The notes under the pieces were generated by a model. That model ran no database searches. It was not told the DNA's origin and saw only the letters and a list, made by a program, of their open reading frames with translations. From Phyllobacterium phragmitis (GTDB lineage Bacteria; Pseudomonadota; Alphaproteobacteria; Rhizobiales; Rhizobiaceae), in NCBI RefSeq assembly GCF_002980495.1, contig NZ_PVBR01000006.1:1-64000 (forward strand): a DNA stretch of 64,000 bases, written 5' to 3'. Shown here piece after piece: positions 1-64,000 of this stretch. The translations under genes were made by a program, and so were the position numbers. Within the stretch, counting starts at the first letter, position 1; every line of letters starts with the position of its first letter.

Positions 1-126
1 TTCCGCGTTCTCAATGTCGTCGATGATGTCACGCGCGAATGCCTGGCTGCGATCCCGGACACATCGATCTCCGGACGGCGTGTGGCGCGAGAACTGACGA
101 CGCTAATCGAACGACGTGGCAGGCCC
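1..126 (+). pseudogene. IS3-family transposase (OrfB) internal fragment
   Basis: The first 126 bases read in frame as part of an IS3-family DDE integrase: FRVLNVVDDVTRECL, then SISGRRVARELTTLIE and RRGRP. The VVDD segment normally carries the first catalytic Asp of the rve domain. After RRGRP the family continues with a segment like GMIVSDNGTE, but here the reading turns into antisense hydrolase sequence, so the element is broken at about base 125. The 5' part lies outside the window. It is a relic, not a working transposase. The family is recognised from the conserved wording of this region; the subgroup is not certain. Confidence 0.8.
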
Positions 127-690
127 GTCGAACTGCCATCCCGGGGACCACTCCTCCCACAGCAAGCGGCACAGGTCGCGACGATGCTCGGCCAGGCATT
201 TACGTCCGCGCTCGGTCTGAAACAGATGCTGATACCAGCAGACTCGCTCCAGAGCGGGCGTGGCAGCGTGGTCTCCGGCCCGCACATCAATGATGTCATA
301 GCCCGCGTACGAGACGAGCCCTCCGATACGTTCAGGCCATAGCGCCGCCGCCACGCAGGACGCGTTTCCACCCCAATCAAACCCACCCAGGATGGGGCGC
401 TCCAAGCCAAGGGCCTCGGCAAGCTGGACGATGTCGCAGCCTCGGGCGGCCTGCTGCCCGCTTCGCATGATAGCGTCCGACATGAAACGGGTCGGACCGA
501 ACCCACGGGCATAAGGCATGATGACCCTTGCTCCCGCTTCAACGAGAATCTGCGCTACTTCATCGAAGGCATGAACGTCGTAGGGGAAGCCGTGCGACAG
601 GATCACTGGCCAACCGACGGCGGAGCCATATTCGACATAGGCGATCCGCAGGATGTCTGTATCGACGCTTCTTACCGGTTGCTCATTCAT
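103..690 (-). pseudogene. alpha/beta hydrolase, 3' end cut off by IS fragment
   Basis: An alpha/beta-hydrolase fold protein of 195 residues, against about 280-300 in the family. The start chosen is the ATG at 690 (MNEQPVRSVDTD), because residues upstream do not look like the family. Visible motifs are the oxyanion-loop HGFPYD and the nucleophile elbow GGFDWGG, with Asp as nucleophile as in haloalkane dehalogenase/epoxide hydrolase-like members. The frame ends just after WEEWSPGWQFD, where the IS3 transposase fragment begins, so the cap end, the acid and the catalytic His are missing. The stop codon is supplied by IS DNA. Almost certainly non-functional; the substrate is unknown. Confidence 0.75.
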
Positions 691-804
691 GAAGGGCGGA
701 CCCCCTCCACGAGGATACCAAATCGACAGACGCCAGCCGGCTTTCGAGGCAGAGGGTTGCAAGGAGAGGGTCCGTCACAGCGGCCGGGGCGACGGCGAGG
801 CCCG

Positions 805-1905
805 TCAATCCGAGCCACGATCCATCACCCCGAGTTGCTCGATCAGCCGTTCCGCCGTGCATCGCGGAGCGTTGGGCTCGATGTGAGCCCGCTGAATTAT
901 CAATGTGCTGGTCTTGCGGTCTGCCTTCAGATCCACGCGCGCAACAAGCGAGCCGTCCAGCAGGAAGGGCAGCACATAATAGCCGTGCTCGCGCCGGTGG
1001 GCGGGTGTGTAGATTTCGAGCCGGTAGCGAAAGCGGAATAGTCTTTCGGCTCGTGGGCGATGCCAGATTAGCGGATCGAAGGGTGACAGCAGCTCTGCGC
1101 CCTCGACTCTGCGGCCGGCACGCGCGTCCTTGTGGAGATAGGCCTGTTGCCGCCAACCTCGGACGCGCACGGGAACGATGATCCCTTCCTCGACCAGTTG
1201 CTGGATCGGTACCCGAGCGTCGGCAGTGGGAATGCGATAATAATCGCGCAGGTCGTCGGCCGTCGCGACGCCAAGCGCCTCAGCCGATCTGGCGATGAGC
1301 GTTCGTCGCGCATCTCCGTCATCGGGCGTGGGGACTTGAAGGACGGCACGGGGCAACACCCGCTCGGGCAAGTCATAGACGCGCTCGAAGCTGCCCCGGC
1401 GGTGCGTGGCGGCGACCAGCCCAGCCCAGAACAGCCATTCGAGCGCATGCTTCGCCTCGCTCCATACCCACATTCCTTTCGGGGCCTTGCTCCCCGCCAC
1501 ATCGGAGGCGGCGAGCGGTCCTTCGGCGCCGATGCGACGGAGCAGGGCATCGGCTTGCCCTCTTTTCTCGCTGGCGAAGGGTTCGAGTTGCTTCCAGACT
1601 CCCTCTCCGCGCAACGCGCGGGCCATCCGCCAGCGTAATAGAGGCTGAAGGCCGACCGGCAGCAGCGAGGCTTCGTGGCCCCAATATTCGAAGAAGCGCT
1701 TCGGCCCTGCGGCCATCTCTGCGTCCAGGAGGGTGCGGTCATAGCAACCCACCCGCGAGAACAGCGGCAGATAGTGGGCGCGCACGAGGACGTTCACGCT
1801 GTCGATCTGGAGCAAACCGAGCCGATTGATGGTCCGTCGCAGGCGTGCAGCGCTGGCGTCGTCGCCACGGCGGACGCGATTGAACCCCTGAGCAGTCAGC
1901 GCCAC
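805..1905 (-). CDS. YcaQ/AlkZ-like DNA glycosylase (winged-helix, HTH_42)
   Basis: A 366-residue protein of the HTH_42 family, whose studied members (E. coli YcaQ, Streptomyces AlkZ) are DNA glycosylases that remove bulky alkylated bases or unhook interstrand crosslinks. The N-terminal LLQIDSVNVLVRAHYLPLFSR contains the Gln-Ile-Asp triad typical of the YcaQ branch. The following FFEYWGHEASLLP and the late HREHGYYVLPFLLDG also match the family. The GTG at 1905 is the first ordinary start codon. Family-like residues (SEARR) are readable upstream without an ATG, GTG or TTG, so the true N-terminus may lie a few codons upstream at a rare start, or have been lost. It follows the epoxide hydrolase gene by 32 bases. 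Confidence 0.8.
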   Translation of the reverse strand: MALTAQGFNRVRRGDDASAARLRRTINRLGLLQIDSVNVLVRAHYLPLFSRVGCYDRTLLDAEMAAGPKRFFEYWGHEASLLPVGLQPLLRWRMARALRGEGVWKQLEPFASEKRGQADALLRRIGAEGPLAASDVAGSKAPKGMWVWSEAKHALEWLFWAGLVAATHRRGSFERVYDLPERVLPRAVLQVPTPDDGDARRTLIARSAEALGVATADDLRDYYRIPTADARVPIQQLVEEGIIVPVRVRGWRQQAYLHKDARAGRRVEGAELLSPFDPLIWHRPRAERLFRFRYRLEIYTPAHRREHGYYVLPFLLDGSLVARVDLKADRKTSTLIIQRAHIEPNAPRCTAERLIEQLGVMDRGSD

Positions 1906-1937
1906 GCGCCGAGCCTCGGATATTGAGATTTCCGATC

Positions 1938-3077
1938 TCAGGAGGGCTCTCCCGAAACCGTCGCAATGAAGGTACGCAGGTCAGCGAGCAGGAGGTCTGG
2001 CTCTTCGAGAGCTGCGAAATGGCCACCCCTTTCAAAGTCGGTCCAATGCACGACGTCGTAGGCCTTCTCGGCAAACGAGCGCGGCGTCGGCAGGAACACG
2101 GGATCGGGAAAGGCTGCCACCCCCGTCGGCACCCGGATGCGCGTACCCGCAGGGAAGCGATCCGATCCTTCAAGTCGCTTGCCGTGATAGATCCATGTCG
2201 CTGTCACGACCGCCGACGGCGCGACGTAGAGCATGATGTTGGTGAGCAGTTGCTGCTCCGAAAACTTGCTCCAGATGTTCGGACCGCCGTCGGCCGTTTT
2301 AGGCAGGTCGGCCCACTTGCCGAACTTTTCAAGGATCCAGCCGGCCGCGCCCACCGGACTGTCCGCCAGCGCAACGCCCAACGTCTGCGGGCGCGTCTCC
2401 TGCTCGAGGTTGTAGCCGGTTTCCCAGTCGAGGATCGCATCACGGCTGGAGAGCAGGTCCTTTTCCTCTAGCGTGGTTGGAACGACGCCGTCGGGGAATA
2501 TGCTCATCATGTTGATGTGGATGCCGAGCAGCGCGTCCGGTCGCGTGTAGGCCATCCAGCTCGCAATATGCGCGCCCCAGTCGCCGCCCTGGACGACGTA
2601 GCGCTTCGCACCAAACAGTTGGCCCATCAGCGCGTGCATGAGCTCGGCAGCTCGCCGCGGGCCGATGACGCCGGTGATCGGATTGGAGAAAGCAAAGCCG
2701 GGAAGCGAGGGAACTATGACGTCGTGGCCGGCGGCTGCCAGAGGTTCAAGCAGCCGCTCGAACTCGAGGAACGAGCCTGGCCAGCCGTGGAGGAGGAGGA
2801 TGGGCGGCTGGGAGCCGTCGCCCTTCACATGGAGGAAATGGAGGCGCTCGCCTTCGACATCGGTCGTAAAGTTGGGTAGCTGATTCAGCCGCTCCTCGAC
2901 GGCGCGCCAATCATAGCTGTTGCGCCAGTAGGCGACGAGGCGTTTGAGATCTTCGACCCCGACGCCCGCCGACCAGCCTCCCGCGTCCGGGAGCTCGCTC
3001 CAGTCATAGGCATCGACTTTCGCTCTGATCGCGTCGAGCCGTTCGTTAGCAATGTTGATCGTGTAATGCGAGACCAT
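1938..3077 (-). CDS. epoxide hydrolase (EHN domain, alpha/beta fold)
   Basis: A 379-residue microsomal-type epoxide hydrolase. An N-terminal EHN domain (residues about 1-105) precedes the hydrolase core. The oxyanion motif HGWPGS, the nucleophile Asp in GGDWGAHIASW and the C-terminal catalytic His in RGGHFAALEEP are all present. The family opens epoxides with water to give trans-diols; the physiological substrate cannot be told. The ATG at 3077 is chosen because a good ribosome site (GAGGAGAAAT) precedes it and because MVSHYTINI begins the conserved EHN region; longer open frames add no family sequence. It is divergent from a LysR gene and shares its control region, so LysR control is likely. 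Confidence 0.92.
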   Translation of the reverse strand: MVSHYTINIANERLDAIRAKVDAYDWSELPDAGGWSAGVGVEDLKRLVAYWRNSYDWRAVEERLNQLPNFTTDVEGERLHFLHVKGDGSQPPILLLHGWPGSFLEFERLLEPLAAAGHDVIVPSLPGFAFSNPITGVIGPRRAAELMHALMGQLFGAKRYVVQGGDWGAHIASWMAYTRPDALLGIHINMMSIFPDGVVPTTLEEKDLLSSRDAILDWETGYNLEQETRPQTLGVALADSPVGAAGWILEKFGKWADLPKTADGGPNIWSKFSEQQLLTNIMLYVAPSAVVTATWIYHGKRLEGSDRFPAGTRIRVPTGVAAFPDPVFLPTPRSFAEKAYDVVHWTDFERGGHFAALEEPDLLLADLRTFIATVSGEPS

Positions 3078-3176
3078 GGATTTCTCCTCATCAGGTGATC
3101 GCTCCTGAAGGCCAACATGTCTCTGACTTCTTGAGCGGAGCGTGGCGCTTGGTGCCATGCGCACAACGCATCATCG

Positions 3177-3215
3177 ACACTTTCGCAAAGGTGGCCTTTC
3201 TCTGCGCGAAAGTGT
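3177..3215. promoter_or_regulatory. inverted repeat in divergent epoxide hydrolase/LysR control region
   Basis: ACACTTTCGC at 3177-3186 is perfectly repeated in inverse orientation as GCGAAAGTGT at 3206-3215, with 19 bases between. It lies between the divergent epoxide hydrolase and LysR genes, where LysR-type regulators normally bind. Operator function is inferred. Confidence 0.5.
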
Positions 3216-3266
3216 ATCCTGAAAACTCGGTGAACTCTTTTGCGTAATGCGCACAAGCGGGCCTTT

Positions 3267-4145
3267 ATGGATGTCGGCGGCGATCTCGAAATCTTCACTC
3301 TCGTGGCTGAGGAAGGCAGCTTCTCGGCCGCTGGCCGTCGGCTGAAGCTGGCACCGTCATCCATCGCGCGCGTCATCGACCGGATCGAAGCCCGGCTTGG
3401 CGTACGTTTGCTGCTGCGAACCACGCGATCGCTAATGCTGACGCCTGAAGGGACGGCTTATCTGTTATCCGCCCGCCGCATCCTCGCCGACCTGAGGGAA
3501 ACCGAACAGTCGATCGCCGACCAGAGTTCGCCCAAGGGACGCTTGCGGGTGAGCATTTCGCAGTTGTACGGCAGGATGTTCGTGGTGCCGCTCCTGCGTG
3601 ATTTTATTCGGACGTACCCAGACATCCTGCTTGAGATCATCTCGTCTGATACTGTCGTGGACATCGCCGGGGGCCAGGCAGACGTGGCGGTGCGGTTGGG
3701 GCCGCTCCCCGATGGGCCGCTGACAGCCCGCAAGCTTGGAGTGACACACAAGGTGATCGTGGCCGCACCGACTTATCTCGCGCACCGAGGCAAGCCCATA
3801 ATTCCAGAGGACCTGCACGACCACGATTGTATCGGATTCAACTTTAAGCGCGCTGCACCGACATGGCCTTTCCGCAAGGATGGGCGCGACTTCTCGCTTG
3901 CGATTAAGGGCAGCGTGGAAACGAACAATGGCGAAACAGAGGGGCAGCTCGCCATCGAGGGAATCGGGATTGCGCGCGTCTGCGCTGAGACGGTGGCGGA
4001 CGAAATCCAAGCCGGGAAGCTCGTTCCGCTGCTCGAAGAGTTCAACCCGGGCGACGGCGAGGAGGTTCATGCGGTGTTCGTCGGTGGAGCGCACACGCCG
4101 GCACGGGTCCGCTGCTTCGTAGATTATCTTGTGGACCGACTATAA
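3267..4145 (+). CDS. LysR-family transcriptional regulator
   Basis: A 292-residue LysR-type regulator. An N-terminal winged helix (DLEIFTLVAEEGSFSAAGRR and onward through RIEARLGVRLLLRTTRS) is followed by the two-lobed effector domain (residues about 90-290, with VDIAGGQADVAVRLGPLP). It resembles the subgroup that often controls a divergent hydrolase or oxidoreductase. The ATG at 3267 (MDVGGDLEIF) fits the family N-terminus; a TTG at 3240 in frame is less likely. It is transcribed away from the epoxide hydrolase gene with an inverted repeat between them. The effector is unknown. Confidence 0.9.
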   Translation: MDVGGDLEIFTLVAEEGSFSAAGRRLKLAPSSIARVIDRIEARLGVRLLLRTTRSLMLTPEGTAYLLSARRILADLRETEQSIADQSSPKGRLRVSISQLYGRMFVVPLLRDFIRTYPDILLEIISSDTVVDIAGGQADVAVRLGPLPDGPLTARKLGVTHKVIVAAPTYLAHRGKPIIPEDLHDHDCIGFNFKRAAPTWPFRKDGRDFSLAIKGSVETNNGETEGQLAIEGIGIARVCAETVADEIQAGKLVPLLEEFNPGDGEEVHAVFVGGAHTPARVRCFVDYLVDRL

Positions 4146-4247
4146 GGGCATCGCCTGCTGCCCGTTCGAACGACATGTGGTTCCCACGTGGAGGCTGGCG
4201 CGAGGCGCCGGCGTCGTTTTGTGCTGGGGTGCGAAGGTCAGGACACT

Positions 4248-5062
4248 TCAAGCATCTCGGGTCTTTCCCGGCCGTTGCGCGGTTATCTGTTGCCCGGGGC
4301 TCGCCATTCGCGCAAGCAACACTCCGCCCAGCGCAAGGACGAAGCCGGCGATCTGAACGGGTGTCAGTTTCTCGCCGAACAAGATCCATGCTTCGAGCGC
4401 CGCAAGCGGAGGAACGATGAGGAGCAGCAGGCTGACCCGCGTTGCTCCTTGGTGGCGCGTCATCCAAACCAGCAGCGATAGTGCTCCAACGGATAGCCCG
4501 AGCACGGACCAGGCCAACCCGGCCCACAAGGCGAGCGCGCCGTCCCAGCGATAATCACCGAGAGCCAAGGTGACGAGGATCGCAACGGCCGCGCCGCCGA
4601 GGTTCTGCACCGCACCTGAAATCGGCATCGGATCGCCGCCGATCGATCCACGCTGGATCATGGTGCCAGCCGCTATCGCCAGGATCGACGCGACGGCGCG
4701 AGCACCATTACGACGCCAAGGAGACCGGTCGCCAATCCGATCCAAAAGCGTATTCCGAGACGCTCGCCAAGCAGGGCGAATGACGCAACGGCGACCACGA
4801 GTGGCTGTAGCGCGCCTAGCAGGGCCATTATCCCGGCAGGCATGCCTCGTTGGATCGCCCACCAACTCGTGCAAAGATAGACGCCGTTGAGCAGCGCGCC
4901 GGCGAGCAGATGCAACGCGAGCCGTCGGGCCGGGGGGAGTCGCTCGCCCGCCACAGCCGCTACGAACCCTAACAGGGCACCGGATAGCAGCATCCGCACA
5001 GCAAGGATCAGCTCAGGCGAAATAGAAGCAAAGCCCGCTATCCGAGACAGGAGGGCGAAGCC
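4248..5062 (-). pseudogene. EamA/DMT-family transporter, frameshifted
   Basis: Two minus-strand frames join into one drug/metabolite transporter. The first half (about 5062 down to about 4700: SPELILAVRMLLSGALLG, then ALLNGVYLCTSWWAIQRG and a further helix) and the second half (about 4700 down to 4248: VASILAIAAGTMIQRGSIGG, then helices to LALGGVLLARMASP) each have about four to five membrane segments. They are split by a frameshift near 4700. No start codon is seen in front of the first helix, and the upstream side runs into unrelated GlcG remains, so the gene is also missing its 5' end. Broken; the former substrate is unknown. Confidence 0.8.
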
Positions 5063-5127
5063 GTCAGTTATACGGCTCCTGGCCGCGAGCGGCGGCGATA
5101 CCCGGCTGCATGTTCACGCGCTCCAGC

Positions 5128-5310
5128 CTAGCCATCATCGATGGCTGCAAGAGCGATCTGGCATATTTCATTGTCCACCTCGAACGATCCGCCGGCCGTG
5201 CTGATCGCGCCGACGACCTGACCGCCGATCTTGATCGGGTGGGCGCCACCCACGGGCGTCACGCCCGGCACGGCAAGAAAGGCATAGACGCCGTTGTGAA
5301 GCTCAGGGAG
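5128..5310 (-). pseudogene. GlcG/HbpS-like (DUF336) C-terminal fragment
   Basis: The minus strand encodes the C-terminal half of a GlcG/HbpS heme-binding-type protein: VPGVTPVGGAHPIKIGGQ then VVGAISTAGGSFEVDNEICQ and a stop. Whole proteins of this family are about 140-150 residues; only about 55 are left. Upstream the frame merges into relaxase remains. A remnant only. Confidence 0.7.
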
Positions 5311-5318
5311 ACGAAAGG

Positions 5319-6140
5319 CTACAAGCCCAATCTTCGCTGCCCCCCCAACTGCCACGACACCGAACCACCCTGCACGGCGCCGGCGACTTCGCGGCCTAGC
5401 TGACGGTCGATGACCGGCGGCCAGAGGACAAGGGTGAACTCGTGCGCCTTCTCGACGATGGCGAACTTACCGCTCGATAGCTGCACGGTCCCCGTAAACT
5501 TGCCGCTGACAGTTTCGCCATCGGCCGCAGCACGGAATGACAGCGCCTTGCTCCCTGCCATCTCTCCACCGACGCGGGCAACTTCTCGCTCACGCAGGGT
5601 GGCGAGAAGATCCCGCCGATAGAAGATGCGACCGTCGTGCCGGGGCGTGGCGTCGCCTTATTCGATATGATGCTCGCGGCGACGGTCCATCGCTTCGCGC
5701 ACCTGCTGCTCGAAGCAGGTTGGCGCAAAGGCGAATGAGTCGGGCGAAACCAGCCGCCGGTCGAGTCAGGTCGCGCGTCTGCGCCGATCTGCTTTCAAGG
5801 TCGAGAACCGATAGGACGCGGACCTGGACTGCCGACTGCGGCCGGCATCGTAGGCGGCGGCGCGGCTCTCGAAGTCGTCGGGAATGCGCCATTGGTCAGG
5901 GTCGATCCGCTTGACGATGCCGGCGCGGCGCAGCGCCTCCAGCCTGCGGATATGGGCACCGACATGCCCACGTAATCGCAGCCCGGAACGCGCCCTCAGC
6001 GCGCACCGGATCGACGCCGGCGATATGGTGCGTCCGGCCGTCGATCCCGTCCACCACAACGGTCAGGTTCTGGCCCAGCTCGTCGGACAGATACTGATCG
6101 ACGACGCGGCCGACGAACTGCCAGCCCTTCGGCCATTCCA
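5319..6140 (-). pseudogene. DUF3363-type conjugative relaxase, decayed C-terminal part
   Basis: Reading the minus strand from about 6140 to 5319 across three frames gives the C-terminal half of a VirD2-like DUF3363 relaxase. The segments are GWQFVGRVVDQYLSDELG with VVDGIDGRTHHIAGVDP (frame 1), HIRRLEALRRAGIVKRIDP with WRIPDDFESRAAAYDAGR (frame 2), RVLSVLDLES (frame 3), a stop codon after MDRRREHHIE, then GRIFYRRDLLATLREREVAR and SGKFAIVEKAHEFTLVLWP down to REVAGAVQGGSVSW. At least two frameshifts and one nonsense codon make it non-functional. It is the scar of another mobile element, distinct from the traA system at 53 kb. Confidence 0.78.
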
Positions 6141-6315
6141 CCTTGCGCGCCAGCACCGCAAAAGCCGCGATCACAAACAGGAAGCGGACGAACAGGATCG
6201 GATCGGCATGCGCCGCGATTGCCCGCGCCGCGATGAAGCTGGTTGCCGATGATAGGAAAACAAACAGAGCTGGAGCGGCAATGACTGCGGCGAATGCCAC
6301 TCCTCTATCGCTCAC
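6141..6315 (-). pseudogene. membrane protein gene coupled to bioB, truncated
   Basis: A GTG at 6315 overlaps the bioB stop codon and opens a frame with two hydrophobic helices (VAFAAVIAAPALFVFLSS and FVRFLFVIAAFAVLA). After about 58 residues (KVEWPKG) it runs into the decayed relaxase. This looks like the start of a small membrane protein translationally coupled to bioB whose 3' part was replaced when the relaxase-bearing DNA arrived. Function unknown. Confidence 0.5.
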
Positions 6316-7301
6316 GCTGCTGAGGCGGAGACGCAGGCGCGTTCCGGCTCACCGATCGCCGCGAACAATTCGGCGTCCTCGCCGATGTCTGCATTGGGTG
6401 TAGTAAGCAGCGTATCGCCGTAGAAGACGGAGTTCGCTCCCGCCACGAGACACAGGATCTGCGCCTCGCGGTTGAGGCTGGAGCGCCCGGCCGAAAGCCG
6501 CACAGTCGAGCCCGGCATGACGAGGCGAGCCGTCGCCACCATCCGCACCAGTTCCAGCGGATCGATGCGCGGACGCTTTGCCAATGGCGTTCCCTCAACC
6601 GGGACAAGCGCGTTGATCGGTACGCTTTCGGGGTGCGGCTCCATCGCTGACAGGACCTGCAGCATCGAGGCCCGGTCACGAACCGTCTCGCCCATACCGA
6701 TGATGCCGCCGCAGCACAGGCCAATGCCGAAGGACCGCACCGTCGCCAGCGTGTCCAGCCTGTCCGCATAGGTGCGGGTGGTGATGATCCGGCCGTAGAA
6801 CTCGGGGCTGGTATCGAGATTGTGGTTGTAGGCGGTGAGGCCGGCGGCGGCGAGCCGTTCGGCCTGATGCGGCTTCAGCATGCCGAGCGTGACGCAGGCT
6901 TCCATGTCGAGGGCGCGCACTCCCTCGACCATCTCGATAACGGCGTCGAACTCCTTGCCGTCCCGAACCTGCCGCCACGCCGCACCCATGCAGAAGCGTT
7001 CAGCCCCTGCTGCCTTGGCGGTCGCCGCTATTGCGACCACCTTAGCCGGGTCCATCAGCTTGTCGCGGGTCAGATCGACTTCACTGTGATGGGCCGATTG
7101 CGGGCAATAGGCGCAGTTCTCAGGGCATCCCCCTGTCTTGATGGAAAGCAGGCTTGCCTTCTGGACCTTGTTGGGATCGTGGTGCCGGCGATGTACTGCG
7201 TTGGCGCGGCCGACCAGTTCGAGCAACGGCAGTTCATGCAGGCCGACGATTTCCTCAACCGACCAATCGTGCCGGATTGTCCCATCCGTCACCGTCATCA
7301 T
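6312..7301 (-). CDS. bioB: biotin synthase
   Basis: BioB, a radical-SAM enzyme that inserts sulfur into dethiobiotin, the last step of biotin synthesis. The 329-residue length is normal. The [4Fe-4S] motif [11 protein letters not shown] (CxxxCxxC) is near residue 58. RFCMGAAWR, the second-cluster ligand region VTLGML, and [10 protein letters not shown] are all typical. Its start overlaps the stop of bioY by 4 bases, so the two are one operon. With no bioF/A/D nearby, this locus can finish biotin from dethiobiotin or work with genes elsewhere. Control by BioR is likely through the operator upstream of bioY. Confidence 0.97.
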
Positions 7302-7870
7302 GCTTTGCCTCGGAAGCGGGCGATCGTTGCAGGTAGCACCATGTTGATTGCCGCGACCGCAACAATCTTCACCAGATCACCGAGGAGGAAGGGCAGAACG
7401 CCAGCCGCGAGAACCTGATTGACCGGAACATAGGCTGCGAGCCATGCCGCACCGAACCCGTAGATCGGCAGCATGCCGACCAGCATGGCCCCGAGACGGC
7501 CGGCCGTGCCTTTGCCAGTTGCAAGGACGCCCACCAGCCACGAGGCAATTAGATAGCCGAGCAGATAGCCGCCAGTGGGTCCGACCATATAGGCAAGGCC
7601 GATGCCGCGTTCAGGCGAGCCGGAGAACACCGGCAGGCCGGCCGCGCCGGCCGCGAGATAGGTCAGGAAGATCGAGACCGCGATACGCGGGCCGAAAGCG
7701 ACGGCGAAGGCCATCACGGCCATCGTATGCAGCGTCATCGGCACGGGCCAAAACGGGATCTGCACCTTGGCGGCGAGCGTCATCAGCGCCGCGCCGGCAA
7801 TGACGGTCACGACCGTTCGCGTGGATATCCCGGAGCGGGCTTCGATCTGTCGTGAGGCGGTGTCGCTCAT
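7298..7870 (-). CDS. bioY: BioY biotin uptake protein (ECF S-component)
   Basis: A 190-residue integral membrane protein of the BioY family, the substrate-binding component that imports biotin alone or with an energy-coupling module. Six hydrophobic segments are visible. Family patterns include [27 protein letters not shown] and the [11 protein letters not shown] signature that lines the biotin pocket. It heads the bioY-bioB operon (4-base overlap). A BioR operator lies 23 bases before its start codon, so expression should fall when biotin is ample. Confidence 0.95.
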
Positions 7871-7892
7871 GTCATTCTCCTTCAGCTCAAAA

Positions 7893-7902
7893 TTATCTAT
7901 AA
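7893..7902. promoter_or_regulatory. BioR operator upstream of bioY-bioB
   Basis: TTATCTATAA matches the palindromic site of the alphaproteobacterial biotin repressor BioR. It sits 23 bases upstream of the bioY start, and a bioR gene lies next door. Confidence 0.85.
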
Positions 7903-7923
7903 TTTAGCGAATCTATCGCTAAA
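7903..7923. promoter_or_regulatory. second palindrome abutting the BioR site
   Basis: TTTAGCGA (7903-7910) and TCGCTAAA (7916-7923) form a perfect inverted repeat with a 5-base spacer, directly adjoining the BioR box on the promoter side. Its sequence differs from the BioR site. It may be another operator or an upstream promoter element; this is inferred from symmetry only. Confidence 0.45.
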
Positions 7924-8006
7924 GGAATCCACAGAAACGCCGCCATGGCAATAGCCATGCCCGGATGTGACCTTCGTTCGTTGAATGAAGGCGAAGGATC
8001 GGCCGG

Positions 8007-8633
8007 TTATCGCGGCTTCTTCTGCCCAATCGTCTGGACATGCCGCGCCAGCACGGACGCCGCCATATCCGGCTCTCCCGCTCTCAGGGCATGCAGGATC
8101 GCCCGGTGATCGCGATCAGTTGGAGCATCCCATTCCGCCCGCCAACCGGAGAACAGGAAGCGCGAACTAGCCGTCTGCAGATCATCGATGGCCTTGAGCA
8201 GACGTGGCATTCCGCAAGGCGTCAGAATGATGCGATGGAAGGTCCGATTGGCCTCTTCCCATGCCTGCACGTCACGGGCGCGATCGCCGACCCTGTTGGC
8301 CTCCTCGGCCTGATCGAGAATAGCCTTGGTCAGATGCGGAGCGGCGTTGCGCAAGGCCAACGCTTCAAGCGCGGCTCGCATCTCGGCTACCTCCCGGACC
8401 TCTTCGAGACTGAAGCCCGCGACACGAACGCCCCGGCGCGGCGCGCTGACGAGCAGCCCCTGCGACTCCAGGCGCCGGAACGCCTCGCGCACCGGGACGT
8501 GGCTCGCGCCGAACTCTTCGGCAATGTGGTCCTGCCCAAGCCGGGAGCCGGCTTCGAGCTTCCCGGTAATAATCCGCTCGGCCAGAACCTTGCTGATCCT
8601 CACGGCGATTGTGTCGTCTTTGGCTGTCGTCAT
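8007..8633 (-). CDS. bioR: BioR, GntR-family biotin repressor
   Basis: A 208-residue FadR-subfamily GntR regulator. The N-terminal winged helix (residues about 10-75, AVRISKVLAERIITGKLEAG then FGASHVPVREAFRRLESQGL) is followed by an all-helical FCD domain (residues about 85-200, with the metal-ligand-like RDVQAWEEANRTFHR). The wording, the neighbouring bioYB operon and matching operators make BioR the clear choice. BioR represses biotin genes in Rhizobiales. The ATG at 8633 lies only three bases from a BioR box, leaving no room for a Shine-Dalgarno site, so the mRNA may be leaderless; the next in-frame GTG would remove ten residues. Self-repression is expected. Confidence 0.93.
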   Translation of the reverse strand: MTTAKDDTIAVRISKVLAERIITGKLEAGSRLGQDHIAEEFGASHVPVREAFRRLESQGLLVSAPRRGVRVAGFSLEEVREVAEMRAALEALALRNAAPHLTKAILDQAEEANRVGDRARDVQAWEEANRTFHRIILTPCGMPRLLKAIDDLQTASSRFLFSGWRAEWDAPTDRDHRAILHALRAGEPDMAASVLARHVQTIGQKKPR

Positions 8634-8636
8634 GTT

Positions 8637-8646
8637 TTATAGATAA
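8637..8646. promoter_or_regulatory. BioR operator directly upstream of bioR
   Basis: TTATAGATAA is the reverse complement of the site in front of bioY. It begins four bases from the bioR start codon, so BioR would block its own transcription start. Confidence 0.8.
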
Positions 8647-8975
8647 TTCGGGAGCAGCCCGCCGTCGAGCGACCATATTGTCTATTCAACGGCTATCGGG
8701 CTCGCGACTGGAAGTCGTTGAAGCTCGATGCAGGCATGCGCACGGTGTGAAGGCCGTTTTTGATCCATGCCTCCTGCACCCCCGACTCTTCATGAAACCT
8801 GATGTGGAAATCCGCATGCCCCGGATGAAAAGCGTGATTGTGCAACGCGATCAAAACCTCCCGTCCGTCCCGATACCGACAGTCCCCCCACAGATTGCCG
8901 CGGCAAGAACAAAGACCGGGCAGGAAACGGGCGACGGCTGAGAGCGTATGCCGCTCGCCTGACGGCCTGGCGCAC
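8647..8975. other. 329-base stretch with no supported gene
   Basis: Between bioR and the vapC-type toxin. The minus strand can be read for about 60 residues (8693-8890, with GREVLIALHNHAFHPGHADF) ending in a stop. I recognise no family and see no start or ribosome site, so at most a gene fragment is present. Confidence 0.4.
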
Positions 8976-9365
8976 TCATGCTTCCTGCACACTCTCGTAG
9001 CCGGCGGCCTTCGCGGCCTTGACAAATCTCCGGTCGAAGGTCGCGAAGCTCTTGCAATGCGCAGATCTTCCGAGGTGCAGCGCGTCCGCGAAATCCATGC
9101 CCTTCTCGGCAAGGTCGAGGGCGATTGCGACGATTGCGCCATCTTCGACCGTTACCGTCGGAAGTCCCGCAAAGGCGCGCAGCGCGCGGGCGACATCCGC
9201 CGGACGATACTCATAGGTGCTGCGTAGCACCCATTCCGTTTCGAGGATGATCGTGATGGAGGTGAAGACCGGCTGGCCGTCGACCAGCGCCCGCGCTCGC
9301 GGCGACTGTTTCGGATGGTCGTTGGTCAGGTAGCGGACGACAAGGTTGGTATCAATCGCGAGCAT
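8976..9365 (-). CDS. VapC-family PIN-domain ribonuclease toxin
   Basis: A 129-residue PIN-domain protein. The acidic residues expected for metal-dependent RNA cleavage are seen in MLAIDTNLVVRYL (Asp5), ILETEWVLR (Glu), GMDFADALH (Asp) and the final FATFDRRF (Asp). Toxins of this type cut tRNA or rRNA unless bound by their antitoxin. The ATG at 9365 gives the standard N-terminus. It overlaps the AbrB-type antitoxin gene by 14 bases, so the pair is co-translated. Confidence 0.9.
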   Translation of the reverse strand: MLAIDTNLVVRYLTNDHPKQSPRARALVDGQPVFTSITIILETEWVLRSTYEYRPADVARALRAFAGLPTVTVEDGAIVAIALDLAEKGMDFADALHLGRSAHCKSFATFDRRFVKAAKAAGYESVQEA

Positions 9366-9630
9366 GCCGGTGCCTGGCCTCGGCGAGCACACCCGCATCC
9401 ATTTCATCCAGCGTCTTCGGCTGGCCCTTGTGGGGCAACACACCGAACACATCCTCAGGCCGCGTCTCGGCGAATGCCGGCGCGGGCTTCAGCAGCACGC
9501 CTTCGGCCGTCTCCTCGACTGTGAGCCGCGTTCCCGCCCGCCATTCCCGCCGCAGGCGAATAGCGCTGGGCAGGATGACCTGTCCCTTGGTGGAAACGGT
9601 GGTGGTGGTAAGCTTCTCTACTGTGGCCAT
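9352..9630 (-). CDS. AbrB/MazE-type antitoxin (SpoVT-AbrB domain)
   Basis: A 92-residue antitoxin. The N-terminal swapped-hairpin AbrB DNA-binding domain is clear (TTTTVSTKGQVILPSAIR and RLTVEETAEGVLLKP). The C-terminal tail (residues about 60-92) should wrap the VapC toxin encoded by the overlapping downstream gene. The start is ATG 9630. Upstream, two direct repeats of a TAAGA-type sequence (9650-9667) may be the self-repression site. This is the first of four toxin-antitoxin modules in the window, and the only one outside the plasmid backbone. Confidence 0.88.
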   Translation of the reverse strand: MATVEKLTTTTVSTKGQVILPSAIRLRREWRAGTRLTVEETAEGVLLKPAPAFAETRPEDVFGVLPHKGQPKTLDEMDAGVLAEARHRHARD

Positions 9631-9925
9631 AGGCCCGAACCTTCCTGATGTAAGACAAACGTAAGATAGCTTCGAACGGCCTGACATTCAAGTCCACGTC
9701 TTCTCCTACACGTCGTTTAGGAGCCAGAGGAAGGCCCGGAATGGTTCGAGCCGGTGCGGCGGAGAGGCTTTGAGATCGTGGTGGGGCGAGCGGGGGTCCG
9801 AAACTGTCGAGCGGGGAGCGCTACCGACCCAATTAAGTTGCCATTCTAAAATAAAATGCCAGTGTAACCATCAGTTGTGTGCGGCCAATCGGCCCGATCA
9901 GGGTAGCGCCCGACATGACAAACAA

Positions 9926-10250
9926 TCATCCCGCGCTGTCATAATATTTCATCGTTTGCTCAACGATCCCAAGCAATCTCCGTCTCGTCATCCCATCCTC
10001 GGCCTGAATTGACAGCCCTTGGAGTACCGTTATCAGAAAATCTGCAAGCGAAGAAATATCGGTTGATTGATTTATTTCTCCAGCCTCTTGGCCGCGTCGC
10101 AAGCGATCGAATATTGAAGCGAGCCGTTGAGTGCGTTGCTCCGAAAGCCATTTAAGCAGTTCGTCGTTGCCGGCTCCCATGCGAAGTCCCGACGAGACGA
10201 TCATGCAACCTCGGGGTCGCTCCCAACTGGTAAAGAGCATCACCGCATGC
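9926..10250 (-). pseudogene. TetR-family regulator, C-terminal half only
   Basis: The minus strand encodes the ligand-binding half of a TetR regulator (FTSWERPRGCMIVSSGLR, then ELLKWLSEQRTQRLASIFDR and VLQGLSIQAEDGM up to a stop). The N-terminal helix-turn-helix half is absent; at about 10250 the sequence switches to a divergent, equally broken transporter. The two were probably a regulator/exporter pair that lost their shared middle by deletion. Confidence 0.75.
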
Positions 10251-10277
10251 TGTTCTTCCCTCAAAGACGAGCCGGAT

Positions 10278-11060
10278 TGCCTTCGTTTTCTCGGTCTGGG
10301 CGCTCGGGCCGATGATCGGCGGCCGCTTGACGTCCTGTTTGGATGGCGCTCGAACTTCATCGCCTTCGCCGTCTTGGGCCTGGTCGGTCTCCTTTTGGTC
10401 ATGCGCGGTTTCGAGGAGACCAAGACGCGGGATCTCGGCGCCACCTTTCGGCTTAAGAGTTACCATGCCGATGGGTTCACGCATCTTCTGGGGGTACGCT
10501 ATCTGCATGGTTTTTTCCATGGGCACCCTCTACATCTTTCTCAGCGGCGCACCTCTGGTCGCAAAGAGCTTTGGCGTTGAATCTGCGATCGCAGTCGGTG
10601 CGTTGATGGGGCTTGTCCCAGGAGCGTTTGTTCTGGGAAGCACATTTGCCGGTCGCTACGGCAAAAACTACGCACCGCCTGTCCTCATGGCAAGCGGCCG
10701 GATTTTGACATTGTCCGGTCTTTCCGTGGGAATTTTACTTTTCTATTTTGCGTTCATCATGTGGCGGCCTTCTTCCTGCCCTGTGCCTTTGTCGGGCTGG
10801 GAAACGGCCTGACCATGCCTGCGGCCAATTCCGGCGTATTGTCCTTGCGCTCGGAACTGTCGGCGACAGCATTGGGGCTTGCCAATGCCACGACCGTTGC
10901 AGGCGGAGCGGCGATCGTATCGATCTCAGGAATTTTCATGACGACCACGAACGCTCACTGGACCGCCATAGCCCTGATGATTGGGACGACAACCATCTCT
11001 CTTTTGGCCGCTTTGAGCATTGCGTCCCGGACCACGCCAAAGTCCAACGGCGAGAGCTAA
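10278..11060 (+). pseudogene. MFS multidrug exporter (Bcr/CflA-like), frameshifted
   Basis: Plus-strand pieces in three frames form the C-terminal two thirds of a major-facilitator drug exporter: VWALGPMIGGRLT; FGWRSNFIAFAVLGLVGLLL; GSRIFWGYAICMVFSMGTLY with GALMGLVPGAFVLGSTFAGR; and CAFVGLGNGLTMPAANSGVL with GLANATTVAGGAAIVSISG. At least three frameshifts break it and the first helices are missing. It stands next to the truncated TetR gene. Confidence 0.75.
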
Positions 11061-11062
11061 CA

Positions 11063-11302
11063 GTGCAGAGCGTGAAAACTGGCGTCATTCTCGGTGCTGG
11101 CATGATTGCCCGGACGCATATGCTTGCATGCGCCGCTGCTCGCCACAAAGTGCGACTTAAGGGAATTGGAGACGGAGGCTCCGGACGCGCCGGGGCCTTG
11201 GCTTTGGAAGCATGCCGACTTCTGGGACACGACGTACTTCACTTCAAATCCGTCGACGAGATCGCGACCGGCTTCATCGCCAGCACGCGTTTCCTTGATT
11301 AA
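11063..11302 (+). pseudogene. Gfo/Idh/MocA oxidoreductase, N-terminal fragment
   Basis: A GTG start at 11063 is followed by KTGVILGAGMIARTHMLAC, the Rossmann-fold NAD(P)-binding start of a Gfo/Idh/MocA dehydrogenase. It continues to VLHFKSVDEIATGF and then ends at residue 79, against about 340 in the family. The whole catalytic domain is missing. It is the last of a row of broken genes before the LysR regulator. Confidence 0.65.
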
Positions 11303-11362
11303 ATCTGAAAAGATGTCCGCTTTCTTCGTGGAGCACAATCCGGGCAAGTTCCAGGATGCAAG

Positions 11363-12250
11363 CTATTTACCCACGACCGGATCGAATTTCGATTTAAGCC
11401 AGTTTAGGAAGGTACGGGCGTCTCTCCTTTCAAGACGATCCTGCCGTCCGACCAGATAGAAGGCCTTATCGGGGTTTTTATACTCGGAAAGAATCGCGAG
11501 TTTCCCCTTTGCAGCGAGATCCTTGGCATAGATATCCCGGACGCTTCCAAGTCCCTGCTTTCCGACAACGGCGCTAATCACAGCCATGTCGTCGTCAAGC
11601 ACCATCCCCCAGCTCGCGTCTTTATTATTCACGGTGAAACGATCGAACCATATATCCCATTCCTCCCGGTCCCTGGAACTCAGGAGCGGCAGGGTTCGCA
11701 GCAACTCATTTATGCAAGGATCATCGGGGGTATTCAGGACTTCCGGTGAAGCGACGAGATTAAGCGAAGGGCGCAAAATTTCTATCGAATGCAGATTCGG
11801 ATAGGAGCCTTTACCATAACGAATGGCAAGATCGGCGAAAATTCCGCCGGACGTAATATCGACCAACCGGACGCCGGTCGATACCTCGACGTTAATGTCC
11901 GGATGTCTGTCGCGAAATTCGCCCAGGTTGGGAATGAGCCAATGGTAGGCAAAGCTGGAGGCGGTATGGATGCACAAAGTGTACTTAGATGATTTCTTCG
12001 CTACCGCTTCTTCAATCAATTCAAGCGGGACCGCAACTTTATGAAGCAATTCCTTCCCGGATGGGAGCAATTCGATACCTTGGGGATGCCGGATGAACAG
12101 AGGTCCCCCCAGATACTCCTCGAGGGACGCTATGCGCTGACTGAGGGCCCCCACGGAGAGGTTCAGTTTCTCTGCAGCCTTTCGGAAGCTCATCAAGTGC
12201 GCCACATGAACGAACGTGCGCAATTGTTCGAGCGGAAGTCTTGCAACCAT
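11363..12250 (-). CDS. LysR-family regulator (GcvA-like)
   Basis: A 295-residue LysR regulator. The winged helix is at residues 5-65 (PLEQLRTFVHVAHLMSFRKA, SVGALSQRIASLEEYLG, PLFIRHPQGIELLPSG), followed by the effector-binding domain (HTASSFAYHWLIPNLGEFRD, FADLAIRYGKGSYPNL), which resembles the GcvA/AmpR branch. ATG 12250 is chosen over a longer frame because it sets the usual distance to the HTH. It is divergent from a DMT exporter gene with an 81-base gap, suggesting it controls export at the edge of the quorum-sensing biosynthetic cluster. The DNA is visibly richer in A+T than the backbone genes. Confidence 0.9.
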   Translation of the reverse strand: MVARLPLEQLRTFVHVAHLMSFRKAAEKLNLSVGALSQRIASLEEYLGGPLFIRHPQGIELLPSGKELLHKVAVPLELIEEAVAKKSSKYTLCIHTASSFAYHWLIPNLGEFRDRHPDINVEVSTGVRLVDITSGGIFADLAIRYGKGSYPNLHSIEILRPSLNLVASPEVLNTPDDPCINELLRTLPLLSSRDREEWDIWFDRFTVNNKDASWGMVLDDDMAVISAVVGKQGLGSVRDIYAKDLAAKGKLAILSEYKNPDKAFYLVGRQDRLERRDARTFLNWLKSKFDPVVGK

Positions 12251-12331
12251 ATCGGGGCGTTCGATAATTCTAAACAGCGATTTCAATCTATTATATTGAG
12301 TTGGGAGGAAGCACAAGCCAGAAGTTGTGTC

Positions 12332-13264
12332 ATGACACATAAGGCATCAGCCACTCAGAAACTCACTTCTTCTATTTCATCAAAGCCTCAGGGACTTTCC
12401 ATTTGGGCCACCGTTTTGATGATCCTCATCTTCGCGTTGTGGGGAGGACAGCAAGTTGCAATAAAAATCGGCAATACGGAACTTGCGCCGATATTCCAAG
12501 CTGGCATTCGGTCTATCGGGGCGAGCGTATTGATGACAATGTGGTTCTTGGTAAAAGGGACGCCGCCCTGGCGTATGGGGGTTGGCCCTGGAGCTGCCGC
12601 CCTGTTGGGCGTGCTGTTTACATTGGACTTTGCATTGTTATTTCTCGGGCTGAACGAGACGACAGCGTCGCGTGGGACGATTCTGTACTATACCGGTCCG
12701 ATTATGATCGCCGTGGGCGCGGCGGTGATTCTGCCAAGCGAGAGGATCGGGCGACTCGGAATCGCAGGGTTCGGGCTGGCCTTTCTTGGCGTATTGGCAG
12801 TGTTGTGGCGCAACGAAACCATAGCCAACCACACCAGCATTACGGGCGATCTCCTCTGTCTGGGAGCGGCTGCGGCCTGGGCGAGCACTATTCTCGTTAT
12901 CAAGGTTACGAGGCTCATTCACGTTCCGGCCAATGCAGTCCTTTATTTCCAATTGCTCGGATCTGCAATCGCACTTCCCCTACTGTCTTATCTTGTGGGA
13001 GAGGAATGGTCAGCGCCGCAATCAGCGGTCGTCGTTCAGGCTGTGCTTTTCCAGGTCGTCTTCGTAGCGTTTCTGAGCTATCTCGTATTTTTCTGGATGC
13101 TGCAGCGCTTCTCTGCCGGAACGTTGTCTGCTTATTCATTCCTGGCGCCTGTCTTCGGGGTTCTGCTAAGCAATCAATTGCTTGGGGAACAGGTTTCTCC
13201 ATTGTTCGCCATTGGTACGCTGATGGTGGTTTGCGGATTATATTTGGTGGCCAAGGGTAAATAG
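12332..13264 (+). CDS. EamA/DMT-family transporter (putative exporter)
   Basis: A 310-residue ten-helix drug/metabolite transporter with two EamA repeats (residues about 20-150 and 165-305). Seen are ALWGGQQVAIKIGNTELAP, TLDFALLFLGLNETTASRG with YYTGPIMIAVGAAVILPSER, and the second-repeat helix end LGEQVSPLFAIGTLMVVCGL. The ATG at 12332 is preferred; longer reading overlaps the LysR gene. It is divergent from that LysR gene and convergent with the ectC-asnB-aroA genes. Family members export amino acids or small metabolites, so it may release the product of the adjacent cluster; this is inference from position. Confidence 0.88.
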   Translation: MTHKASATQKLTSSISSKPQGLSIWATVLMILIFALWGGQQVAIKIGNTELAPIFQAGIRSIGASVLMTMWFLVKGTPPWRMGVGPGAAALLGVLFTLDFALLFLGLNETTASRGTILYYTGPIMIAVGAAVILPSERIGRLGIAGFGLAFLGVLAVLWRNETIANHTSITGDLLCLGAAAAWASTILVIKVTRLIHVPANAVLYFQLLGSAIALPLLSYLVGEEWSAPQSAVVVQAVLFQVVFVAFLSYLVFFWMLQRFSAGTLSAYSFLAPVFGVLLSNQLLGEQVSPLFAIGTLMVVCGLYLVAKGK

Positions 13265-13392
13265 GCGACGCGACCAGCCCGCCCCGGCCAAAAGAAACCG
13301 CCTCCAACACTTCGATGGAGAAAGGACAGGGCCGAACAATTGGCCGTAACGTTCATACCGAAGCCACCGTTGTTTCCACGGGACCTTTACGT

Positions 13393-13773
13393 CTAATAAG
13401 TTGAAGCCCTTTCGTTTGAAAGGCTGTGACTTTCAGCACCATTCAAAGCGGGTGAAAATACGCTGACCAAACGCATATCAGTGAAGACGCGTAGGAAATG
13501 GGGGTCGTGCTTATCGAGGGCGTAGATCACGCCGGGTTCGATAGGATAAATGTTGCCGTTCATATCTTCGACTTCACCGGTCCCTTCAATACAGTAGCAG
13601 GCTTCTAAGTGGTGCTTGTATTCAAGAAAAATAGCGGTTTCGGCAGGGATCGTCGTGTCTGCCACGGTAAATCCCATATTGTCATCGGCGAGCAGGAAGC
13701 GTCGACTTTGGCCCAATCCCCAGTTTACGTCTCTTTCTGATCCAGAAATTTCGACAAGTGAACGGACGATCAT
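13393..13773 (-). CDS. EctC-like cupin (ectoine synthase family)
   Basis: A 126-residue cupin of the ectoine synthase family. The family's metal ligands are present at the expected places: Glu57 in EYKHHLEACYC, Tyr84 in GVIYALD and His92 in KHDPHFLR. The N-terminal MIVRSLVEISGSERDVNWG also matches EctC. EctC closes the ring of N-gamma-acetyl-diaminobutyrate by loss of water. No ectA, ectB or ectD is present, so ectoine itself is unlikely; solitary EctC relatives probably cyclise another amide or amino acid. It is the last gene of the minus-strand run aroA-like, aroA-like, asnB-like, ectC-like, 70 bases after asnB. Confidence 0.85.
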   Translation of the reverse strand: MIVRSLVEISGSERDVNWGLGQSRRFLLADDNMGFTVADTTIPAETAIFLEYKHHLEACYCIEGTGEVEDMNGNIYPIEPGVIYALDKHDPHFLRVFTDMRLVSVFSPALNGAESHSLSNERASTY

Positions 13774-13843
13774 GACATTCTCCTGATTTCGATAGGCAAT
13801 GGAACATACCCGCCCTTCTGCGGGCCCGATAATGGTTCAAGGA

Positions 13844-15394
13844 TTACGATGCGAATTTGAAATAGCCGTTTTCGGAGTAGTCCAACCCCGGCAAGCGATG
13901 GCGGCCTGTGGGAATGGGGAATCCTTGCTCTGAAAATAAGCTGTAGAAATACATCGATTGGGGGGTATCCAACTTCAACTGCCCGCGCAGGCCTTCATCG
14001 ATACGGGGACTTTGGGTGGCAGCATATTCCATAAGGATATTTTTGACGCCGCTGCCTTCGGGCATACGCACTTTGGGCCTATCAATCAGATAGTCCGGCA
14101 GCACGTCCCGGAAAGCTTCGCGAAGCACCCATTTTTCCACCCCGCTTCGAAGCTTCATATTCATCGGAAGGTTGTATGCGAAGCTGAGGAATTCCTTGTC
14201 GAGAAACGGCACGCGCGCCTCGACGGAATTCATCATGCTTGCCCGGTCAACGCGCTGCAGATCCGTCCTGTGAAGGTTGTGGACCCGATAGCGCATTAGC
14301 GACTGGGGGTCACTGTGAGAGCGAAATAGGTCATAGCCCGCGAGAACTTCGTCGCTTCCCTCCCCACAAAGGGCAACCTTAAAGCCATTCCTGCGGGCAT
14401 GTCTGTAGCCGAAATACGCAACGCAGGCATCGATAATATCAATCCCTTCGAAAAATTCGGCCACATATACGACATGTGGGATCATGCCCACCAATTCGTC
14501 GCGATCCAAACGATAGGTAAGGTGTCTTATACCGCGTTCCTTACAGTAGCGTTCGGCGATAGGCATGTCAGCGGCCCCATCAAATCCTATCGTGATGGCA
14601 GTGACATTCGGGTGGTATTTGCACGCCATATTGAGAATGATGCTGCTATCGATACCTGCGCTGAACATGACGGCCATAGGAAGGTCCGTCTGAACCTGTT
14701 TTCTGACCGCATTTTCCAGAAGGCGCCGACATTCCCTTATCGATTCATCGACGTTCGGCAGATTCTGAACCACTGCACTCGGCTGGCCTTCCAAATCGAA
14801 ATACGTGTAAGTATTCCCGTCCCTGATGAAGGTTCCTGGAGCAACAGTGGCAATAGAGACACCGAGATGAATGAGCGATTTTTGCTCAGATGCAAAATAG
14901 TGGACCTCGTGCTTCACAGCATAATAGAGTGGTTTGATGCCCACATGGTCTCTGACCGCCAAGAAGGAGTTGTTTACTTTGTCAGCAACGATAAAGGCGT
15001 ATATTCCATCGAGCTTATTTGCCAGGTCGTTTCCCCAGTGCAGGTAGCCGTTCACCAATACTTCCGTATCTGACTCGGTCTGGAATTCCCACCCTTGTTG
15101 CTTCAGCTCCTCTCGCAGCTCAGAATGGTTGTAAATTTCGCCATTGAAAACCACGACGACTTGACCGGCCTTATCAGTAATCGGTTGTTTCGCATGGTGC
15201 CGGTCAACAATTGCCAGGCGATTGGTGCCCAAGGCAAAACCGTCGTCGACTAAAACTTCTCCGAATAATTCAGGGTCGCCACGATATCTGAATTTCTCCA
15301 ACATGGTCAGAAGCTCCGCCTGATGATCATGTCCGTTGACATGACGACCGTCCCAACTGGACGCAAAATCGATTATTGCCGCAATTCCGCACAT
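13844..15394 (-). CDS. AsnB-like glutamine-dependent amidotransferase
   Basis: A 516-residue class II asparagine-synthetase homologue. The start ATG 15394 leaves Cys2 as the N-terminal nucleophile after Met removal (MCGIAAII) and has the strong ribosome site GGAGGAATAT. The glutaminase domain (residues 1-200) shows RLAIVD, NGEIYN and SESDTEV-like ESDTEV. The synthetase domain carries a PP-loop SAGIDSS at 245-251, with Ala for the usual first Gly, and GEGSDEVLAGY. Such enzymes adenylate a carboxylate and amidate it. E. coli AsnB has 554 residues; this one is shorter and sits in a secondary-metabolite-like operon, so the acceptor may not be aspartate. Confidence 0.88.
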   Translation of the reverse strand: MCGIAAIIDFASSWDGRHVNGHDHQAELLTMLEKFRYRGDPELFGEVLVDDGFALGTNRLAIVDRHHAKQPITDKAGQVVVVFNGEIYNHSELREELKQQGWEFQTESDTEVLVNGYLHWGNDLANKLDGIYAFIVADKVNNSFLAVRDHVGIKPLYYAVKHEVHYFASEQKSLIHLGVSIATVAPGTFIRDGNTYTYFDLEGQPSAVVQNLPNVDESIRECRRLLENAVRKQVQTDLPMAVMFSAGIDSSIILNMACKYHPNVTAITIGFDGAADMPIAERYCKERGIRHLTYRLDRDELVGMIPHVVYVAEFFEGIDIIDACVAYFGYRHARRNGFKVALCGEGSDEVLAGYDLFRSHSDPQSLMRYRVHNLHRTDLQRVDRASMMNSVEARVPFLDKEFLSFAYNLPMNMKLRSGVEKWVLREAFRDVLPDYLIDRPKVRMPEGSGVKNILMEYAATQSPRIDEGLRGQLKLDTPQSMYFYSLFSEQGFPIPTGRHRLPGLDYSENGYFKFAS

Positions 15395-15434
15395 ATATTC
15401 CTCCAAACCGTGTGGGACGATAGACCGTTGTGCC

Positions 15435-16763
15435 TTAGGCGACTTTCAGCAGGGGGGTCACAGAGGCCCCGATTTTTTGCATGTCATCGAAAAAGGTAGG
15501 ATAGGTCTGGGCCACGTGCTGTGGATCATTGATGATCAGACCGTGACGGCTTCCGAAGGCAATGGCGGACAAGGCCATAATGACGCCGTGATCGAAGTGC
15601 CCAAAGACCTCAGCGCCGCCATCTATGCCGCCGGGAGAGCCATGGATGATCAATTCGTCCCGTGTTTCCTCGGTTTGAATGCCGGCTTTGAGCAGTTCCG
15701 CACGGTAGTCGCTGATCCGGTCGCACTCTTTATACCGGATATGCTCGATGTTCCCGAAACGGCTCGTACCATCAGCGAAAGCGGCGACAGCTGCCAATGG
15801 CAGCACCGCATCGGGAGCTAGAGAGCCGTCGAAATTATGCGCTACAAAGGGACCGCCGCCGAAAACCCTAAGTTCTTTGGACGATCGTTCCATCCGAACT
15901 CCCAGTTTTCTCAGGTAATCCAGCACTGCGCCGTTGCCCATCTCTTCCTCATGATAGGAGGTGAGGCGCACATTGGACGGCACGACCGAAGCAGCCGCCA
16001 GCAACGCCGCTGTGCTGGCAGGATCGGAACCGACAACGTAATTCGACGGTTGCAGAGTCGTATCGGCCGGAAGATGGTAGGCCATCATATTCGGCTGGGC
16101 CTGCACTTCCACACCAGCCTGTTTCAGGATTCGCATTGTCGTCCGAACCATGTCCGGCGCCTTCAGTTCATCCAGAACCGTAATGGATAGCCGATCCTTA
16201 ATGGATGCGCCAAGAAACAGGAGCCCGCTCAGAAATTGCGAGCTTTTCCGACAGGAAATCGCCGTATCACCACCGTGCAGGTTCGTACCATCCAGGTGGA
16301 TCGGTAGTTTTCCGTCATTGTCTCGCCATTTGCATTGCACCCCCAAGGCTTCTAGGGCGTCCATCATTTCGATGTTCGAGCGTTGACCGAGGGATCGATC
16401 ATAGTCCGTCCGGAAGGTCACGTCGGATAGGCAAGCTGTGACGCCTAATAACAGGCGAAGCACGACGCCCGAATTGCCAGGATTGAGAACAATGTGGTCG
16501 TTCAACCCGTCCCAGCCGGGGCCATCCACAGCCAACGTGGTGGCGTCTTGATAACAGATATTGGCACCAAGAGCTTCACAGCAGTCGATCATGGCCTTGA
16601 CGTTCTTGCTGTTGGCTATATTCGTGATCCGACTGGTACCCTTGGAGAGAGTTGCCGCCAGTACCGAACGGGTGGACGAGCTTTTCGAGGCCGGCGGCGT
16701 GATTGCCCCCTCGAACCACTCGGCCGGGAATACCTGTAGTTTATCGACTTCAAGCAGTTTCAT
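15435..16763 (-). CDS. EPSP synthase-like enolpyruvyl transferase, copy 1
   Basis: A 442-residue AroA-family protein with the duplicated six-fold inverse-barrel pattern. Kept residues: Lys27 in PPASKSSSTRS, the NPGNSG loop at 94-99, Arg128, SSQFLSGLL at 174-182, Asp318 in APDAVLPLA (catalytic base in EPSP synthase), and RYKECDRI at 343-350 with Lys345, Glu346 and Arg349. Changed: the DHR motif is DHG (391-393), losing the Arg that binds phosphoenolpyruvate in E. coli AroA, and the later AKSFP-type Lys is Gln (VAQTYP). The start ATG 16763 follows a GGAGG-type site and overlaps copy 2 by 14 bases. Unlikely to serve the shikimate pathway. Confidence 0.85.
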   Translation of the reverse strand: MKLLEVDKLQVFPAEWFEGAITPPASKSSSTRSVLAATLSKGTSRITNIANSKNVKAMIDCCEALGANICYQDATTLAVDGPGWDGLNDHIVLNPGNSGVVLRLLLGVTACLSDVTFRTDYDRSLGQRSNIEMMDALEALGVQCKWRDNDGKLPIHLDGTNLHGGDTAISCRKSSQFLSGLLFLGASIKDRLSITVLDELKAPDMVRTTMRILKQAGVEVQAQPNMMAYHLPADTTLQPSNYVVGSDPASTAALLAAASVVPSNVRLTSYHEEEMGNGAVLDYLRKLGVRMERSSKELRVFGGGPFVAHNFDGSLAPDAVLPLAAVAAFADGTSRFGNIEHIRYKECDRISDYRAELLKAGIQTEETRDELIIHGSPGGIDGGAEVFGHFDHGVIMALSAIAFGSRHGLIINDPQHVAQTYPTFFDDMQKIGASVTPLLKVA

Positions 16764-18132
16764 AATAATCCTCCGCTCTTCTGGGGGAGGTCCGTTGAAT
16801 AACGCCCTCGTCAATCTCTTCATTACGGGTGCGGACGTTGAGGATTGACATCACGTCGAAAAAACTTGGGAAGCCGGCGTCCATGTATTCCGCGCCTGTA
16901 ATTCGCGTGATCTCCTTCGCGCTTAAGGAGGCAGCGAAAAGCCCCCCAAGAACCCGGTGATCCCGAAAGCTATCGAGGGTTACCCCTCCCGTCGGTTCGC
17001 TTTTCCCCAGGGCGATGAGACCTTCCATCGTTCCTTCATGGTTGAATTTTGGACGGACATTGCAGCCAAGGCGACGAAGTTCTTCGACCATCACGAGAAG
17101 GCGCTGGCATTTGTGATGATTGACGTGCCCGGCTCCTCTGATGGTTACATCAGCGGCCGACAAACAGGCCGCTGCGCACAGGGATGGAACCACCGTCGGG
17201 ATATTCTTAGCGTCGATCTCGATTTCGTGCTCAGCCGGATTGGTATGCCTAATATGAAGGCGATGCGCGCGTTCGTCATAATCAGAGACAGCGCCCAGTT
17301 TGGCGAACGCTTCAAAAAACTGCGTTTCACTGCTCATTGTGGAACGGCGATAGTGCTCGACGGTCAGCTCTGAGCCAGGGCGGGCTACGACGGCCGCCAT
17401 GAGATACGAGAGAGCCGTGAAGTCGGATGGAATTGTTATCGGTATGTTTTTATACAGGCCGGGATGTACTGAATACGTGTTGCCATCTAGTGCGACGGGA
17501 ATACCCCTTTCCTTCATCATGGACAGGGTGAGGTCGACATACCCTTCTCCTACCAATCCGCCCGATGTGATGATCGACACCCCCTTCGGCGAAAGCGGGG
17601 CGATTAGCAATAGCGCGGTCAGGAATTGCGAGGTTTTTGCCGTGTCAACGATCGTTGCACCGCCGAAGTCTTTCTTCCCGTTGATGAGGATACGGGCGCT
17701 GTTCAAATCGCTCAGATCTTTCCAATTTCCGCCCAGATCGTTGATGAAGGTCAGGTGTTGAAGAACTGGTCGATTTTTGATCGATTTATAACCCTCTATT
17801 GTCGTTTCTCCCGGTACTGCGCTGGCCAAGGCCGCGACAGTTCGGAACATAAAGGCCGACCCGTCGGCCATTAACGCTTTTGCGCTAGGTTTCAGCAATC
17901 CTCCCGTTCCTCGCACCACGAGCCGTTCCGGACCGTCTTCGATGACTTGCAGCCCGAATTGTTTCGCTGCCTCAAACAGCCGCTTTGTTTCGCTGGACCA
18001 CGAGGGGAATAGAATTTCCGTGTCTCCTTCGGACAGAAGTGCAAAAATCAACGCTCTTTGCATATGCGGCTTCGAGGATGGCACTGACGCCAGCCCTTTC
18101 AGTTCCCCAACGGGTAATATTGATACATGCAT
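16750..18132 (-). CDS. EPSP synthase-like protein, copy 2 (degenerate active site)
   Basis: A 460-residue AroA-family protein, first of the biosynthetic operon. Kept: Lys21 in VPSSKPHMQRA, Arg97, Arg121, TSQFLTALLL at 167-176, and DHR at 391-393. Lost: the catalytic Asp, here Thr313 (NIPTVVPSL), and the KE pair, here Lys341-Cys342 (NHHKCQRL). The Lys before the final FP motif is replaced (DAGFPSFF). It therefore keeps exactly the PEP-binding Arg that copy 1 lost, and lacks the acid/base residues copy 1 keeps. The start ATG 18132 has an AGGAG site; its 3' end overlaps copy 1, so translation is coupled. Function unknown; pseudoenzyme or partner subunit are both possible. Confidence 0.8.
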   Translation of the reverse strand: MHVSILPVGELKGLASVPSSKPHMQRALIFALLSEGDTEILFPSWSSETKRLFEAAKQFGLQVIEDGPERLVVRGTGGLLKPSAKALMADGSAFMFRTVAALASAVPGETTIEGYKSIKNRPVLQHLTFINDLGGNWKDLSDLNSARILINGKKDFGGATIVDTAKTSQFLTALLLIAPLSPKGVSIITSGGLVGEGYVDLTLSMMKERGIPVALDGNTYSVHPGLYKNIPITIPSDFTALSYLMAAVVARPGSELTVEHYRRSTMSSETQFFEAFAKLGAVSDYDERAHRLHIRHTNPAEHEIEIDAKNIPTVVPSLCAAACLSAADVTIRGAGHVNHHKCQRLLVMVEELRRLGCNVRPKFNHEGTMEGLIALGKSEPTGGVTLDSFRDHRVLGGLFAASLSAKEITRITGAEYMDAGFPSFFDVMSILNVRTRNEEIDEGVIQRTSPRRAEDYYETA

Positions 18133-18623
18133 CCTGGAGCTCCTCTGACGATGGTAGAAGGTTTGCATCAGTATCTTGAATGTTTTTCGTGCTGGACGAG
18201 AGCACGGGGGGATATGAACTTTCCAGTGAGTGGGTATGGCTGCTGCGTTTCGAATATCTCGTCGTATGCGAAAACTTCCGATAGCTAAACGCACAGCAAC
18301 ATTAAACGGATAAGTTGTATTTGAAATTTCAAATATCTAAACACCTATTAAGAAAAAAAAGCAGTATTAATGGCTGTTGACATAAATCTGTTTTTGGTTG
18401 GATCAGAGGAAGCGAGATGCAATCGATAGCCTGGACCATGAGCTGAAATGTATGTATATTGTTGCTTGGCAGATGGGATGGTTGCCGTCCTCCCCTAGCT
18501 AGAGGTTTGGTGAAGGCTTCTCCTAGCCATCGCCCTCTCCACCCGATTCCGAAAGTGCACGCTTGGTGGTCCGCTCCAAGGTTCGTCGACATGCGCAGTA
18601 GCGATCCCTCATCTGGTCGTGCC
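18133..18623. other. 490-base A+T-rich control region between luxI and the aroA-like genes
   Basis: No gene is supported here. It separates the luxR-luxI pair from the biosynthetic genes, all on the minus strand, so the promoter of the biosynthetic operon should lie inside. The stretch 18300-18400 is very A+T-rich and holds an 18-base perfect palindrome. Confidence 0.6.
18318..18335. promoter_or_regulatory. 18-bp perfect palindrome, candidate LuxR operator
   Basis: TATTTGAAATTTCAAATA is fully symmetric with its centre between 18326 and 18327. It lies 186 bases upstream of the first AroA-like gene. Lux boxes are 18-20 bp palindromes upstream of quorum-controlled promoters, and a luxR-luxI pair adjoins. 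The A+T-rich sequence does not match a named lux-box consensus I know, so the assignment is by position and symmetry. Confidence 0.5.
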
Positions 18624-19289
18624 TCAGGCGGCTTTGCCATAATCCGCCAGAATCGTCGGTATTGGTCGAGCTGACCGATCGTACAGAGGCTCTGACAGGC
18701 GAAGCGCCCCACGCATGGACGATAGCACCTGACTCGAAATTTCGAACGCTCCGCAACAAACAGGGAATCGACCGAAACCATCTGCCCGCCCAAGCTCATG
18801 GACGGTCGCACCGGTTCGCCGGTAAAGCCGCTCAACATGAGGCTCGTAGTTTGAGATCATTGTGTGAATCCCATTGACGAGAGCAAACTCACATAGCGCA
18901 ACGAGGAGCAGACAAAACGCTTGGCGGGGCGAGATATGCGGATAGTCTTCCGCCAGTGCCTTCTCGTCGACGCACATACGGGTTCCTTCCCATATGCCGG
19001 GTGCTGACAGTTCGGCGGCGTCAGGAAATGTCCGTCGGAACACATCGTAGAGAAGGGTCGGCCCGGTGGTCGGCATCAACCTCATGCTTCCATAATGGCG
19101 CTTTCGTTCTGAATCGCACCACACCAGATACACTGGCTGCATATCGTCGTATTGATCGCGTTCGAATTCGCCATCTACCTCAACTTGCCAATGCAAATTG
19201 TCAAAGAATACAGCTTTTCGAGTCCGGAACATCTGAGCGAGCACTTCCGGATAGGCAGCGTATTCATGAGCTTGTATTGAAACAATCAT
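18624..19289 (-). CDS. LuxI-family acyl-homoserine-lactone synthase
   Basis: A 221-residue autoinducer synthase that makes acyl-homoserine lactone from S-adenosylmethionine and an acyl-carrier donor. The invariant residues are present: Arg24, Phe28 and Trp34 (RTRKAVFFDNLHWQV), Asp45 and Asp48 (ERDQYDDMQ), Arg70 (GSMRLMPTTGPTLL), Glu101 and Arg104 (WEGTRMCV). ATG 19289 follows an AAAGGAG site. It lies 68 bases after luxR on the same strand, so the two are probably co-transcribed. Acyl chain length cannot be read from the sequence. Confidence 0.94.
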   Translation of the reverse strand: MIVSIQAHEYAAYPEVLAQMFRTRKAVFFDNLHWQVEVDGEFERDQYDDMQPVYLVWCDSERKRHYGSMRLMPTTGPTLLYDVFRRTFPDAAELSAPGIWEGTRMCVDEKALAEDYPHISPRQAFCLLLVALCEFALVNGIHTMISNYEPHVERLYRRTGATVHELGRADGFGRFPVCCGAFEISSQVLSSMRGALRLSEPLYDRSARPIPTILADYGKAA

Positions 19290-19357
19290 CTTCGCGCTCC
19301 TTTATTCTGGCAGCGCGAAAACAATGCTCCGGGCAAAGATCGGCGGGTAGTCCCCCC

Positions 19358-20113
19358 TCAAGGGCCCTTGTTCGGGGGGGATTGCCTTGGCCAAGGCGTT
19401 ATGATCCCAAGATGAATCGCTCGTGTGGCCGCTGCCGAGCGTGTCGCACAGCCCAGTTTCAGCCTGGCCGATTTGAGGTAGTCGCGAACTGTATGGTCGG
19501 ACAGATTCAGGATCAGCGCAATGTCCTTCAAATCCTTGCCCAGAGCTGTCCAATGGAGGCACTCGACCTCCCGACGACTAAGAGCAGGCACAGGATCGGC
19601 TTCGCCATGGAGCTCATAGATCGCCTTGCCGTGCACGATCTGCGCGAGCGATGCCCATTCCTGCTTGTGCAATTCTACGAGAGCCTTCCATAGATCTGCC
19701 GGCAAAACGGAATTGACGGAAAACAAACCGCGCCGCCGAACCTTATCCACCACAGGAATCGAATAGCCTTGTCCTCCGACACCATGCGCCGACGCATCGG
19801 CAAGGAAGTTGGCTGCATCCGAATCCAGGGCTACTTCATGCCAATGGAACGGGAGCCGTCGGGCAAAGCCATCCCGGACAATCGGATCGACTTCGACATA
19901 TCCCCTCAAGAGATAACGAGCGATCCATGACTCCGGGTACGTGGTTCGCACGAACGGCGCGTCAACCTTCCCAGCCACCGTCCGCGCCAGCTGGTAGGTG
20001 ACAAAGGAGATACCTTCATAATGCCCCTGAAAGGCCCAAAGCGCGTCCTGGACACCAGGCGCTTCCGCGATCCGATCAATTGATACAAAGCGGCTGTCGT
20101 TGGGCTGCTCCAT
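19358..20113 (-). CDS. LuxR-family quorum-sensing regulator
   Basis: A 251-residue LuxR regulator. The N-terminal autoinducer-binding domain (residues about 20-170) has the conserved YPESWIARYLLRGY, VEVDPIV (Asp-Pro) and PFHWHE (Trp) positions that line the lactone pocket. The C-terminal HTH (LSRREVECLHWTALGKDLKD, LNLSDHTVRDYLKSARLKLG) has the expected Glu, Leu and Gly. ATG 20113 (MEQPNDSRF) is preferred over a longer frame. It is the cognate partner of the downstream luxI and probably activates the aroA-asnB-ectC genes; control of plasmid transfer, as by TraR in Ti plasmids, is an alternative. Confidence 0.92.
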   Translation of the reverse strand: MEQPNDSRFVSIDRIAEAPGVQDALWAFQGHYEGISFVTYQLARTVAGKVDAPFVRTTYPESWIARYLLRGYVEVDPIVRDGFARRLPFHWHEVALDSDAANFLADASAHGVGGQGYSIPVVDKVRRRGLFSVNSVLPADLWKALVELHKQEWASLAQIVHGKAIYELHGEADPVPALSRREVECLHWTALGKDLKDIALILNLSDHTVRDYLKSARLKLGCATRSAAATRAIHLGIITPWPRQSPPNKGP

Positions 20114-20434
20114 TCGCCCGCCAACGACACGCCGCCCGCGTGCGTCGATATCCAAACCCCTTTCCCCCATCTCGGGCCGTTAACTTGCTCTCGGCCCGGG
20201 CTATCCAATCTCCATGCAATTGGCTCGTTCGGAATGGTATCGCGCAAGACGACTTGCGACCCGTTGAAGGGGCAAATCTAAAGTTGCAGCCCGTCAGTCG
20301 TTTGGCAGTACATTCGCCTGATCAGTGAACCGGCGATATTTCCCAAACATAATACTGGTTTGCTTCGTCCATATGACCCATCGTAAGCGTACTATATCAG
20401 TGCTCGCGGGACAGCGCAGCGGCTAAGAGGCGAA
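20114..20434. promoter_or_regulatory. luxR upstream region with a 16-bp palindrome
   Basis: This 321-base gap holds no gene. CGCAAG (20243-20248) and CTTGCG (20253-20258) form an inverted repeat with a 4-base centre, 130 bases before luxR, of a size suitable for a LuxR-type site. A second weaker repeat, CGGGCCG/CGGCCCG, lies at about 20173-20199. Both are candidates only. Confidence 0.35.
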
Positions 20435-21667
20435 TTACGCGTATCCTGCCTGGTTTGTGCTCGATACTTTCGGTCCATCACACAGAGAAGGGATAGCTGC
20501 GGCCACATTTGTCGCACTATGCATGGGCGACTCGAAGCTTACTGAGCGGTTTCTTCCCCAGGACTTCGCCGCATAAAGGCGTGCATCGGCACGGCCAATC
20601 ATCGTGCGAAGCGAGTCACCTTGCTTTCTCGCAGCGACACCCAGACTTGCGGTCACGTTGATGTGCATGAAGCCAACCTCCACCGAAATTTCAGCAATAG
20701 AGATCCGTAGACGCTCAGCAAACTTCAGCACCTCCCCCTCGTCGCAATCGACAAGCAATACGGCGAACTCCTCCCCACCTATACGCCCGATCGCGTTGCG
20801 GCCATAGGTCGCGCCGCGAAGCACTGCTCCGACGCGTCCGAGAACCTCGTCCCCGACACCATGGCCATATCGGTCATTGATCTGCTTGAAATGGTCGAGA
20901 TCGAACAGCACTAGGCCGGTCACGACTTCCCGCGAGAATACCGTTGCGGCGTAGGTGTCGAACCCGCGTCTGTTAAACACGCCGGTCAGTAGGTCGAAGT
21001 CGCGCTCATAGCGCAGCGTTTCAATGATCTCGATGACCGTCGCTGCCAAGATGGTTGCGGCAAGGCTGATCCCAATGATGACAATTGCAATATGGACGAC
21101 CTCGTGAAGACTTCTATGGCCGTGTGCCGACTGGACTTGGAGTAGATCGCCTGTGCTCAAGGCAGCGTTCAGGAAGAAGGCGAAACAAAAGAGCGCCAGC
21201 AGGCAGAATAGGAGTCCTTCAACGAAACGTGATCGCGGTGCGGCTCGAACCTGCCACCATGTTGCTGACAATGCTGCGCTGTAGGCAGCGCTTTGAACGA
21301 AATTACGGAAGGTCGGCTCCTCGACCGCATAGATGGAGTACCAGATCAACAATAAAACGATGACGACGAAGCCAGGTGCAGCAATCGGATGGACACTCCT
21401 CGAGCTCCGCCGCAAGATACCTTCACAGAGCAGGGCCACGCCAAGGGTATAGAGCCCGCTGCGCACGAGGACAGCGGCTTTTCCATGGTCAGAACTTCCT
21501 AGCCAAATTGCTTCACCGAGCAAAACTGCAACGCACATCGCAGCGAAAACCAGGAGAGCCTGTCGACTACGATCGAGGCACCAGATCCCGATATAGGCAG
21601 AAGCCAACGCAACTAGAAACCCTGACCCAGCCATGGACATAATAACAGTATTTGCCGACTCTTCCAT
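20435..21667 (-). CDS. membrane-anchored diguanylate cyclase (GGDEF)
   Basis: A 410-residue protein: six to seven hydrophobic segments (residues about 10-220), then a GGDEF domain (about 228-385) starting at DLLTGVFNRRGFD. The active-site loop is GGEEF and FDLDHFKQINDRYGHGVGDE is intact, so it should make cyclic-di-GMP from GTP. The inhibitory RxxD site, normally just before the GGEEF hairpin, reads YGRN, so product inhibition is probably absent. The N-terminal membrane part may sense an unknown signal. It is monocistronic and upstream of the quorum-sensing genes on the same strand, with 321 bases between. Confidence 0.92.
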   Translation of the reverse strand: MEESANTVIMSMAGSGFLVALASAYIGIWCLDRSRQALLVFAAMCVAVLLGEAIWLGSSDHGKAAVLVRSGLYTLGVALLCEGILRRSSRSVHPIAAPGFVVIVLLLIWYSIYAVEEPTFRNFVQSAAYSAALSATWWQVRAAPRSRFVEGLLFCLLALFCFAFFLNAALSTGDLLQVQSAHGHRSLHEVVHIAIVIIGISLAATILAATVIEIIETLRYERDFDLLTGVFNRRGFDTYAATVFSREVVTGLVLFDLDHFKQINDRYGHGVGDEVLGRVGAVLRGATYGRNAIGRIGGEEFAVLLVDCDEGEVLKFAERLRISIAEISVEVGFMHINVTASLGVAARKQGDSLRTMIGRADARLYAAKSWGRNRSVSFESPMHSATNVAAAIPSLCDGPKVSSTNQAGYA

Positions 21668-21904
21668 CGCCCCCGTAACCCAAAAACAGCCTGACAGGAG
21701 GGCGGTATCCGACGCTCCCAGACGTGGTCAGCCTGAGGGTTTTGGCGACAAGAAGTGATGAACGAAACGGCTCAAAATCTAACTGATAATTGCTCTCGTC
21801 GACGCGGATACTCAAATTGTCAAGGAAAACAAAGGTAAAGAATAAATATATTTCAATATATATTTGACGTCTGCTCATATCGTCACCTCGCTCGGGGTTC
21901 GGTC

Positions 21905-22386
21905 CGGCGCCATGGGCTCTGATGCCACGCTCTCTGCCGGCGCTGCATTGGCCGCGGCGCGAGCCGTCTGACCCCCTTTCGACCCAACCCGAGTTCCCTG
22001 GCCACTTTCCGCCGCTGTTCAGAATACGATGGCGCCACCAACGGATAATCGTCCGCAGTCGAAATTCTTCCGGTGTCAGTCCGCGCGTCGACAGATGCCG
22101 CTTGAGCGTTTTGTATGGCTTCCGTCGATCATGCTCAGGATATGATCCTTAGACGCTAAGCTCTCCTTGGCCGATACGGCCGGGATATGTTCGGGATCCC
22201 GCTCAGGCTGGGTTTCGCCGTCGATAGCAACATTTTTTTGTTGTCCTCTGCAAGTGTGGCACGCGTCGTCCGGATAAGCTCGGCCAGCCCATTGGAGGGG
22301 ACCGCATTATTCGTGACGTAAGCGCTCAAGAGCTGCACGGTCAGGGTTGTGCGACACAACCGGCTTTGAATTGTGACAGATGTCAA
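21905..22386 (-). pseudogene. MucR/Ros regulator, decayed copy
   Basis: Minus-strand pieces in different frames make up a second MucR: LSAYVTNNAVPSNGLAELI (22386 to about 22200), KDHILSMIDG followed by KPYKTLKRHLSTRGLTPEEF (about 22150 to 22050), and DYPLVAPSYSEQRRKVAREL with GLGRK (about 22030 to 21970). At least two frameshifts and a stop break it. It lies just downstream of the intact mucR at 22420, so a tandem duplication or two successive acquisitions are both possible. Confidence 0.75.
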
Positions 22387-22419
22387 CGTTCGACTCTCGA
22401 ACGCGTCGCCGTGCGCCGC

Positions 22420-22887
22420 TCAACTGAACTTCAGTTTTATAGTTGGTCGTTTCGGAGCAGGCGTCGGTTGCCCGGCCGGCGGTCTTCGACCGAGGCCAGC
22501 GCTCTTTGCCAGAGCTGACCGTGTTGCGGAATAGTTCGGAGCCATCGGATAGTCGGCCGGCAGATTCCATTTCTGCCGATATTGGTCCGGCGTCAGGTTG
22601 TAATGCGTGGCGAGGTGGCGCTTCAGCGATTTGAATTGCTTGCCGTCTTCCAGGCAGATCAGGAAACCCGGTGTTATGGATTTGCGAACCGACACCGCCG
22701 GAACGGGCTTTTCTTCCGGTTGTTCGGCTTTGGCGCCTGCGGCGAGATTGGCGATCGCCGCATGCGTATCGGCAACGAGGCTCGGCAGCTCACTCGGGGG
22801 TACGGGATTGTTGCTGACATAGGCGGAAACGATTTCTGCTGTCAGCTCGACCAGGTTGGCTGCGGCCTGTGTATTCTCTTCGGTCAT
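22420..22887 (-). CDS. MucR/Ros-family zinc-finger regulator
   Basis: A 155-residue MucR/Ros regulator. The N-terminal helices include LVELTAEIVSAYVSNNPV. The core has the family wording SITPGFLICLEDGKQFKSLK followed by RHLATHY, carrying the Cys/His ligands of the prokaryotic zinc finger, and YRQKWNLPADYPMAPNYS. ATG 22887 (MTEENTQAA) is preferred. In Rhizobiales these proteins repress exopolysaccharide, virulence and conjugation genes by binding A+T-rich DNA. A copy at the border of a plasmid backbone may silence element genes. A decayed second copy lies immediately downstream. Confidence 0.93.
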   Translation of the reverse strand: MTEENTQAAANLVELTAEIVSAYVSNNPVPPSELPSLVADTHAAIANLAAGAKAEQPEEKPVPAVSVRKSITPGFLICLEDGKQFKSLKRHLATHYNLTPDQYRQKWNLPADYPMAPNYSATRSALAKSAGLGRRPPAGQPTPAPKRPTIKLKFS

Positions 22888-23250
22888 GGCCTTGCCCGTA
22901 TGGGGTTTTTCGTAGGGACGCCACTGTCGCGGCGGCATCGTCGGTACAGGAAGAATGTGTGTTCGCATAGACCTTGATGATGCGGCCTCACGTCAACCGC
23001 AAGTGTTGCAGGCATGAACCACGAGGCTTCGTGCTGGATCATCTGGCTCAGGTGCAGAGCCCATTCCCCGCTCTTATCGGCTTAATTCCCTAGTTCCAGC
23101 CCAGACCTTTCGATCAACCCGCTTCGGGGTCGGACTACGCAAGCGTGCCGTCGCTCATGGCTTCGCCATCGCGATGATCGCGGTCCCGGCTGGACCCGAC
23201 GGGCGCCTGTCGAGCGGGGAATGGTCCCCGCGACCACGGGAGCCACAACG
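22888..23250. other. gap between mucR and the backbone genes
   Basis: There is no gene in these 363 bases. The first part is the divergent mucR promoter region; from about 23145 the sequence becomes GC-rich with short hairpins (for example around TGGCTTCGCCA), like the leaders of the following backbone genes. Confidence 0.4.
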
Positions 23251-23439
23251 ATGACGCAAGAACTCAGCCTCGCTCAGAACCATGCCTGGAACCTCGCTCG
23301 CACCCTGATGACGCCAGTCATCCTCTTCAAGGTCGATGAAAACGCATACGGCGTTCTTCCCGCCGACGACCTCGATGATGACGAGGTAGACGCCCTCTAT
23401 CTCTATGATCCCTACACAGGCGGCCAGCCGGTTCATTGA
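23251..23439 (+). CDS. small conserved plasmid protein, unknown function
   Basis: A 62-residue acidic protein beginning MTQELSLAQNHAWNLA. It has no recognisable domain or membrane segment. Its composition (cluster DDLDDDEVDA) and its place as the first gene of the cryptic backbone suggest an element-encoded protein. The ATG at 23251 is favoured over one ten codons upstream because the sequence between is leader-like. Function cannot be assigned. Confidence 0.55.
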   Translation: MTQELSLAQNHAWNLARTLMTPVILFKVDENAYGVLPADDLDDDEVDALYLYDPYTGGQPVH

Positions 23440-23651
23440 ACCGGCCTTGCCGCTCGCGTGCCGCTTGCGATCGGCAGACCGCAAGGGAGGCTGCGCCGCG
23501 GCTGGCTGTTCCCCGAGTTCCTCGATTCCGCCGATTGCCAGCCGCGCCCTTGCGCCCTTTGCTCTTCGCGGCGGTCGCTGAGTGTTCCGGGAATTGTGTG
23601 AAAGAGATAGACTTGGAGAAAGGCCGGCAGAAAGCCGACCGGGAGAGAAGA

Positions 23652-24551
23652 ATGGAAAAGGCGGATATAGAAGAATTGCGCGGCCGGGTTGGCTGTGGCG
23701 CCGTGCTGGAGACAGACGGCTTCGCAATCGATCTCAAGGAAAGCACGCGTAAGGCGGTCAAGTACCGACGTGGCGACGACATCATCATCGTGATTCACGA
23801 CGACAAGGGATGGTTCGATCCGCTGTCCGACGCCAAGGGCGACGTCTATTCGCTGGTCCAGCATCTGGACGGCTGCGATTTCCTGGAAGCCTTCGTGCAG
23901 GTTGCCTCGCTTGTAGGATTCGTACCGAGCGAGCCCGAATGGAAACGGCAATCCCGCGAGACTGAGCCCGATCAGTCGGTCCCGGAACGATGGGCGGCCC
24001 GCCGCAAGCCATGGCGCGGATCGGCGACTTGGCGCTATTTGCGCGATGAACGGCATATTCCCGAGCAAACCATCCGTGCCGCTATTGTCCAGAACGTTCT
24101 GAGAGAGGGACCGCGCGGCAGCATGTGGGCAGCCCATATCGATGTGGCCGGCATCGTCACCGGCTGGGAGGAGAGGGGACCCGAGTGGCGCGGCTTTGCG
24201 ACAGGAGGCAGCAAGGTTCTTTTTCGTTTTGGACACGAGGGTGCTGGTCGCATTTGCGTTACCGAAGCGGCGATCGACGCCATGAGCCTGGCCGCGATCG
24301 AGAACATGCGGCGCGATACGCTCTACGTCAGTACCGGCGGCGGTTGGTCGCCGGCAACCGATGCCGCCATTCGCCTGCTGTGCGAACGGCCGGACGCCCG
24401 CCTCGTCGCGGCCACGGACGCTAACCCGCAGGGTGAGGCATTCGTGTCGCGGCTGCGTGAGCTCGCCGGTGAACTCGCCTGTGACTTCGAGCGATTGAAG
24501 CCGGCGGCCGACGATTGGAATGCGATGCTTCAGGTCGCAGCGACCGTTTGA
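23652..24551 (+). CDS. DUF3991/TOPRIM-domain protein (primase-like)
   Basis: A 299-residue protein. The N-terminal DUF3991-like part (residues about 1-90: KYRRGDDIIIVIHDDKGWFD, SLVQHLDGCDFLEAF) precedes a C-terminal TOPRIM domain (residues about 190-290) with the acid in CVTEAAIDAMSLAA and the D-x-N type LVAATDANPQGEAF. Relatives are common on rhizobial and other alphaproteobacterial plasmids and resemble stand-alone primase/topoisomerase catalytic modules without the helicase part. ATG 23652 follows GGGAGAGAAGA and begins the conserved region. It probably acts on element DNA during replication or transfer; this is inferred. Confidence 0.75.
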   Translation: MEKADIEELRGRVGCGAVLETDGFAIDLKESTRKAVKYRRGDDIIIVIHDDKGWFDPLSDAKGDVYSLVQHLDGCDFLEAFVQVASLVGFVPSEPEWKRQSRETEPDQSVPERWAARRKPWRGSATWRYLRDERHIPEQTIRAAIVQNVLREGPRGSMWAAHIDVAGIVTGWEERGPEWRGFATGGSKVLFRFGHEGAGRICVTEAAIDAMSLAAIENMRRDTLYVSTGGGWSPATDAAIRLLCERPDARLVAATDANPQGEAFVSRLRELAGELACDFERLKPAADDWNAMLQVAATV

Positions 24552-24566
24552 AGGCTTGATGGCCTT

Positions 24567-25172
24567 TCATTGATCCGCGCGTTTCGGGCCCGCCAACGTC
24601 AACTTGGAATCGACCATGTCGATACGCAAGGGCGCGCTGAGCCGGCGCTCGGCCAGGGTCCTCACCGCCTCAATGTCTATGCCCTCTGCCTCAGGGGCAT
24701 AAATATCGAGTGCGATCTCGCCGGTTCGTTCGTCGGCATAAGTTCCCTGCAGGCCGGGGAACACGTTCCTTAACCAGGGCAGATTATCGGCGTGGAGCTT
24801 TTGCAGCTCTTCTCGCGTATGGGTCTGATTGGTGATGAACTCGACCGTCAGCGGTTCTCCGCAAACCGATAACCTCTAGTTCTCGACAGGTTCGTCGCCA
24901 GTCAACCGCAGGACCAGCCTGCTTTCGATGCCTTCCTGCTGATCCCAGAACAGACCGGCAAGCCGGGAACCATAGGTTTCGCGCAACTCCCTGGCGAGGG
25001 AGTCGCCCCCGTATTGTACGCGCAGCAGCTTGGCCTTTTCCGGTGTATCGGCATCGTGGACGGGTGTGGAGCAATCAAGAAGTGGGTCCACCCTGTCGGG
25101 GGATTCCGGCTCGGCCGCCATTGCTGTGACCGCGCCGAGCAAGAGGAGTGCGATGGCGAGACTGTGTTTCAT
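24567..25172 (-). pseudogene. secreted plasmid protein split by an in-frame TAG
   Basis: One minus-strand frame runs from ATG 25172 to 24567 with a single TAG at 24876-24878. The N-terminal part has a signal peptide (MKHSLAIALLLLGAVTAMAA) and ends GDEPVEN-stop. The same frame continues without break through RLSVCGEPLTVEFITNQTH, LQKLHADNLPWLRNVFPG and GTYADERTGEIALDIYAPE to the true stop. Full length would be about 200 residues, exported to the periplasm. The continuity and protein-like composition after the TAG point to a recent nonsense mutation (or readthrough). No domain is recognised. It is convergent with the TOPRIM gene. Confidence 0.7.
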
Positions 25173-25264
25173 GCGTGCATGACAGCCCGAAGGTACGGCC
25201 AAATTGGGGAAGGGAAGAAAAGGAGAAGAAAATGAAATCCGGCTGCCGCATGCCCGCCTGTCGC

Positions 25265-25304
25265 GTCAAGGGTGAAGCTTCGCCCGGCTGCGCCGGCCCT
25301 TGAC
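25265..25304 (+). ncRNA. structured leader element, short copy
   Basis: GTCAAGGG (25265-25272) pairs with CCCTTGAC (25297-25304) around an inner CCGGC-TGC-GCCGG hairpin. It lies 110 bases before the DUF1419 gene and resembles the enclosing stem of the leaders at 45.8, 47.3, 48.1 and 49.0 kb. Possibly a shortened member of that family. Confidence 0.4.
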
Positions 25305-25414
25305 CCGCCCGGACGGAGAGGCGGCCGCGGGGAGGGGTCAGGAAGAGCTGAAGATGATGGGTATTCACGAGGATGATCCGCGCTCCAGCCCGACGAGGCC
25401 GAAGGAGCCCGCCA

Positions 25415-26017
25415 ATGACCCACTCTCCAATTCGCAAGGTTTTCCAGGGCGTCGCCGATCGCCGGCAGATGTTCCGCATGTTCGACCGTCATCACCAGCG
25501 GCCCGGTCGTTTTGAAGGCGATGCCAGCCCGCTCCATTGCGGAGAATGGTTCGAGACGGGCCGCGCCGAGCATGATTACATGCTGGATATTCTGCCGCCA
25601 CTTTGGATGCGGGGCGAGATGTTCGCCATGCGCGAATTTTTGACCGGTTCGATCACCAGTGTCTTCTACACGCTGCGCATCGACGGCAAGTTCCGCTACT
25701 TCCACGCCTACTGCGATCTGGCGCAGTCACGTTCTCCGGTCGAGATGCGCGACGCTATCGTCGAACGCGAGTCCTGGCCGGTGAAGGCGATGACGCACCA
25801 GGAGCGCATCGAGCACATCTGGAGCGCCACGCATGACGAGTATCGCGGCTATGCCGGGGATCAATGGCTGCCGGAGCATCGTGGCAAGCGCACTGTGCTC
25901 TATTATGGGGGCCGTCGGGGCACCATGCTGAAGCTGCTCGAAGATCTCAGCGACGATGAGATCGCGGCGAAGCTGCCTGTGCATCTGCGCCATCTTCCCG
26001 AACGCATTGCGGCGTGA
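25415..26017 (+). CDS. DUF1419-domain protein
   Basis: A 200-residue protein beginning MTHSPIRKVFQGVADRRQMF, the usual start of the DUF1419 family found on rhizobial and sphingomonad plasmids. The conserved middle reads GEWFETGRAEHDYMLDILPP with MRGEMFAMREFLTG. There is no signal peptide or membrane helix; it is presumably cytoplasmic. Function is unknown. It heads a short run of co-directional small genes (26028, 26582). ATG 25415 is preferred over one 14 codons upstream on family grounds. Confidence 0.8.
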   Translation: MTHSPIRKVFQGVADRRQMFRMFDRHHQRPGRFEGDASPLHCGEWFETGRAEHDYMLDILPPLWMRGEMFAMREFLTGSITSVFYTLRIDGKFRYFHAYCDLAQSRSPVEMRDAIVERESWPVKAMTHQERIEHIWSATHDEYRGYAGDQWLPEHRGKRTVLYYGGRRGTMLKLLEDLSDDEIAAKLPVHLRHLPERIAA

Positions 26018-26027
26018 GGAGGCGGAC

Positions 26028-26585
26028 ATGGCAGACTATCATTCGCCCACTGTTATAACGCCGGATCTTCCGATAGCGGATATGACCGCCCTGGAATATC
26101 TAATCCTTGGCCTCGCCTTCGATTGCGAGCCGTCCGGGGAAGGTTACGTCTATCTCCACTCCTGGTGTGGGCCGAGCGACATCGTGTCGATCGAAGCTGG
26201 CCCGCTCCGCGCAGCCTATGATGGCTCCATCGATGCGCAGAGCGCGATCAACGATCATATCGCGGTGCTGTTGAAGGGGCATGACGCCCGCGAAGACAGC
26301 ATGCCCGGCGACTGCATCGAAATTGATCTCACCGAGATCAGTTTCGGTTGGGATCGCATGTTACAGGATGTGGTCCGGCGCTCGACTGTTCTCGATGAGA
26401 TCGTCGTCACGGCGGCGTTCACCTGCACGAAGATGCGTCCTGACGGGTTTGGCGGCAGCGTGATGCGGATCACCTCCGATGCGATCCAGTATAACTCGAC
26501 AACCGACATGCTGGAGAAGATGTGGAACACGCCTGCGTCCACGACAGTGCCAGACACTGCCGAAGACAGGGAGTGTTCGTCATGA
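26028..26585 (+). CDS. conserved plasmid protein, unknown function
   Basis: A 185-residue acidic protein starting at ATG 26028 (MADYHSPTVITPDLPIAD), 10 bases after the DUF1419 gene and preceded by GAGGAGG. No domain is recognised and there is no membrane segment. Its end overlaps the next small gene by 4 bases, so the three genes form an operon. Function unknown. Confidence 0.65.
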   Translation: MADYHSPTVITPDLPIADMTALEYLILGLAFDCEPSGEGYVYLHSWCGPSDIVSIEAGPLRAAYDGSIDAQSAINDHIAVLLKGHDAREDSMPGDCIEIDLTEISFGWDRMLQDVVRRSTVLDEIVVTAAFTCTKMRPDGFGGSVMRITSDAIQYNSTTDMLEKMWNTPASTTVPDTAEDRECSS

Positions 26586-26770
26586 ATTATGAGCGCCTGT
26601 TGCGGCGGTTACGATCGCATCCTGACCTGTTTGGTGCCGACGAGCGTCGGTCCGAACGCATCACGCGGTTGATCAAGCGCTGCAAGGCGAGAATGAAGCC
26701 GCAATGGGATGCCCGCGTCGAGCGGTTGCGCGCCGAGGCGTCGGAACGTTTCTATTTTCGGACCCTATAG
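26582..26770 (+). CDS. small basic protein, unknown function
   Basis: A 62-residue Arg-rich protein (MNYERLLRRLRSHPDLFGAD) starting in a 4-base overlap with the preceding gene. The high positive charge (about 15 Arg, several Lys) suggests nucleic-acid contact, but no family is recognised. Confidence 0.55.
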   Translation: MNYERLLRRLRSHPDLFGADERRSERITRLIKRCKARMKPQWDARVERLRAEASERFYFRTL

Positions 26771-26906
26771 GATCGGCGGCTCAAGTATCGATCTGCATGA
26801 CGATCGGCTATCGCCGCCAATCTGAGCTCCCGTTCCCTCATAGCTAAACACGTTCCCGCGCGCCGGAGCTGACAGCCCGGACGCGAACCACATCAATGGA
26901 GTTACC

Positions 26907-27317
26907 ATGTTCACCTTCCCATTGGACAAGGTGCGCGAGATCATCGCGCGTGGACAATCGGATGCCGCCGCCAATGGCGGTTTCCGCAATCCATACTACG
27001 GCCTCCGGCCCGGTGAGGGCGAAAGACCCGGCCTTTGGCTGGTCGGTGATGAAGGCGTGTACATCCTGTCGAACGGCAAACTCGCCGAGGGCCAGAAGGC
27101 CCTCGTTTGCTATGCCGAGGAATGCAACCCTTCGTCCAATCCCGACTACTGGCACTACAAACGCCAGCATTTCGGGGGCGATGACGGCATCGAGTTTCTC
27201 GATGCGGACGAGGTCATGCGTTTGCTCGACGCCATGCCCGATGCCACGCATCTGCGGGTTCAGATGACCGACACCAGCATGTCGTTGACACCCGTTCGCC
27301 TGCCGCTCCGTCCCTAA
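26907..27317 (+). CDS. DUF3085-domain protein
   Basis: A 136-residue protein matching the DUF3085 family of alphaproteobacterial plasmids: the conserved GLWLVGDEGVYILSNGKLAE, then VCYAEECNPSSNPDYWHYKR and a C-terminal FLDADEVMRLLD. Soluble, function unknown. It has its own 136-base leader and directly precedes the giant methylase/helicase gene. Confidence 0.78.
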   Translation: MFTFPLDKVREIIARGQSDAAANGGFRNPYYGLRPGEGERPGLWLVGDEGVYILSNGKLAEGQKALVCYAEECNPSSNPDYWHYKRQHFGGDDGIEFLDADEVMRLLDAMPDATHLRVQMTDTSMSLTPVRLPLRP

Positions 27318-27400
27318 CACTTCACCCCTTCGCGTGCGAGCAGCTGCCGGTCCTGACCGGCGGCGCGGCTTCGTGCGCCTTCAATCAGGAGAACATCCCC

Positions 27401-30400
27401 ATGTCACACGACGATCCTTTCACCCTCGATATGTTCGGCAGCACGTCGCTCTCGTCCGGCCTCGGTCTCGGGGTCACGGCCTTCGGCAGCGACTTCGCGG
27501 CCAATGATGACGATGACGATCCAACACCGTCCTCGCCGGCGCCCGTTGCTCCGGCACAGCCGGCTGGACACCGGGCTGCTGCTTCGCCGGGCCTGCGCGT
27601 TGCACAGAATTTCCATCTCGACGGGGATCGTGCTCTCGCGCGTGGCTGGAAGGAGCGCGCGCGCGACAATGTTGCCGCGATCCAGCTTGCCAGCGAGATC
27701 GAGACGGAAGAACGTCCGGCCACACTGGAAGAGCAGGCACAGCTGATCCGCTTCACCGGTTTTGGCGCATCCGATCTTGCCAATGGCGTCTTCCGCCGTC
27801 CCGGCGAGGTCGACTTCCGCGACGGATGGGACGAGATCGGTTCCGCGCTCGAGGATGCCGTCGGCGAGATGGACTATGCCTCGCTCGCCCGTTGCACCCA
27901 ATATGCCCACTTCACCCCGGAGTTCATCATCCGGGCGATCTGGACGGGGCTCCAGCGTCTCGGGTGGCGCGGGGGCAGGGTGCTGGAACCGGGGATAGGC
28001 ACGGGTCTGTTTCCGGCGTTGATGCCGGACGCGCTGCAAGAGGTTTCCCATATCACCGGAGTTGAGCTTGATCCGGTGACGGCGCGCATTGCCCGTTTGC
28101 TCCAACCGCGGGCGCGGATCCTTACCGGCGACTTCGCCCGCACCGAACTCCCGGCGAGTGTCGATCTTGCCATCGGCAATCCGCCCTTCTCCGATCGCAC
28201 TGTGCGTTCGGACCGGGCCTATCGGTCGCTCGGGTTGCGCCTGCACGACTATTTCATCGCGCGATCGATCGATCTGCTGAAGCCCGGCGCCCTCGCAGCC
28301 TTTGTCACCTCGCATGGCACGATGGACAAGGCAGACAGCACAGCCCGCGAGCATATCGCCAAGACGGCGGACCTGATCGCCGCGATACGTCTGCCGGAAG
28401 GCGGTTTCCGCGCAGATGCCGGTACGGACGTCGTGGTCGACATCTTGTTCTTCCGCAAGCGCAAGGTCGGCGAGGCCGAAGATGATGTTTGCTGGCTGGA
28501 CCTCGAAGAGGTTCGCCCGGCCACTGAGGAAGAAGGCCCAATCCGCGTCAATCGCTGGTTTGCACGGCATCCGGATTTCGTGTTGGGCACGCATGGGCTC
28601 ACCTCCGGTCCCTTCGGCGAGACCTACACATGCCTTCCCCGCAAGGACGAGGCTCTCGCTGCTGCGCTATCGGCTGCCGTCCTTCTTCTTCCGGAAGCCC
28701 TCTATGACGGCGAACCAACCCCGATCGATCTTGAACTCGAGGACGAGGTCGACGACGGCATGTCCGACCTGCCTTCCGATCGCCATGTGCGCGAGGGCAG
28801 CTATTTCGTCGACAATGCCAAGGGGCTGATGCAGGTCATCGACGGAGAGCCCATTGCAATCAAGGTCCGAAAGGGTCGCAGCGGCGACGGCATCCCGGAA
28901 AAGCATGTCCGGATTATCAGCAAGCTGATTCCGGTGCGCGATGCGGTGCGGGAGGTCCTGAAGGCACAGGAAGAGGACCGGCCCTGGAAGGATATTCAGG
29001 TCAGGCTGCGCATCGCCTGGTCAAGCTTTGTGCGGGAATTTGGTCCGATCAACAGCACGGTCGTTTCCATCACGGAAGACCCCGAAACCGGCGAGACGCG
29101 CGAGAGCCATCGACGTCCGAACCTCCAGCCCTTCGTGGATGATTCCGATTGCTGGCTGGTGGCGTCCATTGAGGACTACGATCTTGAGAACGACACTGCA
29201 CGGCCCGGTCCGATCTTCACCGAGCGGGTCATCTCACCGCCCGCGCCGCCGGTCATCACCTCGGCCGCCGATGCGCTCGCCGTGGTGCTGAACGAACGCG
29301 GCCGTGTCGATCTCGAGCATATCGCCGAGCTGCTGCACCGCGATCCGGCCGACGTCGTAGCCGAACTAGGCAGCGCCATCTTCCGCGATCCCGCCGATGG
29401 CTCCTGGCAAACTGCCGACGCTTATCTCTCCGGCCATGTCCGCGACAAGCTGAAAGTCGCGGAAGCCGCCGCCGCACTCGATCCGGACTATGAGCGCAAT
29501 GTTGCCGCGCTGCAGAACGTCCAGCCGGCCGATCTCAAACCTTCCGATATCACCGCGCGGCTCGGCGCGCCTTGGATACCGGCTGCCGATGTCGTCTCCT
29601 TCGTCAAGGAGACGATGAACGCAGATATTAAAATCCACCATATGCCGGAATTGGCATCATGGACGGTGGAGGCACGCCAGCTTGGCTATCTGGCGGTCGG
29701 AACGTCCGAGTGGGGGACAGATCGGCGTCACGCCGGCGAATTGCTGGCGGATGCGCTCAACAGCCGCGTGCCGCAGATCTTCGACACGATCAGGGACGGC
29801 GACAGCGAGAAGCGTGTTCTCAATGTCATCGATACCGAGGCGGCCAAGGAAAAGCTCCAGAAGATCAAGAATGCGTTCCAACACTGGATCTGGTCCGATC
29901 CTGACCGGACCGATAGGCTGGCGCGGGTCTACAATGACCGTTTCAACAACATCGCCCCACGGCGATTCAACGGGGACCACCTGCAACTGCCAGGCGCCTC
30001 GGGCGCCTTTTCTCTTTATGGGCACCAGAAGCGCGGCATCTGGCGCATCGTTTCCGCAGGCTCCACCTACCTCGCCCATGCAGTCGGCGCGGGCAAGACC
30101 ATGACGATGGCGGCCGCCATCATGGAACAGCGCCGGCTCGGACTGATCGCCAAGGCAATGCAGGTCGTTCCGGGTCATTGCCTGGCGCAGGCCGCGAGGG
30201 AATTTCTCGCGCTTTATCCCAATGCCCGCATCCTCGTAGCGGACGAGACGAACTTCACCAAGGACAAGCGGGCACGATTCCTGTCGCGGGCAGCGACGGC
30301 CACCTGGGACGCCATCATCATCACGCATTCGGCATTCCGCTTCATCGGCGTGCCGTCTGCCTTCGAGCAGCAGATGATCCACGACGAGCTGGAACTCTAC

Positions 30401-32509
30401 GAGACGCTGCTGACCAAGGTCGAGAGCGATGACCGTGTCTCGCGCAAGCGCCTCGAGCGCTTGAAAGAAGGATTGCAGGAGCGCCTGGAAGCACTTTCTA
30501 CGCGAAAGGATGATCTGTTGACGATCGCCGAGATCGGCGTCGACCAGATCATCGTCGATGAAGCACAGGAGTTCAGGAAACTCTCCTTTGCCACGAACAT
30601 GTCGACGCTGAAAGGCGTCGATCCGAACGGGTCGCAGCGGGCGTGGGATCTCTACGTCAAATCCCGCTTTATCGAGACGAAAAATCCGGGCAGGGCACTT
30701 GTGCTGGCCTCGGGCACGCCGATCACCAACACGCTCGGCGAAATGTTCTCGGTCCAGCGGCTTATGGACTATGCGGCCCTGATGGAGCGCGGGCTGCATG
30801 AGTTCGACGCGTGGGCGTCCACTTTCGGCGACACCACGACCGAGCTCGAGCTTCAGCCATCGGGCAAATACAAGCCTGTCTCGCGCTTCGCGAGCTTCGT
30901 CAACGTTCCCGAGCTGATCGCGATGTTCCGGAGCTTCGCCGATGTCGTCATGCCGGAGGATCTGCGCCAGTACGTCAAGGTCCCCGCGATCTCGACCGGT
31001 CGTCGCCAGATTGTCACCTCGAAGCCGACGGCCGCGTTCAAGCGCTACCAGATGGTGCTCGACGCGCGTATCAAGGCCATCGAGGAACGTGAGCGGCCGC
31101 CGGAGCCGGGTGACGACATTCTGCTCTCCGTCATCACGGACGGACGCCATGCGGCGATCGACCTGCGTCTGGTGGATGCCGACAATGACAACGAACCCGA
31201 CAACAAGCTCAACAACCTGATCTCGAATGCCTACCGCATCTGGCGGGAAACGGCGGAGAACGCCTATGTTCGACCGGACGGCAAGTCATTCGAACTTCCC
31301 GGCGCCGCGCAGATGATCTTTTCCGACCTCGGCACCATCAACGTCGAGAAGACGAGAGGGTTTTCCGCTTACCGCTGGATCCGCGACGAGCTGATCCGCA
31401 TGGGCGTACCGGCTTCCGAGATTGCCTTCATGCAGGACTACAAGAAGACTGATGCCAAGCAACGGCTGTTCGGCGATGTGCGGGCCGGCAAGGTCCGCTT
31501 CCTTCTAGGCAGTTCCGAAACCATGGGCACCGGCGTCAATGCGCAGTTGCGGTTGAAAGCGCTGCATCACCTCGACGTGCCTTGGTTGCCCTCACAGATC
31601 GAGCAGCGCGAGGGTCGCATCGTGCGGCAAGGCAATCAGCACGATAGTGTTGATCTGTTCGCATACGCTACCGAAGGCAGCCTCGACGCGACCATGTGGC
31701 AGAACAACGAGCGCAAGGCTCGCTTCATAGCGGCAGCACTTTCGGGTGACACGTCCATTCGCCGCCTAGAGGACATGGGCGAAGGTCAGGCCAGCCAGTT
31801 CGCCATGGCAAAGGCAATAGCAAGCGGCGATCAGCGGCTGATGCAGAAGGCGGGGCTCGAAGCCGACATTGCCCGGTTGGAGCGTCTGCGCGCTGCCCAT
31901 ATTGACGATCGACACGCTGTTCGTCGTCAGATTCGCGATGCCGAGCGCGATATCGAATACTCGACCCGGCGTGTCGTCGAAATTGGTCAGGATATCGAGC
32001 GCCTTGTTCCGACTGGTGGCGACGTCTTCACGATGAGCGTCGTGGGTAAGGCCCACACCGAGCGCAAGGATGCGGGCAGGGCGCTCATGAAAGAAATCCT
32101 GACTCTGGTGCAGCTTCAGCAAGATGGCGATACCGTCATAGCGACCATCGGCGGCTTCGATCTCGAATACACCGGCGAGCGCTTCGGCAAGGATCGCTAT
32201 CGCTATACCACCATGCTGCTACGCACCGGCGCCGATCACGAGATCGATCTTGCAGTGACTGTTACGCCGCGCGGAGCCGTCGCTCGCCTCGAGAACGCGC
32301 TCGACGGTTTCGAGGGGGAACAGGAGCGCTATCGCCAGCGCCTTGCCGATGCCCGTCGTAGGCTGGCGTCCTATCAGTCTCGTGGTGAGGGTGGCGAATT
32401 CGCCTTTGCGGGCGAACTGGCCGATAAGCGACAACAACTTGTGGAGATTGAGAAAGCGCTCGCGGAGGATGTAGAGGGCGCGGTTCATCAAGAGGTGCAG
32501 GCTGCTTGA
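27401..32509 (+). CDS. giant N6-adenine methylase/helicase fusion protein
   Basis: A 1702-residue protein common on rhizobial plasmids (the COG4646-type 'DNA methylase'). A class I methyltransferase domain (residues about 150-400) has the SAM loop LEPGIGTGLFPALMP and the catalytic NPPF (IGNPPFSDRT, about residue 260). An SF2 helicase follows: Walker A-like HAVGAGKTMTMAAAI near 895, DEAQ box IIVDEAQEFRKLS near 1050, ASGTPITNTLGEM, and the C-terminal LLGSSETMGTGVNAQ with QIEQREGRIVRQG. A coiled-coil-like tail ends the protein. It may modify element DNA during or after transfer to escape restriction, or remodel DNA; this is inference. Confidence 0.85.
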   Translation: MSHDDPFTLDMFGSTSLSSGLGLGVTAFGSDFAANDDDDDPTPSSPAPVAPAQPAGHRAAASPGLRVAQNFHLDGDRALARGWKERARDNVAAIQLASEIETEERPATLEEQAQLIRFTGFGASDLANGVFRRPGEVDFRDGWDEIGSALEDAVGEMDYASLARCTQYAHFTPEFIIRAIWTGLQRLGWRGGRVLEPGIGTGLFPALMPDALQEVSHITGVELDPVTARIARLLQPRARILTGDFARTELPASVDLAIGNPPFSDRTVRSDRAYRSLGLRLHDYFIARSIDLLKPGALAAFVTSHGTMDKADSTAREHIAKTADLIAAIRLPEGGFRADAGTDVVVDILFFRKRKVGEAEDDVCWLDLEEVRPATEEEGPIRVNRWFARHPDFVLGTHGLTSGPFGETYTCLPRKDEALAAALSAAVLLLPEALYDGEPTPIDLELEDEVDDGMSDLPSDRHVREGSYFVDNAKGLMQVIDGEPIAIKVRKGRSGDGIPEKHVRIISKLIPVRDAVREVLKAQEEDRPWKDIQVRLRIAWSSFVREFGPINSTVVSITEDPETGETRESHRRPNLQPFVDDSDCWLVASIEDYDLENDTARPGPIFTERVISPPAPPVITSAADALAVVLNERGRVDLEHIAELLHRDPADVVAELGSAIFRDPADGSWQTADAYLSGHVRDKLKVAEAAAALDPDYERNVAALQNVQPADLKPSDITARLGAPWIPAADVVSFVKETMNADIKIHHMPELASWTVEARQLGYLAVGTSEWGTDRRHAGELLADALNSRVPQIFDTIRDGDSEKRVLNVIDTEAAKEKLQKIKNAFQHWIWSDPDRTDRLARVYNDRFNNIAPRRFNGDHLQLPGASGAFSLYGHQKRGIWRIVSAGSTYLAHAVGAGKTMTMAAAIMEQRRLGLIAKAMQVVPGHCLAQAAREFLALYPNARILVADETNFTKDKRARFLSRAATATWDAIIITHSAFRFIGVPSAFEQQMIHDELELYETLLTKVESDDRVSRKRLERLKEGLQERLEALSTRKDDLLTIAEIGVDQIIVDEAQEFRKLSFATNMSTLKGVDPNGSQRAWDLYVKSRFIETKNPGRALVLASGTPITNTLGEMFSVQRLMDYAALMERGLHEFDAWASTFGDTTTELELQPSGKYKPVSRFASFVNVPELIAMFRSFADVVMPEDLRQYVKVPAISTGRRQIVTSKPTAAFKRYQMVLDARIKAIEERERPPEPGDDILLSVITDGRHAAIDLRLVDADNDNEPDNKLNNLISNAYRIWRETAENAYVRPDGKSFELPGAAQMIFSDLGTINVEKTRGFSAYRWIRDELIRMGVPASEIAFMQDYKKTDAKQRLFGDVRAGKVRFLLGSSETMGTGVNAQLRLKALHHLDVPWLPSQIEQREGRIVRQGNQHDSVDLFAYATEGSLDATMWQNNERKARFIAAALSGDTSIRRLEDMGEGQASQFAMAKAIASGDQRLMQKAGLEADIARLERLRAAHIDDRHAVRRQIRDAERDIEYSTRRVVEIGQDIERLVPTGGDVFTMSVVGKAHTERKDAGRALMKEILTLVQLQQDGDTVIATIGGFDLEYTGERFGKDRYRYTTMLLRTGADHEIDLAVTVTPRGAVARLENALDGFEGEQERYRQRLADARRRLASYQSRGEGGEFAFAGELADKRQQLVEIEKALAEDVEGAVHQEVQAA

Positions 32510-32513
32510 ATTT

Positions 32514-32587
32514 GAGTCCTCGCCCTGGATTCGAACCGGTGCTGAAGAGGATTTGCAATCCCCCGCGTGACCACTCCGCCACGAGGC
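32514..32587 (-). tRNA. tRNA-Cys(GCA)-like sequence, imperfect
   Basis: On the minus strand, immediately after the methylase stop, an anticodon arm GGGGA-TTGCAAA-TCCTC (anticodon GCA), a D-stem-like GCG/CGC pair and a T-loop GTTCGAATCC are present. CCTCG near the 5' end pairs with CGAGG at the 3' end. The T-stem has two mismatches, one base seems missing between acceptor and D-stem, and the 3' end reads TCA rather than CCA. It is either a plasmid-borne divergent tRNA-Cys or a relic. Such sites are also common integration targets. Confidence 0.5.
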
Positions 32588-32789
32588 CATTGCCCGAAGC
32601 TAGTCGCCCGACCAGTGTGTTTTTTGCCGCGGCGAGGGCGTCGTCCTCGGTCTCGATCGGTAGCCGATCACGGGGCACTGGCGCTGATGCCGTCCAATCC
32701 CCCTCTCCTTGGCGCGAAATTGCTCTATCGCCGCCTCTCGCACTGTTGCCTCTTCCGAGGCGTCCTTCAGTCTGAAAAGGGTGCTGCCC

Positions 32790-33149
32790 TCACAACCCTT
32801 TCGCTCGACCTAGCATTCTAATCAGCATCCGGCGCTGATGGTCCTGTCCTCCAAAGAATATGGCCAGAATCCTTACCAGCTGCTGTTCTTCCAAAACGTC
32901 GAAATAGAATATGGCTCGATGTTTTGTCACGTTTCGGATGCCATCCCCCAGCTCCGGTCGGAGGGTGCCCTGAAACGGTGCGTCTGCAATCCGTTCCAGG
33001 GTTCGCTCGATCTCCGCAATACGAGATGATGCGTGTGCGAAAGCAGTCTCCGGATCTTCACCAAAATCAAGTCCGGCATTGATGAGAAAATCGAATATCA
33101 GTTCCAGATCAGCGGCAGCAGCTTCGGACCGTTCAACCCGAAAGGCCAT
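32790..33149 (-). CDS. parE: ParE/RelE-family toxin
   Basis: A 119-residue toxin of the ParE/RelE fold (AAAADLELIFDFLI at the start, ITKHRAIFYFDVLEEQQLVR-like VTKHRAIFYFDV, then VRILAIFFGGQDHQRRM). ParE members poison DNA gyrase. It overlaps parD by 17 bases and is translated after it. It belongs to the cluster of addiction modules between the methylase and parB genes, which would hold the element in its host. Confidence 0.9.
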   Translation of the reverse strand: MAFRVERSEAAAADLELIFDFLINAGLDFGEDPETAFAHASSRIAEIERTLERIADAPFQGTLRPELGDGIRNVTKHRAIFYFDVLEEQQLVRILAIFFGGQDHQRRMLIRMLGRAKGL

Positions 33150-33408
33150 ATTCCGCCTTTTTTTTGCTGATCATATCCAGGGTCTGGTCACGGCCTTCCT
33201 CCAGACTGACGAACTTGCCGGCACGGCGCTCCGCAAGCAGTACACTCAGTGCTTCTGTGTGGGATCGTCGAGCTTCCGTTTCATCGCGCAACATCTCCAG
33301 CCCATGCTGGATAGCCGCACTCACGCTGGAAAACCGGCCTTCAGCCACAAGATTCCGTACAAAGGAATCCTGGGATTCGGTTAGCGAGACAGACGCTTTG
33401 ACACTCAT
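33133..33408 (-). CDS. parD: ParD-family antitoxin
   Basis: A 91-residue ribbon-helix-helix antitoxin: N-terminal ASVSLTESQDSFVRNLVAEG with FSSVSAAIQHGLEML, then an acidic/basic tail that binds ParE. ATG 33408 has an AAAGGAGAT ribosome site. The palindrome at 33432-33454 just upstream is its probable operator, giving self-repression with ParE as co-repressor. Confidence 0.92.
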   Translation of the reverse strand: MSVKASVSLTESQDSFVRNLVAEGRFSSVSAAIQHGLEMLRDETEARRSHTEALSVLLAERRAGKFVSLEEGRDQTLDMISKKKAEYGLSG

Positions 33409-33431
33409 CGCTAATCTCCTTTTGGCATCAA

Positions 33432-33454
33432 CATATGCTACTCAGTAGCATATG
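33432..33454. promoter_or_regulatory. parDE operator palindrome
   Basis: CATATGCTA (33432-33440) and TAGCATATG (33446-33454) form a perfect inverted repeat with a 5-base centre, 24 bases upstream of the parD start. Its position is that of a ParD operator. Confidence 0.7.
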
Positions 33455-33592
33455 GCAAGGATCTTCGCTTCCATGTCACGCCCTTTGCGCCAGACACAAT
33501 AATCCGTCGCTCCCGACGCGATCGCGGCCTGACGTTCACATTCATGGCCGGTCTGCCTTCGGGCGTGACCGGCCATTTCCACGTGGTTGCGG

Positions 33593-33871
33593 TCAGCGTT
33601 GCGGACCGGCCGTATCGAGCTTCTCGGCAAGCCAGACCTTGATAAGCGATTGATAGGGGACATCACGCTTGCCGGCCGCGACCTTGATCCGCTCCAGAAG
33701 AGAATTAGGCAGCCGCAGCGAAATTGATGTCGACGAAGGCTTCAGATTGGGCAGCCGCACCTTTTCGGCCTTGCTCCAATCGATGTGCTCGCTGGAATCA
33801 TGGCTTTCCCAGAAAGCCCGTTCCTCAGCCTCGCTCGCGAACTTTGGTATCGTGTCAGATGCCCTGTTCAT
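33593..33871 (-). CDS. brnA: BrnA-family antitoxin
   Basis: A 92-residue BrnA antitoxin. The N-terminal part (FASEAEERAFWESHDSSEHI) binds the toxin, and the C-terminal ribbon-helix-helix (SSTSISLRLPNSLLERIKVA, PYQSLIKVWLAEKL) binds DNA. It overlaps the end of brnT by 17 bases. The order toxin then antitoxin is normal for brnTA. Confidence 0.9.
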   Translation of the reverse strand: MNRASDTIPKFASEAEERAFWESHDSSEHIDWSKAEKVRLPNLKPSSTSISLRLPNSLLERIKVAAGKRDVPYQSLIKVWLAEKLDTAGPQR

Positions 33872-34157
33872 AATAGCTCCGCTCCTTGCGGCTCATATCG
33901 CGGGCGGAAATCACCCGCAGTTTCTTCCCGTCTTCCCGAAGCGTGAAGGTGATGTGCAGCAGTCTCCCGTCATCGGTGCGTCCGAGGGCATGGATGCGCC
34001 GCTCGGCGCCACTGTGCTTCACGTCGGGAACCGTCAGCAGGAGCTCGTTGAAGAACACCTGCTCGGCTTCCATCTGGCTGACATCGTGCTTGTCGGCGCT
34101 CTTGCGCGCGTTACCGTCGTCCCAGTAGAAGCCGACGATCCTATCCCATGCGATCAT
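33855..34157 (-). CDS. brnT: BrnT-family ribonuclease toxin
   Basis: A 100-residue BrnT toxin, a RelE-like ribonuclease that cuts mRNA. Family wording: YWDDGNARKSADKHDVSQME, DVKHSGAERRIHALGRTDDG, and the C-terminal RVISARDMSRKERSYYEQ with the Arg residues needed for activity. The start ATG 34157 lies 3 bases downstream of a perfect palindrome that is presumably bound by the BrnTA complex. Translation from such a short leader suggests transcription starts inside the operator. Confidence 0.92.
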   Translation of the reverse strand: MIAWDRIVGFYWDDGNARKSADKHDVSQMEAEQVFFNELLLTVPDVKHSGAERRIHALGRTDDGRLLHITFTLREDGKKLRVISARDMSRKERSYYEQGI

Positions 34158-34160
34158 GGG

Positions 34161-34181
34161 TGTATATTGTCAGCATATACA
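34161..34181. promoter_or_regulatory. brnTA operator palindrome
   Basis: TGTATAT (34161-34167) and ATATACA (34175-34181) are perfect inverted repeats with a 7-base centre, directly before brnT. Self-repression by BrnA at such a site is typical. Confidence 0.7.
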
Positions 34182-34457
34182 GAAATTGCAAGGAAGGGAG
34201 AGGAGAATGGTGAAGAAAAGAGTAAATCCGGTTCGCCGATCGGCCGAACCGGTGACGCTTACGCTCAACCGCGCCGCTCGCAGTCCCGGCCGTTCGCTCT
34301 TCGCAGGGCTGTGAGCCCCGCTTGATCGGCCCGGCAGGGATGCTCGGCCGCAGTTGCACCGGCCCGTCCGCTCCGCGGGCCGGGGGAGGTCTTCGAAAAG
34401 AAGACGGGAAAGGACCGGCCAGACGCCGCGTCCGCAACCGCATGAAGGAGCATCCCC

Positions 34458-36203
34458 ATGGAACTGAAGTTTGTCGATCCACGCGCGCTGAAGGAAAACC
34501 CCGACAAGGCGCGACGCTCGAAATCCAATCCGCAGGCCGACGCCTTGCTGCTGGCGACCATCCGCGCCGTCGGCATCGTGCAGCCGCCTGTCGTGGCGCC
34601 GGAAACGGATGGCGGGAATGGCTATGTCATCGACGCCGGTCATCGTCGCGTGAAGCAGGCAATCGCCGCGGGCCTCGAAGAGATCGCCGTCCTGGTGATC
34701 GAACGTGCCGAGGATGGCGGGGCGATGCGCTCACTGGCGGAAACGCTGGCGCATGAGCAGCTCAATCCGGTCGACCAGTGGCGCGCGATCGAGCGGCTGG
34801 TCGCGCTCGGCTGGACCGAGGAAGCCATCGCTGTCGCCCTTGCTCTGCCGGTGCGCCAGATCAGGAAGCTCAGGCTACTGGCGAACGTACTTCCGGCCAT
34901 GCTCGATCACATGGCGAAGGGTGACATGCCCAATGAGCAGCAATTGCGCACCATCGCGGCGGCCTCGCTCGACGAGCAAAAAGAGGTCTGGAAGAAGCAC
35001 AAGCCGTCCAAGGCCGATCCTCAGGTGTCGTGGTGGAGCGTGGCGCAGGGCCTGACCAAGACCCGCATGTTCGCCAAGCACGCCAGTTTCGGCGACGATC
35101 TTGCACAGGCGTATGGAATTGCCTGGGTCGAGGACCTGTTCGCGCCTGCCGACGAGGACAGCCGCTACACCACCGATGTCGAGGCGTTTCTCGGCGCACA
35201 GCAGGAGTGGATGGCCAACAATCTGCCCAAGCGCGGCGTTATCGTCGAGGCTGGCCAGTGGGGCGAGCCGAAACTGCCGCCCAAGGCCGAGCGCGTTTAC
35301 GGCAAGGCCGGCAAGTCCGATCACACCGCCGTCTATCTCGACCGTGACGGCAAGGTCCAGTCGGTCGCCTATCGCATGCCGGAGGCGAAGAAGCCGAAGG
35401 GCAAGAAGGGCGAGGACGAGGTCGTCGAGGGTGACGATACGCAGTTGATCGTCCAGACCCGTCCCGATGTCACGCGCAAGGGCATCGCGATGATCGGCGA
35501 CCTGCGCACCGATGCGCTGCACGAGGCTCTGTCACGCGCTCCGATCGAGGACGACACGCTGATGGCGCTGCTCGTGCTCGCCTTCGCTGGACAGAACGTG
35601 ACGGTGGCGTCCGGCACCCGCGACATGTCGTATTACGGGTCGGCGCGCCTTGGAGAGCATTCCGTGTCGCTCTTCAACCAGGAGGGCAAGCTTGAGTTCG
35701 ATATGGACACGCTGCGCATTGCGGTGCGCTCGCTCCTGATCGATGTGCTGTCATGCCGGGAAAACCGGTCCGACAGCGGTGTGGTTTCCCGTGTCGCCGG
35801 CGATGTGATCGGGGCGGACAACTTCCTGCCCAACATGGGAACGGAAGACTTCCTCTCATGCCTGTCGCGACCGGCGCTGGAAGCGTCCTGCGCGGATACA
35901 TCCGTCCTGCCCCGGCAGAAGGTCAAGGATACCCGCGCGGCCCTGGTCGAGCACTTCAAGGAAGGCCACTTCGTCCACGCCTCGGCGCTGTTCGCCCCCA
36001 ATACGGCAAAACTCGCCGATTGGCTCAAGAAGCACGAGCCGAAGGAGCAGGCTGAGGACGACGGCACACCGGCGGACCAGGACGAGCTCGATGGTGATGC
36101 GGTCATCGAGCCGGCGCATGATGACCTCGGCGAGGATCCGGATCCGCAGGCCGAGGAACTCACCGACGAGCATGTCGAGGCCTACAAGGTGGCCGCCGAA
36201 TAG
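34458..36203 (+). CDS. ParB/RepB/Spo0J-like nuclease-domain protein
   Basis: A 581-residue protein with a ParB/Srx N-terminal domain (KFVDPRALKENPDKARRS, GYVIDAGHRRVKQAIAAG with the CTPase/nuclease-type GHRR motif near residue 61). A central ParB helix-turn-helix region follows (LAETLAHEQLNPVDQWRAIE, VALALPVRQIRKLRLLANVL). The long C-terminal half ends in an acidic tail. ParA and repABC are absent beside it, and the size exceeds that of partition ParB, so it may be a plasmid regulator or DNA-loading protein rather than a centromere factor. A 276-base GC-rich leader with strong hairpins precedes it. Confidence 0.85.
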   Translation: MELKFVDPRALKENPDKARRSKSNPQADALLLATIRAVGIVQPPVVAPETDGGNGYVIDAGHRRVKQAIAAGLEEIAVLVIERAEDGGAMRSLAETLAHEQLNPVDQWRAIERLVALGWTEEAIAVALALPVRQIRKLRLLANVLPAMLDHMAKGDMPNEQQLRTIAAASLDEQKEVWKKHKPSKADPQVSWWSVAQGLTKTRMFAKHASFGDDLAQAYGIAWVEDLFAPADEDSRYTTDVEAFLGAQQEWMANNLPKRGVIVEAGQWGEPKLPPKAERVYGKAGKSDHTAVYLDRDGKVQSVAYRMPEAKKPKGKKGEDEVVEGDDTQLIVQTRPDVTRKGIAMIGDLRTDALHEALSRAPIEDDTLMALLVLAFAGQNVTVASGTRDMSYYGSARLGEHSVSLFNQEGKLEFDMDTLRIAVRSLLIDVLSCRENRSDSGVVSRVAGDVIGADNFLPNMGTEDFLSCLSRPALEASCADTSVLPRQKVKDTRAALVEHFKEGHFVHASALFAPNTAKLADWLKKHEPKEQAEDDGTPADQDELDGDAVIEPAHDDLGEDPDPQAEELTDEHVEAYKVAAE

Positions 36204-36236
36204 ACCGGCCTCTTCTTATCCCTCCGAACGATCATC

Positions 36237-36270
36237 CCGCCGCCGGCACATCGCCGGCGGCGGCTTTGTT
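36237..36270 (+). terminator. rho-independent terminator or attenuator after the parB-like gene
   Basis: An 11-bp perfect stem CCGCCGCCGGC/GCCGGCGGCGG (36237-36247 and 36253-36263) with a 5-base loop is followed by CTTTGTTT. It ends the parB-like transcript or attenuates reading into the next gene. Confidence 0.65.
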
Positions 36271-36297
36271 TCCACCAACCATCATGAGGAGCGCCCA

Positions 36298-36774
36298 ATG
36301 TCCGCGCAATTGATTTATGACCTCGTTCCCCTCGGTTCGACCTTGGTTTACACCGATGGTTCCCCACGCCCGCCAGAGCGGCATCGCAAGAAGCTCGCCG
36401 TCTGGGAAACCCGCAATAGCGGTGGTCGTCTAATCCGCAAGCAGGCCGAGGCCCGGGTTGGCAACACGGTGCTGCCCGCCTCGATCACCCTGCACAAGGG
36501 CGACTATGGCAATCAGGGCACCATCGTCTTGCGTGTTCACCAGACGTTTTCGGTAAACAGCGACCTGAAGTTCGCGGTTAAGGAGCGACCAGCCATCGGC
36601 TCCGTGCTTGTGCTCGCCCGCCCCGGTGACGATGCCGAGCTCGTCCATCTTGCCGCCAACCGCGCGGACGCCGAGGAATGGCTCACGCGCCACGGCTATC
36701 CGCGGGCGGTGTTCCGCGAGATCACCGCCGATACGGTCGCGGCGGACGCAGTTGAGGGGAGGGCGGCGGCATGA
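36298..36774 (+). CDS. conserved plasmid protein, unknown function
   Basis: A 158-residue soluble protein (MSAQLIYDLVPLGSTLVYTD, then PERHRKKLAVWETRNSGGRL). No domain is recognised. It starts at ATG 36298 after AGGAG, and its end overlaps the next gene by 4 bases, so the two are translationally coupled. Similar genes follow parB on rhizobial plasmids as far as I recall, but no function is known to me. Confidence 0.65.
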   Translation: MSAQLIYDLVPLGSTLVYTDGSPRPPERHRKKLAVWETRNSGGRLIRKQAEARVGNTVLPASITLHKGDYGNQGTIVLRVHQTFSVNSDLKFAVKERPAIGSVLVLARPGDDAELVHLAANRADAEEWLTRHGYPRAVFREITADTVAADAVEGRAAA

Positions 36775-37658
36775 GCGCGCTCCTGTACCAGACCCAGGAC
36801 GTTGAAGCCCCCGAATTCCCGGGGGCGTCTTTTGGTCGAAGCGCCGAGGGTCTGATCGTTGCTCTTGTCGGAGAAACAGCGTTCGCAATGCTGCCCGGTC
36901 GCGATGGAAAGTTCTTCCTCGCCACTGGCTGGAACCTGCGCCGCCCGATGCAGGAATGGACGCGCAGCGATTTCTTTGGCCATGGTGGCGAACTGGCCGA
37001 CGAGGCGGCGTTCCGGATGCGGGTCGACGAGAATGCCGAACACCAGCGCGAGAAGCGTGCGCTCGACCGTCGGGAGATGCACTCCACCGCAAACACGCCG
37101 TGGGGACGATCGCAGGGAGCGACGGTCTACGCTGAAGGCGTCGTCTGCCATTCGACGGCCGGGCATGGAGGGATCCACCTCTCCGGCGTGCGCAACCGCA
37201 AGGTACATGACATGCTGCGGGCCGCCGGCGGATGGTACGAAGAGGACGCCGCGTGGGCGATTGTCGCGATCACCTATCCGCACCTTTTCACCAGCTTCGA
37301 GCGGCGCTGTGCCGAGCGCACATTGAAGGATAGCTGGCCGGACGGCTGGGAGAATATCTTTGGCACTGTCCTGCAACCCGGCGAATCCCGCAGCAAGGAC
37401 GAGCGAGCGTTTCTCAAGGAGCACGCCGCCGACTGGATCGTGAGATCGGCAATCTACTCAGATCATCGGACCGGCTTCACCGAAGTCGTCGCGACACTGG
37501 GCGGCAGGCATAGTCCCGGCACGGAGGAACGCCGCTTCCTTATCCCGTCCGATGAGTATCAGGTCGGCCGCTTCGGCTTTGTCGTCGATCCCGAACGCCA
37601 TGCCGTCTATTCCGGACCGTCCAGCTTCATCGGCTGGCGGGGCAGGGTGGCGTCATGA
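36771..37658 (+). CDS. conserved plasmid protein (DUF7007-like)
   Basis: A 295-residue protein with the wording of the DUF7007 family: NTPWGRSQGATVYAEGVVCH, STAGHGGIHLS, AAGGWYEEDAAWAIVAITYP and FTSFERRCAERTLKDSWPDG. No enzyme motif is clear to me. Overlaps of 4 bases at both ends place it in an operon with its neighbours. The family label is from memory of the wording; function unknown. Confidence 0.65.
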   Translation: MSALLYQTQDVEAPEFPGASFGRSAEGLIVALVGETAFAMLPGRDGKFFLATGWNLRRPMQEWTRSDFFGHGGELADEAAFRMRVDENAEHQREKRALDRREMHSTANTPWGRSQGATVYAEGVVCHSTAGHGGIHLSGVRNRKVHDMLRAAGGWYEEDAAWAIVAITYPHLFTSFERRCAERTLKDSWPDGWENIFGTVLQPGESRSKDERAFLKEHAADWIVRSAIYSDHRTGFTEVVATLGGRHSPGTEERRFLIPSDEYQVGRFGFVVDPERHAVYSGPSSFIGWRGRVAS

Positions 37659-37996
37659 CGGTTTCGCCCGATCTCGGCCTGCGGACACGGCTCCTCCGGA
37701 TGGAGGACGCTCGCCGGCAGACGCAGCATCAGCTCGCCATGATCGACCGGCAGATCACGCGGCGCATAACTGCGATGGTTCCGCTCATCGGCCGCAGGCA
37801 GATCGGTTATCGCCGGGGCAAAGCCCCGGAGCCCGCCGCCTTCCTCGAGCGGTATCGCTCGAACCTCGCCGCCATCACGGCGGAGCGCCAGCCGGAAATC
37901 GACGCCCTGTCCCGCAAGCTCGCGCGGCAGGATGCGGCAATCGCTGCGCTGCGCGCGCGGCTGGAGCCTGCCAGCCCGCAGCTGATGCGGGCGTAA
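37655..37996 (+). CDS. small coiled-coil-like protein, unknown function
   Basis: A 113-residue Arg- and Ala-rich, highly charged protein (LLRMEDARRQTQHQLAMIDR, ALSRKLARQDAAIAALRARL) with heptad-like spacing at its C-terminus, suggesting a helical coiled coil. The 4-base overlap with the preceding gene indicates co-expression. No family is recognised. Confidence 0.6.
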   Translation: MTVSPDLGLRTRLLRMEDARRQTQHQLAMIDRQITRRITAMVPLIGRRQIGYRRGKAPEPAAFLERYRSNLAAITAERQPEIDALSRKLARQDAAIAALRARLEPASPQLMRA

Positions 37997-38030
37997 CCAC
38001 TCCGGCAGTACAAATCGAATGGAGCATGCC

Positions 38031-38426
38031 ATGCCGTTCTTCACGGTGGAAACCACATATCATTTGCCGGTGTATCGCCGGCGCACATACGAGGCCGCGA
38101 GTGCCGACGACGCTTGCCGTGTCGCCATATCGGACGACGGATGGGAGGACGCCAAGGAGGATGTCGACACATCCGGCGAGACCTATGTCACCGGCCTGTG
38201 GAAGGGACGGCAGGCTTACGCCGTTCCGGACATCCCTATCCCGGAACGGTTTGACGAGACCGTTCAGCGCAAGGCGGAGATGTTCAGCATCCTACTCGCG
38301 CTGCTGAGAGAACCTGCGCAGAAAATGGGCCTGTCGCAGCATGATTTCGAGCGATGGCTGCCGCGCGCGCAAACGGCGATTGCCAGGGCCGACGCCATCG
38401 TCGGCAATCCCGCGGAGGGCGAATGA
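38031..38426 (+). CDS. conserved plasmid protein, unknown function
   Basis: A 131-residue acidic protein (MPFFTVETTYHLPVYRRRTY, then DDGWEDAKEDVDTSGETYVT). The N-terminal half resembles small 'ferredoxin-like fold' sheets by alternation only. The start ATG 38031 is chosen over one four codons upstream. Function unknown; part of the backbone run of co-directional genes. Confidence 0.6.
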   Translation: MPFFTVETTYHLPVYRRRTYEAASADDACRVAISDDGWEDAKEDVDTSGETYVTGLWKGRQAYAVPDIPIPERFDETVQRKAEMFSILLALLREPAQKMGLSQHDFERWLPRAQTAIARADAIVGNPAEGE

Positions 38427-38427
38427 G

Positions 38428-38661
38428 ATGGCCGCCCCCGACGATTTCATGGCCGGTCACTACGTTGCGACCGCCACGGTCAACAGCACCCGGAGGAATC
38501 TCTTCTATTTTGCTCCCGGGCAAGAGCGTCATATCGCGACGCTTGTCGGTGGCTCGCGGACGCGGATTGCCGAGTTCGACGCTGATTGCCAACGGATTGT
38601 TCGCGCGCTTGCACATTACGATGCGCAGAACGCCCATAACGACGACAAGGGGGAGAGTTGA
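38428..38661 (+). CDS. small conserved protein, unknown function
   Basis: A 77-residue protein (MAAPDDFMAGHYVATATVNS, RIAEFDADCQRIVRALAHYD). It starts one base after the stop of the preceding gene, so it is co-translated. No domain is recognised. Confidence 0.55.
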   Translation: MAAPDDFMAGHYVATATVNSTRRNLFYFAPGQERHIATLVGGSRTRIAEFDADCQRIVRALAHYDAQNAHNDDKGES

Positions 38662-38763
38662 ACCCAGCCATACGGCCGGTCTGGAGACGAAGTTTGTGGC
38701 AGGGACCACCGTGCAAAATCGTCAAAGTTGGGCTACCATGCCCCGGACACTGAGGAACCCGTC

Positions 38764-39066
38764 ATGGACGACAAGGCACGCGCCGCTTTCGAGCGCCTCC
38801 TGAAAATCGCCAAAAGCGACACCGGGCAGGCCCGACGCGTTGCGAACTTCATCCTCGCCTGGTGGAACGCGGACAGTCTTGGCGGCTTCGATATCGCCGA
38901 TCTGTTTGCGGTCGACACGCAGATAGCCACCGACATGGCGACGGTGTTCTCCTGGCTCTCCCAGCAGAACGAAGCGGTCTATCCGTCGGAATACCGTGCC
39001 GCCATCGAAGCCGTGATCGCAGAATGGCGCCCTGACATATGGGCAAAGGCGCAGGAACCGGCGTAG
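38764..39066 (+). CDS. DUF7673-like small protein
   Basis: A 100-residue protein: FERLLKIAKSDTGQARRVAN, FILAWWNADSLGGFDIADLF and VDTQIATDMATVFSWLSQ. The pattern (ADTGQSRRVA...WxNA...GG...DL..VD) is that of a family of small plasmid and phage proteins, which I believe is DUF7673. Function unknown. ATG 38764 is chosen to fit the family start. It is convergent with the PhnA-like gene. Confidence 0.65.
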   Translation: MDDKARAAFERLLKIAKSDTGQARRVANFILAWWNADSLGGFDIADLFAVDTQIATDMATVFSWLSQQNEAVYPSEYRAAIEAVIAEWRPDIWAKAQEPA

Positions 39067-39078
39067 CACCGTCTTGCA

Positions 39079-39387
39079 TCAGCGCTTGCGCACGAACTCG
39101 GTGCGCAGCACCAGCCCTTTGATCGCGTCATGCCGACAGTCGATCTCTTCGGGATTATCGGTCAGCCGGATCGTTTTGATCACTGTGCCCTGCTTCAGGG
39201 TCTGGCCCGCGCCCTTGACCTTGAGGTCCTTCACGAGGACGACGGAATCGCCGTCGGCGAGCACGTTGCCGGCAGTATCGCGCACCTCGACCTGCCCGGC
39301 GGAAGCTGCAATGGCAGCCATCTCCGAAGCCGGTCGCCATTCTCCTGTCACCTCGTCATAGACGTAGTCGTCATTCTGATCTGTCAT
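39079..39387 (-). CDS. PhnA/YjdM-like protein lacking the zinc ribbon
   Basis: A 102-residue protein whose C-terminal 70 residues are the PhnA (YjdM) domain: VEVRDTAGNVLADGDSVVLV, KDLKVKGAGQTLKQGTVIK, LTDNPEEIDCRHD and KGLVLRTEFVRK. Normal YjdM proteins begin with a Cys4 zinc ribbon; here the N-terminus is instead MTDQNDDYVYDEVTGEWRPA with no Cys pairs. The family is linked by name to alkylphosphonates, but its role is unclear. On the minus strand among plus-strand backbone genes. Confidence 0.8.
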   Translation of the reverse strand: MTDQNDDYVYDEVTGEWRPASEMAAIAASAGQVEVRDTAGNVLADGDSVVLVKDLKVKGAGQTLKQGTVIKTIRLTDNPEEIDCRHDAIKGLVLRTEFVRKR

Positions 39388-39907
39388 TGCTGCCCTCGCT
39401 GCGGAATTGAACATCGTGCGCCGTCAGTCAGACGTGGGAGCAGGCCGAATATCTGATCCGCAGCGGCGGACCGGCGCAGGTCATCTATACCAGCCGGAAC
39501 CGGTGATCAAATTGCTGGCGTTCCTCGCGCAGCTTCGCGGGCTAGCGGATTGTCTGGGTGGAGCGGATCGAACTGGCGCTCATCCTTCCGCATGCCGGTT
39601 GTCCGTGACCATCCCTTGCCGGTCTTGCCGGCGGGTTTGCTGCGGTCTGAACCAGCGGCTGGCCGCTTCAAGGCCGCTGACGCGCCGCCGAGCGGCCGGA
39701 ACCCGCCGATCTCGGCAAGGCCGGCCCGCGTCCTGCGCAGGGACCAGTGAAGAACTGGCCCCCGCTTGTCCGCAAGCCAACCTCGCTCGCCTGACAGGCC
39801 CCGGACCCTGAAGCGTCCAGCTTCCGCCGGTTCCTTTTGACCGCACCCGCAGGCAAGACCGGCAAGGGCCGGATCACCTGAAGGGCATCGCTAGAAAGGT
39901 AAGCTCA
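39388..39907. other. 520-base GC-rich leader region without a gene
   Basis: It lies between the PhnA-like gene and the gene at 39908. No open frame with family resemblance is seen. The second half is rich in short inverted repeats made of GCCGG/CCGGC units, as in other leaders of this backbone; it probably contains the promoter and 5' leader of the 39908 gene. Confidence 0.4.
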
Positions 39908-40495
39908 ATGTCCAGTTCAACCCGCTCCACCAAGACCAAGGCTCGCGTCGTCCAGATTCGCAAGGGCACGACCCTCGAAATGGTGAGGCTCTGCTGCCCG
40001 GACGGCACCCAGGCCTCCCTCATCTCCGAAAGCTTCGGCCTTCCCGTCCTTGACAGCGACGGTATCCGCTCGTTCCACGAGCGCAGCCTGATCGAAGGCG
40101 CCGACACACTCTCCGAGGGACTTTCAGACAAGGCGATGCAGATCCACCTGCAACGGATCGTTGGCTCCTATGTCGGCTCCGCCTACGGGGCAGGCCAGTT
40201 CTACTCCAAGGCCGTCACCGAGGCCAAGGACGCCACGGCGAAGCTCGCCAACGACGATCGCGACGAGGATCGTGGCGGCCCGGTGGGCTTTGACAGCAAT
40301 GCCCAGCGCAAGCGCGAGTTTGCCGCCGACATGGGCATCCAGGCCCACGCCCTACGCACGGCGGCCGAGGGGGCCGTTGCGGCCTACGAGCACATCGTCG
40401 GCGAAAGCTGGAAGCCCTACGAGCGGCAGGTCGAGAATCCCGGCCAGACCGTCAGCCGCCAGGCGGCCGATCTGCAAATGGCCGCACTCGGCTAA
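39908..40495 (+). CDS. conserved plasmid protein, unknown function
   Basis: A 195-residue soluble protein (KARVVQIRKGTTLEMVRLCC, PVLDSDGIRSFHERSLIEG, IVGSYVGSAYGAGQFYSKAV, AYEHIVGESWKPY). No catalytic motif is visible. It has its own long leader upstream and a strong hairpin terminator downstream, so it is monocistronic. I know of similar proteins on alphaproteobacterial plasmids but of no function. Confidence 0.65.
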   Translation: MSSSTRSTKTKARVVQIRKGTTLEMVRLCCPDGTQASLISESFGLPVLDSDGIRSFHERSLIEGADTLSEGLSDKAMQIHLQRIVGSYVGSAYGAGQFYSKAVTEAKDATAKLANDDRDEDRGGPVGFDSNAQRKREFAADMGIQAHALRTAAEGAVAAYEHIVGESWKPYERQVENPGQTVSRQAADLQMAALG

Positions 40496-40503
40496 CAGAC
40501 CCG

Positions 40504-40523
40504 GGTGGAGCTTCGGCTCCGCC
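40504..40523 (+). terminator. hairpin terminator with TTCG tetraloop
   Basis: GGTGGAGC (40504-40511) pairs with GCTCCGCC (40516-40523), one G-T pair, closed by a stable TTCG loop. It follows the gene ending at 40495 by 8 bases. The downstream CAATCTTCTTT is only modestly T-rich. Confidence 0.6.
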
Positions 40524-40554
40524 CAATCTTCTTTCCATCGTCCTCATCTTGCGA

Positions 40555-40597
40555 ATGTAGATAATATCATCTACATTCATTATGGAAATATCTACAT
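40555..40597. promoter_or_regulatory. vapBC operator with three half-sites
   Basis: ATGTAGAT (40555-40562) and ATCTACAT (40569-40576) form a perfect inverted repeat; a third half-site ATCTACAT is at 40590-40597, directly before vapB. Multiple half-sites suit binding by VapBC oligomers. Confidence 0.72.
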
Positions 40598-40607
40598 GGA
40601 GGCAGCG

Positions 40608-40853
40608 ATGCCGATCAACGTCAATAATCCGGAGGCCGATGCGCTGACGCGCAAGTTCGCCCGGATGGCCGGCGTCAACATCACCGACGCCATTGTCATC
40701 GCCATGAAAGAGGCGATCGAACGGCGGCGCAACGCGGAAACCCCGCTGCAGACCGCTGCAAGGGTGCGCGAAAAACACGGCATCATGCTTCGGGACGAGG
40801 CGAGGACACCGCTGCCCAGGGAAGCTTTCGACGAAATGTGGGACGAAAGCTGA
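40608..40853 (+). CDS. vapB: VapB-family antitoxin (Rv0623-like)
   Basis: An 81-residue antitoxin. MPINVNNPEADALTRKFARM with GVNITDAIVIAMKEAI is the ribbon-helix-helix of the Rv0623/Psk-type VapB; the tail (PLPREAFDEMWDES) is the usual toxin-binding end with the conserved DEMWDE wording. An in-frame ATG four codons upstream is possible. The stop overlaps the vapC start (TGATG). Regulated by the upstream triple half-site. Confidence 0.9.
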   Translation: MPINVNNPEADALTRKFARMAGVNITDAIVIAMKEAIERRRNAETPLQTAARVREKHGIMLRDEARTPLPREAFDEMWDES

Positions 40854-41257
40854 TGTTCGTCGACGCCTGCGCCATCATCGCACTCTTGTCCGACGAGCCT
40901 GAGGCGCAGCGGGTGTCCGATGCGCTCGCCGGCGCGCAGAAGCGGTTGACCTCGCCGGTTGCCGTGCTGGAAGCTGCGCTCGGCCTCGCGCGGCCGGACA
41001 AGTTCGGGATCTCGGTCGAAGCCGTCGAGCCGATCATCCTGGAATTTCTGGAGGCGCGCGGGATCGAAATTCGCGACCTGCCGCCGGCGAAGCGTACCAC
41101 CAGCCTGGCCTTGTCGGCAGCGCACCGGTTTCGCGCCGGTCGCCATGGCCTCAATCTTGGCGATTGCCTCCACTATGCCTGCGCCAAATACTACCGTGTG
41201 CCGATCCTGGCGACAGCCGATGAGTTCCGGCAGACGGATCTTGAGACGGTGCCCTGA
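40853..41257 (+). CDS. vapC: VapC-family PIN-domain toxin
   Basis: A 134-residue PIN-domain ribonuclease. MFVDACAIIALLSDEPEAQR has Asp4 and Glu15, VLEAALGLAR has the next Glu, and NLGDCLHYACAKYYRVPILA with TADEF closes the acidic site. It is expected to cleave structured RNA. Translationally coupled to vapB by TGATG. A weak hairpin at 41302-41321 (TTGGGG/CCCCAA) may end transcription. Confidence 0.93.
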   Translation: MFVDACAIIALLSDEPEAQRVSDALAGAQKRLTSPVAVLEAALGLARPDKFGISVEAVEPIILEFLEARGIEIRDLPPAKRTTSLALSAAHRFRAGRHGLNLGDCLHYACAKYYRVPILATADEFRQTDLETVP

Positions 41258-41370
41258 ACAGGGTTTAAAGCTGGAAATGCGGACCTGGGACAAGTGGCTT
41301 CTTGGGGGAAGGCCTCCCCAATCATCATCTCGCCGATTTTTGTAGGCCCGTCCTCTCCACCTATACGATC

Positions 41371-42192
41371 TTAACCGGCGATCTCGGCTTTCATGCCGGC
41401 AATATCCGCGTTCAGGCGCTCCATCTGCTGGTCGAACCATTCCCCGCTGGCGTTGCCGTAATACGGCTTGTTGAAGCCAAACAGCGAATTGGCCTTTATC
41501 GTCTGATTGACCAGGGTTTCGAGATGCTTGCCGGCCAATGCCCGGATCTGGGTGATTGTTGCTTCCTTGCAGATTTCGGGAGCCGAACGATAAGCCCATA
41601 CGGAGTTGCGGGCCTTCTCCTTGGCGGATGCCTGATTGAGAAGCCATTCATCACAAAGAGGGGCGGCAGTGCTTACGCGGTCATCGATTGAGGCGACGAA
41701 GCTCCGGTATTCGGCGCGCGCTGCTTCTAGCTCGGCTTCGGCCTGAGCCAGGCTTTCCGCCTTCTCCCGTTCGCGCTTTTCCTCGGCTGCCACGCGATTG
41801 GCCTCATCGCTCGTTTCCTTCAGCTTCGTGATGCGTTCCGCCAGGTCCTTGTTTTCGAAACTCTCAAGCGTGAAGCCCAACGGGTTCCTGCTTTCGTCCT
41901 TGAGGCGCTCCGCGAATTCCTGACGGCAACCAGTCTTGAAGGCGCCGAGCATTTCCGCGGGCATGTCCTTGTAGATATCGGCATCGAGGCCGGAAAGCAC
42001 ACGAACACATTCAACGGCTGAGCGCGGAATGCTCAGGGGACTGTCGGAGCCGAGAAATGAAGATGATGAACCGATGATCTCCAGCAATTGTTGGTCGGTT
42101 GCTTCGGGGACGCTATCGCTGCAGGCGACAAGGAAGGGAGCAATACAAGCCGCTACAACGGCATTGCGGACGGCTTCGGCAGAAACAGGCAT
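41371..42192 (-). CDS. predicted lipoprotein with coiled coil, unknown function
   Basis: A 273-residue protein starting at ATG 42192. It has a lipoprotein signal (AVVAACIAPFLVACSDS, lipobox LVAC with Cys near residue 24) and a charged, Ala/Glu/Lys-rich helical stretch at residues about 110-165 (EEKREREKAESLAQAEAELE) that should form a coiled coil. Several Cys lie in the flanking parts. It is probably anchored to the inner face of the outer membrane or to the inner membrane. Placed in the element backbone; a role in surface exclusion or mating-pair interaction is conceivable but unsupported. Confidence 0.72.
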   Translation of the reverse strand: MPVSAEAVRNAVVAACIAPFLVACSDSVPEATDQQLLEIIGSSSSFLGSDSPLSIPRSAVECVRVLSGLDADIYKDMPAEMLGAFKTGCRQEFAERLKDESRNPLGFTLESFENKDLAERITKLKETSDEANRVAAEEKREREKAESLAQAEAELEAARAEYRSFVASIDDRVSTAAPLCDEWLLNQASAKEKARNSVWAYRSAPEICKEATITQIRALAGKHLETLVNQTIKANSLFGFNKPYYGNASGEWFDQQMERLNADIAGMKAEIAG

Positions 42193-42530
42193 ATCGAACA
42201 ACGCATCAGTCCTCGGGCAAATCAAGATTCAGGTGAACCCTGATATAGCCTTGGGCATTTCCGCACTCAACCCATACCGCCTGACCATGACTGGTAATTC
42301 AGTGAGAGCGGCAAGCGAGCCCGCACCACTCGCGGCTGTCACGAATGTTGGTCCTGCTCCGGTCCTCGGCCCGCGAAACGGCTGCGCCGTCCTCCACTGA
42401 CGTTGCGGCCCGCCTACAACATCCCTCTTTCCTCCGATTGCTCTCGAGCGGGTTCGCGAATCTGCGGTCCTGCGCTTGCGGACCTCGTGACAGCCGCGAC
42501 TGGCGCGGCCTCGAATGGAGATTCAAGGAA
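42193..42530. other. 338-base region between lipoprotein and ardC-like genes
   Basis: Divergent promoter region. The lipoprotein side is A+T-richer; the ardC side (42350-42530) is a GC-rich leader with short hairpins (for example around GGCTGCGCC). No gene is supported. Confidence 0.4.
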
Positions 42531-43457
42531 ATGAGCAGGAAAGAGAGCAAACCCCGCGTCGACATCTACGCGAAGATCACCGACCGCATCGTCGCGGATT
42601 TGGAGAAGGGAGTGCGTCCGTGGGTGAAGCCATGGAGCGCAACGAACACCACCGGGCGTATCACGCGCCCGCTGCGCCACAACGGCTTGCCGTATCAGGG
42701 AATCAACACGCTGCTCCTCTGGTCCGAGGCGGTTGCTCGAGGCTTTGTCTCTCCGACCTGGATGACATTCAAACAGGGCGTCGAACTGGGCGGCCATGTC
42801 CGCAAGGGCGAGACCGGCTCGATGGTGGTCTATGCCAACCGCTTCACCCGCACCGAAACCGATGCCAGTGGCGAGGAGGTCGAGCGCGGCATCCCCTTCC
42901 TCAAGGCCTATACGGTGTTCTGCGCCGACCAGATCGAGGGTCTTCCCGCACAGTACTACGGCAATCCCGCGCCAGTGGCCGATCCGGTGGAGCGAATCGA
43001 GCATGCGGATGCCTTCTTCGCCAATACCGGGGCGGTCATCCGGCACGGCGGCGACAAGGCCTATTTCAATCCGGCGCTCGATGTGGTGCAAATGCCGCCG
43101 TTCGAGAGTTTCCGCGACGCACCGGGTTATTATGCGACCCTCGGACATGAAATGACCCATTGGGTCGGCTCGGAGAAGCGACTTGATCGCAATCTCTCAC
43201 GTTATCACAAGGATCGCTCGTTCAGAGCCCACGAAGAACTTGTGGCCGATTTGGGCGGCTGCTTTTTAGCCGCTGATCTCGGCATCGTGCCCGAGTTGGA
43301 GCCGCGGCCCGATCATGCGAGTTACCTTGCCAGTTGGTTAGAAATTCTCAAGAACGAGAAGCGTTTCATCTTCGCTGCGGCTGCGCATGCCCAACGTGCG
43401 GTCAACTATCTGCATGATCTCCAGCCGAATGCGACGCGGGTCGCGGAGGCTGCGTGA
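42531..43457 (+). CDS. ardC: ArdC-like antirestriction protein (ssDNA-binding plus zincin)
   Basis: A 308-residue ArdC homologue. The N-terminal ssDNA-binding domain (KPRVDIYAKITDRIVADLEK, GVRPWVKPWSA, LPYQGINTLLLW, KQGVELGGHVRKGETGSMVV) is followed by a metalloprotease-like domain with the zinc motif LGHEMTHWVGSEKRL and the downstream HEELVADLGGCFLAADLG. ArdC proteins shield incoming single-stranded DNA from restriction after conjugation. Start ATG 42531 follows AAGGAA. The stop overlaps the next gene (TGATG), so antirestriction and the PAPS-reductase-like protein are made together. Confidence 0.9.
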   Translation: MSRKESKPRVDIYAKITDRIVADLEKGVRPWVKPWSATNTTGRITRPLRHNGLPYQGINTLLLWSEAVARGFVSPTWMTFKQGVELGGHVRKGETGSMVVYANRFTRTETDASGEEVERGIPFLKAYTVFCADQIEGLPAQYYGNPAPVADPVERIEHADAFFANTGAVIRHGGDKAYFNPALDVVQMPPFESFRDAPGYYATLGHEMTHWVGSEKRLDRNLSRYHKDRSFRAHEELVADLGGCFLAADLGIVPELEPRPDHASYLASWLEILKNEKRFIFAAAAHAQRAVNYLHDLQPNATRVAEAA

Positions 43458-44320
43458 TGCTGCATTCTCCGGTCAACCTCGGGGGTGGCACTGAGCCATC
43501 CCCCATCCGCCTACGTGTGCTCAGCCTCGGTGCCGGGGTTCAATCCACTACCCTTGCTCTGATGGCCGCCCATGGGCATTTCGGCTCTGTAGATTGTGCG
43601 ATTTTTGCCGATACCGGCTGGGAGCCGGCCGCAGTTTACGAGCATCTGCACTGGCTGATGTCGCCAAACGTCCTGCCGTTCCCGGTGCACACCGTATCGG
43701 CCGGCAATCTTCGGGAAAGCCTGCTTGCCGCGGGCGATGGCAAGCGATGGGCATCGATCCCTGCCTTCACGCGAACCGTCGACCGGCGCGGCAATGTCTC
43801 GATCGGCATGATACGCCGGCAATGCACGACCTCTGCGAAGATTGAACCGATCCGCCGCAAGGTGCGGGAACTGGCCGGTCTCACCCGCAAACGCTCCCCG
43901 AAATACCCGGTCGTTCACCAGTGGCTCGGGATTTCGATGGACGAGGTCGTGCGCATGAAGCCAAGCCGCGAGGCCTGGCAGCTCAACCGCTTTCCTCTCA
44001 TCGAGCAACGTATGACGAGGAAAGACTGCCTCGACTGGCTGAAAAGTCATGGCTATCCGAAACCGCCGAAGAGCGCGTGCATCGGATGCCCCTACCATAG
44101 TGACGCCATGTGGCGATCCATGCGAAGCAACGACCGGGCGGCGTGGGACGACGCCGTGGAGGTGGATCGGGCGATCCGGACCGGTCTTCGGGGTATACGT
44201 GGCGACGTCTTCCTGCATCGCTCCGGCGTTCCCCTGGAAGAGGCCGATCTGTCAACCGCCACCGATCACGGCCAGCTCGACCTCTGGCCGAACGAATGTG
44301 AAGGTATGTGCGGCTTGTAG
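43457..44320 (+). CDS. PAPS-reductase/DndC-like ATP-pyrophosphatase-fold protein
   Basis: A 287-residue protein of the PAPS reductase/ATP-PPase superfamily. The PP-loop-like LSLGAGVQSTTLALMAA is near the start; FADTGWEPAAVYEHLHWL, RRQCTTSAKIEPIRRKVR and a C-terminal Cys motif SACIGCPYHSDAMW follow. This arrangement is seen in phage and plasmid proteins related to DndC and to sulfur- or nucleotide-activating enzymes, not in canonical CysH. It may activate a substrate with ATP and use the Cys residues for sulfur or an Fe-S cluster. Coupled to ardC by TGATG, which suggests a role in protecting transferred DNA; inferred. Confidence 0.78.
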   Translation: MLHSPVNLGGGTEPSPIRLRVLSLGAGVQSTTLALMAAHGHFGSVDCAIFADTGWEPAAVYEHLHWLMSPNVLPFPVHTVSAGNLRESLLAAGDGKRWASIPAFTRTVDRRGNVSIGMIRRQCTTSAKIEPIRRKVRELAGLTRKRSPKYPVVHQWLGISMDEVVRMKPSREAWQLNRFPLIEQRMTRKDCLDWLKSHGYPKPPKSACIGCPYHSDAMWRSMRSNDRAAWDDAVEVDRAIRTGLRGIRGDVFLHRSGVPLEEADLSTATDHGQLDLWPNECEGMCGL

Positions 44321-44990
44321 TTACGGGCCCGGCAATTTCGGTGGCTTCGACACTCTGGCGGGTGGCTGCCGGCTGGAGGCCCGCCTTGCGTCCGAACACT
44401 GTTCGGGCGGTGAACCGGAGAGCCGAGCCAGATCAACCGGCCGTACCGGCGTCCAGCTCGAAGATGGGAATTTCCGTGACCTTGAAGCGGCCGTGCCTGC
44501 TTGAAGGGGCAGTCGCCGGATCCTCGGAGTTTCGCCAGTCGGCCGGTCGTCGTTCGACCGATAGGAGACGGCGGCCGCCTCTCTTGCCGGATGAGGTGGG
44601 CTGTCGTAACGCGATGACACTTACCAGGTGGGGCCGAGATTGATCGCGCTTCATCGTGGCCGCGGTGAAAGTCGTCAGGTCGATGAGGTCGCCTGTCGTC
44701 TGCCCGGTGGTTTCATGAAAGGGCGCAACCAACTGCGTCCTCGATGTGGCTGGTCTGACCGAAGGCCGTCTTCGCTTCGCTGCGCCTCGTTCTCAAACCC
44801 GCAACAGCCGGTCGCGGCTTTCTTCCCCTGCTGGCTTCGCCATCATTCCGCGCGGAACAAGAAAGCCTCGCCCTGGCTGCCCTTCACTCTCGTTGCGGCC
44901 CCTGCGGGGTGCGGGCCGATCGCCTCCGGTCCATCGACCGCCATCGAGGTCGCGATGGTCGCGGCCCGAGAAACTCACGGAGACGACATC
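44321..44990. other. 670-base gene-free GC-rich region upstream of DUF736 gene
   Basis: No frame here resembles a protein family on either strand. The final 250 bases before 44991 form a GC-rich leader with repeated hairpins (for example CCTGCGGGGTGCGGG and a GGTCGCG/CGCGACC pairing) like other leaders in this backbone. It probably carries the strong promoter usual for DUF736 genes. Confidence 0.4.
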
Positions 44991-45302
44991 ATGGCTACCA
45001 TCGGTTCTTTCGCTTCTTCGGGCAACGGCTTCAGCGGCTCGATCAAAACTCTTAACCTCAACGTCAAGGCCAAGCTGGTCCGCATCGACAATCCCTCCGA
45101 CAAGGGCCCCCACTTCCGCATCCTCGCCGGAGCGAATGTCGAGCTCGGCGCCGCCTGGCAGAAGGTCTCCGCGGAAGGCCGCGACTACCTCTCGGTCAAG
45201 CTGGACGACCCGAGCTTCCCTGCACCGATCTACGCCACCCTGATCGAGGTGGAAGGCGAGGAAGGCCTGCAGCTGATCTGGTCTCGCCCCAACCGGGACT
45301 GA
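44991..45302 (+). CDS. DUF736-family protein
   Basis: A 103-residue DUF736 protein: [60 protein letters not shown] and a C-terminal LIWSRPNRD. This small beta-rich family is one of the most common cargo-free genes of alphaproteobacterial plasmids and ICEs; its role is unknown (a nucleic-acid- or chaperone-type function has been guessed). Start ATG 44991 after CGGAGACGAC. Monocistronic with a long leader; a GC-rich hairpin at about 45319-45344 follows. Confidence 0.9.
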
Positions 45303-45385
45303 TCGCCTCGAACAGAGGGCTCCGCCGCACGGGCGGGGCCTTCGGCCTTTCCAGGAAAAACGCCGGCAGCCGGAAGGAACGAAAA

Positions 45386-45584
45386 ATGACCGACATTACA
45401 CAGGCAGCATCCCGCCGCGAGCATCCGGACGATATCGCCATCTGGCCCGACGGGACCTGGGGCGCATATCGGAGATGTCCGCAACGGCGAATACCACTAC
45501 ATGTCCGACGATTACGAGGTCGTGCCCATCGAAGACATTGCCCGGCTCTCCGAACTGGGATTTGCCGACGAATTTTTCGCCTGA
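45386..45584 (+). pseudogene. small plasmid gene broken by a frameshift
   Basis: From ATG 45386 the frame reads MTDITQAASRREHPDDIAIW and PDGTWG, and the continuation IGDVRNGEYHYMSDDYEVVP with ARLSELGFADEFFA and a stop at 45584 lies in another frame. The switch point is near 45460. Both halves look like one protein of about 65 residues. Function unknown; broken or a sequencing indel. Confidence 0.65.
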
Positions 45585-45675
45585 CGTCCAGATTGAGATT
45601 TGTGAACCGCCCGCCTGATTTTCCACTTGCACCGGCGCTGTGGCGTCCGCCAGCAGGGCCTTCCTCGCCTAATGG

Positions 45676-45714
45676 AAGCCGGAACCAGGCATCGAGCCTG
45701 CTTCCGGCTTTTTT
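45676..45714 (+). terminator. rho-independent terminator
   Basis: AAGCCGGAA (45676-45684) pairs with TTCCGGCTT (45702-45710), with an inner AGGC/GCCT stem, followed by a run of T to 45714. It is a classic intrinsic terminator for the preceding transcript. Confidence 0.85.
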
Positions 45715-45782
45715 GTACCCTCGGTGCGTGTGGAACCGGGGTCTGCTCAGATCGTCCAAGCCTGCCATGCCGGCCCGAAGGC

Positions 45783-45926
45783 ATCAAGGACGAGCGGTTC
45801 CCCCAAAATGCTGGCGCATTTCGGCTCCCCCACTCGCCGGCTCCGCCGGTCGCTTCGCGATCCCTGACCCCTCCGGTCCGGCATGACAGCCGAGGTCGTC
45901 TTTCACCAACATCAAGGAGACGACCA
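45783..45926 (+). ncRNA. structured leader element, copy A
   Basis: Leader of the gene at 45927. TCAAGGA (45784-45790) can pair with TCCCTGA (45861-45867), enclosing a hairpin AAATGC-TGGC-GCATTT and a hairpin CCGGC-TCC-GCCGG. The same order of elements recurs in the leaders at 48.05 and 49.04 kb with changed but still paired bases. Confidence 0.6.
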
Positions 45927-46091
45927 ATGTCGATCGATCAACATATCGAGGAATTGAAAGCTGAAGGCCGGAACGCGGTGTATCCCGATGAACGCCGCGA
46001 GATCGAGGCGGAACTGGCCAAGGCGATTGCGGAGCGGGACCGACTTCTCGCTGACGCCTACGGGCCATTCTTCGGCGAGCCTCCCTTTTAG
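45927..46091 (+). CDS. small helical protein, unknown function
   Basis: A 54-residue, mostly helical, charged protein (MSIDQHIEELKAEGRNAVYP, EIEAELAKAIAERDRLLADA). No family is recognised. ATG 45927 follows AAGGAGACGACC. Its last codons and stop lie inside the rho-independent terminator hairpin that ends its own transcript. Confidence 0.6.
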   Translation: MSIDQHIEELKAEGRNAVYPDERREIEAELAKAIAERDRLLADAYGPFFGEPPF

Positions 46092-46102
46092 GGAGGCTTT
46101 TT
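46078..46102 (+). terminator. rho-independent terminator overlapping a stop codon
   Basis: AGCCTCCC (46078-46085) and GGGAGGCT (46091-46098), loop TTTTA, then a T run. The stop codon TAG of the preceding gene is at the loop/stem junction (46089-46091). Confidence 0.85.
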
Positions 46103-46103
46103 C

Positions 46104-46136
46104 ATCAGCGCCGCATTGGCTTTGTGCGGCGCTGAT
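46104..46136. terminator. 12-bp hairpin between convergent genes
   Basis: ATCAGCGCCGCA (46104-46115) and TGCGGCGCTGAT (46125-46136) form a perfect stem with a 9-base loop. It separates the small gene at 45927 from the oppositely oriented HU gene and may stop transcripts from the HU side. Confidence 0.6.
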
Positions 46137-46176
46137 CGACCTCTGAATCGGGGCCGAACATATGTCAGCCCTCGGC

Positions 46177-46455
46177 TCAGCCGTTGAGGGCATCCTTGAT
46201 CGCCTTCGCCGGTGTGAAGGTCAACTTTTTCGACGCCGCAATCTTGATTGTTGCACCAGTCGAAGGGTTCCGGCCTTCGCGTTCCGGGGTGTCTTTAATC
46301 TTGAATTTGCCAAATCCGGGCACGCTGGTTTCAGCGCCGCTCTTGGCCGCGTCCACCATCTGGTGGAACACGCTCTCGACGATCGTCTTGGCCTGAGCTT
46401 TCGTCAGGCTCTGCTCGGCTGCGATCTTGTCGGCAATCTCATTCGTTGTTGTCAT
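46177..46455 (-). CDS. HU-family DNA-binding protein
   Basis: A 92-residue HU/IHF-fold protein: N-terminal helices (TTTNEIADKIAAEQSLTKAQ, VESVFHQMVDAAKSG) and the beta-arm region VPGFGKFKIKDTPEREGRNP with the conserved GRNPxTG turn and KKLTFTPAKAIKDALNG. It binds and bends DNA without strict sequence. Plasmid HU-type proteins often replace or moderate the host nucleoid protein and can quiet newly acquired DNA. Monocistronic on the minus strand. Confidence 0.94.
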   Translation of the reverse strand: MTTTNEIADKIAAEQSLTKAQAKTIVESVFHQMVDAAKSGAETSVPGFGKFKIKDTPEREGRNPSTGATIKIAASKKLTFTPAKAIKDALNG

Positions 46456-46612
46456 TGTAATACCTTTGTGTTGGAAAGCCCCAATCCACCTATGGCAACG
46501 AAATCCTTCCTTCGGAAGAGGCCGGCCGTCCTGTCATCCGCGAGAATCCACTGAAAACGACCGGATTTCATGGATTGGAGGCGGTTTCGGCATCTGCGCT
46601 TCCTGAGCCGGC

Positions 46613-46855
46613 TCAATCCCGATAGCCGCGCCGCCGCTTGGTCCGCTCCAGTTTCGCCATTGTTGTCTCAGCGTCTTCGGCCTGATCGAAGGTTTCCATC
46701 ATGGACTGGCCGTTCGTGCCGATCCGGCCCCAGTTGCGGATGACGGACGCGCCGCCGAACAATGTCGGCTGGATGGCGAGCGTATAGAACCGGCGCATAT
46801 TCTGCGACGGGTCGATGCGGCGAAGATGAACCGGACCTGTCTCCTCGTTCTCCAT
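46613..46855 (-). CDS. WGR-domain protein
   Basis: An 80-residue protein that is almost only a WGR domain: VHLRRIDPSQNMRRFYTLAI, LFGGASVIRNWGRIGTNGQS and a C-terminal Lys/Arg-rich KLERTKRRRGYRD. WGR domains occur in PARPs and in stand-alone bacterial proteins and bind nucleic-acid ends or backbones. ATG 46855 (MENEETGPVHL) is preferred over a longer frame without family likeness. Likely a small DNA-contact protein of the element. Confidence 0.85.
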   Translation of the reverse strand: MENEETGPVHLRRIDPSQNMRRFYTLAIQPTLFGGASVIRNWGRIGTNGQSMMETFDQAEDAETTMAKLERTKRRRGYRD

Positions 46856-47147
46856 GGCTGGAGTCTCGCTTCCTTTGGTAGCGGCGTCCAACGCATTTCG
46901 TGAATCGCTCGGGCATGACCGATTCATTTCAGTGATGCCCCGGTGCGGTCAGATGCGGGTTCCCTACAGCATGGTCGTGTCGTGCCGGTACGATAATTTT
47001 CGACCGGAGTGATTGGGCACGCCGCTCGGGGAGCGGACGGCCCTACTTGCGACGCAAGGCGGCGCTTACGGAGCCCGCAAGCGGTCTCTGCCATTCGGTG
47101 ACGATCCTCACGCAACGCTTCGATGGCACAGAAAAACGGGCAAGGTC
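46856..47147. other. 292 bases upstream of leader copy D, no gene
   Basis: No protein family is seen on either strand. It probably holds the divergent promoters for the WGR gene and the gene at 47419. Confidence 0.35.
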
Positions 47148-47418
47148 TGCATCGCGTATGGGATCGTACAGGACCGGCTGGTCACCGGATACGGACCGCG
47201 CCCTTTGGGCGCGGGGTCTTCCTCTGAACGTCCTAGTGTACGCCAGCCCATCCGGCGTCAATGACGGCGCGGCGCCTCCAATTTTCTGCCGGCACCCTGG
47301 CGGGCGCCTCCAAAAAAATGGGCACCTCCGCTTGCCGCGAGACGACCGCGTTCCGCGGTCATTGACCCCTCTGGTCTACAGCGTGGGCTCCTTGCCGTCA
47401 GAAAGACGAAAGGAGTTC
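47148..47418 (+). ncRNA. structured leader element, copy D
   Basis: Leader of the gene at 47419. GTCAATGAC (47257-47265) pairs perfectly with GTCATTGAC (47358-47366). Upstream, CCGCGCCC-TTTG-GGGCGCGG forms a hairpin at the place where the 48-kb copy has a different GC stem. Near the start codon, CTCCTT (47388-47393) can pair with the ribosome site AAGGAG (47410-47415), which would hide it. Confidence 0.6.
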
Positions 47419-47880
47419 ATGATGACAAACATCTTCAATCCATACTCGCGTCTCGGCAGCGTCGAAGCGATCCGCCACAAAGTCCTTGTCCGACTCGATC
47501 GGTGCCGGACGGAGTTTGCCCGGGCCATGCACGTCAGGCTTCTGGAGATGCTCGATGAAATGCGCGTCGATATCGAGAGCGAGCTTCCGATATGGATCGA
47601 GCTGGACGCAAACCGGCACAAGTCGGAGTCGGACGCATTCCTCTTCGAGCTCTACTTCGAGCGCCCGTGCTGCGATCAGCGCTGGATCAACGAAGGGCCG
47701 ATCTCCGTTCTCGAAGAGATCAGCGTCCTTGTTCACGGAGACGAGCCTGGCATCGTCTGCGGCGTGACGCTGGATCACACTCTGGTCCCGGCGTCCGAGC
47801 TCGACGGCCTTGATGAAATCTTCGCCGAAATCGGCGTGCATTTCATTGCCGCGCGGGTCAAGCACAACGCTGCGGCGTAG
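47419..47880 (+). CDS. conserved plasmid protein, unknown function
   Basis: A 153-residue acidic protein (MMTNIFNPYSRLGSVEAIRH, CRTEFARAMHVRLLEMLDEM, YFERPCCDQRWINEGPIS). No domain is recognised. It has an AAGGAG ribosome site, partly sequestrable by the leader hairpin. Two adjacent ATG codons (47419, 47422) are possible starts. It stands alone between two structured leaders. Confidence 0.6.
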   Translation: MMTNIFNPYSRLGSVEAIRHKVLVRLDRCRTEFARAMHVRLLEMLDEMRVDIESELPIWIELDANRHKSESDAFLFELYFERPCCDQRWINEGPISVLEEISVLVHGDEPGIVCGVTLDHTLVPASELDGLDEIFAEIGVHFIAARVKHNAAA

Positions 47881-47934
47881 GAGACCTTCCTGTCCGACGC
47901 TCGGGGAGACGGCTTTGGTCGCCTTCCTGAATTC

Positions 47935-48192
47935 GATCTCGCATATCGGGTAGCGCTATTGCCGGCTGGTCGCCGGATACGGTCGCGTCCCCTGGCGGGG
48001 TCGCGGGCCTGATCTACCTCTGACGTTCTATTGTGCACCCGCCACTCCGGCGTCAAGGACGAGCGGTTCCCCCAAAATGCTATCGCATTTCGGCTCCCCC
48101 ACCCGCCGCCTCCGGCGGTCGCTCACGCGATCCCTGACCCCTCGCGCCTACGGTGCGGGCACCTTTCGTCAGAAACGAAAGGAGACCTTCCT
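47935..48192 (+). ncRNA. structured leader element, copy B
   Basis: Leader of the gene at 48193. GTCAAGGA (48052-48059) pairs with TCCCTGAC (48131-48138), with one A-C mismatch. Inside are AAATGC-TATC-GCATTT and CCGCC-TCC-GGCGG; after it are GGTGC-GG-GCACC and CTTTCGT/ACGAAAG next to the ribosome site. The part from 47935 matches copy D (CCGGCTGGTC...CCGGATACGG). Confidence 0.62.
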
Positions 48193-48735
48193 ATGAATTC
48201 CTCGCAAACGCTCAACCTCATTGTGAAGCTCGCTGGCTTCAAGCTCCTCGTGCGGGCCAACCGCTTCGGTTGCGACAGCAATTTCGCACGGGAGACCCAT
48301 GATTACGTCATCACCGTCCTCGACGGTTTCCGCGCGGAGCTGGCCGAATTGATCCACCTCGCATGCGAAGCCCGACGCGAAACCGATCCGGACGAGCAGG
48401 ATGACCTCATCTACCATCTGCTTCAACGTCAGAATGCAACGGAGCGCCACTGGTACGATTGCCAACCTCTCGAGGTCGGTGGATGGAACCGCTCGGAACC
48501 CGATGGTTCATTTCGAAATCCCGTCACGGGGAAAGCCGAGTCCGCTGAAATTCCACGCGTCATCGATATCCCCCGAGAAAGCTTGTGTGGTCTGCCCGCC
48601 ATTCTTGATGACGTCGAGATCGAGTGTGGAATAGCTTTCACCTACGACATGGTCATTTACAAGCCGAGGCCGCGGAACCCGGAGGCGACGAAGACGATGC
48701 CGGCTTTCGACCCCGACGCGGAAATCCCGTGGTAA
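48193..48735 (+). CDS. conserved plasmid protein, unknown function
   Basis: A 180-residue soluble protein (NLIVKLAGFKLLVRANRFGC, FRAELAELIHLACEARRETD, RHWYDCQPLEVGGWNRSEPD). No known motif is seen. ATG 48193 after GAAAGGAGACC. Its leader belongs to the repeated structured family, and a multi-hairpin cassette follows it. Confidence 0.6.
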   Translation: MNSSQTLNLIVKLAGFKLLVRANRFGCDSNFARETHDYVITVLDGFRAELAELIHLACEARRETDPDEQDDLIYHLLQRQNATERHWYDCQPLEVGGWNRSEPDGSFRNPVTGKAESAEIPRVIDIPRESLCGLPAILDDVEIECGIAFTYDMVIYKPRPRNPEATKTMPAFDPDAEIPW

Positions 48736-48818
48736 CGGCAACCAGGGAGGCGGCGCTGTCGCCTTCCCTTTTCTTTCCGGATGCTTTTGCTCTGGCGGAT
48801 ATGGTGCGTGGGACGTCT

Positions 48819-48960
48819 AACCGGATCGACCGGCCCGCAGTCCTCTATGAGAGGGGGAAGCCGCCCTCTCAAGCTCTCCCCGGAGGGGGCAGGGCAAGCC
48901 CCGCCCCCTCCAACTCCCCCACCCCTGGAAAGGGGTGGTCCACCCCCTTCCAGACCTTCC
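48819..48960. repeat. multi-hairpin cassette, copy 1
   Basis: Successive hairpins: ACCGG-ATCGA-CCGG; GAGAGGG/CCCTCTC; GGAGGGGGC/GCCCCCTCC with inner GGGC/GCCC; CTGGAA/TTCCAG with inner GGGGTG/CACCCC. The same four-part order, with different but paired bases, recurs at 49618-49761. It lies between the gene ending at 48735 and leader copy C. Confidence 0.65.
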
Positions 48961-49039
48961 CCATCCATAATGTCGCGGCCCTGGTCGGGGCCGCGGACTA
49001 TCTCTCTCTGACTGTGCATTTTGCACCCGCCACTCCGGC

Positions 49040-49180
49040 GTCAAGGACGAGCGGTTCCTCCAAAATGCTGACGCATTTCGGCTCCCCCACTCGCCGCCGC
49101 TGGCGGTCGCTTCGCGATCCCTGACTCCTCGCGCCTACGGTGCGGACGCCTTCCGTCAGAAGGACGAAAGGAGACTTGTC
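49040..49180 (+). ncRNA. structured leader element, copy C
   Basis: Leader of the gene at 49181. GTCAAGGA (49040-49047) pairs with TCCCTGAC (49118-49125), enclosing AAATGC-TGAC-GCATTT and CCGCC-GCT-GGCGG; near the ribosome site CCTTC pairs with GAAGG. Closely similar to copies A and B. Confidence 0.62.
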
Positions 49181-49555
49181 ATGACTCAACGGAAAATCAT
49201 CACCATAGACGGCGGCAGCGCAGAATACTGGAGACAGCGGAAGCTGGGCTTCTGGCTGATCCGTGAGGCAGAGCGCGCCGCGAAGCGACTGGCCGATGCG
49301 CCGATGTATCTGCACGGCGGCTACGATGAAGAGGGAGACGTCATCGCCATCGAAAACCTTGGGCCCTACGATGACATGGAGGATGCCATCCGGGCGATTG
49401 AGAGCAACGAGACCGCAGTGAGCATCCTCGTTGCGCAGGGCCGCACCGAGATCGGCAACAATCCGATCAACGTTGTCATCCGCCAATTGCTGCCGCACGA
49501 CGGGCACAACGAGGATCCCGTCAGCAACCCGTTGTGCGGGCCAGACACCGACTGA
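49181..49555 (+). CDS. conserved plasmid protein, unknown function
   Basis: A 124-residue protein (MTQRKIITIDGGSAEYWRQR, LGFWLIREAERAAKRLADAP, ESNETAVSILVAQGRTEIGN). No domain is recognised. ATG 49181 after GAAAGGAGACTTGTC. It ends before a very strong terminator. Confidence 0.6.
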   Translation: MTQRKIITIDGGSAEYWRQRKLGFWLIREAERAAKRLADAPMYLHGGYDEEGDVIAIENLGPYDDMEDAIRAIESNETAVSILVAQGRTEIGNNPINVVIRQLLPHDGHNEDPVSNPLCGPDTD

Positions 49556-49560
49556 CCTTC

Positions 49561-49592
49561 AGGAGAGAGGCGGCCTTTGCCGCCTCTCTCCT
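49561..49592 (+). terminator. strong hairpin terminator
   Basis: AGGAGAGAGGCGGC (49561-49574) and GCCGCCTCTCTCCT (49579-49592) form a 14-bp perfect stem with a CTTT loop, five bases after the stop of the 49181 gene. Only a short T pair follows. Confidence 0.75.
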
Positions 49593-49609
49593 TGCATTGA
49601 TGCTGGGAG

Positions 49610-49761
49610 CCAGGCCAACCGGTTCGACCGGTTGGCCTGGCTATGAAAGGGGGGCAAGCCGCCCCTCTCAACCTCACCCCATGAAGGAAGGGCAAAGCCC
49701 CTCCTTCAAACATCCTCCCATGGGGGAAGGAGGGACGGTGTCCCTCCACCTCCTTCCCCCA
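49610..49761. repeat. multi-hairpin cassette, copy 2
   Basis: It starts with a 14-bp perfect inverted repeat, CCAGGCCAACCGGT / ACCGGTTGGCCTGG (49610-49640). Then come GAAAGGGG/CCCCTCTC, TGAAGGA/TCCTTCA with inner GGGC/GCCC, and GGGGGAAGGA/TCCTTCCCCC with inner GGGAC/GTCCC. The order and inner architecture match copy 1. Confidence 0.65.
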
Positions 49762-49796
49762 AAACCCCCATCCTCCTCTCCCTGACGTTGCGTCTA

Positions 49797-50300
49797 TCAG
49801 TTGCACCAGGTCAGGCGAGGCCCATCCCAGTTTCGGGCAAGCCCCTCCTTGACCAGCATCTCGCCAAGCGACCGGTCGTCACGGGAAACCACGCGCAGTT
49901 TTCGCCCGAAGCGATCCTCGTCGCGCCATCCCGCAGCGAGCGAAAACGAGCCATCATTCATGAGTTCGAGCAGTCTTCGCTTTGCCGCTTCGCCGGCCCG
50001 GCGCTCCGCTGGGCAGTTCGGCTCCGAAATCTCCGGTGCGTCGATATCGGCGATGCGAATCTTCGCACTCTCGAACCAGAACGTGTCACCATCGACGATG
50101 CAGTTCGCGCTGATTGGACCGGTGCAGACCGCGAATTCCGCCCTGTGCGGATCCCTGACCGGAGGATAAAAGATAGAGGGCGGTGGAACGTCAAACTGTG
50201 CAGGCCGCTCTGGCCTGCCGAACTCATCGCTAAACACCACATATCCAAGTCCGGCTGCCACCAGCACCCCGATAGAAAGCAGGATCGTCCTTGGCGTCAC
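49797..50300 (-). CDS. thermonuclease-like (SNase) protein, membrane-anchored
   Basis: A 167-residue protein: an N-terminal hydrophobic anchor or signal (residues 6-24, ILLSIGVLVAAGLGYVVFSD) and a staphylococcal-nuclease domain with CIVDGDTFWFESAKIRIADI, DAPEISEPNCPAER and DRFGRKLRVV (the Asp, Glu and Arg of the active site are visible). It should cut DNA or RNA in the periplasm. It overlaps the end of traG by 4 bases, so it belongs to the traC-traD-traG operon; such nucleases accompany rhizobial tra regions. Confidence 0.88.
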   Translation of the reverse strand: MTPRTILLSIGVLVAAGLGYVVFSDEFGRPERPAQFDVPPPSIFYPPVRDPHRAEFAVCTGPISANCIVDGDTFWFESAKIRIADIDAPEISEPNCPAERRAGEAAKRRLLELMNDGSFSLAAGWRDEDRFGRKLRVVSRDDRSLGEMLVKEGLARNWDGPRLTWCN

Positions 50301-52222
50301 GCGTCCGCCTCCGTTCGGTGGAATCGGTTCTGGCCGGTGACGGCTTTCATATCACCACGCCGGAACCAGATGGCGCGTCCACAGCGCAGTGGCGCATTGC
50401 CGGCGGTGAACACGATCTGCTCATCACTGCGCATGCGCAGCACTTCGTCCGGCAGGATTAACGGTCGCGCGGCAAGCTGCTTCGACCGCGTACGCGACGA
50501 TCCGGACATCTGCGATGACCGGCTCAGCTGATCGACCTCGACTGTCGTGTTGCCGCAGCGGCGCGAAATGTAGTCGGCCGTCTCCGGATCGTTGATCGCG
50601 GCAAACGACACCCATGATGCGCTCTCGAACCATTTGCTGGTCGCATCGCGCCCGCCATAGGTTTCGCGCATCTGGCCGATCGACTGGAACAGCAGCAACA
50701 GGCTGATGCCATATTTGCGACCGGCATCCCGCGCGGTCTCCAGAATCCGGAGATATCCCAGACGCGCCACCTCATCGAGGAGAAACAGCGTGCGCCCCTT
50801 CACCTCACCATTGCGGTTGTAGATCGCGTTGAGCAGCGCGCCGATGATGGTGCGGGCCAGACCCGGATGCGCCTCCAGCGTCTTCAGGTCGAGATTGACG
50901 AAGATGTCCGTCTTGCCATCGGCAATGTCGTCGGTCGCGAAGCTCGATCCCGACACCAGCGCGGCATAGTTCGGATAGCTTAGCCAATGAGTTTCCTTGA
51001 CGGCATTGGCGTAAACGCCGGAGAAGGTTTCCGGCGTCATGGCGATGAACGGCGCGACATTCTCCTTCACGAAGTCGGATTCCGAATTGTCGTATATCCT
51101 TTGAAGCCGCTCGCGCAGCTTCGGCTCGGGCTCCGAAAGGTTTGCCCGCATCTGCCGCAGATGCTGATCTTCTTTTTCCGTATGTCCTGACAGGCAGACA
51201 TCCGCGATGAGCGCGGTGATGAGCTGCAGCGCTGAGGCGCGGAAGAAGTCGTCGCGGATCGAGGTTGAGCGTCCGGTATCGGTCACCACCCAATTGGCGA
51301 CGGCCACGACATCTTCTTCCCTGGTGCCGCCGAACCGTCCGATCCAGTCGAGAACGTTGAATCCTGTTTCCGCGCTTTTCGGATCGAGGACATGCATGTG
51401 TCGGCCGGCGGCGCGCCGGTGGGCGATCACCATTGGCGCGACCTCGTTGGACGGGTCGAGCGCGACCAGTCCGCCGCCCCATTTGAGCGCTGTCGGGATC
51501 GTCACCGATGTCGTCTTGAAGCCGCCGGAGCCGGCGAAGACGAGGCCGTGAGTCGAGCCGAATGAGGCGTCGAAACACAGAAGTGGCGACCTGCCACCGG
51601 CGCCCCATGTCTCCCGGTCGTCGGCGCGGAAACCACGATCCGCAACACTGTCATTGTCGACGCGGTAGCCTTCACCGATGACGATGCCGCCAGTTTGAGG
51701 AAACAGGCGCCTGGCCTCGTTGAGCGTCATCCAGTTGGCCTCTCCATGGATGGCGCGCTTGCCGCTCACGCGGCGCGGCGTTGCTGTGGCGAAGGCCGCA
51801 TTGCCGCGCATGGCGACGCGCGCAGCAAAGGCGCCCGCGACGGCGGCGAGGATCGCACCCATCCCAGTTGCAGGATCGGCATAGTTGAGGATGCTGCCGC
51901 CGGCAGGGATGGCGTCAGCGAATGCGGCGAGCCTGCCGATCTCCCTCATCCCGGCGATCAGAATAGTCGCGACCGCGCCGATCAGCACGCCGAGGCCGGC
52001 CGTCCTGATCGCGATAGCGCCCTTCGCCGCAAACAGGAACACGATGCCGGTCGCTGCCGATATGGCATAAGGCAGGGCAATCCCGATCCGGCCGAGCATG
52101 AGCTGCGCTTCTTCGGTCGAGCCGAAGCGCGCAAGCCATTGCTCGATGCCCGCGAACATGAAGACCGTGGTGAGCATCAGCACGACAGGCGCAAAGAGCA
52201 CGGTGATCCTAGTCGGGGTCAT
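50297..52222 (-). CDS. traG: TraG type IV coupling protein
   Basis: A 641-residue VirD4/TraG coupling ATPase. N-terminal membrane helices (residues about 5-30, 50-70, 75-95) are followed by the ATPase with the Walker A-like [27 protein letters not shown], Walker [14 protein letters not shown] and the [11 protein letters not shown] region. It links the TraA-DNA complex to the mating channel. ATG 52222 ([10 protein letters not shown]) is chosen; it overlaps traD by 14 bases. Closest in type to the Ti-plasmid TraG. Confidence 0.95.
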
Positions 52223-52424
52223 TGGCGAAGGCCTTTTCCCCGATCGCCAGCAGGCGCGCACGCTCTGCGTTATCGGCCTTTATGCGGCTCGCGCCGTCGA
52301 TTAAAAGGCCGAGCAGCAGCGCGCGCTTCTCATAGCGCAGGCCCGCCTTGGCGATCAGACCGCCGAGCTGGATCTTTTCGTGCGCGTCCTTCTTCCGGGC
52401 TTGTGTCTGGCTGGCCTGTCGCAT
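52209..52424 (-). CDS. traD: TraD conjugal transfer protein
   Basis: A 71-residue rhizobial Tra[21 protein letters not shown] with [19 protein letters not shown]. It is a small relaxosome accessory protein, unrelated to F-plasmid TraD. It overlaps traG by 14 bases and follows traC by 4 bases; gene order traC-traD-traG is that of Agrobacterium Ti plasmids. Confidence 0.9.
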
Positions 52425-52428
52425 GCGC

Positions 52429-52692
52429 TCAAGCCTCGCCAGCCTGCCCCGAAGCCGCGCCAGATGCGACCGGCGTGGGCGCTGTCTTGCCCGTGCGCCC
52501 GCCCCCCTTGCGAAACGTTGCGGCGATCTCCTCGAACGCGGCCTGAAGGGCTATGTCCTCAATCTCGACATCGCCAAGGCCCGCCTTGAGGGCAACACGC
52601 CCAATGCGTTCCGCCTCGCGTGTTTCGGCTTGCTTCAGCTGTTCCTGCAGCTTTGCAATCTCTTCCCTGATCCTTGACGATGGCTTCTTCAT
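52429..52692 (-). CDS. traC: TraC conjugal transfer protein
   Basis: An 87-residue TraC ([51 protein letters not shown]). A helical protein thought to assist TraA at oriT. It is the first gene of the leftward tra operon and lies next to oriT. Confidence 0.9.
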
Positions 52693-52837
52693 TCCGGTTG
52701 TCCTTCCTCATGACAAACAGGCTTGTTTGATCATGAGGGTGAACGATGGGCGCGCTTTGCGCGACCTATCGGATTTGACAGGTCGGCGAAGCCGACGCTT
52801 TGAGAGATCATCCCTGCGTTCCGAAGGAATGCACCAA

Positions 52838-52877
52838 GGGCGCAGTAATACGTCGCTGACGCGACGTGCCTGCGCCC
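52838..52877. other. oriT: oriT, Ti/RSF1010-like nick region
   Basis: Between the divergent traC and traA genes. GGGCGCAG (52838-52845) is inversely repeated as CTGCGCCC (52870-52877) around ACGTCGC (52850-52856) and GCGACGT (52861-52867). The sequence CCAAGGGCGCA then TAATACGTCGCTGAC closely resembles the oriT core of Ti plasmids, where TraA nicks within the GGCGCA-type region. The exact nick base is not provable here. Confidence 0.85.
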
Positions 52878-52949
52878 CGGCCCCTGAGAAGGGGCGGGCT
52901 GACCTGCGGAACCCGTGTCCGGTTCAACCGCAGGGAGCCCGTCGCCGCC

Positions 52950-55900
52950 GTGGCCATCACGCATTTCACGCCACAGATCATCGGGCGCGCCGATGGGCGC
53001 AGCGCCGTGCTGTCGGCGGCGTATCGCCACTGCGCGAAAATGGAACATGAGGCCGAAGCGCGCGTGGTCGATTACACCCATAAGCGCGGGCTGGGGCATG
53101 AGGAGTTCCTGCTGCCGGCCGATGCGCCCGAATGGGCGCGTGCGTTGATCGCCGACCGCTCGGTTGCAGGTGCGGTGGAAGCCTTCTGGAATAGCGTTGA
53201 GGCCTTCGAAAAACGCGCCGACGCGCAGTTCGCCAAGGAGTTCATCATCGCTCTGCCGGTCGAACTGACGAAGGCGCAGAACGTCGCGCTCATGCGCCAG
53301 TTCGTGTTCGAGCAGGTCCTGGCGCGGGGACAGGTTGCCGACTGGGTCATCCATGACGAGCCTGGCAATCCGCACGCCCATCTGATGACCACCCTGCGAC
53401 CGCTGACCGAGAAAGGGTTCGGAGGCAAGAAGGTTGCCGTAATCGGTTCCGACGGAGAGCCCGTCCGCACGAAATCTGGCAAGATCCAGTACCGGCTCTG
53501 GGCCGGCGAGAAGGCCGAATTCCTCCAGCAAAGGCGGGCTTGGCTCGATCTCCAGAACCAGCATCTGGCGCTTGCCGGCCTCGACCTCCGTGTTGATGGG
53601 CGTTCCTACGCCGAGCGCGGTATCGACATTGTGCCCACCACCCATATCGGTGTTGCCGCAATGGCAATCCTGCGAAAAGCAAGGATAGTCGGGCGCAAGC
53701 CGGAGCTCGAACAACTCCAGCAGCATGAAGCTCGCCGGGAGATCAATGCTTCCCGCATCGTTGCGCGGCCCGAACTCGTGCTCGACATTGTCAGCCAGGA
53801 AAAAAGCGTATTCGACGAACGCGACATCGCCAAGGTGCTGCATCGCTATATCGATGACGCGGTCACGTTCCAGCAGCTCATGCTGCGTGTTCCGCAGAGC
53901 CCGCAATGCCTCCGGCTCGATGTCGAAACAGTCGACCTCTCCACCGGCGCGCGAGTGCCGGCGAAGCTGACAACGCGCGAGATGGTCCGGCTGGAATCCG
54001 AGATGGTCAATCGCGCGCGGTTCCTCGCTCGGGCAAAGTCGCATGGGGTTCGGAGACAAGTGCTGAGGGGAATTTCCGAGAGCCATTCGCGTTTGTCGGA
54101 CGAGCAGCGCGTGGCGATCGGGCATGTGGCGAGCAGCACGCGCATTGCAGCCGTGGTCGGACGAGCCGGCGCAGGCAAGACCACGATGATGAAGGCGGCA
54201 CGCGAGGCGTGGGAAACGGCAGGCTATCGCGTGGTCGGCGGCGCGCTCGCCGGCAAGGCGGCCGAGGGGCTCGAGAAGGAAGCGGGGATCACCTCGCGCA
54301 CGCTCGCTTCCTGGGAGCTCGCCTGGCAGCGGGGCAGGGACCAGATCGACGACAAGACCGTCTTCGTCCTCGACGAGGCCGGCATGGTTGCCTCGCGCCA
54401 GATGGCGGAGATCGTCGAAACCGTGACAAAGGCAGGGGCTAAACTCGTCCTTGTCGGCGACCCGGACCAGCTGCAGCCGATTGAGGCGGGCGCAGCTTTC
54501 CGCGCCATTGCCGATCGTATCGGCTATGCCGAACTCGGCACCATCTATCGCCAGCGCAACAGTTGGATGAGAACGGCGTCGATGGATCTTGCCCGCGGCG
54601 ACGTCAGTAGCGCCATCGGCGCTTATGACAAAGCCGGCCTGGTACAAACCGGGTGGACCCGCGACGAGGCAATCGAAAAGCTGATCGCCGACTGGAACCA
54701 CGATTACGATCCAGACAAGTCCTCGCTCATCCTCGCCTATCTGCGCCGTGATGTGCGCACCCTCAACGAACTGGCCCGCGCCAGGCTGGTCGAACGCGGC
54801 CTTGTCCAGGAGGGCTTTGTCTTCCGGACGGAAGATGGCGAGCGGATGTTTTCGGCCGGCGACCGCATCGTGCTTCTCAGGAATGAGGGATCGCTCGGCG
54901 TCAAAAACGGCATGTTGGCGAAAGTCGTCGAGGCGGGACCGGGCCGGCTCGTGGCTGAAATCGGTGAGGGCGGCGCTACGCGTCGGATCGAGATTGATCA
55001 GCGCTCCTACCGCAATGTCGACCATGGCTATGCAACGACGATCCACAAGAGCCAGGGCGCGACCGTCGATGATGTGCGCGTGCTCGCCTCGCGGCACATG
55101 GATCGGCATCTGACCTATGTGGCGCTGACACGTCATCGCGATGACGCCCGTTTCTATGTTGGTGTGAACGAGTTCACCAAACGCGGCGGCGTCGTGGTCG
55201 AGCATGGCGTTGCCCCCTTCGAGAACAATCCGAAAAACCGCGACAGTTATTTCGTGACGCTCGATATGGGCGAGGGCAAGCGAAGCACGATCTGGGGCGT
55301 CGACCTCGAACGCGCAATCAAGGCGGCCGACGTGCAGATCGGCGATCGCATCGGGCTGGAACACAAGGGGTCTGAAAAGCTGAAGTTGCCTGACGGCAAG
55401 CAGGTCGAGCGGCATTCCTGGGAGGTTGTCGATATACGGGCCATTGCCGTCTCACGGCTGACCGAACGCCTTTCACGCGATGGCGCCAAAGAGACGACTC
55501 TCGATTATACCGGTGGTCGGCTCTCCAGACAGGTTCTCAGCTTTGCCGAGACCCGCGGCCTCCATCTCATGCGCGTGGCCCGTACCCTGATACGTGACCG
55601 GCTTGAGTGGACGCTTCGCCAGAAAGAACGCCTCGCCGCTCTTGGCCAGCAGCTTCGTGCCGTCGGCGCCCGGCTGGGCCTTGTCGAAAAGTCAGTTCTC
55701 CAAAATCCCCGGACAGCAGGAAAGGTCGAACCCATGGTCAAGGGCGTCACAACCTTCGCCCTGTCGATCAACGAGAGGGCGGAGCAGAAGCTCCGGTCGG
55801 ATCCGGCGCTCAGCAATCAATGGAACGAGTTCTCGGACCGCATTCGCCTGATCTATGCCGATCCGGAAGCTGCTTTCCGCGCCATGCGGTTCGAGATGGT

Positions 55901-56528
55901 TCTCGCCGACCGCGCAGAGGCAAAGGAGCGCATGGACCAGCTCGAGCGCGACCCGATGTCGTTCGGACCGTTGCGCGGCAGGGATGGCTTCCTCGCCGGC
56001 AAGGCGGACCGCGAGGACCGACAGGTCGCTGAGGTTAACGTGCCCGCGCTGCGCCGTGACGTCGAGCGCTATCTTGCCATGCGCGAGATGAAGCTGAACA
56101 CCCTGACGGCCGGGGTGAGAGCCGAGCGGCAGCGGCTGTCGATCGACATACCTGCTTTGTCGCCGTCGGCGGCTATCGTCCTGGAAAAGGTCCGTGACGC
56201 CATCGATCGCAACGACCTTCCCGCAGCGCTTGGATTTGCGCTCGCGGATCGCATGGCCAAGGCCGAAATCGACGCCTTCAACAAGAAGGTCGCCGAGCGG
56301 TTCGGCGAGCGGACCTTCCTGTCCAGATCGGCCAAGGAAGCGGCAGGTCACGCGTTCGAGAACGCTGCCGCCGGCATGACATCGGACGCAAAGCAAAAGC
56401 TCGTTTCCGCCTGGCCGGTCATGCGTGCCGGCCAACAGCTTGCGGCGCACGAGCGGACGACGCAGGTGCTGAAGGAAACCGAGGCTCTGCGCCAATCGCA
56501 GCGGCAAGCTTCGGTGCTGAAGCCATGA
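52950..56528 (+). CDS. traA: TraA relaxase/helicase
   Basis: A 1192-residue rhizobial TraA. The N-terminal MobA/MobL relaxase domain (residues about 1-200) begins AITHFTPQIIGRADGRSAVL and carries the metal-binding HxH in EPGNPHAHLMTTLRPL. A RecD/TraI-type helicase follows, with Walker A VGRAGAGKTTMMKAAR, Walker B VFVLDEAGMV, GDPDQLQPIEAGAAF and the late HGYATTIHKSQGATVDDV. The GTG at 52950 is chosen because it gives the family N-terminus; frames reaching further upstream run into oriT. It nicks and unwinds the transferred strand. First gene of traA-traF-traB-traH. Confidence 0.95.
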   Translation: MAITHFTPQIIGRADGRSAVLSAAYRHCAKMEHEAEARVVDYTHKRGLGHEEFLLPADAPEWARALIADRSVAGAVEAFWNSVEAFEKRADAQFAKEFIIALPVELTKAQNVALMRQFVFEQVLARGQVADWVIHDEPGNPHAHLMTTLRPLTEKGFGGKKVAVIGSDGEPVRTKSGKIQYRLWAGEKAEFLQQRRAWLDLQNQHLALAGLDLRVDGRSYAERGIDIVPTTHIGVAAMAILRKARIVGRKPELEQLQQHEARREINASRIVARPELVLDIVSQEKSVFDERDIAKVLHRYIDDAVTFQQLMLRVPQSPQCLRLDVETVDLSTGARVPAKLTTREMVRLESEMVNRARFLARAKSHGVRRQVLRGISESHSRLSDEQRVAIGHVASSTRIAAVVGRAGAGKTTMMKAAREAWETAGYRVVGGALAGKAAEGLEKEAGITSRTLASWELAWQRGRDQIDDKTVFVLDEAGMVASRQMAEIVETVTKAGAKLVLVGDPDQLQPIEAGAAFRAIADRIGYAELGTIYRQRNSWMRTASMDLARGDVSSAIGAYDKAGLVQTGWTRDEAIEKLIADWNHDYDPDKSSLILAYLRRDVRTLNELARARLVERGLVQEGFVFRTEDGERMFSAGDRIVLLRNEGSLGVKNGMLAKVVEAGPGRLVAEIGEGGATRRIEIDQRSYRNVDHGYATTIHKSQGATVDDVRVLASRHMDRHLTYVALTRHRDDARFYVGVNEFTKRGGVVVEHGVAPFENNPKNRDSYFVTLDMGEGKRSTIWGVDLERAIKAADVQIGDRIGLEHKGSEKLKLPDGKQVERHSWEVVDIRAIAVSRLTERLSRDGAKETTLDYTGGRLSRQVLSFAETRGLHLMRVARTLIRDRLEWTLRQKERLAALGQQLRAVGARLGLVEKSVLQNPRTAGKVEPMVKGVTTFALSINERAEQKLRSDPALSNQWNEFSDRIRLIYADPEAAFRAMRFEMVLADRAEAKERMDQLERDPMSFGPLRGRDGFLAGKADREDRQVAEVNVPALRRDVERYLAMREMKLNTLTAGVRAERQRLSIDIPALSPSAAIVLEKVRDAIDRNDLPAALGFALADRMAKAEIDAFNKKVAERFGERTFLSRSAKEAAGHAFENAAAGMTSDAKQKLVSAWPVMRAGQQLAAHERTTQVLKETEALRQSQRQASVLKP

Positions 56529-57055
56529 GGCGGAGGAAGGCATTGGCCATAGTGACCGTCAGCGCTGTCGGCCTCGCGGGCATCGCCGCCGGCGGGTGGC
56601 TGGGCGGCTACCGGATCAATTTCACGCCGAGCTATCCGCTCGGCCTCTGGCGGGTCGAGACACTCGACCGGGAGGTCAAGGTCGGAGATCGTATCTTCAT
56701 CTGTCCGCCACGGATCCAGGACTTCGTTATGGCCCGCGAGCGGGGATATGTGCGGACCGGTCTGTGCCCAGGCTGGTTGTCGCCGCTCATCAAGTCGGTC
56801 GTCGCGGGTCCAGGACAGCGCGTCGATATCGGCCGAAGCATCGAGATCGATGGCAAAGCCCTTGCCCGATCCGAAGTCCGATCGCTGGATGCCCAGGGCA
56901 GGGCGCTCGAGCCATATGACGGCGGCATCGTGCCGCCGGATCATCTTTTCCTCCATTCAGAATTCGCAGGTTCCTATGACTCGAGATATTTCGGGCCGAT
57001 CCCGGCCGACGGTGTTCTGGGGCTTGCCCGTCCGGTATTCACTTTTGATCCGTGA
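56525..57055 (+). CDS. traF: TraF, S26-family signal-peptidase-like protease
   Basis: A 176-residue TraF with an N-terminal membrane anchor (ALAIVTVSAVGLAGIAAGGW), the catalytic Ser in NFTPSYPLGLWRV and Lys in LIKSVVAGPGQRVDI, and the final FGPIPADGVLGLARPVFTFD. In rhizobial and RP4 systems TraF matures pilin and is needed for mating. It overlaps traA by 4 bases. Confidence 0.94.
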   Translation: MRRRKALAIVTVSAVGLAGIAAGGWLGGYRINFTPSYPLGLWRVETLDREVKVGDRIFICPPRIQDFVMARERGYVRTGLCPGWLSPLIKSVVAGPGQRVDIGRSIEIDGKALARSEVRSLDAQGRALEPYDGGIVPPDHLFLHSEFAGSYDSRYFGPIPADGVLGLARPVFTFDP

Positions 57056-58211
57056 GCCGCTGAGATCGATCGCGCTGGTTTGCGCCGCCGTCCTTGTTGG
57101 GCTTGTCGGCTGGAGCGGCAATCCGCTCACCCTTCCGGTCGCAATGTTCTTTCCGGCACTATGGGCCTTCTCGCCTTCGAGGCTGGTAACGGCCGCGATA
57201 TCGGCCGGATATTTCCTCGCCGCCGCGCGTGGCCTGCCGGAGGGTGTCGCGAACTTTTACGGCAGCGGTCTCGGCGCGGGTTTTGCGCTCTGGTTCGCCG
57301 CGGCGAGCGGCTTCGTAATTGTCCATACTGCGCTCTGGACGGCGCGGCCAGGATGGGGAAGGGCGCTCCGCTACTGCATCGCGGCCGTGGCAATGAGCGT
57401 GCCGCCCTTCGGGATCGCTGGGTGGGCCCATCCGATAACCGCAGCGGGGGTCGTATTCCCCGGATGGGGCTGGTTCGGCCTCGCGGTGGCAGCGATCGGC
57501 CTGTTGGTCATAACGTCCAAGGCCTGGCCGATCGCGACACTTGTCCTGGGAGGACTGTGTCTGTGGTCCGCCGCAATGTGGACGCCGCCCGATATGCCTC
57601 AAGGTTGGGTCGGTGTCGACACCACATTCCGTGGCGAGAGCGGGCAATATGCGGACTATGCCCAGCAGATCGAAACCATTGAACTGATCAAGGCCGCCGC
57701 AGGCGAGGGAGCGAAGGTGATCGTGCTGCCCGAGAGCGCTGCCGGGATATGGACACCGACAGCGGCCCATCTGTGGACGCGCGAGCTCACCGGCCTCGAT
57801 GTCACCGTGAACGCCGGCGCCATCATCGTGAACGAGACGGGCTACGACAACGTCATGATGGAGATCACCGGCGAAGGCATAAGCGTTCTCTATTCCGAGA
57901 GAATGCCGGTCCCGGTCTCCATGTGGCAGCCATGGCTGGCATGGACAGGCGCGCCGGCCGGTGCCCGGGCACATTTCTTCGCCAATCCGCTTGTCGACCT
58001 CGCCGGAAGGAGAGTGGCGCCGCTCATTTGTTACGAGCAGCTCATCATCTGGCCGATCTTGCAGTCGGCGTTCCACCCCCCTGACGTGATCGTCGCGACC
58101 GGCAATGGCTGGTGGACCGACAACACCAACATCGTCGCAATTCAGAAAGCGAGCGCCCAGGCCTGGGCGCGCCTCTTCAACCTGCCTTTGGTTATGGCAT
58201 TCAATCTCTAG
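57045..58211 (+). CDS. traB: TraB, membrane protein with nitrilase-like domain
   Basis: A 388-residue TraB. The N-terminal half has several membrane helices (VCAAVLVGLVGWSG, LPVAMFFPALWAFSP, and others). The C-terminal half is a carbon-nitrogen hydrolase-type domain with VIVLPESAAGIW (Glu) and APLICYEQLIIW (Cys), followed by ATGNGWWTD. The TTG at 57045 is chosen since it yields MIREPLRS, the usual start of Ti-plasmid TraB, and overlaps traF by 11 bases; in-frame GTG and ATG codons upstream inside traF are alternatives. It raises transfer efficiency in Ti plasmids by an unknown route. Confidence 0.88.
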   Translation: MIREPLRSIALVCAAVLVGLVGWSGNPLTLPVAMFFPALWAFSPSRLVTAAISAGYFLAAARGLPEGVANFYGSGLGAGFALWFAAASGFVIVHTALWTARPGWGRALRYCIAAVAMSVPPFGIAGWAHPITAAGVVFPGWGWFGLAVAAIGLLVITSKAWPIATLVLGGLCLWSAAMWTPPDMPQGWVGVDTTFRGESGQYADYAQQIETIELIKAAAGEGAKVIVLPESAAGIWTPTAAHLWTRELTGLDVTVNAGAIIVNETGYDNVMMEITGEGISVLYSERMPVPVSMWQPWLAWTGAPAGARAHFFANPLVDLAGRRVAPLICYEQLIIWPILQSAFHPPDVIVATGNGWWTDNTNIVAIQKASAQAWARLFNLPLVMAFNL

Positions 58212-58221
58212 GAGGTCGACA

Positions 58222-58881
58222 GTGATCGATGCAGAGCTTGTCCAGCAGTGTGCCAACCCCAGATTGGCGGTTGAGATCGTGCAGCAATTCGTGGAAACGA
58301 TCGGCGTCAACGACCACCTGGCCGTAACGGTCAGTCAGGGCGACCGCACCATACTCGTGCCTAGGCCAACCACGGTCGACGAAGCCGTCCGTGTGACCCG
58401 CGAGTGGATCGGCAAGGCAAATGTTCGCGTCGGGTTGACCCAATACCCGGCCGGTCTGGGCGTCACGGATCCGGAGCAGATCGATCAAAACCTCTTCGCT
58501 ACCTGCCACAATCTGCGCGTGGGGACCGAGCTCTTCGGCAAGGTCTATCGAATTGGCACCAAATGGTACGGAAATCCCCGGCCGGAGGCATTCGATGATG
58601 CGATCTGGGCCTATGGCACCGGCTGGTTCGAGGGCGAGCAAGTCTTCTACGCCGCCGATCCCACAGATGTCGAAGTTGCCATACCGGACCGCGCGGACAG
58701 AAAGGATGGAGCCGAGCTAGGCGCAAGTGCATCTGCTTTGGCGACTGAGGACCTTCCGGACGAGCCTGTCGCCGCTGAAGATCCCAACAGCGCAGGCATC
58801 AGGATCGATCTGTCAAGGATCAACGCGCAGCAGGTTTCGGGGGATCGACTAATGCTGAACAGCGGCTCCGGACCTCGTTAA
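58222..58881 (+). CDS. traH: TraH conjugal transfer protein
   Basis: A 219-residue rhizobial TraH starting at GTG 58222 after a strong AGGAGGT site. Conserved wording: VIDAELVQQCANPRLAVEIV-type start, NPRPEAFDDAIWAYGTG and the C-terminal GIRIDLSRINAQQVSGDRLM. Its precise role in transfer is undefined. It ends the traAFBH operon 10 bases after traB. Confidence 0.92.
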   Translation: MIDAELVQQCANPRLAVEIVQQFVETIGVNDHLAVTVSQGDRTILVPRPTTVDEAVRVTREWIGKANVRVGLTQYPAGLGVTDPEQIDQNLFATCHNLRVGTELFGKVYRIGTKWYGNPRPEAFDDAIWAYGTGWFEGEQVFYAADPTDVEVAIPDRADRKDGAELGASASALATEDLPDEPVAAEDPNSAGIRIDLSRINAQQVSGDRLMLNSGSGPR

Positions 58882-59214
58882 ATGCGGCCGGAGCGCGACG
58901 TTAGCCCAGGAATTCACGATCGAACGCCGCGTAGAAGTCACCAATCCCCTGTTTAGCCAGTCCACTGTGCATGACGGGTTCCGACCGCATCTCGGCCATT
59001 CGCGGTAACACTGATCGCGCCTGAAACCGGACCTTGGACGTGACCGTCTACTACAGGCAAGGCGAGCTTAACGCCTATATGCGGAATGTCTTGGACATCA
59101 TCCAGCGAAGCTGCGACTTCAGGGAGCGCAACAACTCCGCATACTGAAGACGCAAAAGTCGGTCGGCGAGCGATGTCGTTTGGCGCAAGCAAGACCGAAG
59201 CCATGCTTCGGGAA
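58882..59214. other. 333-base gap between traH and the ABC transporter operon
   Basis: No supported gene, repeat or insertion sequence is seen on either strand. The sequence is less GC-rich than the tra genes. It may mark the edge of the transfer block, but no attachment-site repeat is recognisable. Confidence 0.4.
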
Positions 59215-59943
59215 TTAGTGCCTTAGGTCAGCCAGAAAGCGTTGCGCGCGCGGGTGCTTGGGACTTGAGAAGAACTCGTCCGGCTTCGCGTCCTCCAGAA
59301 GGCCCCCCTTGTCTAAGAACCAAACGCGGTCAGCGACTTCGCGCGCAAAGCCCATCTCGTGGGTGACGCACATCATGGTGATGCCCGTATGCGCCAGATC
59401 CTTGATGACAGCCAGCACCTCCCCGACCATCTCCGGATCGAGCGCAGAAGTCGGCTCGTCGAACAGGATGATTGGCGGATCCATTGCCAGCGAACGCGCA
59501 ATGGCGACGCGCTGGCTCTGACCGCCGGACAGCTGAGCGGGATAGGAGCCGGCCTTGTCCTCGAGGCCGACGCGCGCAAGAAGCGTCCGCGCTTTTTCCT
59601 CAGCCTGTGCGCGGCTCATTCCGCGGAGCTTGCGAGGCGCCAACATGATGTTGTCCATCACACTCATGTGCGGAAACAGGTTGAACTGCTGGAAAACAAA
59701 CCCGATGTCCCTCCGCAGGCGGTTGACGTTCGCCGTCTTGGCATGGGTCTCCTGCCCGTTGACGGTGATCGTTCCGCTGTTGATCGGTTCAAGGCGGTTG
59801 ATCGTGCGGATCAGCGTAGTTTTGCCCGACCCGGAAGGGCCGCAGAGGACGACCACCTCACCCTTGTTCACCTCGGCAGTGATATCAGTTAAGACCTTAA
59901 GGTGTGGCCCGTACCACTTATTGACTTTGTCGAAGCGGATCAT
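59215..59943 (-). CDS. polar amino-acid ABC transporter ATPase
   Basis: A 242-residue ATPase of the GlnQ/GltL/HisP type. Walker [18 protein letters not shown]-loop [11 protein letters not shown], signature [19 protein letters not shown], Walker [14 protein letters not shown] and the H-loop VTHEMGFA are intact. It energises uptake through the two permeases encoded just upstream; its start overlaps the previous gene by 4 bases. Last gene of the minus-strand transport operon. Confidence 0.95.
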
Positions 59944-60686
59944 GGCATCGATTCCGTGGTCAGAGGATTTGTCTGGGGTTGCGCTTGGAGCTCTCCGGGT
60001 CTGCCTTGGCGGCGGCGCGCGATACGCTGTTCGAGCCAGCGTGCCGATTGCGTCAGCGCAAAGCAGACGATGAAGTAGGTGATAGCGAGGATCGTGAAGA
60101 CCTCGACGGGCTGAACGAGGAGCTGGCTGTTCAGCTGGGCTGCCGCATAGGTGAACTCGTTGACCGAGATCACGTAGCCAAGCGACGTTTCCTTGATCAG
60201 CGAGACGAACTGCCCGATAAGAGCCGGCAGGGAGTTGTAGAGCGCCTGCGGCAGTATCACGAGCGTCAGCGTCCGGAAGTAACCGAAGCCGAGCGATCGC
60301 GACGCTTCCTCTTGCCCCCTCGGCAGGGCCTGAATACCCGCGCGGATAACCTCGGCAAGATAGGCGCTTTCATAGAGCACCAACGCGCCAACGAGCGTCC
60401 AAAAGCCGCTGAGCGGCCGCCCCATGAGGAGCGGCAGCGCAAAATAGCTCCAGAAGAGAACCATCAAGAATGGCATGCCCCGGACTACGTGGACAACGCC
60501 GGCTGCTGGCAGGCTCGCCCACCTGAACGGGCTGATGCGCGCTATCGCAAGAAGCAAGGCGATGGGGAACGCCAGCGTCAGTCCGGCGACCGCCAGCAAG
60601 AGCGTCGCGACGATGCCTCCCAAGGGTCCGTTCGGGTACTGGCCTACGAGAAGCAGCGTCCAATTGTTCTGGATGATCTCCAACAT
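59940..60686 (-). CDS. amino-acid ABC transporter permease (HisM family), second
   Basis: A 248-residue permease with five predicted helices and the EAA loop ([39 protein letters not shown]) that contacts the ATPase. HisM/GltK-type wording [20 protein letters not shown] and [16 protein letters not shown]. It starts 3 bases after the first permease gene. Confidence 0.94.
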
Positions 60687-60688
60687 GG

Positions 60689-61387
60689 CTACCGCGCTCC
60701 CATCCCGAAGCGGCGTTCGGCGAGGTTGCCTGCCGCCATGATGATGAATGAGAACAGAAGATATAAGCCTGTGGCGACCAGGAAGATCTCGAAGGTACGG
60801 AACGTGTCGCTGTCGATCTGGCGCGTCTGGTACGTCAGTTCATGGACACCGATGGCCATGGCAATGGATGTGTTCTTGAAGAGTAGCAGCGAGTGGTTCA
60901 CCAGCGGCGGGATTGACAGGCGCAGTGCCTGCGGAACGACGATGTACCACATCGTCTGGATGTAGTTGAAACCGAACGAGCGTCCTGCCTCGTACTGGGT
61001 TAGGGGAACCGCACGCAGCCCGCTCCGCAGCGCTTCGGAGATGTAGGCCGCGTGGCAGAGCGCGATCGCGATCATTGCGAGGATGAACTCGCTGTTGTTG
61101 CGGTTCAGCCAGTCTCGCCAGGCTTCCGGAAGGCCTTCCGGCATGGCGAAGTACCAGAAGAGGACCTGCACGAGCAGCGGAATGTTCTGGTGGATCTCTA
61201 CGAAGGCGGCGACCATCCAGACGGCGGGCCTGAAGTTCGTCGCCCGCAGCACGGCCAGGGCAGTGCCTACCAAGAACGCGAGCACCCACGCGCCAGCAGC
61301 CAGCAACAGCGTGACGCGAATGCCGGCCAGAAGCCATCCAACGTATTGATCCGTCAGGACAGCCGAGAAATCGAACTCATAGCCCAT
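60689..61387 (-). CDS. amino-acid ABC transporter permease (HisM family), first
   Basis: A 232-residue permease with HisQ/GltJ-type features: VEIHQNIPLLVQVLFWYFAM, the EAA loop LTQYEAGRSFGFNYIQTMWY, VVPQALRLSIPPLVNHSLLL. Five helices. It pairs with the second permease to form the channel. Confidence 0.94.
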   Translation of the reverse strand: MGYEFDFSAVLTDQYVGWLLAGIRVTLLLAAGAWVLAFLVGTALAVLRATNFRPAVWMVAAFVEIHQNIPLLVQVLFWYFAMPEGLPEAWRDWLNRNNSEFILAMIAIALCHAAYISEALRSGLRAVPLTQYEAGRSFGFNYIQTMWYIVVPQALRLSIPPLVNHSLLLFKNTSIAMAIGVHELTYQTRQIDSDTFRTFEIFLVATGLYLLFSFIIMAAGNLAERRFGMGAR

Positions 61388-61454
61388 GGCAATCCCCTGT
61401 ATTCAGCCCGTCCCCGGCTAGTGGCACCGGGGATAGGACTTCATGATGCCGGGA

Positions 61455-62288
61455 TCAACGTGCCGGGCGCAGCACTGGATCGCTGACGGGCTCGTCGAAC
61501 TTGAAGGGCTTTTTCAGCTTGTAGGCGGTCGCCTCGCCAAGCCACTTGTCGAAGATTTTCTGGCCTTCGCCGCTTTCCTCGAGACGCTTCAGCGTGGCGT
61601 TGACCTGCTCCAGAAGCGCAGGCTCGTTCTTGCGGATGCCCAGGCCCCAGAACTCTTCGGCAACTGCCTGGTCGATGAACTTGAACTTCTCGCCTGTCTG
61701 GGCGACGAACTTCTCCGCGTTGATCTCGGACAGGATCATTGAGTCGACCTTGGACTGGGCGAGCGCAAGGAACGCCGATGGCGGATCCTGGAACGTCAGC
61801 AGGGTCGCCTGCGGAAGCGCCTCGCGTACGTAGCGTTCGGAACTCGAACCCTTCGGCGCGCTGATGCGGCTTTCCCCCAGGTCGTCGAGGGCGGCGAAGT
61901 CGGAGTCTGCCTTTACGAGGAGCTTCTGGAGGCTGACGAAATATGCGGTCGTGTAGTCGATCTGCTCAGCGCGCTCAGGGGTGTACCCGAGGTTCCCGGC
62001 AAGGACATCCACGCGGCCCTGGACGAGCTCGGGAATGCGCGCTTCCACCGACATGGGCTTCATCTGCAGTTCAACGCCCATGTCGTCAGCGATCCCCTTG
62101 CAGAGGTCGATGTCGTAGCCGGCGATCTCGCGGGTGGCGGGATCGGCAAAGCTGAACGGTTCGGCCGTTCCCAGCGTTCCGCAGGTCAGCGTCCCGCGGG
62201 ACTTGATGTCAGCCAACTGGTCGGCGGCTGCGGTGCTGACGGACAGGACCGTCGCCAACAGCGTGATGACGGAGAGCTTGAGTTTCAT
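61455..62288 (-). CDS. amino-acid ABC transporter periplasmic binding protein
   Basis: A 277-residue type 2 solute-binding protein (SBP_bac_3). The signal peptide MKLKLSVITLLATVLS ends near TAAAD. The ligand pocket shows the family's GYDIDLCKGIADDMGV and RIPELVQGRVDVLAGNLGYT, with Arg and Asp positions as in glutamate/aspartate binders, followed by QIDYTTAYFVSLQKLLVK. The likely ligand is a polar, perhaps acidic, amino acid; the exact one is not readable. It is 67 bases upstream of the first permease gene. Confidence 0.93.
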   Translation of the reverse strand: MKLKLSVITLLATVLSVSTAAADQLADIKSRGTLTCGTLGTAEPFSFADPATREIAGYDIDLCKGIADDMGVELQMKPMSVEARIPELVQGRVDVLAGNLGYTPERAEQIDYTTAYFVSLQKLLVKADSDFAALDDLGESRISAPKGSSSERYVREALPQATLLTFQDPPSAFLALAQSKVDSMILSEINAEKFVAQTGEKFKFIDQAVAEEFWGLGIRKNEPALLEQVNATLKRLEESGEGQKIFDKWLGEATAYKLKKPFKFDEPVSDPVLRPAR

Positions 62289-62346
62289 CGTATTCCACCT
62301 CTTTATGTTCTTGTTTGTGCTTCTATAGGCTGTGAGCCCGGTTCAG

Positions 62347-62979
62347 TCAGGCCTTTGCATAGGCTCCGACATAGGTTCCTTCGGCTATCTGCCGAAGCAT
62401 CTCTTCTTCCTTACGCTCATGCGCTCGCACCGCCCGGAGGAGCTCGTCGGCTCCCGCCACCGGAAATGACACCACGCCGTCTGCGTCGCCCACCACGATG
62501 TCGCCCGGATTGACCACCATGCCGCCGACGCTGACCGACTGCCCGATCGCGCCAGGGCCATGCTTGTATGGTCCGCGGTGGATGGCTGCCCGTGCGAACA
62601 CGGGAAACACGTCGTCGCCGATGGCGCCGCTGTCACGGATCGCTCCGTCGATCACGAAACCGGCGAACTTCCGGCTCTTGGCTAACGCGACCATGATCTC
62701 TCCAATGAGCGCGCGGGATGTTTCCCCGCCGCCGTCGACGACGATCACATCGCCAGCTTGAGCTACGTCCAGTACCTTGTGTATAAATAGGTTGTCTCCC
62801 GCCGCCACCTTCACGGTGAAGGCCCGGCCAACCATCGTTCCGGAGATACGATGAAAGGGACGCAGCCCCACCGCCCCGGGGAGACGCTCGAGGTTGTCGC
62901 TGATCACCGCGGTCGCCGCCGTGCGGAATCCTTCAAGCAGCGCCTTGGGATCGTCGTGAGCTGCAACTGTCGACATCAT
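62347..62979 (-). CDS. RraA/HMG-aldolase family protein
   Basis: A 210-residue protein of the RraA-like family. The family core is clear: DNLERLPGAVGLRPFH, VAAGDNLFIHKVLDVAQAGD, VVDGGGETSRALIGEIM and FVIDGAIRDSGAI with the Arg-Asp pair that in HMG/CHA aldolases binds substrate and metal. Relatives are either RNase E regulators or 4-hydroxy-4-methyl-2-oxoglutarate aldolases. The setting, with an aminotransferase and an amino-acid transporter, favours an aldolase. Two adjacent ATGs (62979, 62976) follow AAGAGGAAG; longer frames overlap the aminotransferase. Confidence 0.85.
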   Translation of the reverse strand: MMSTVAAHDDPKALLEGFRTAATAVISDNLERLPGAVGLRPFHRISGTMVGRAFTVKVAAGDNLFIHKVLDVAQAGDVIVVDGGGETSRALIGEIMVALAKSRKFAGFVIDGAIRDSGAIGDDVFPVFARAAIHRGPYKHGPGAIGQSVSVGGMVVNPGDIVVGDADGVVSFPVAGADELLRAVRAHERKEEEMLRQIAEGTYVGAYAKA

Positions 62980-63013
62980 CTTCCTCTTGTTTTCGGGATA
63001 TCTGCTATGCGCC

Positions 63014-64000
63014 CTAGACGAGCGCCTCGCAGGACTTCCGGACGGCACGGCAGCCCGCCTCAATGTCTTCCAGTGCACCGCCGAACGACATCCGGAGATA
63101 GGGCGACATTCCGTAGGCGCTGCCGTCGAGGACGGCGACGTGGGCGCTTTCCAGAAGGTAGAGCGCGACATCAAGGTCGGATTTCAGGACCCTGCCGTCC
63201 GGCGTCGACTTCCCGATGAGTCCTTCGACGGACGGATAGAAGTAGAATGCTCCGTCGGGCTTGCGGAGCTTCATGCCCGGCGTTCCGTCCAGCAGCTCGA
63301 ACATGCGGTCGCGGCGCTTCCGGAAGGTCTCGGCAGCTTCTGCCACGCAGGCTTGATCGCCGTTAAGGGCGGCCGCGGCGGCCGCCTGACTGACGGAACT
63401 GGCACACGACGTGTTCTGCCCGATCAGCTTGTTCATGGCGGCGATGAGCGCAGCCGGACCTGCCGCGTAGCCGATGCGCCAGCCCGTCATCGCGTATGCC
63501 TTGCTGACGCCGTTCACGATCAGAAGACGGTCCTTGAGGTCCGGCGCCACTTCACCGAGGCTCAGGGCCTTTCCTTCGTAGGTCAGGTGTTCGTAGATCT
63601 CGTCGGTCATAACCCACACGTGGCGCGCTTCCCGCAGCACCTCCGCCAGCGCGGAAAGCTCTTCACGGGAATATATCGCGCCCGTCGGGTTGTTCGGCGA
63701 ATTCAGGACCAGCCACTTCGTCCGGGCAGTGATTGCTTCCTTCAAAGACTGCGGCGTGAGCTTGAAGCCGTCAGTCTCCGGACACTCAGCGATGACGGGC
63801 TTGCCGCCGTGGATAGTGGCGATGTCGGGATAGCTCACCCAGTAAGGTGCGGGGACGATCACCTCGTCGCCCTCGTTCAAGGTCGCCGCAAATGCCTCGT
63901 AGATGAGCTGCTTGGCGCCGACGCCGACGATCACCTCGTTGAGGCCATACTCCAACGCGTTGTCGTTCTTGAGCTTCTGGACGATGGCCTTACGAAGAGC
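63014..64000 (-). CDS. class I aminotransferase, 5' end beyond the window
   Basis: The C-terminal 328 residues of a pyridoxal-phosphate fold-type I aminotransferase, aspartate aminotransferase Ib-like; the frame is open to the window edge and reads ALRKAIVQKLKNDNALEYGL there. Seen are VGVGAKQLIYEAF, LNSPNNPTGA with the Asn that binds PLP, WVMTDEIYEHLTYEG (Asp, Tyr), the PLP lysine in VNGVSKAYAMTGWRIGYAAG and the C-terminal Arg in YLRMSFGGALEDIEAG. About 70 residues are missing off the edge. It probably transaminates the imported amino acid to its 2-oxo acid for the RraA-like aldolase. Confidence 0.93.
   Translation of the reverse strand, partial: ALRKAIVQKLKNDNALEYGLNEVIVGVGAKQLIYEAFAATLNEGDEVIVPAPYWVSYPDIATIHGGKPVIAECPETDGFKLTPQSLKEAITARTKWLVLNSPNNPTGAIYSREELSALAEVLREARHVWVMTDEIYEHLTYEGKALSLGEVAPDLKDRLLIVNGVSKAYAMTGWRIGYAAGPAALIAAMNKLIGQNTSCASSVSQAAAAAALNGDQACVAEAAETFRKRRDRMFELLDGTPGMKLRKPDGAFYFYPSVEGLIGKSTPDGRVLKSDLDVALYLLESAHVAVLDGSAYGMSPYLRMSFGGALEDIEAGCRAVRKSCEALV

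Follow-up and report, generated by a model that had tools for sequence, protein, structure and literature searches.

A plasmid-borne gene set of Phyllobacterium phragmitis with two altered EPSP-synthase-family genes, an AsnB-like gene and an orphan EctC-like gene beside luxR and luxI

The window is the whole stretch of 64,000 nucleotides analysed here, from contig NZ_PVBR01000006.1 of Phyllobacterium phragmitis. On its minus strand lie luxR, luxI, AroA1, AroA2, an AsnB-type gene and an EctC-type gene, in this order and with every frame intact (Table 1). The Pfam families of all named genes are matched far beyond the cut-off, and the families, strand and order given in an earlier, sequence-only reading of this DNA were all found. 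The AroA1 and AroA2 frames share 14 bp, and Shine-Dalgarno-like sequences were recognised by eye before AroA1, AroA2, AsnB and EctC. We are confident that the gene set is a dedicated biosynthetic operon, presumably read as a single transcript. The flanking DMT exporter and LysR regulator of the earlier reading are both there; since the exporter converges on the operon, the pair lies beside it and not within it.

Table 1. Features of the locus, with positions in the window; AroA residues are numbered as in E. coli.
Feature	Position	Strand	Evidence and remarks
GcvA-like LysR regulator	11363..12340	-	divergent from exporter; alternative start 12250
EamA/DMT-family exporter	12332..13264	+	EamA 7.6e-30 on frame from 12302; ATG 12332
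EctC-like cupin cyclase (orphan type)	13393..13773	-	Ectoine_synth 6.5e-42
AsnB-like glutamine-dependent amidotransferase	13844..15394	-	Asn_synthase 1.5e-63 and GATase domains; N-terminal MCG
AroA2, EPSP-synthase family	15435..16763	-	EPSP_synthase 1e-69; R386G, K411Q
AroA1, EPSP-synthase family	16750..18132	-	EPSP_synthase 4e-56; D313T, E341K, K411A, S23P
Perfect 18-bp palindrome TATTTGAAATTTCAAATA, candidate operator	18318..18335	.	luxI-AroA1 gap
LuxI-type AHL synthase	18624..19289	-	Autoind_synth 1.2e-28
LuxR-type AHL-responsive regulator	19358..20113	-	Autoind_bind 2e-22 and GerE 2.8e-12; ATG at 20113

The eight genes from luxR to LysR have a G+C content of 0.48-0.58 and a GC3 of 0.51-0.63, against 0.63-0.64 and 0.70-0.78 for six of the eight neighbouring or backbone genes measured. 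The GGDEF and MucR genes adjoining luxR are also low (G+C 0.56 and 0.58; GC3 0.60 and 0.62), so that the A+T-rich stretch, which had been claimed and is borne out, is wider than the gene set and covers about 9.5-23 kb. The set is A+T-rich cargo of a conjugative rhizobial plasmid contig, and the DNA of 11363-20113 gave no megablast match among 72,556 plasmid records.

AroA1, AroA2 and AsnB recur, in the same order and strand arrangement, on plasmid NZ_CP054927.1 of Streptomyces microflavus NA06532, at about 216.8-227.5 kb, with identities of 30% (AroA1, WP_176145682.1), 52% (AroA2, WP_176145683.1) and 47% (AsnB-like). In an 11-sequence tree each AroA pairs with its Streptomyces counterpart (UFBoot 97 and 100). 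This recurrence across phyla indicates that the core is a real, horizontally shared module. With three of the four enzymes thus conserved, the separate acquisition of a dedicated cluster, as earlier proposed, is supported. In S. microflavus the core is followed by a 77-aa protein without a Pfam match and then by an NRPS with AMP-binding, carrier and thioesterase parts, plus a third AroA with canonical residues; neither EctC nor luxRI was found in the 25 kb examined, and the plasmid record names no product for the cluster. The core was found in no further genome searched. Conserved co-occurrence, which the sequence-only reading had proposed as a check, therefore holds for the AroA1-AroA2-AsnB core and is not borne out for EctC and luxI; EctC, EamA and luxRI lack such support because only one other record with the core came up.

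Other candidate relatives were set aside. A scan of a genome collection with the AroA1 protein gave 17 stretches matching a pattern, one of them confirmed: an Opitutales aroA whose neighbours resemble, by eye, tyrA and cytidylate kinase, and which is not a relative of the cassette. The plasmid AroAs of Pseudomonas asturiensis and Paenibacillus cellulosilyticus were rejected, each being a single copy in the stretch examined with canonical D313, E341 and R386. The AroA2 pair alignment, run against IMG/VR, gave 53 pattern matches, none of them confirmed, and a literature search returned nothing usable on aroA/asnB/ectC sets or aroA-like duplicates.

In EPSP synthase, D313 and E341 are the catalytic acids, and R124, R344 and R386 bind PEP. 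D313, E341 and R386 are all present in six of six EPSP synthase controls. Pfam PF00275 spans the full length of both window proteins, residues 38-448 in AroA2 and 63-482 in the longer frame of AroA1. Against the NCBI aroA equivalog (cut-off 287.25 bits), AroA2 scores above (308.6) and AroA1 below (219.9); the Streptomyces counterparts score 288.5, just above, and 181.8. AroA1 is without D313 and E341 in Phyllobacterium and Streptomyces alike, with T and K in their places, and keeps R124, R344 and R386; its changes common to both phyla are S23P, N94G, G96A, T97F, D313T and E341K. AroA2 has K411Q and Y200M in both phyla and has lost R386 (G here, A in Streptomyces), and it keeps K22, R124, S169-Q171, D313, E341 and R344. 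Residues K22, R27, R124, Q171, R344 and H385 are retained by both proteins. Position 411 is variable, the genome's own class II AroA having T at that column. The housekeeping AroA and MurA are encoded elsewhere (contigs C4 and C29), so AroA1 and AroA2 are not the primary gene. From their residues, AroA1 is very probably not an ordinary PEP-dependent EPSP synthase, and the same is likely, with less assurance, for AroA2. A single-sequence AlphaFold model of AroA1 was unusable (mean pLDDT 39.7). On a possible parallel, the EPSP-synthase-like enzymes of cyclohexanecarboxylate pathways, a literature search gave nothing usable.

The loss of catalytic residues, and the long branches of the AroA copies in the 11-sequence tree, would also be expected if AroA1 were a decaying duplicate in a non-functional cluster. 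However, all frames are intact and carry Shine-Dalgarno-like sites. Decay would not account for the finding of the same replacements in Streptomyces at 30% identity, and we consider it highly improbable.

A second alternative extends the enolpyruvyl transfer suggested earlier: both AroAs would be true enolpyruvyl transferases with an unusual hydroxyl as acceptor, the carboxylate so gained would be amidated and a ring then closed, all under LuxR/AHL control. The whole-length family match, the active-site residues kept by AroA2 and its score above the equivalog cut-off speak for it, and a fresh enolpyruvyl carboxylate would serve as a target for AsnB. Yet both catalytic acids are missing from AroA1, and R386 from AroA2, in both organisms, which weakens the claim and makes simple enolpyruvyl transfer by the pair doubtful; we regard the extended scheme as unlikely. 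Since AroA2 keeps K22, R124, D313, E341 and R344, PEP chemistry may still be within its reach.

The nearest homologues found for the AsnB-like protein are in S. microflavus (47%), Streptomyces cellulosae (52%) and Tistrella plasmids (43-46%), and the S. cellulosae member sits within an NRPS cluster. Cys1, R30, R49, N74, E76, D98 and K449 are retained in all four members of this subfamily, and E348 in three, with D in Tistrella; the glutamine site and N-terminal Cys of the window protein are intact. Its ATP-pyrophosphatase loop reads SAGIDSS, and the four others aligned have SGG. The aspartate pocket of AsnB includes T322 and a neighbouring Arg (324 in our count). In 4/4 members T322D and A325D are found and R324 is lost, and the alignment thus places the protein in a subfamily with a changed aspartate/acceptor pocket. 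A beta-lactam synthetase reading was rejected on two grounds: the glutamine site is intact, and E. coli AsnB is matched far better (1.8e-57) than beta-lactam synthetase (2.9e-19) or CarA (1.2e-10).

The EctC-like protein is 53-58% identical to six plasmid orphan EctCs, and AroA1, AroA2 and the AsnB-like gene are absent at all six of these loci. N38 of EctC holds the substrate carboxylate. In the window protein it is replaced by Ala, and over this protein and the six orphans the column reads A/M/T/C/C/T/T, without Asn in any of the seven. The NCBI ectoine synthase model is exceeded (153.6 bits; cut-off 128), as expected of an ectoine synthase that uses a plant-derived precursor and has nothing to do with its neighbours. 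We judge this very unlikely: N38 is lost, no second EctC was found in the genome, ectA and ectB do not occur among the nine genes of 11363-21667, and the gene follows AsnB in the same orientation after 70 bp. In the sections of PMC6344544 and PMC5924519 concerned, ectoine is reported for the orphan EctC of Pseudomonas syringae, both with host leaves in culture and after expression of the gene in a Halomonas ectC mutant, but a passage of the review terms the P. syringae work inconclusive (PMC5924519). The Fe ligands E57, Y84 and H92, as given in part of PMC6344544, are all kept. Passages of PMC5924519 and PMC6344544 describe a side reaction of the Halomonas EctC, from glutamine to the cyclic amidine ADPC, which gives a precedent for ring closure between an amide and an amine; the former source calls it very inefficient and reversible, with the equilibrium towards glutamine. 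As a separate observation, one section of PMC6344544 lists N38 among the substrate/product-binding residues conserved in 437 ect-cluster EctCs and states that these residues are mostly conserved in orphan EctCs, with which the lack of N38 in 7/7 aligned orphans is at odds.

LuxI and LuxR form an adjacent pair of AHL synthase and AHL-binding regulator, of the same family as known pairs. On plasmids of Rhizobium leguminosarum, Devosia and Pelagibacterium, the homologues are 57-64% (LuxR) and 66-73% (LuxI) identical. This luxI is the only one found on the contig, and the genome has one more (contig C10). The pair could be a conjugation signalling pair with no special tie to the operon, whose promoter would then lie in the 491-bp gap between luxI and AroA1 and answer to another controller, e.g. 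LysR. In Pelagibacterium its homologues are accompanied by TraM and another LuxR; in Devosia they follow closely on trbI, and the gene after luxI is a response regulator. At 209 kb the contig itself has TraM and a TraR-like gene, and close to 252 kb it has trb genes. On the other hand, the R. leguminosarum pair has no annotated tra or trb gene within a distance of 7 kb, and the pair studied here stands about 31 kb away from traG, with trb and TraR/TraM farther still, and immediately precedes the operon in the same orientation. No terminator-like site was found in the gap, and the palindrome has the 18 bp typical of LuxR-family sites.

When the mononucleotides of the gap were shuffled 20000 times, a perfect 18-bp palindrome arose in 34 cases. 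No other site with up to 3 mismatches to it occurs in the window, and one 3-mismatch site occurs in the rest of the genome, as for a control pattern; palindromes near the three homologous luxRI pairs share no motif with it. A tra-box consensus had no close match: at up to 5 mismatches the window has one site (9057, 5 mismatches), one further stretch has one and another none. For another possible parallel, the AhlR/'pao' system of P. syringae, the operon name occurred in none of the first 20 of 27 partly matching papers. The quorum-sensing control claimed earlier keeps the adjacency of luxRI in its favour and is weakened by the conjugation genes beside the homologues on two of three plasmids and on this contig. 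It is plausible, and proximity, shared strand and the candidate palindrome incline us slightly towards control by LuxR and an AHL; an independent conjugation pair is a serious possibility, somewhat short of probable.

We propose, with cautious preference, that the locus is an operon for a specialised metabolite that reached a Ti-type conjugative rhizobial plasmid by horizontal transfer, combining an altered AroA pair, an AsnB-made amide and an EctC-made amidine. The cluster probably makes a small molecule so far undescribed. AroA1 and AroA2 would be a fixed pair of EPSP-synthase-family enzymes put to new use, perhaps on a ring of the shikimate type or on some other small acid that bears phosphate or hydroxyl groups. 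The alterations in their active sites point to two successive non-standard steps (an elimination, or a transfer whose donor is not PEP). The AsnB-like enzyme would convert a carboxylate to an amide with glutamine, and the EctC-like iron cupin may join a neighbouring amine to it, releasing water and forming a cyclic amidine. Amidation and dehydrative closure, as in the earlier reading, are still natural for these two enzymes with their altered acceptor pockets; that EctC acts on the AsnB-made amide is conceivable, though we would not yet call it probable. The EamA protein would export the product. Since the same three enzymes precede an NRPS without EctC in Streptomyces, the two pathways would share the amide as an intermediate.

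More speculatively, and in our view improbably, the AroA pair would convert a shikimate-type ring in two steps without PEP, and the AsnB-EctC relay would complete a new plasmid-borne, AHL-controlled class of small molecules, with the Streptomyces version ending in an NRPS; this would be the first non-ectoine function for an orphan EctC. If the broader proposal is right, a conserved pair from the EPSP-synthase family, to which the glyphosate target belongs, does other chemistry. It would also offer a four-gene pathway of manageable size, possibly inducible from outside by an AHL, and a concrete context for testing orphan EctC function, a question called unresolved in passages of the ectoine literature (PMC6344544, PMC5924519).

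Compared with EPSP synthase, the full-length family match is alike, but AroA1 is without D313/E341 and AroA2 without R386. The S. microflavus cluster has AroA1-AroA2-AsnB with the same key residue changes and an NRPS instead of EctC. As in orphan EctCs, there is no ectAB beside the gene, the iron ligands are retained and a Trp is shifted, whereas the gene neighbours differ at the four orphan loci with annotation. In the model for actinonin and matlystatin, as given in part of PMC5719088, the role assigned to AsnB-like enzymes is to amidate a free carboxylate; those of actinonin (ActJ), matlystatin (MatC), oxytetracycline and sanglifehrin have the same assigned role, and are likened to ours by role alone. 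In the survey of Proteobacteria by Brotherton et al. 2018 (PMC5872303), one of 2,000 ectoine-type clusters is given as luxR-linked, and 'enolpyruvyl' and 'asparagine synth' are absent from its main text. As in the luxR-linked clusters described in parts of that survey (PMC5872303), luxR and luxI here adjoin biosynthetic genes, and the G+C content is altered.

All the genes named in the sequence-only reading were found with intact frames: luxR, luxI, two overlapping genes of the EPSP-synthase family (AroA1 and AroA2), an AsnB-like gene and an EctC-like gene, all on the minus strand. A tblastn search with AroA1 against 72,556 plasmids returned 51 records, all below 60% identity; 40 of the 51 were listed, and the surroundings were opened for three, plus one E. 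coli aroA as control. Only one of the three, Streptomyces microflavus NZ_CP054927.1, presents the same arrangement: an AroA1-like gene annotated as 'hypothetical protein' is followed by aroA and asnB, in the order and strand of the window. The two organisms share 30% identity in AroA1, 52% in AroA2 and 47% in the AsnB-like protein, and in a tree of 11 sequences the two AroA1 proteins form one group (UFBoot 97) and the two AroA2 proteins another (100). With AroA2, at E<=1e-50, two plasmid records were retrieved: that of S. microflavus and one of Paenibacillus cellulosilyticus, whose match (40%) is an aroA located behind a shikimate kinase gene and carrying the canonical residues.

Besides the own genome, AroA1 had no match in 150 relatives at 1e-40, a limit near the score of the Streptomyces copy. 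AroA2 had none at 1e-65 in 397 genomes of the phylum sample, nor at 1e-60 in 396 genomes of the order and 384 of the class, and the AsnB-like protein had none at 1e-100 in 393 genomes of the family; these limits were loose enough for the Streptomyces copies (1e-100 and 4e-147, respectively, in the plasmid searches). All these samples overlap, and shared genomes are counted in each. By megablast, the DNA of the entire region (11363-20113) matched no record of the plasmid collection. In total, two occurrences of the AroA1-AroA2-AsnB core were found; the grouping proposed by the sequence-only reading therefore holds for these three genes, which stand together in S. microflavus, but EctC accompanies the core in only one of the two occurrences. 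Based on these relatives and search results, this is a genuine, diverged cassette that is rare within the material searched and has probably been passed between phyla.

The AroA pair was aligned, in E. coli numbering, with six AroA controls (E. coli AroA, the third Streptomyces copy, those of Paenibacillus, Pseudomonas asturiensis and Opitutales, and the own class II AroA). The own MurA was also aligned; its columns at the key places were distrusted, so it was excluded from the control count. D313 and E341, which we take to be the catalytic acids, and R386, presumably a PEP contact like K411, occur in all six controls. AroA1 of both organisms has T, K and R at 313, 341 and 386, and the changes S23P, N94G, G96A and T97F are also common to both. 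AroA2 of both organisms has D, E and G/A at these positions and shares K411Q and Y200M; K411 itself varies among the controls, the class II AroA having T there. Because the changes are common to both phyla at 30-52% identity, the alignments argue for a new function of the pair rather than for decay.

Beyond the core, the S. microflavus cluster contains a third AroA, located after an NRPS gene. If the product inhibits EPSP synthase, this AroA could be, speculatively, a self-resistance copy. The AMP-binding core of the NRPS spans residues 17-367; the AMP-binding C-terminal family matches weakly, and only at 862-898, ahead of the carrier and thioesterase domains. About 400-500 aa without Pfam match lie inside the adenylation region, a layout resembling that of indigoidine-type synthetases.

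The AsnB-like protein matched 164 plasmid records at E<=1e-30. Among the best 20 of these 164, the nearest homologues belong to S. cellulosae (52%; four of the 20), S. microflavus (47%) and Tistrella mobilis (43%), and E. coli AsnB comes next (32%). AroA1 and AroA2 are absent from the opened S. cellulosae and Tistrella stretches. Residues of the glutamine site are retained, and so is E348 apart from a D in Tistrella; the aspartate pocket is changed in all four AsnB-like proteins, with T322D and loss of R324. The S. cellulosae and Tistrella proteins belong to the same subfamily and have the changed acceptor pocket in common. A report on actinonin and matlystatin biosynthesis gives AsnB-like enzymes the role of amidating free carboxylates (PMC5719088).

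The alignment of the EctC-like protein with the ectoine synthase of PDB 5onm has no gaps; since the numbering of 5onm fits that of PMC6344544, it is taken to be the enzyme from Paenibacillus lautus described there. The EctC-like protein retains the Fe ligands E57, Y84 and H92 in addition to R25, T40, Y52, S23 and F106; it has a Trp moved three places, and Ala in place of N38, which in the crystal structure is described as holding the carboxylate of the substrate (PMC6344544). EctC-like matches were present in 120 plasmid records, of which 40 were listed and six opened. All six are orphan EctCs, with no ectAB beside them, that lack N38 and present the same shifted Trp; AroA1, AroA2 and the AsnB-like gene occur in none of these loci (16-kb stretch each). 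On the other hand, the ligand-binding residues of orphan EctCs have been described as mostly conserved (PMC6344544), and their role is treated as unresolved in reviews. The Halomonas EctC is described as converting glutamine, very inefficiently, to a cyclic amidine (PMC5924519, PMC6344544); on this precedent, the EctC-like protein is proposed to close an amide formed by the AsnB-like enzyme. The orphan ectC of Aliiroseovarius crassostreae heads another unexplained neighbourhood.

Both luxR and luxI encode typical, intact proteins. LuxI matches were present in 795 plasmid records (12 listed, three opened), and the homologues on the three opened plasmids share 57-64% identity in LuxR and 66-73% in LuxI. 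In Pelagibacterium their neighbours are TraM and another LuxR, and in Devosia they follow trbI and likewise another LuxR; in R. leguminosarum no tra gene is annotated within 7 kb. On C6, the contig of the window, luxRI stands apart from TraM/TraR and trb and beside the operon, because TraM/TraR lie at 209 kb and trb farther still; in Pelagibacterium, the counterparts of luxRI and of TraM/TraR are neighbours. The pair includes the sole luxI on C6 and may still serve conjugation. In the gap before AroA1, an 18-bp perfect palindrome is present; when the gap was shuffled 20,000 times, 34 of the shuffled sequences contained one. The rest of the window has no copy at three mismatches or fewer, so nothing links the palindrome to luxR or luxI control. 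The gap has no terminator-like site, nor a sigma-70-like site on the minus strand.

The window is the end of the 289-kb C6, in a genome of 5.6 Mb. This contig carries traG, a MobA/MobL-type relaxase with an AAA domain, TraM/TraR, and trb genes, with one of the seven TrbG/CagX-like matches of the genome. The window DNA at 30-54 kb matched 608 plasmid records, none covering 80%, with names mostly of Rhizobium, Agrobacterium, Bradyrhizobium, Sinorhizobium and Mesorhizobium. The finding is part of the cargo on C6, bordered on the left by radical-SAM/BATS, BioY and GntR genes and on the right by MucR, DUF3991/toprim and DUF1419 genes. The exporter and LysR regulator described as flanking it are both there, but as a divergent pair converging on the operon; the A+T-rich stretch was confirmed, with the correction that GGDEF and MucR genes are also inside it.

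Coordinates of the features in the window and in the compared stretches
Feature	Sequence	Position	Remark
Gap, luxI to AroA1	window	18133-18623	491 bp
Palindrome	window	18318-18335	perfect, 18 bp
Other perfect 18-bp palindrome	window	58153	only other one
Second cargo set	window	1938-4874	epoxide hydrolase, LysR regulator, partial EamA-type exporter frame
PIN-domain protein	window	8976-9452	left edge of A+T-rich stretch
1702-aa protein	window	27401-32509	weak helicase and Eco57I-methylase-like matches
tRNA-Cys	window	32514-32588	directly after the 1702-aa protein
TraM and TraR-like genes	C6	209022-209952	43 and 51% to Pelagibacterium; ~190 kb from luxRI
trb	C6	near 252 kb	
Second luxI of genome	L026 (C10:8000-22000)	about 6799-7458	~30% identity to window luxI
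NRPS	S. microflavus (L004)	17178-21041	1287 aa
Third AroA	S. microflavus (L004)	21327-22649	canonical D313, E341, R386, K411
AsnB-like gene	S. cellulosae (L036)	14998-16530	NRPS cluster with tryptophan-7-halogenase gene
AsnB-like gene	Tistrella mobilis (L037)	12001-13605	between methyltransferase and LysE-family genes
Orphan ectC run	A. crassostreae plasmid (L013)	8001-15522	ketosynthase, acyl-CoA dehydrogenase, AMP-binding, acyl carrier, trpD-like

The sequence-only reading knew of no described pathway with this set; in agreement, literature searches, some of them aimed at such a set or at AroA-like duplicates, gave no description of this gene set in the titles and abstract openings of open-licence papers. 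In one survey, one of 2,000 ectoine-type clusters is given as luxR-linked (PMC5872303). A luxR-linked cluster is of a known kind and in a familiar setting; what is unfamiliar here is the set of enzymes, together with the altered AroA pair.
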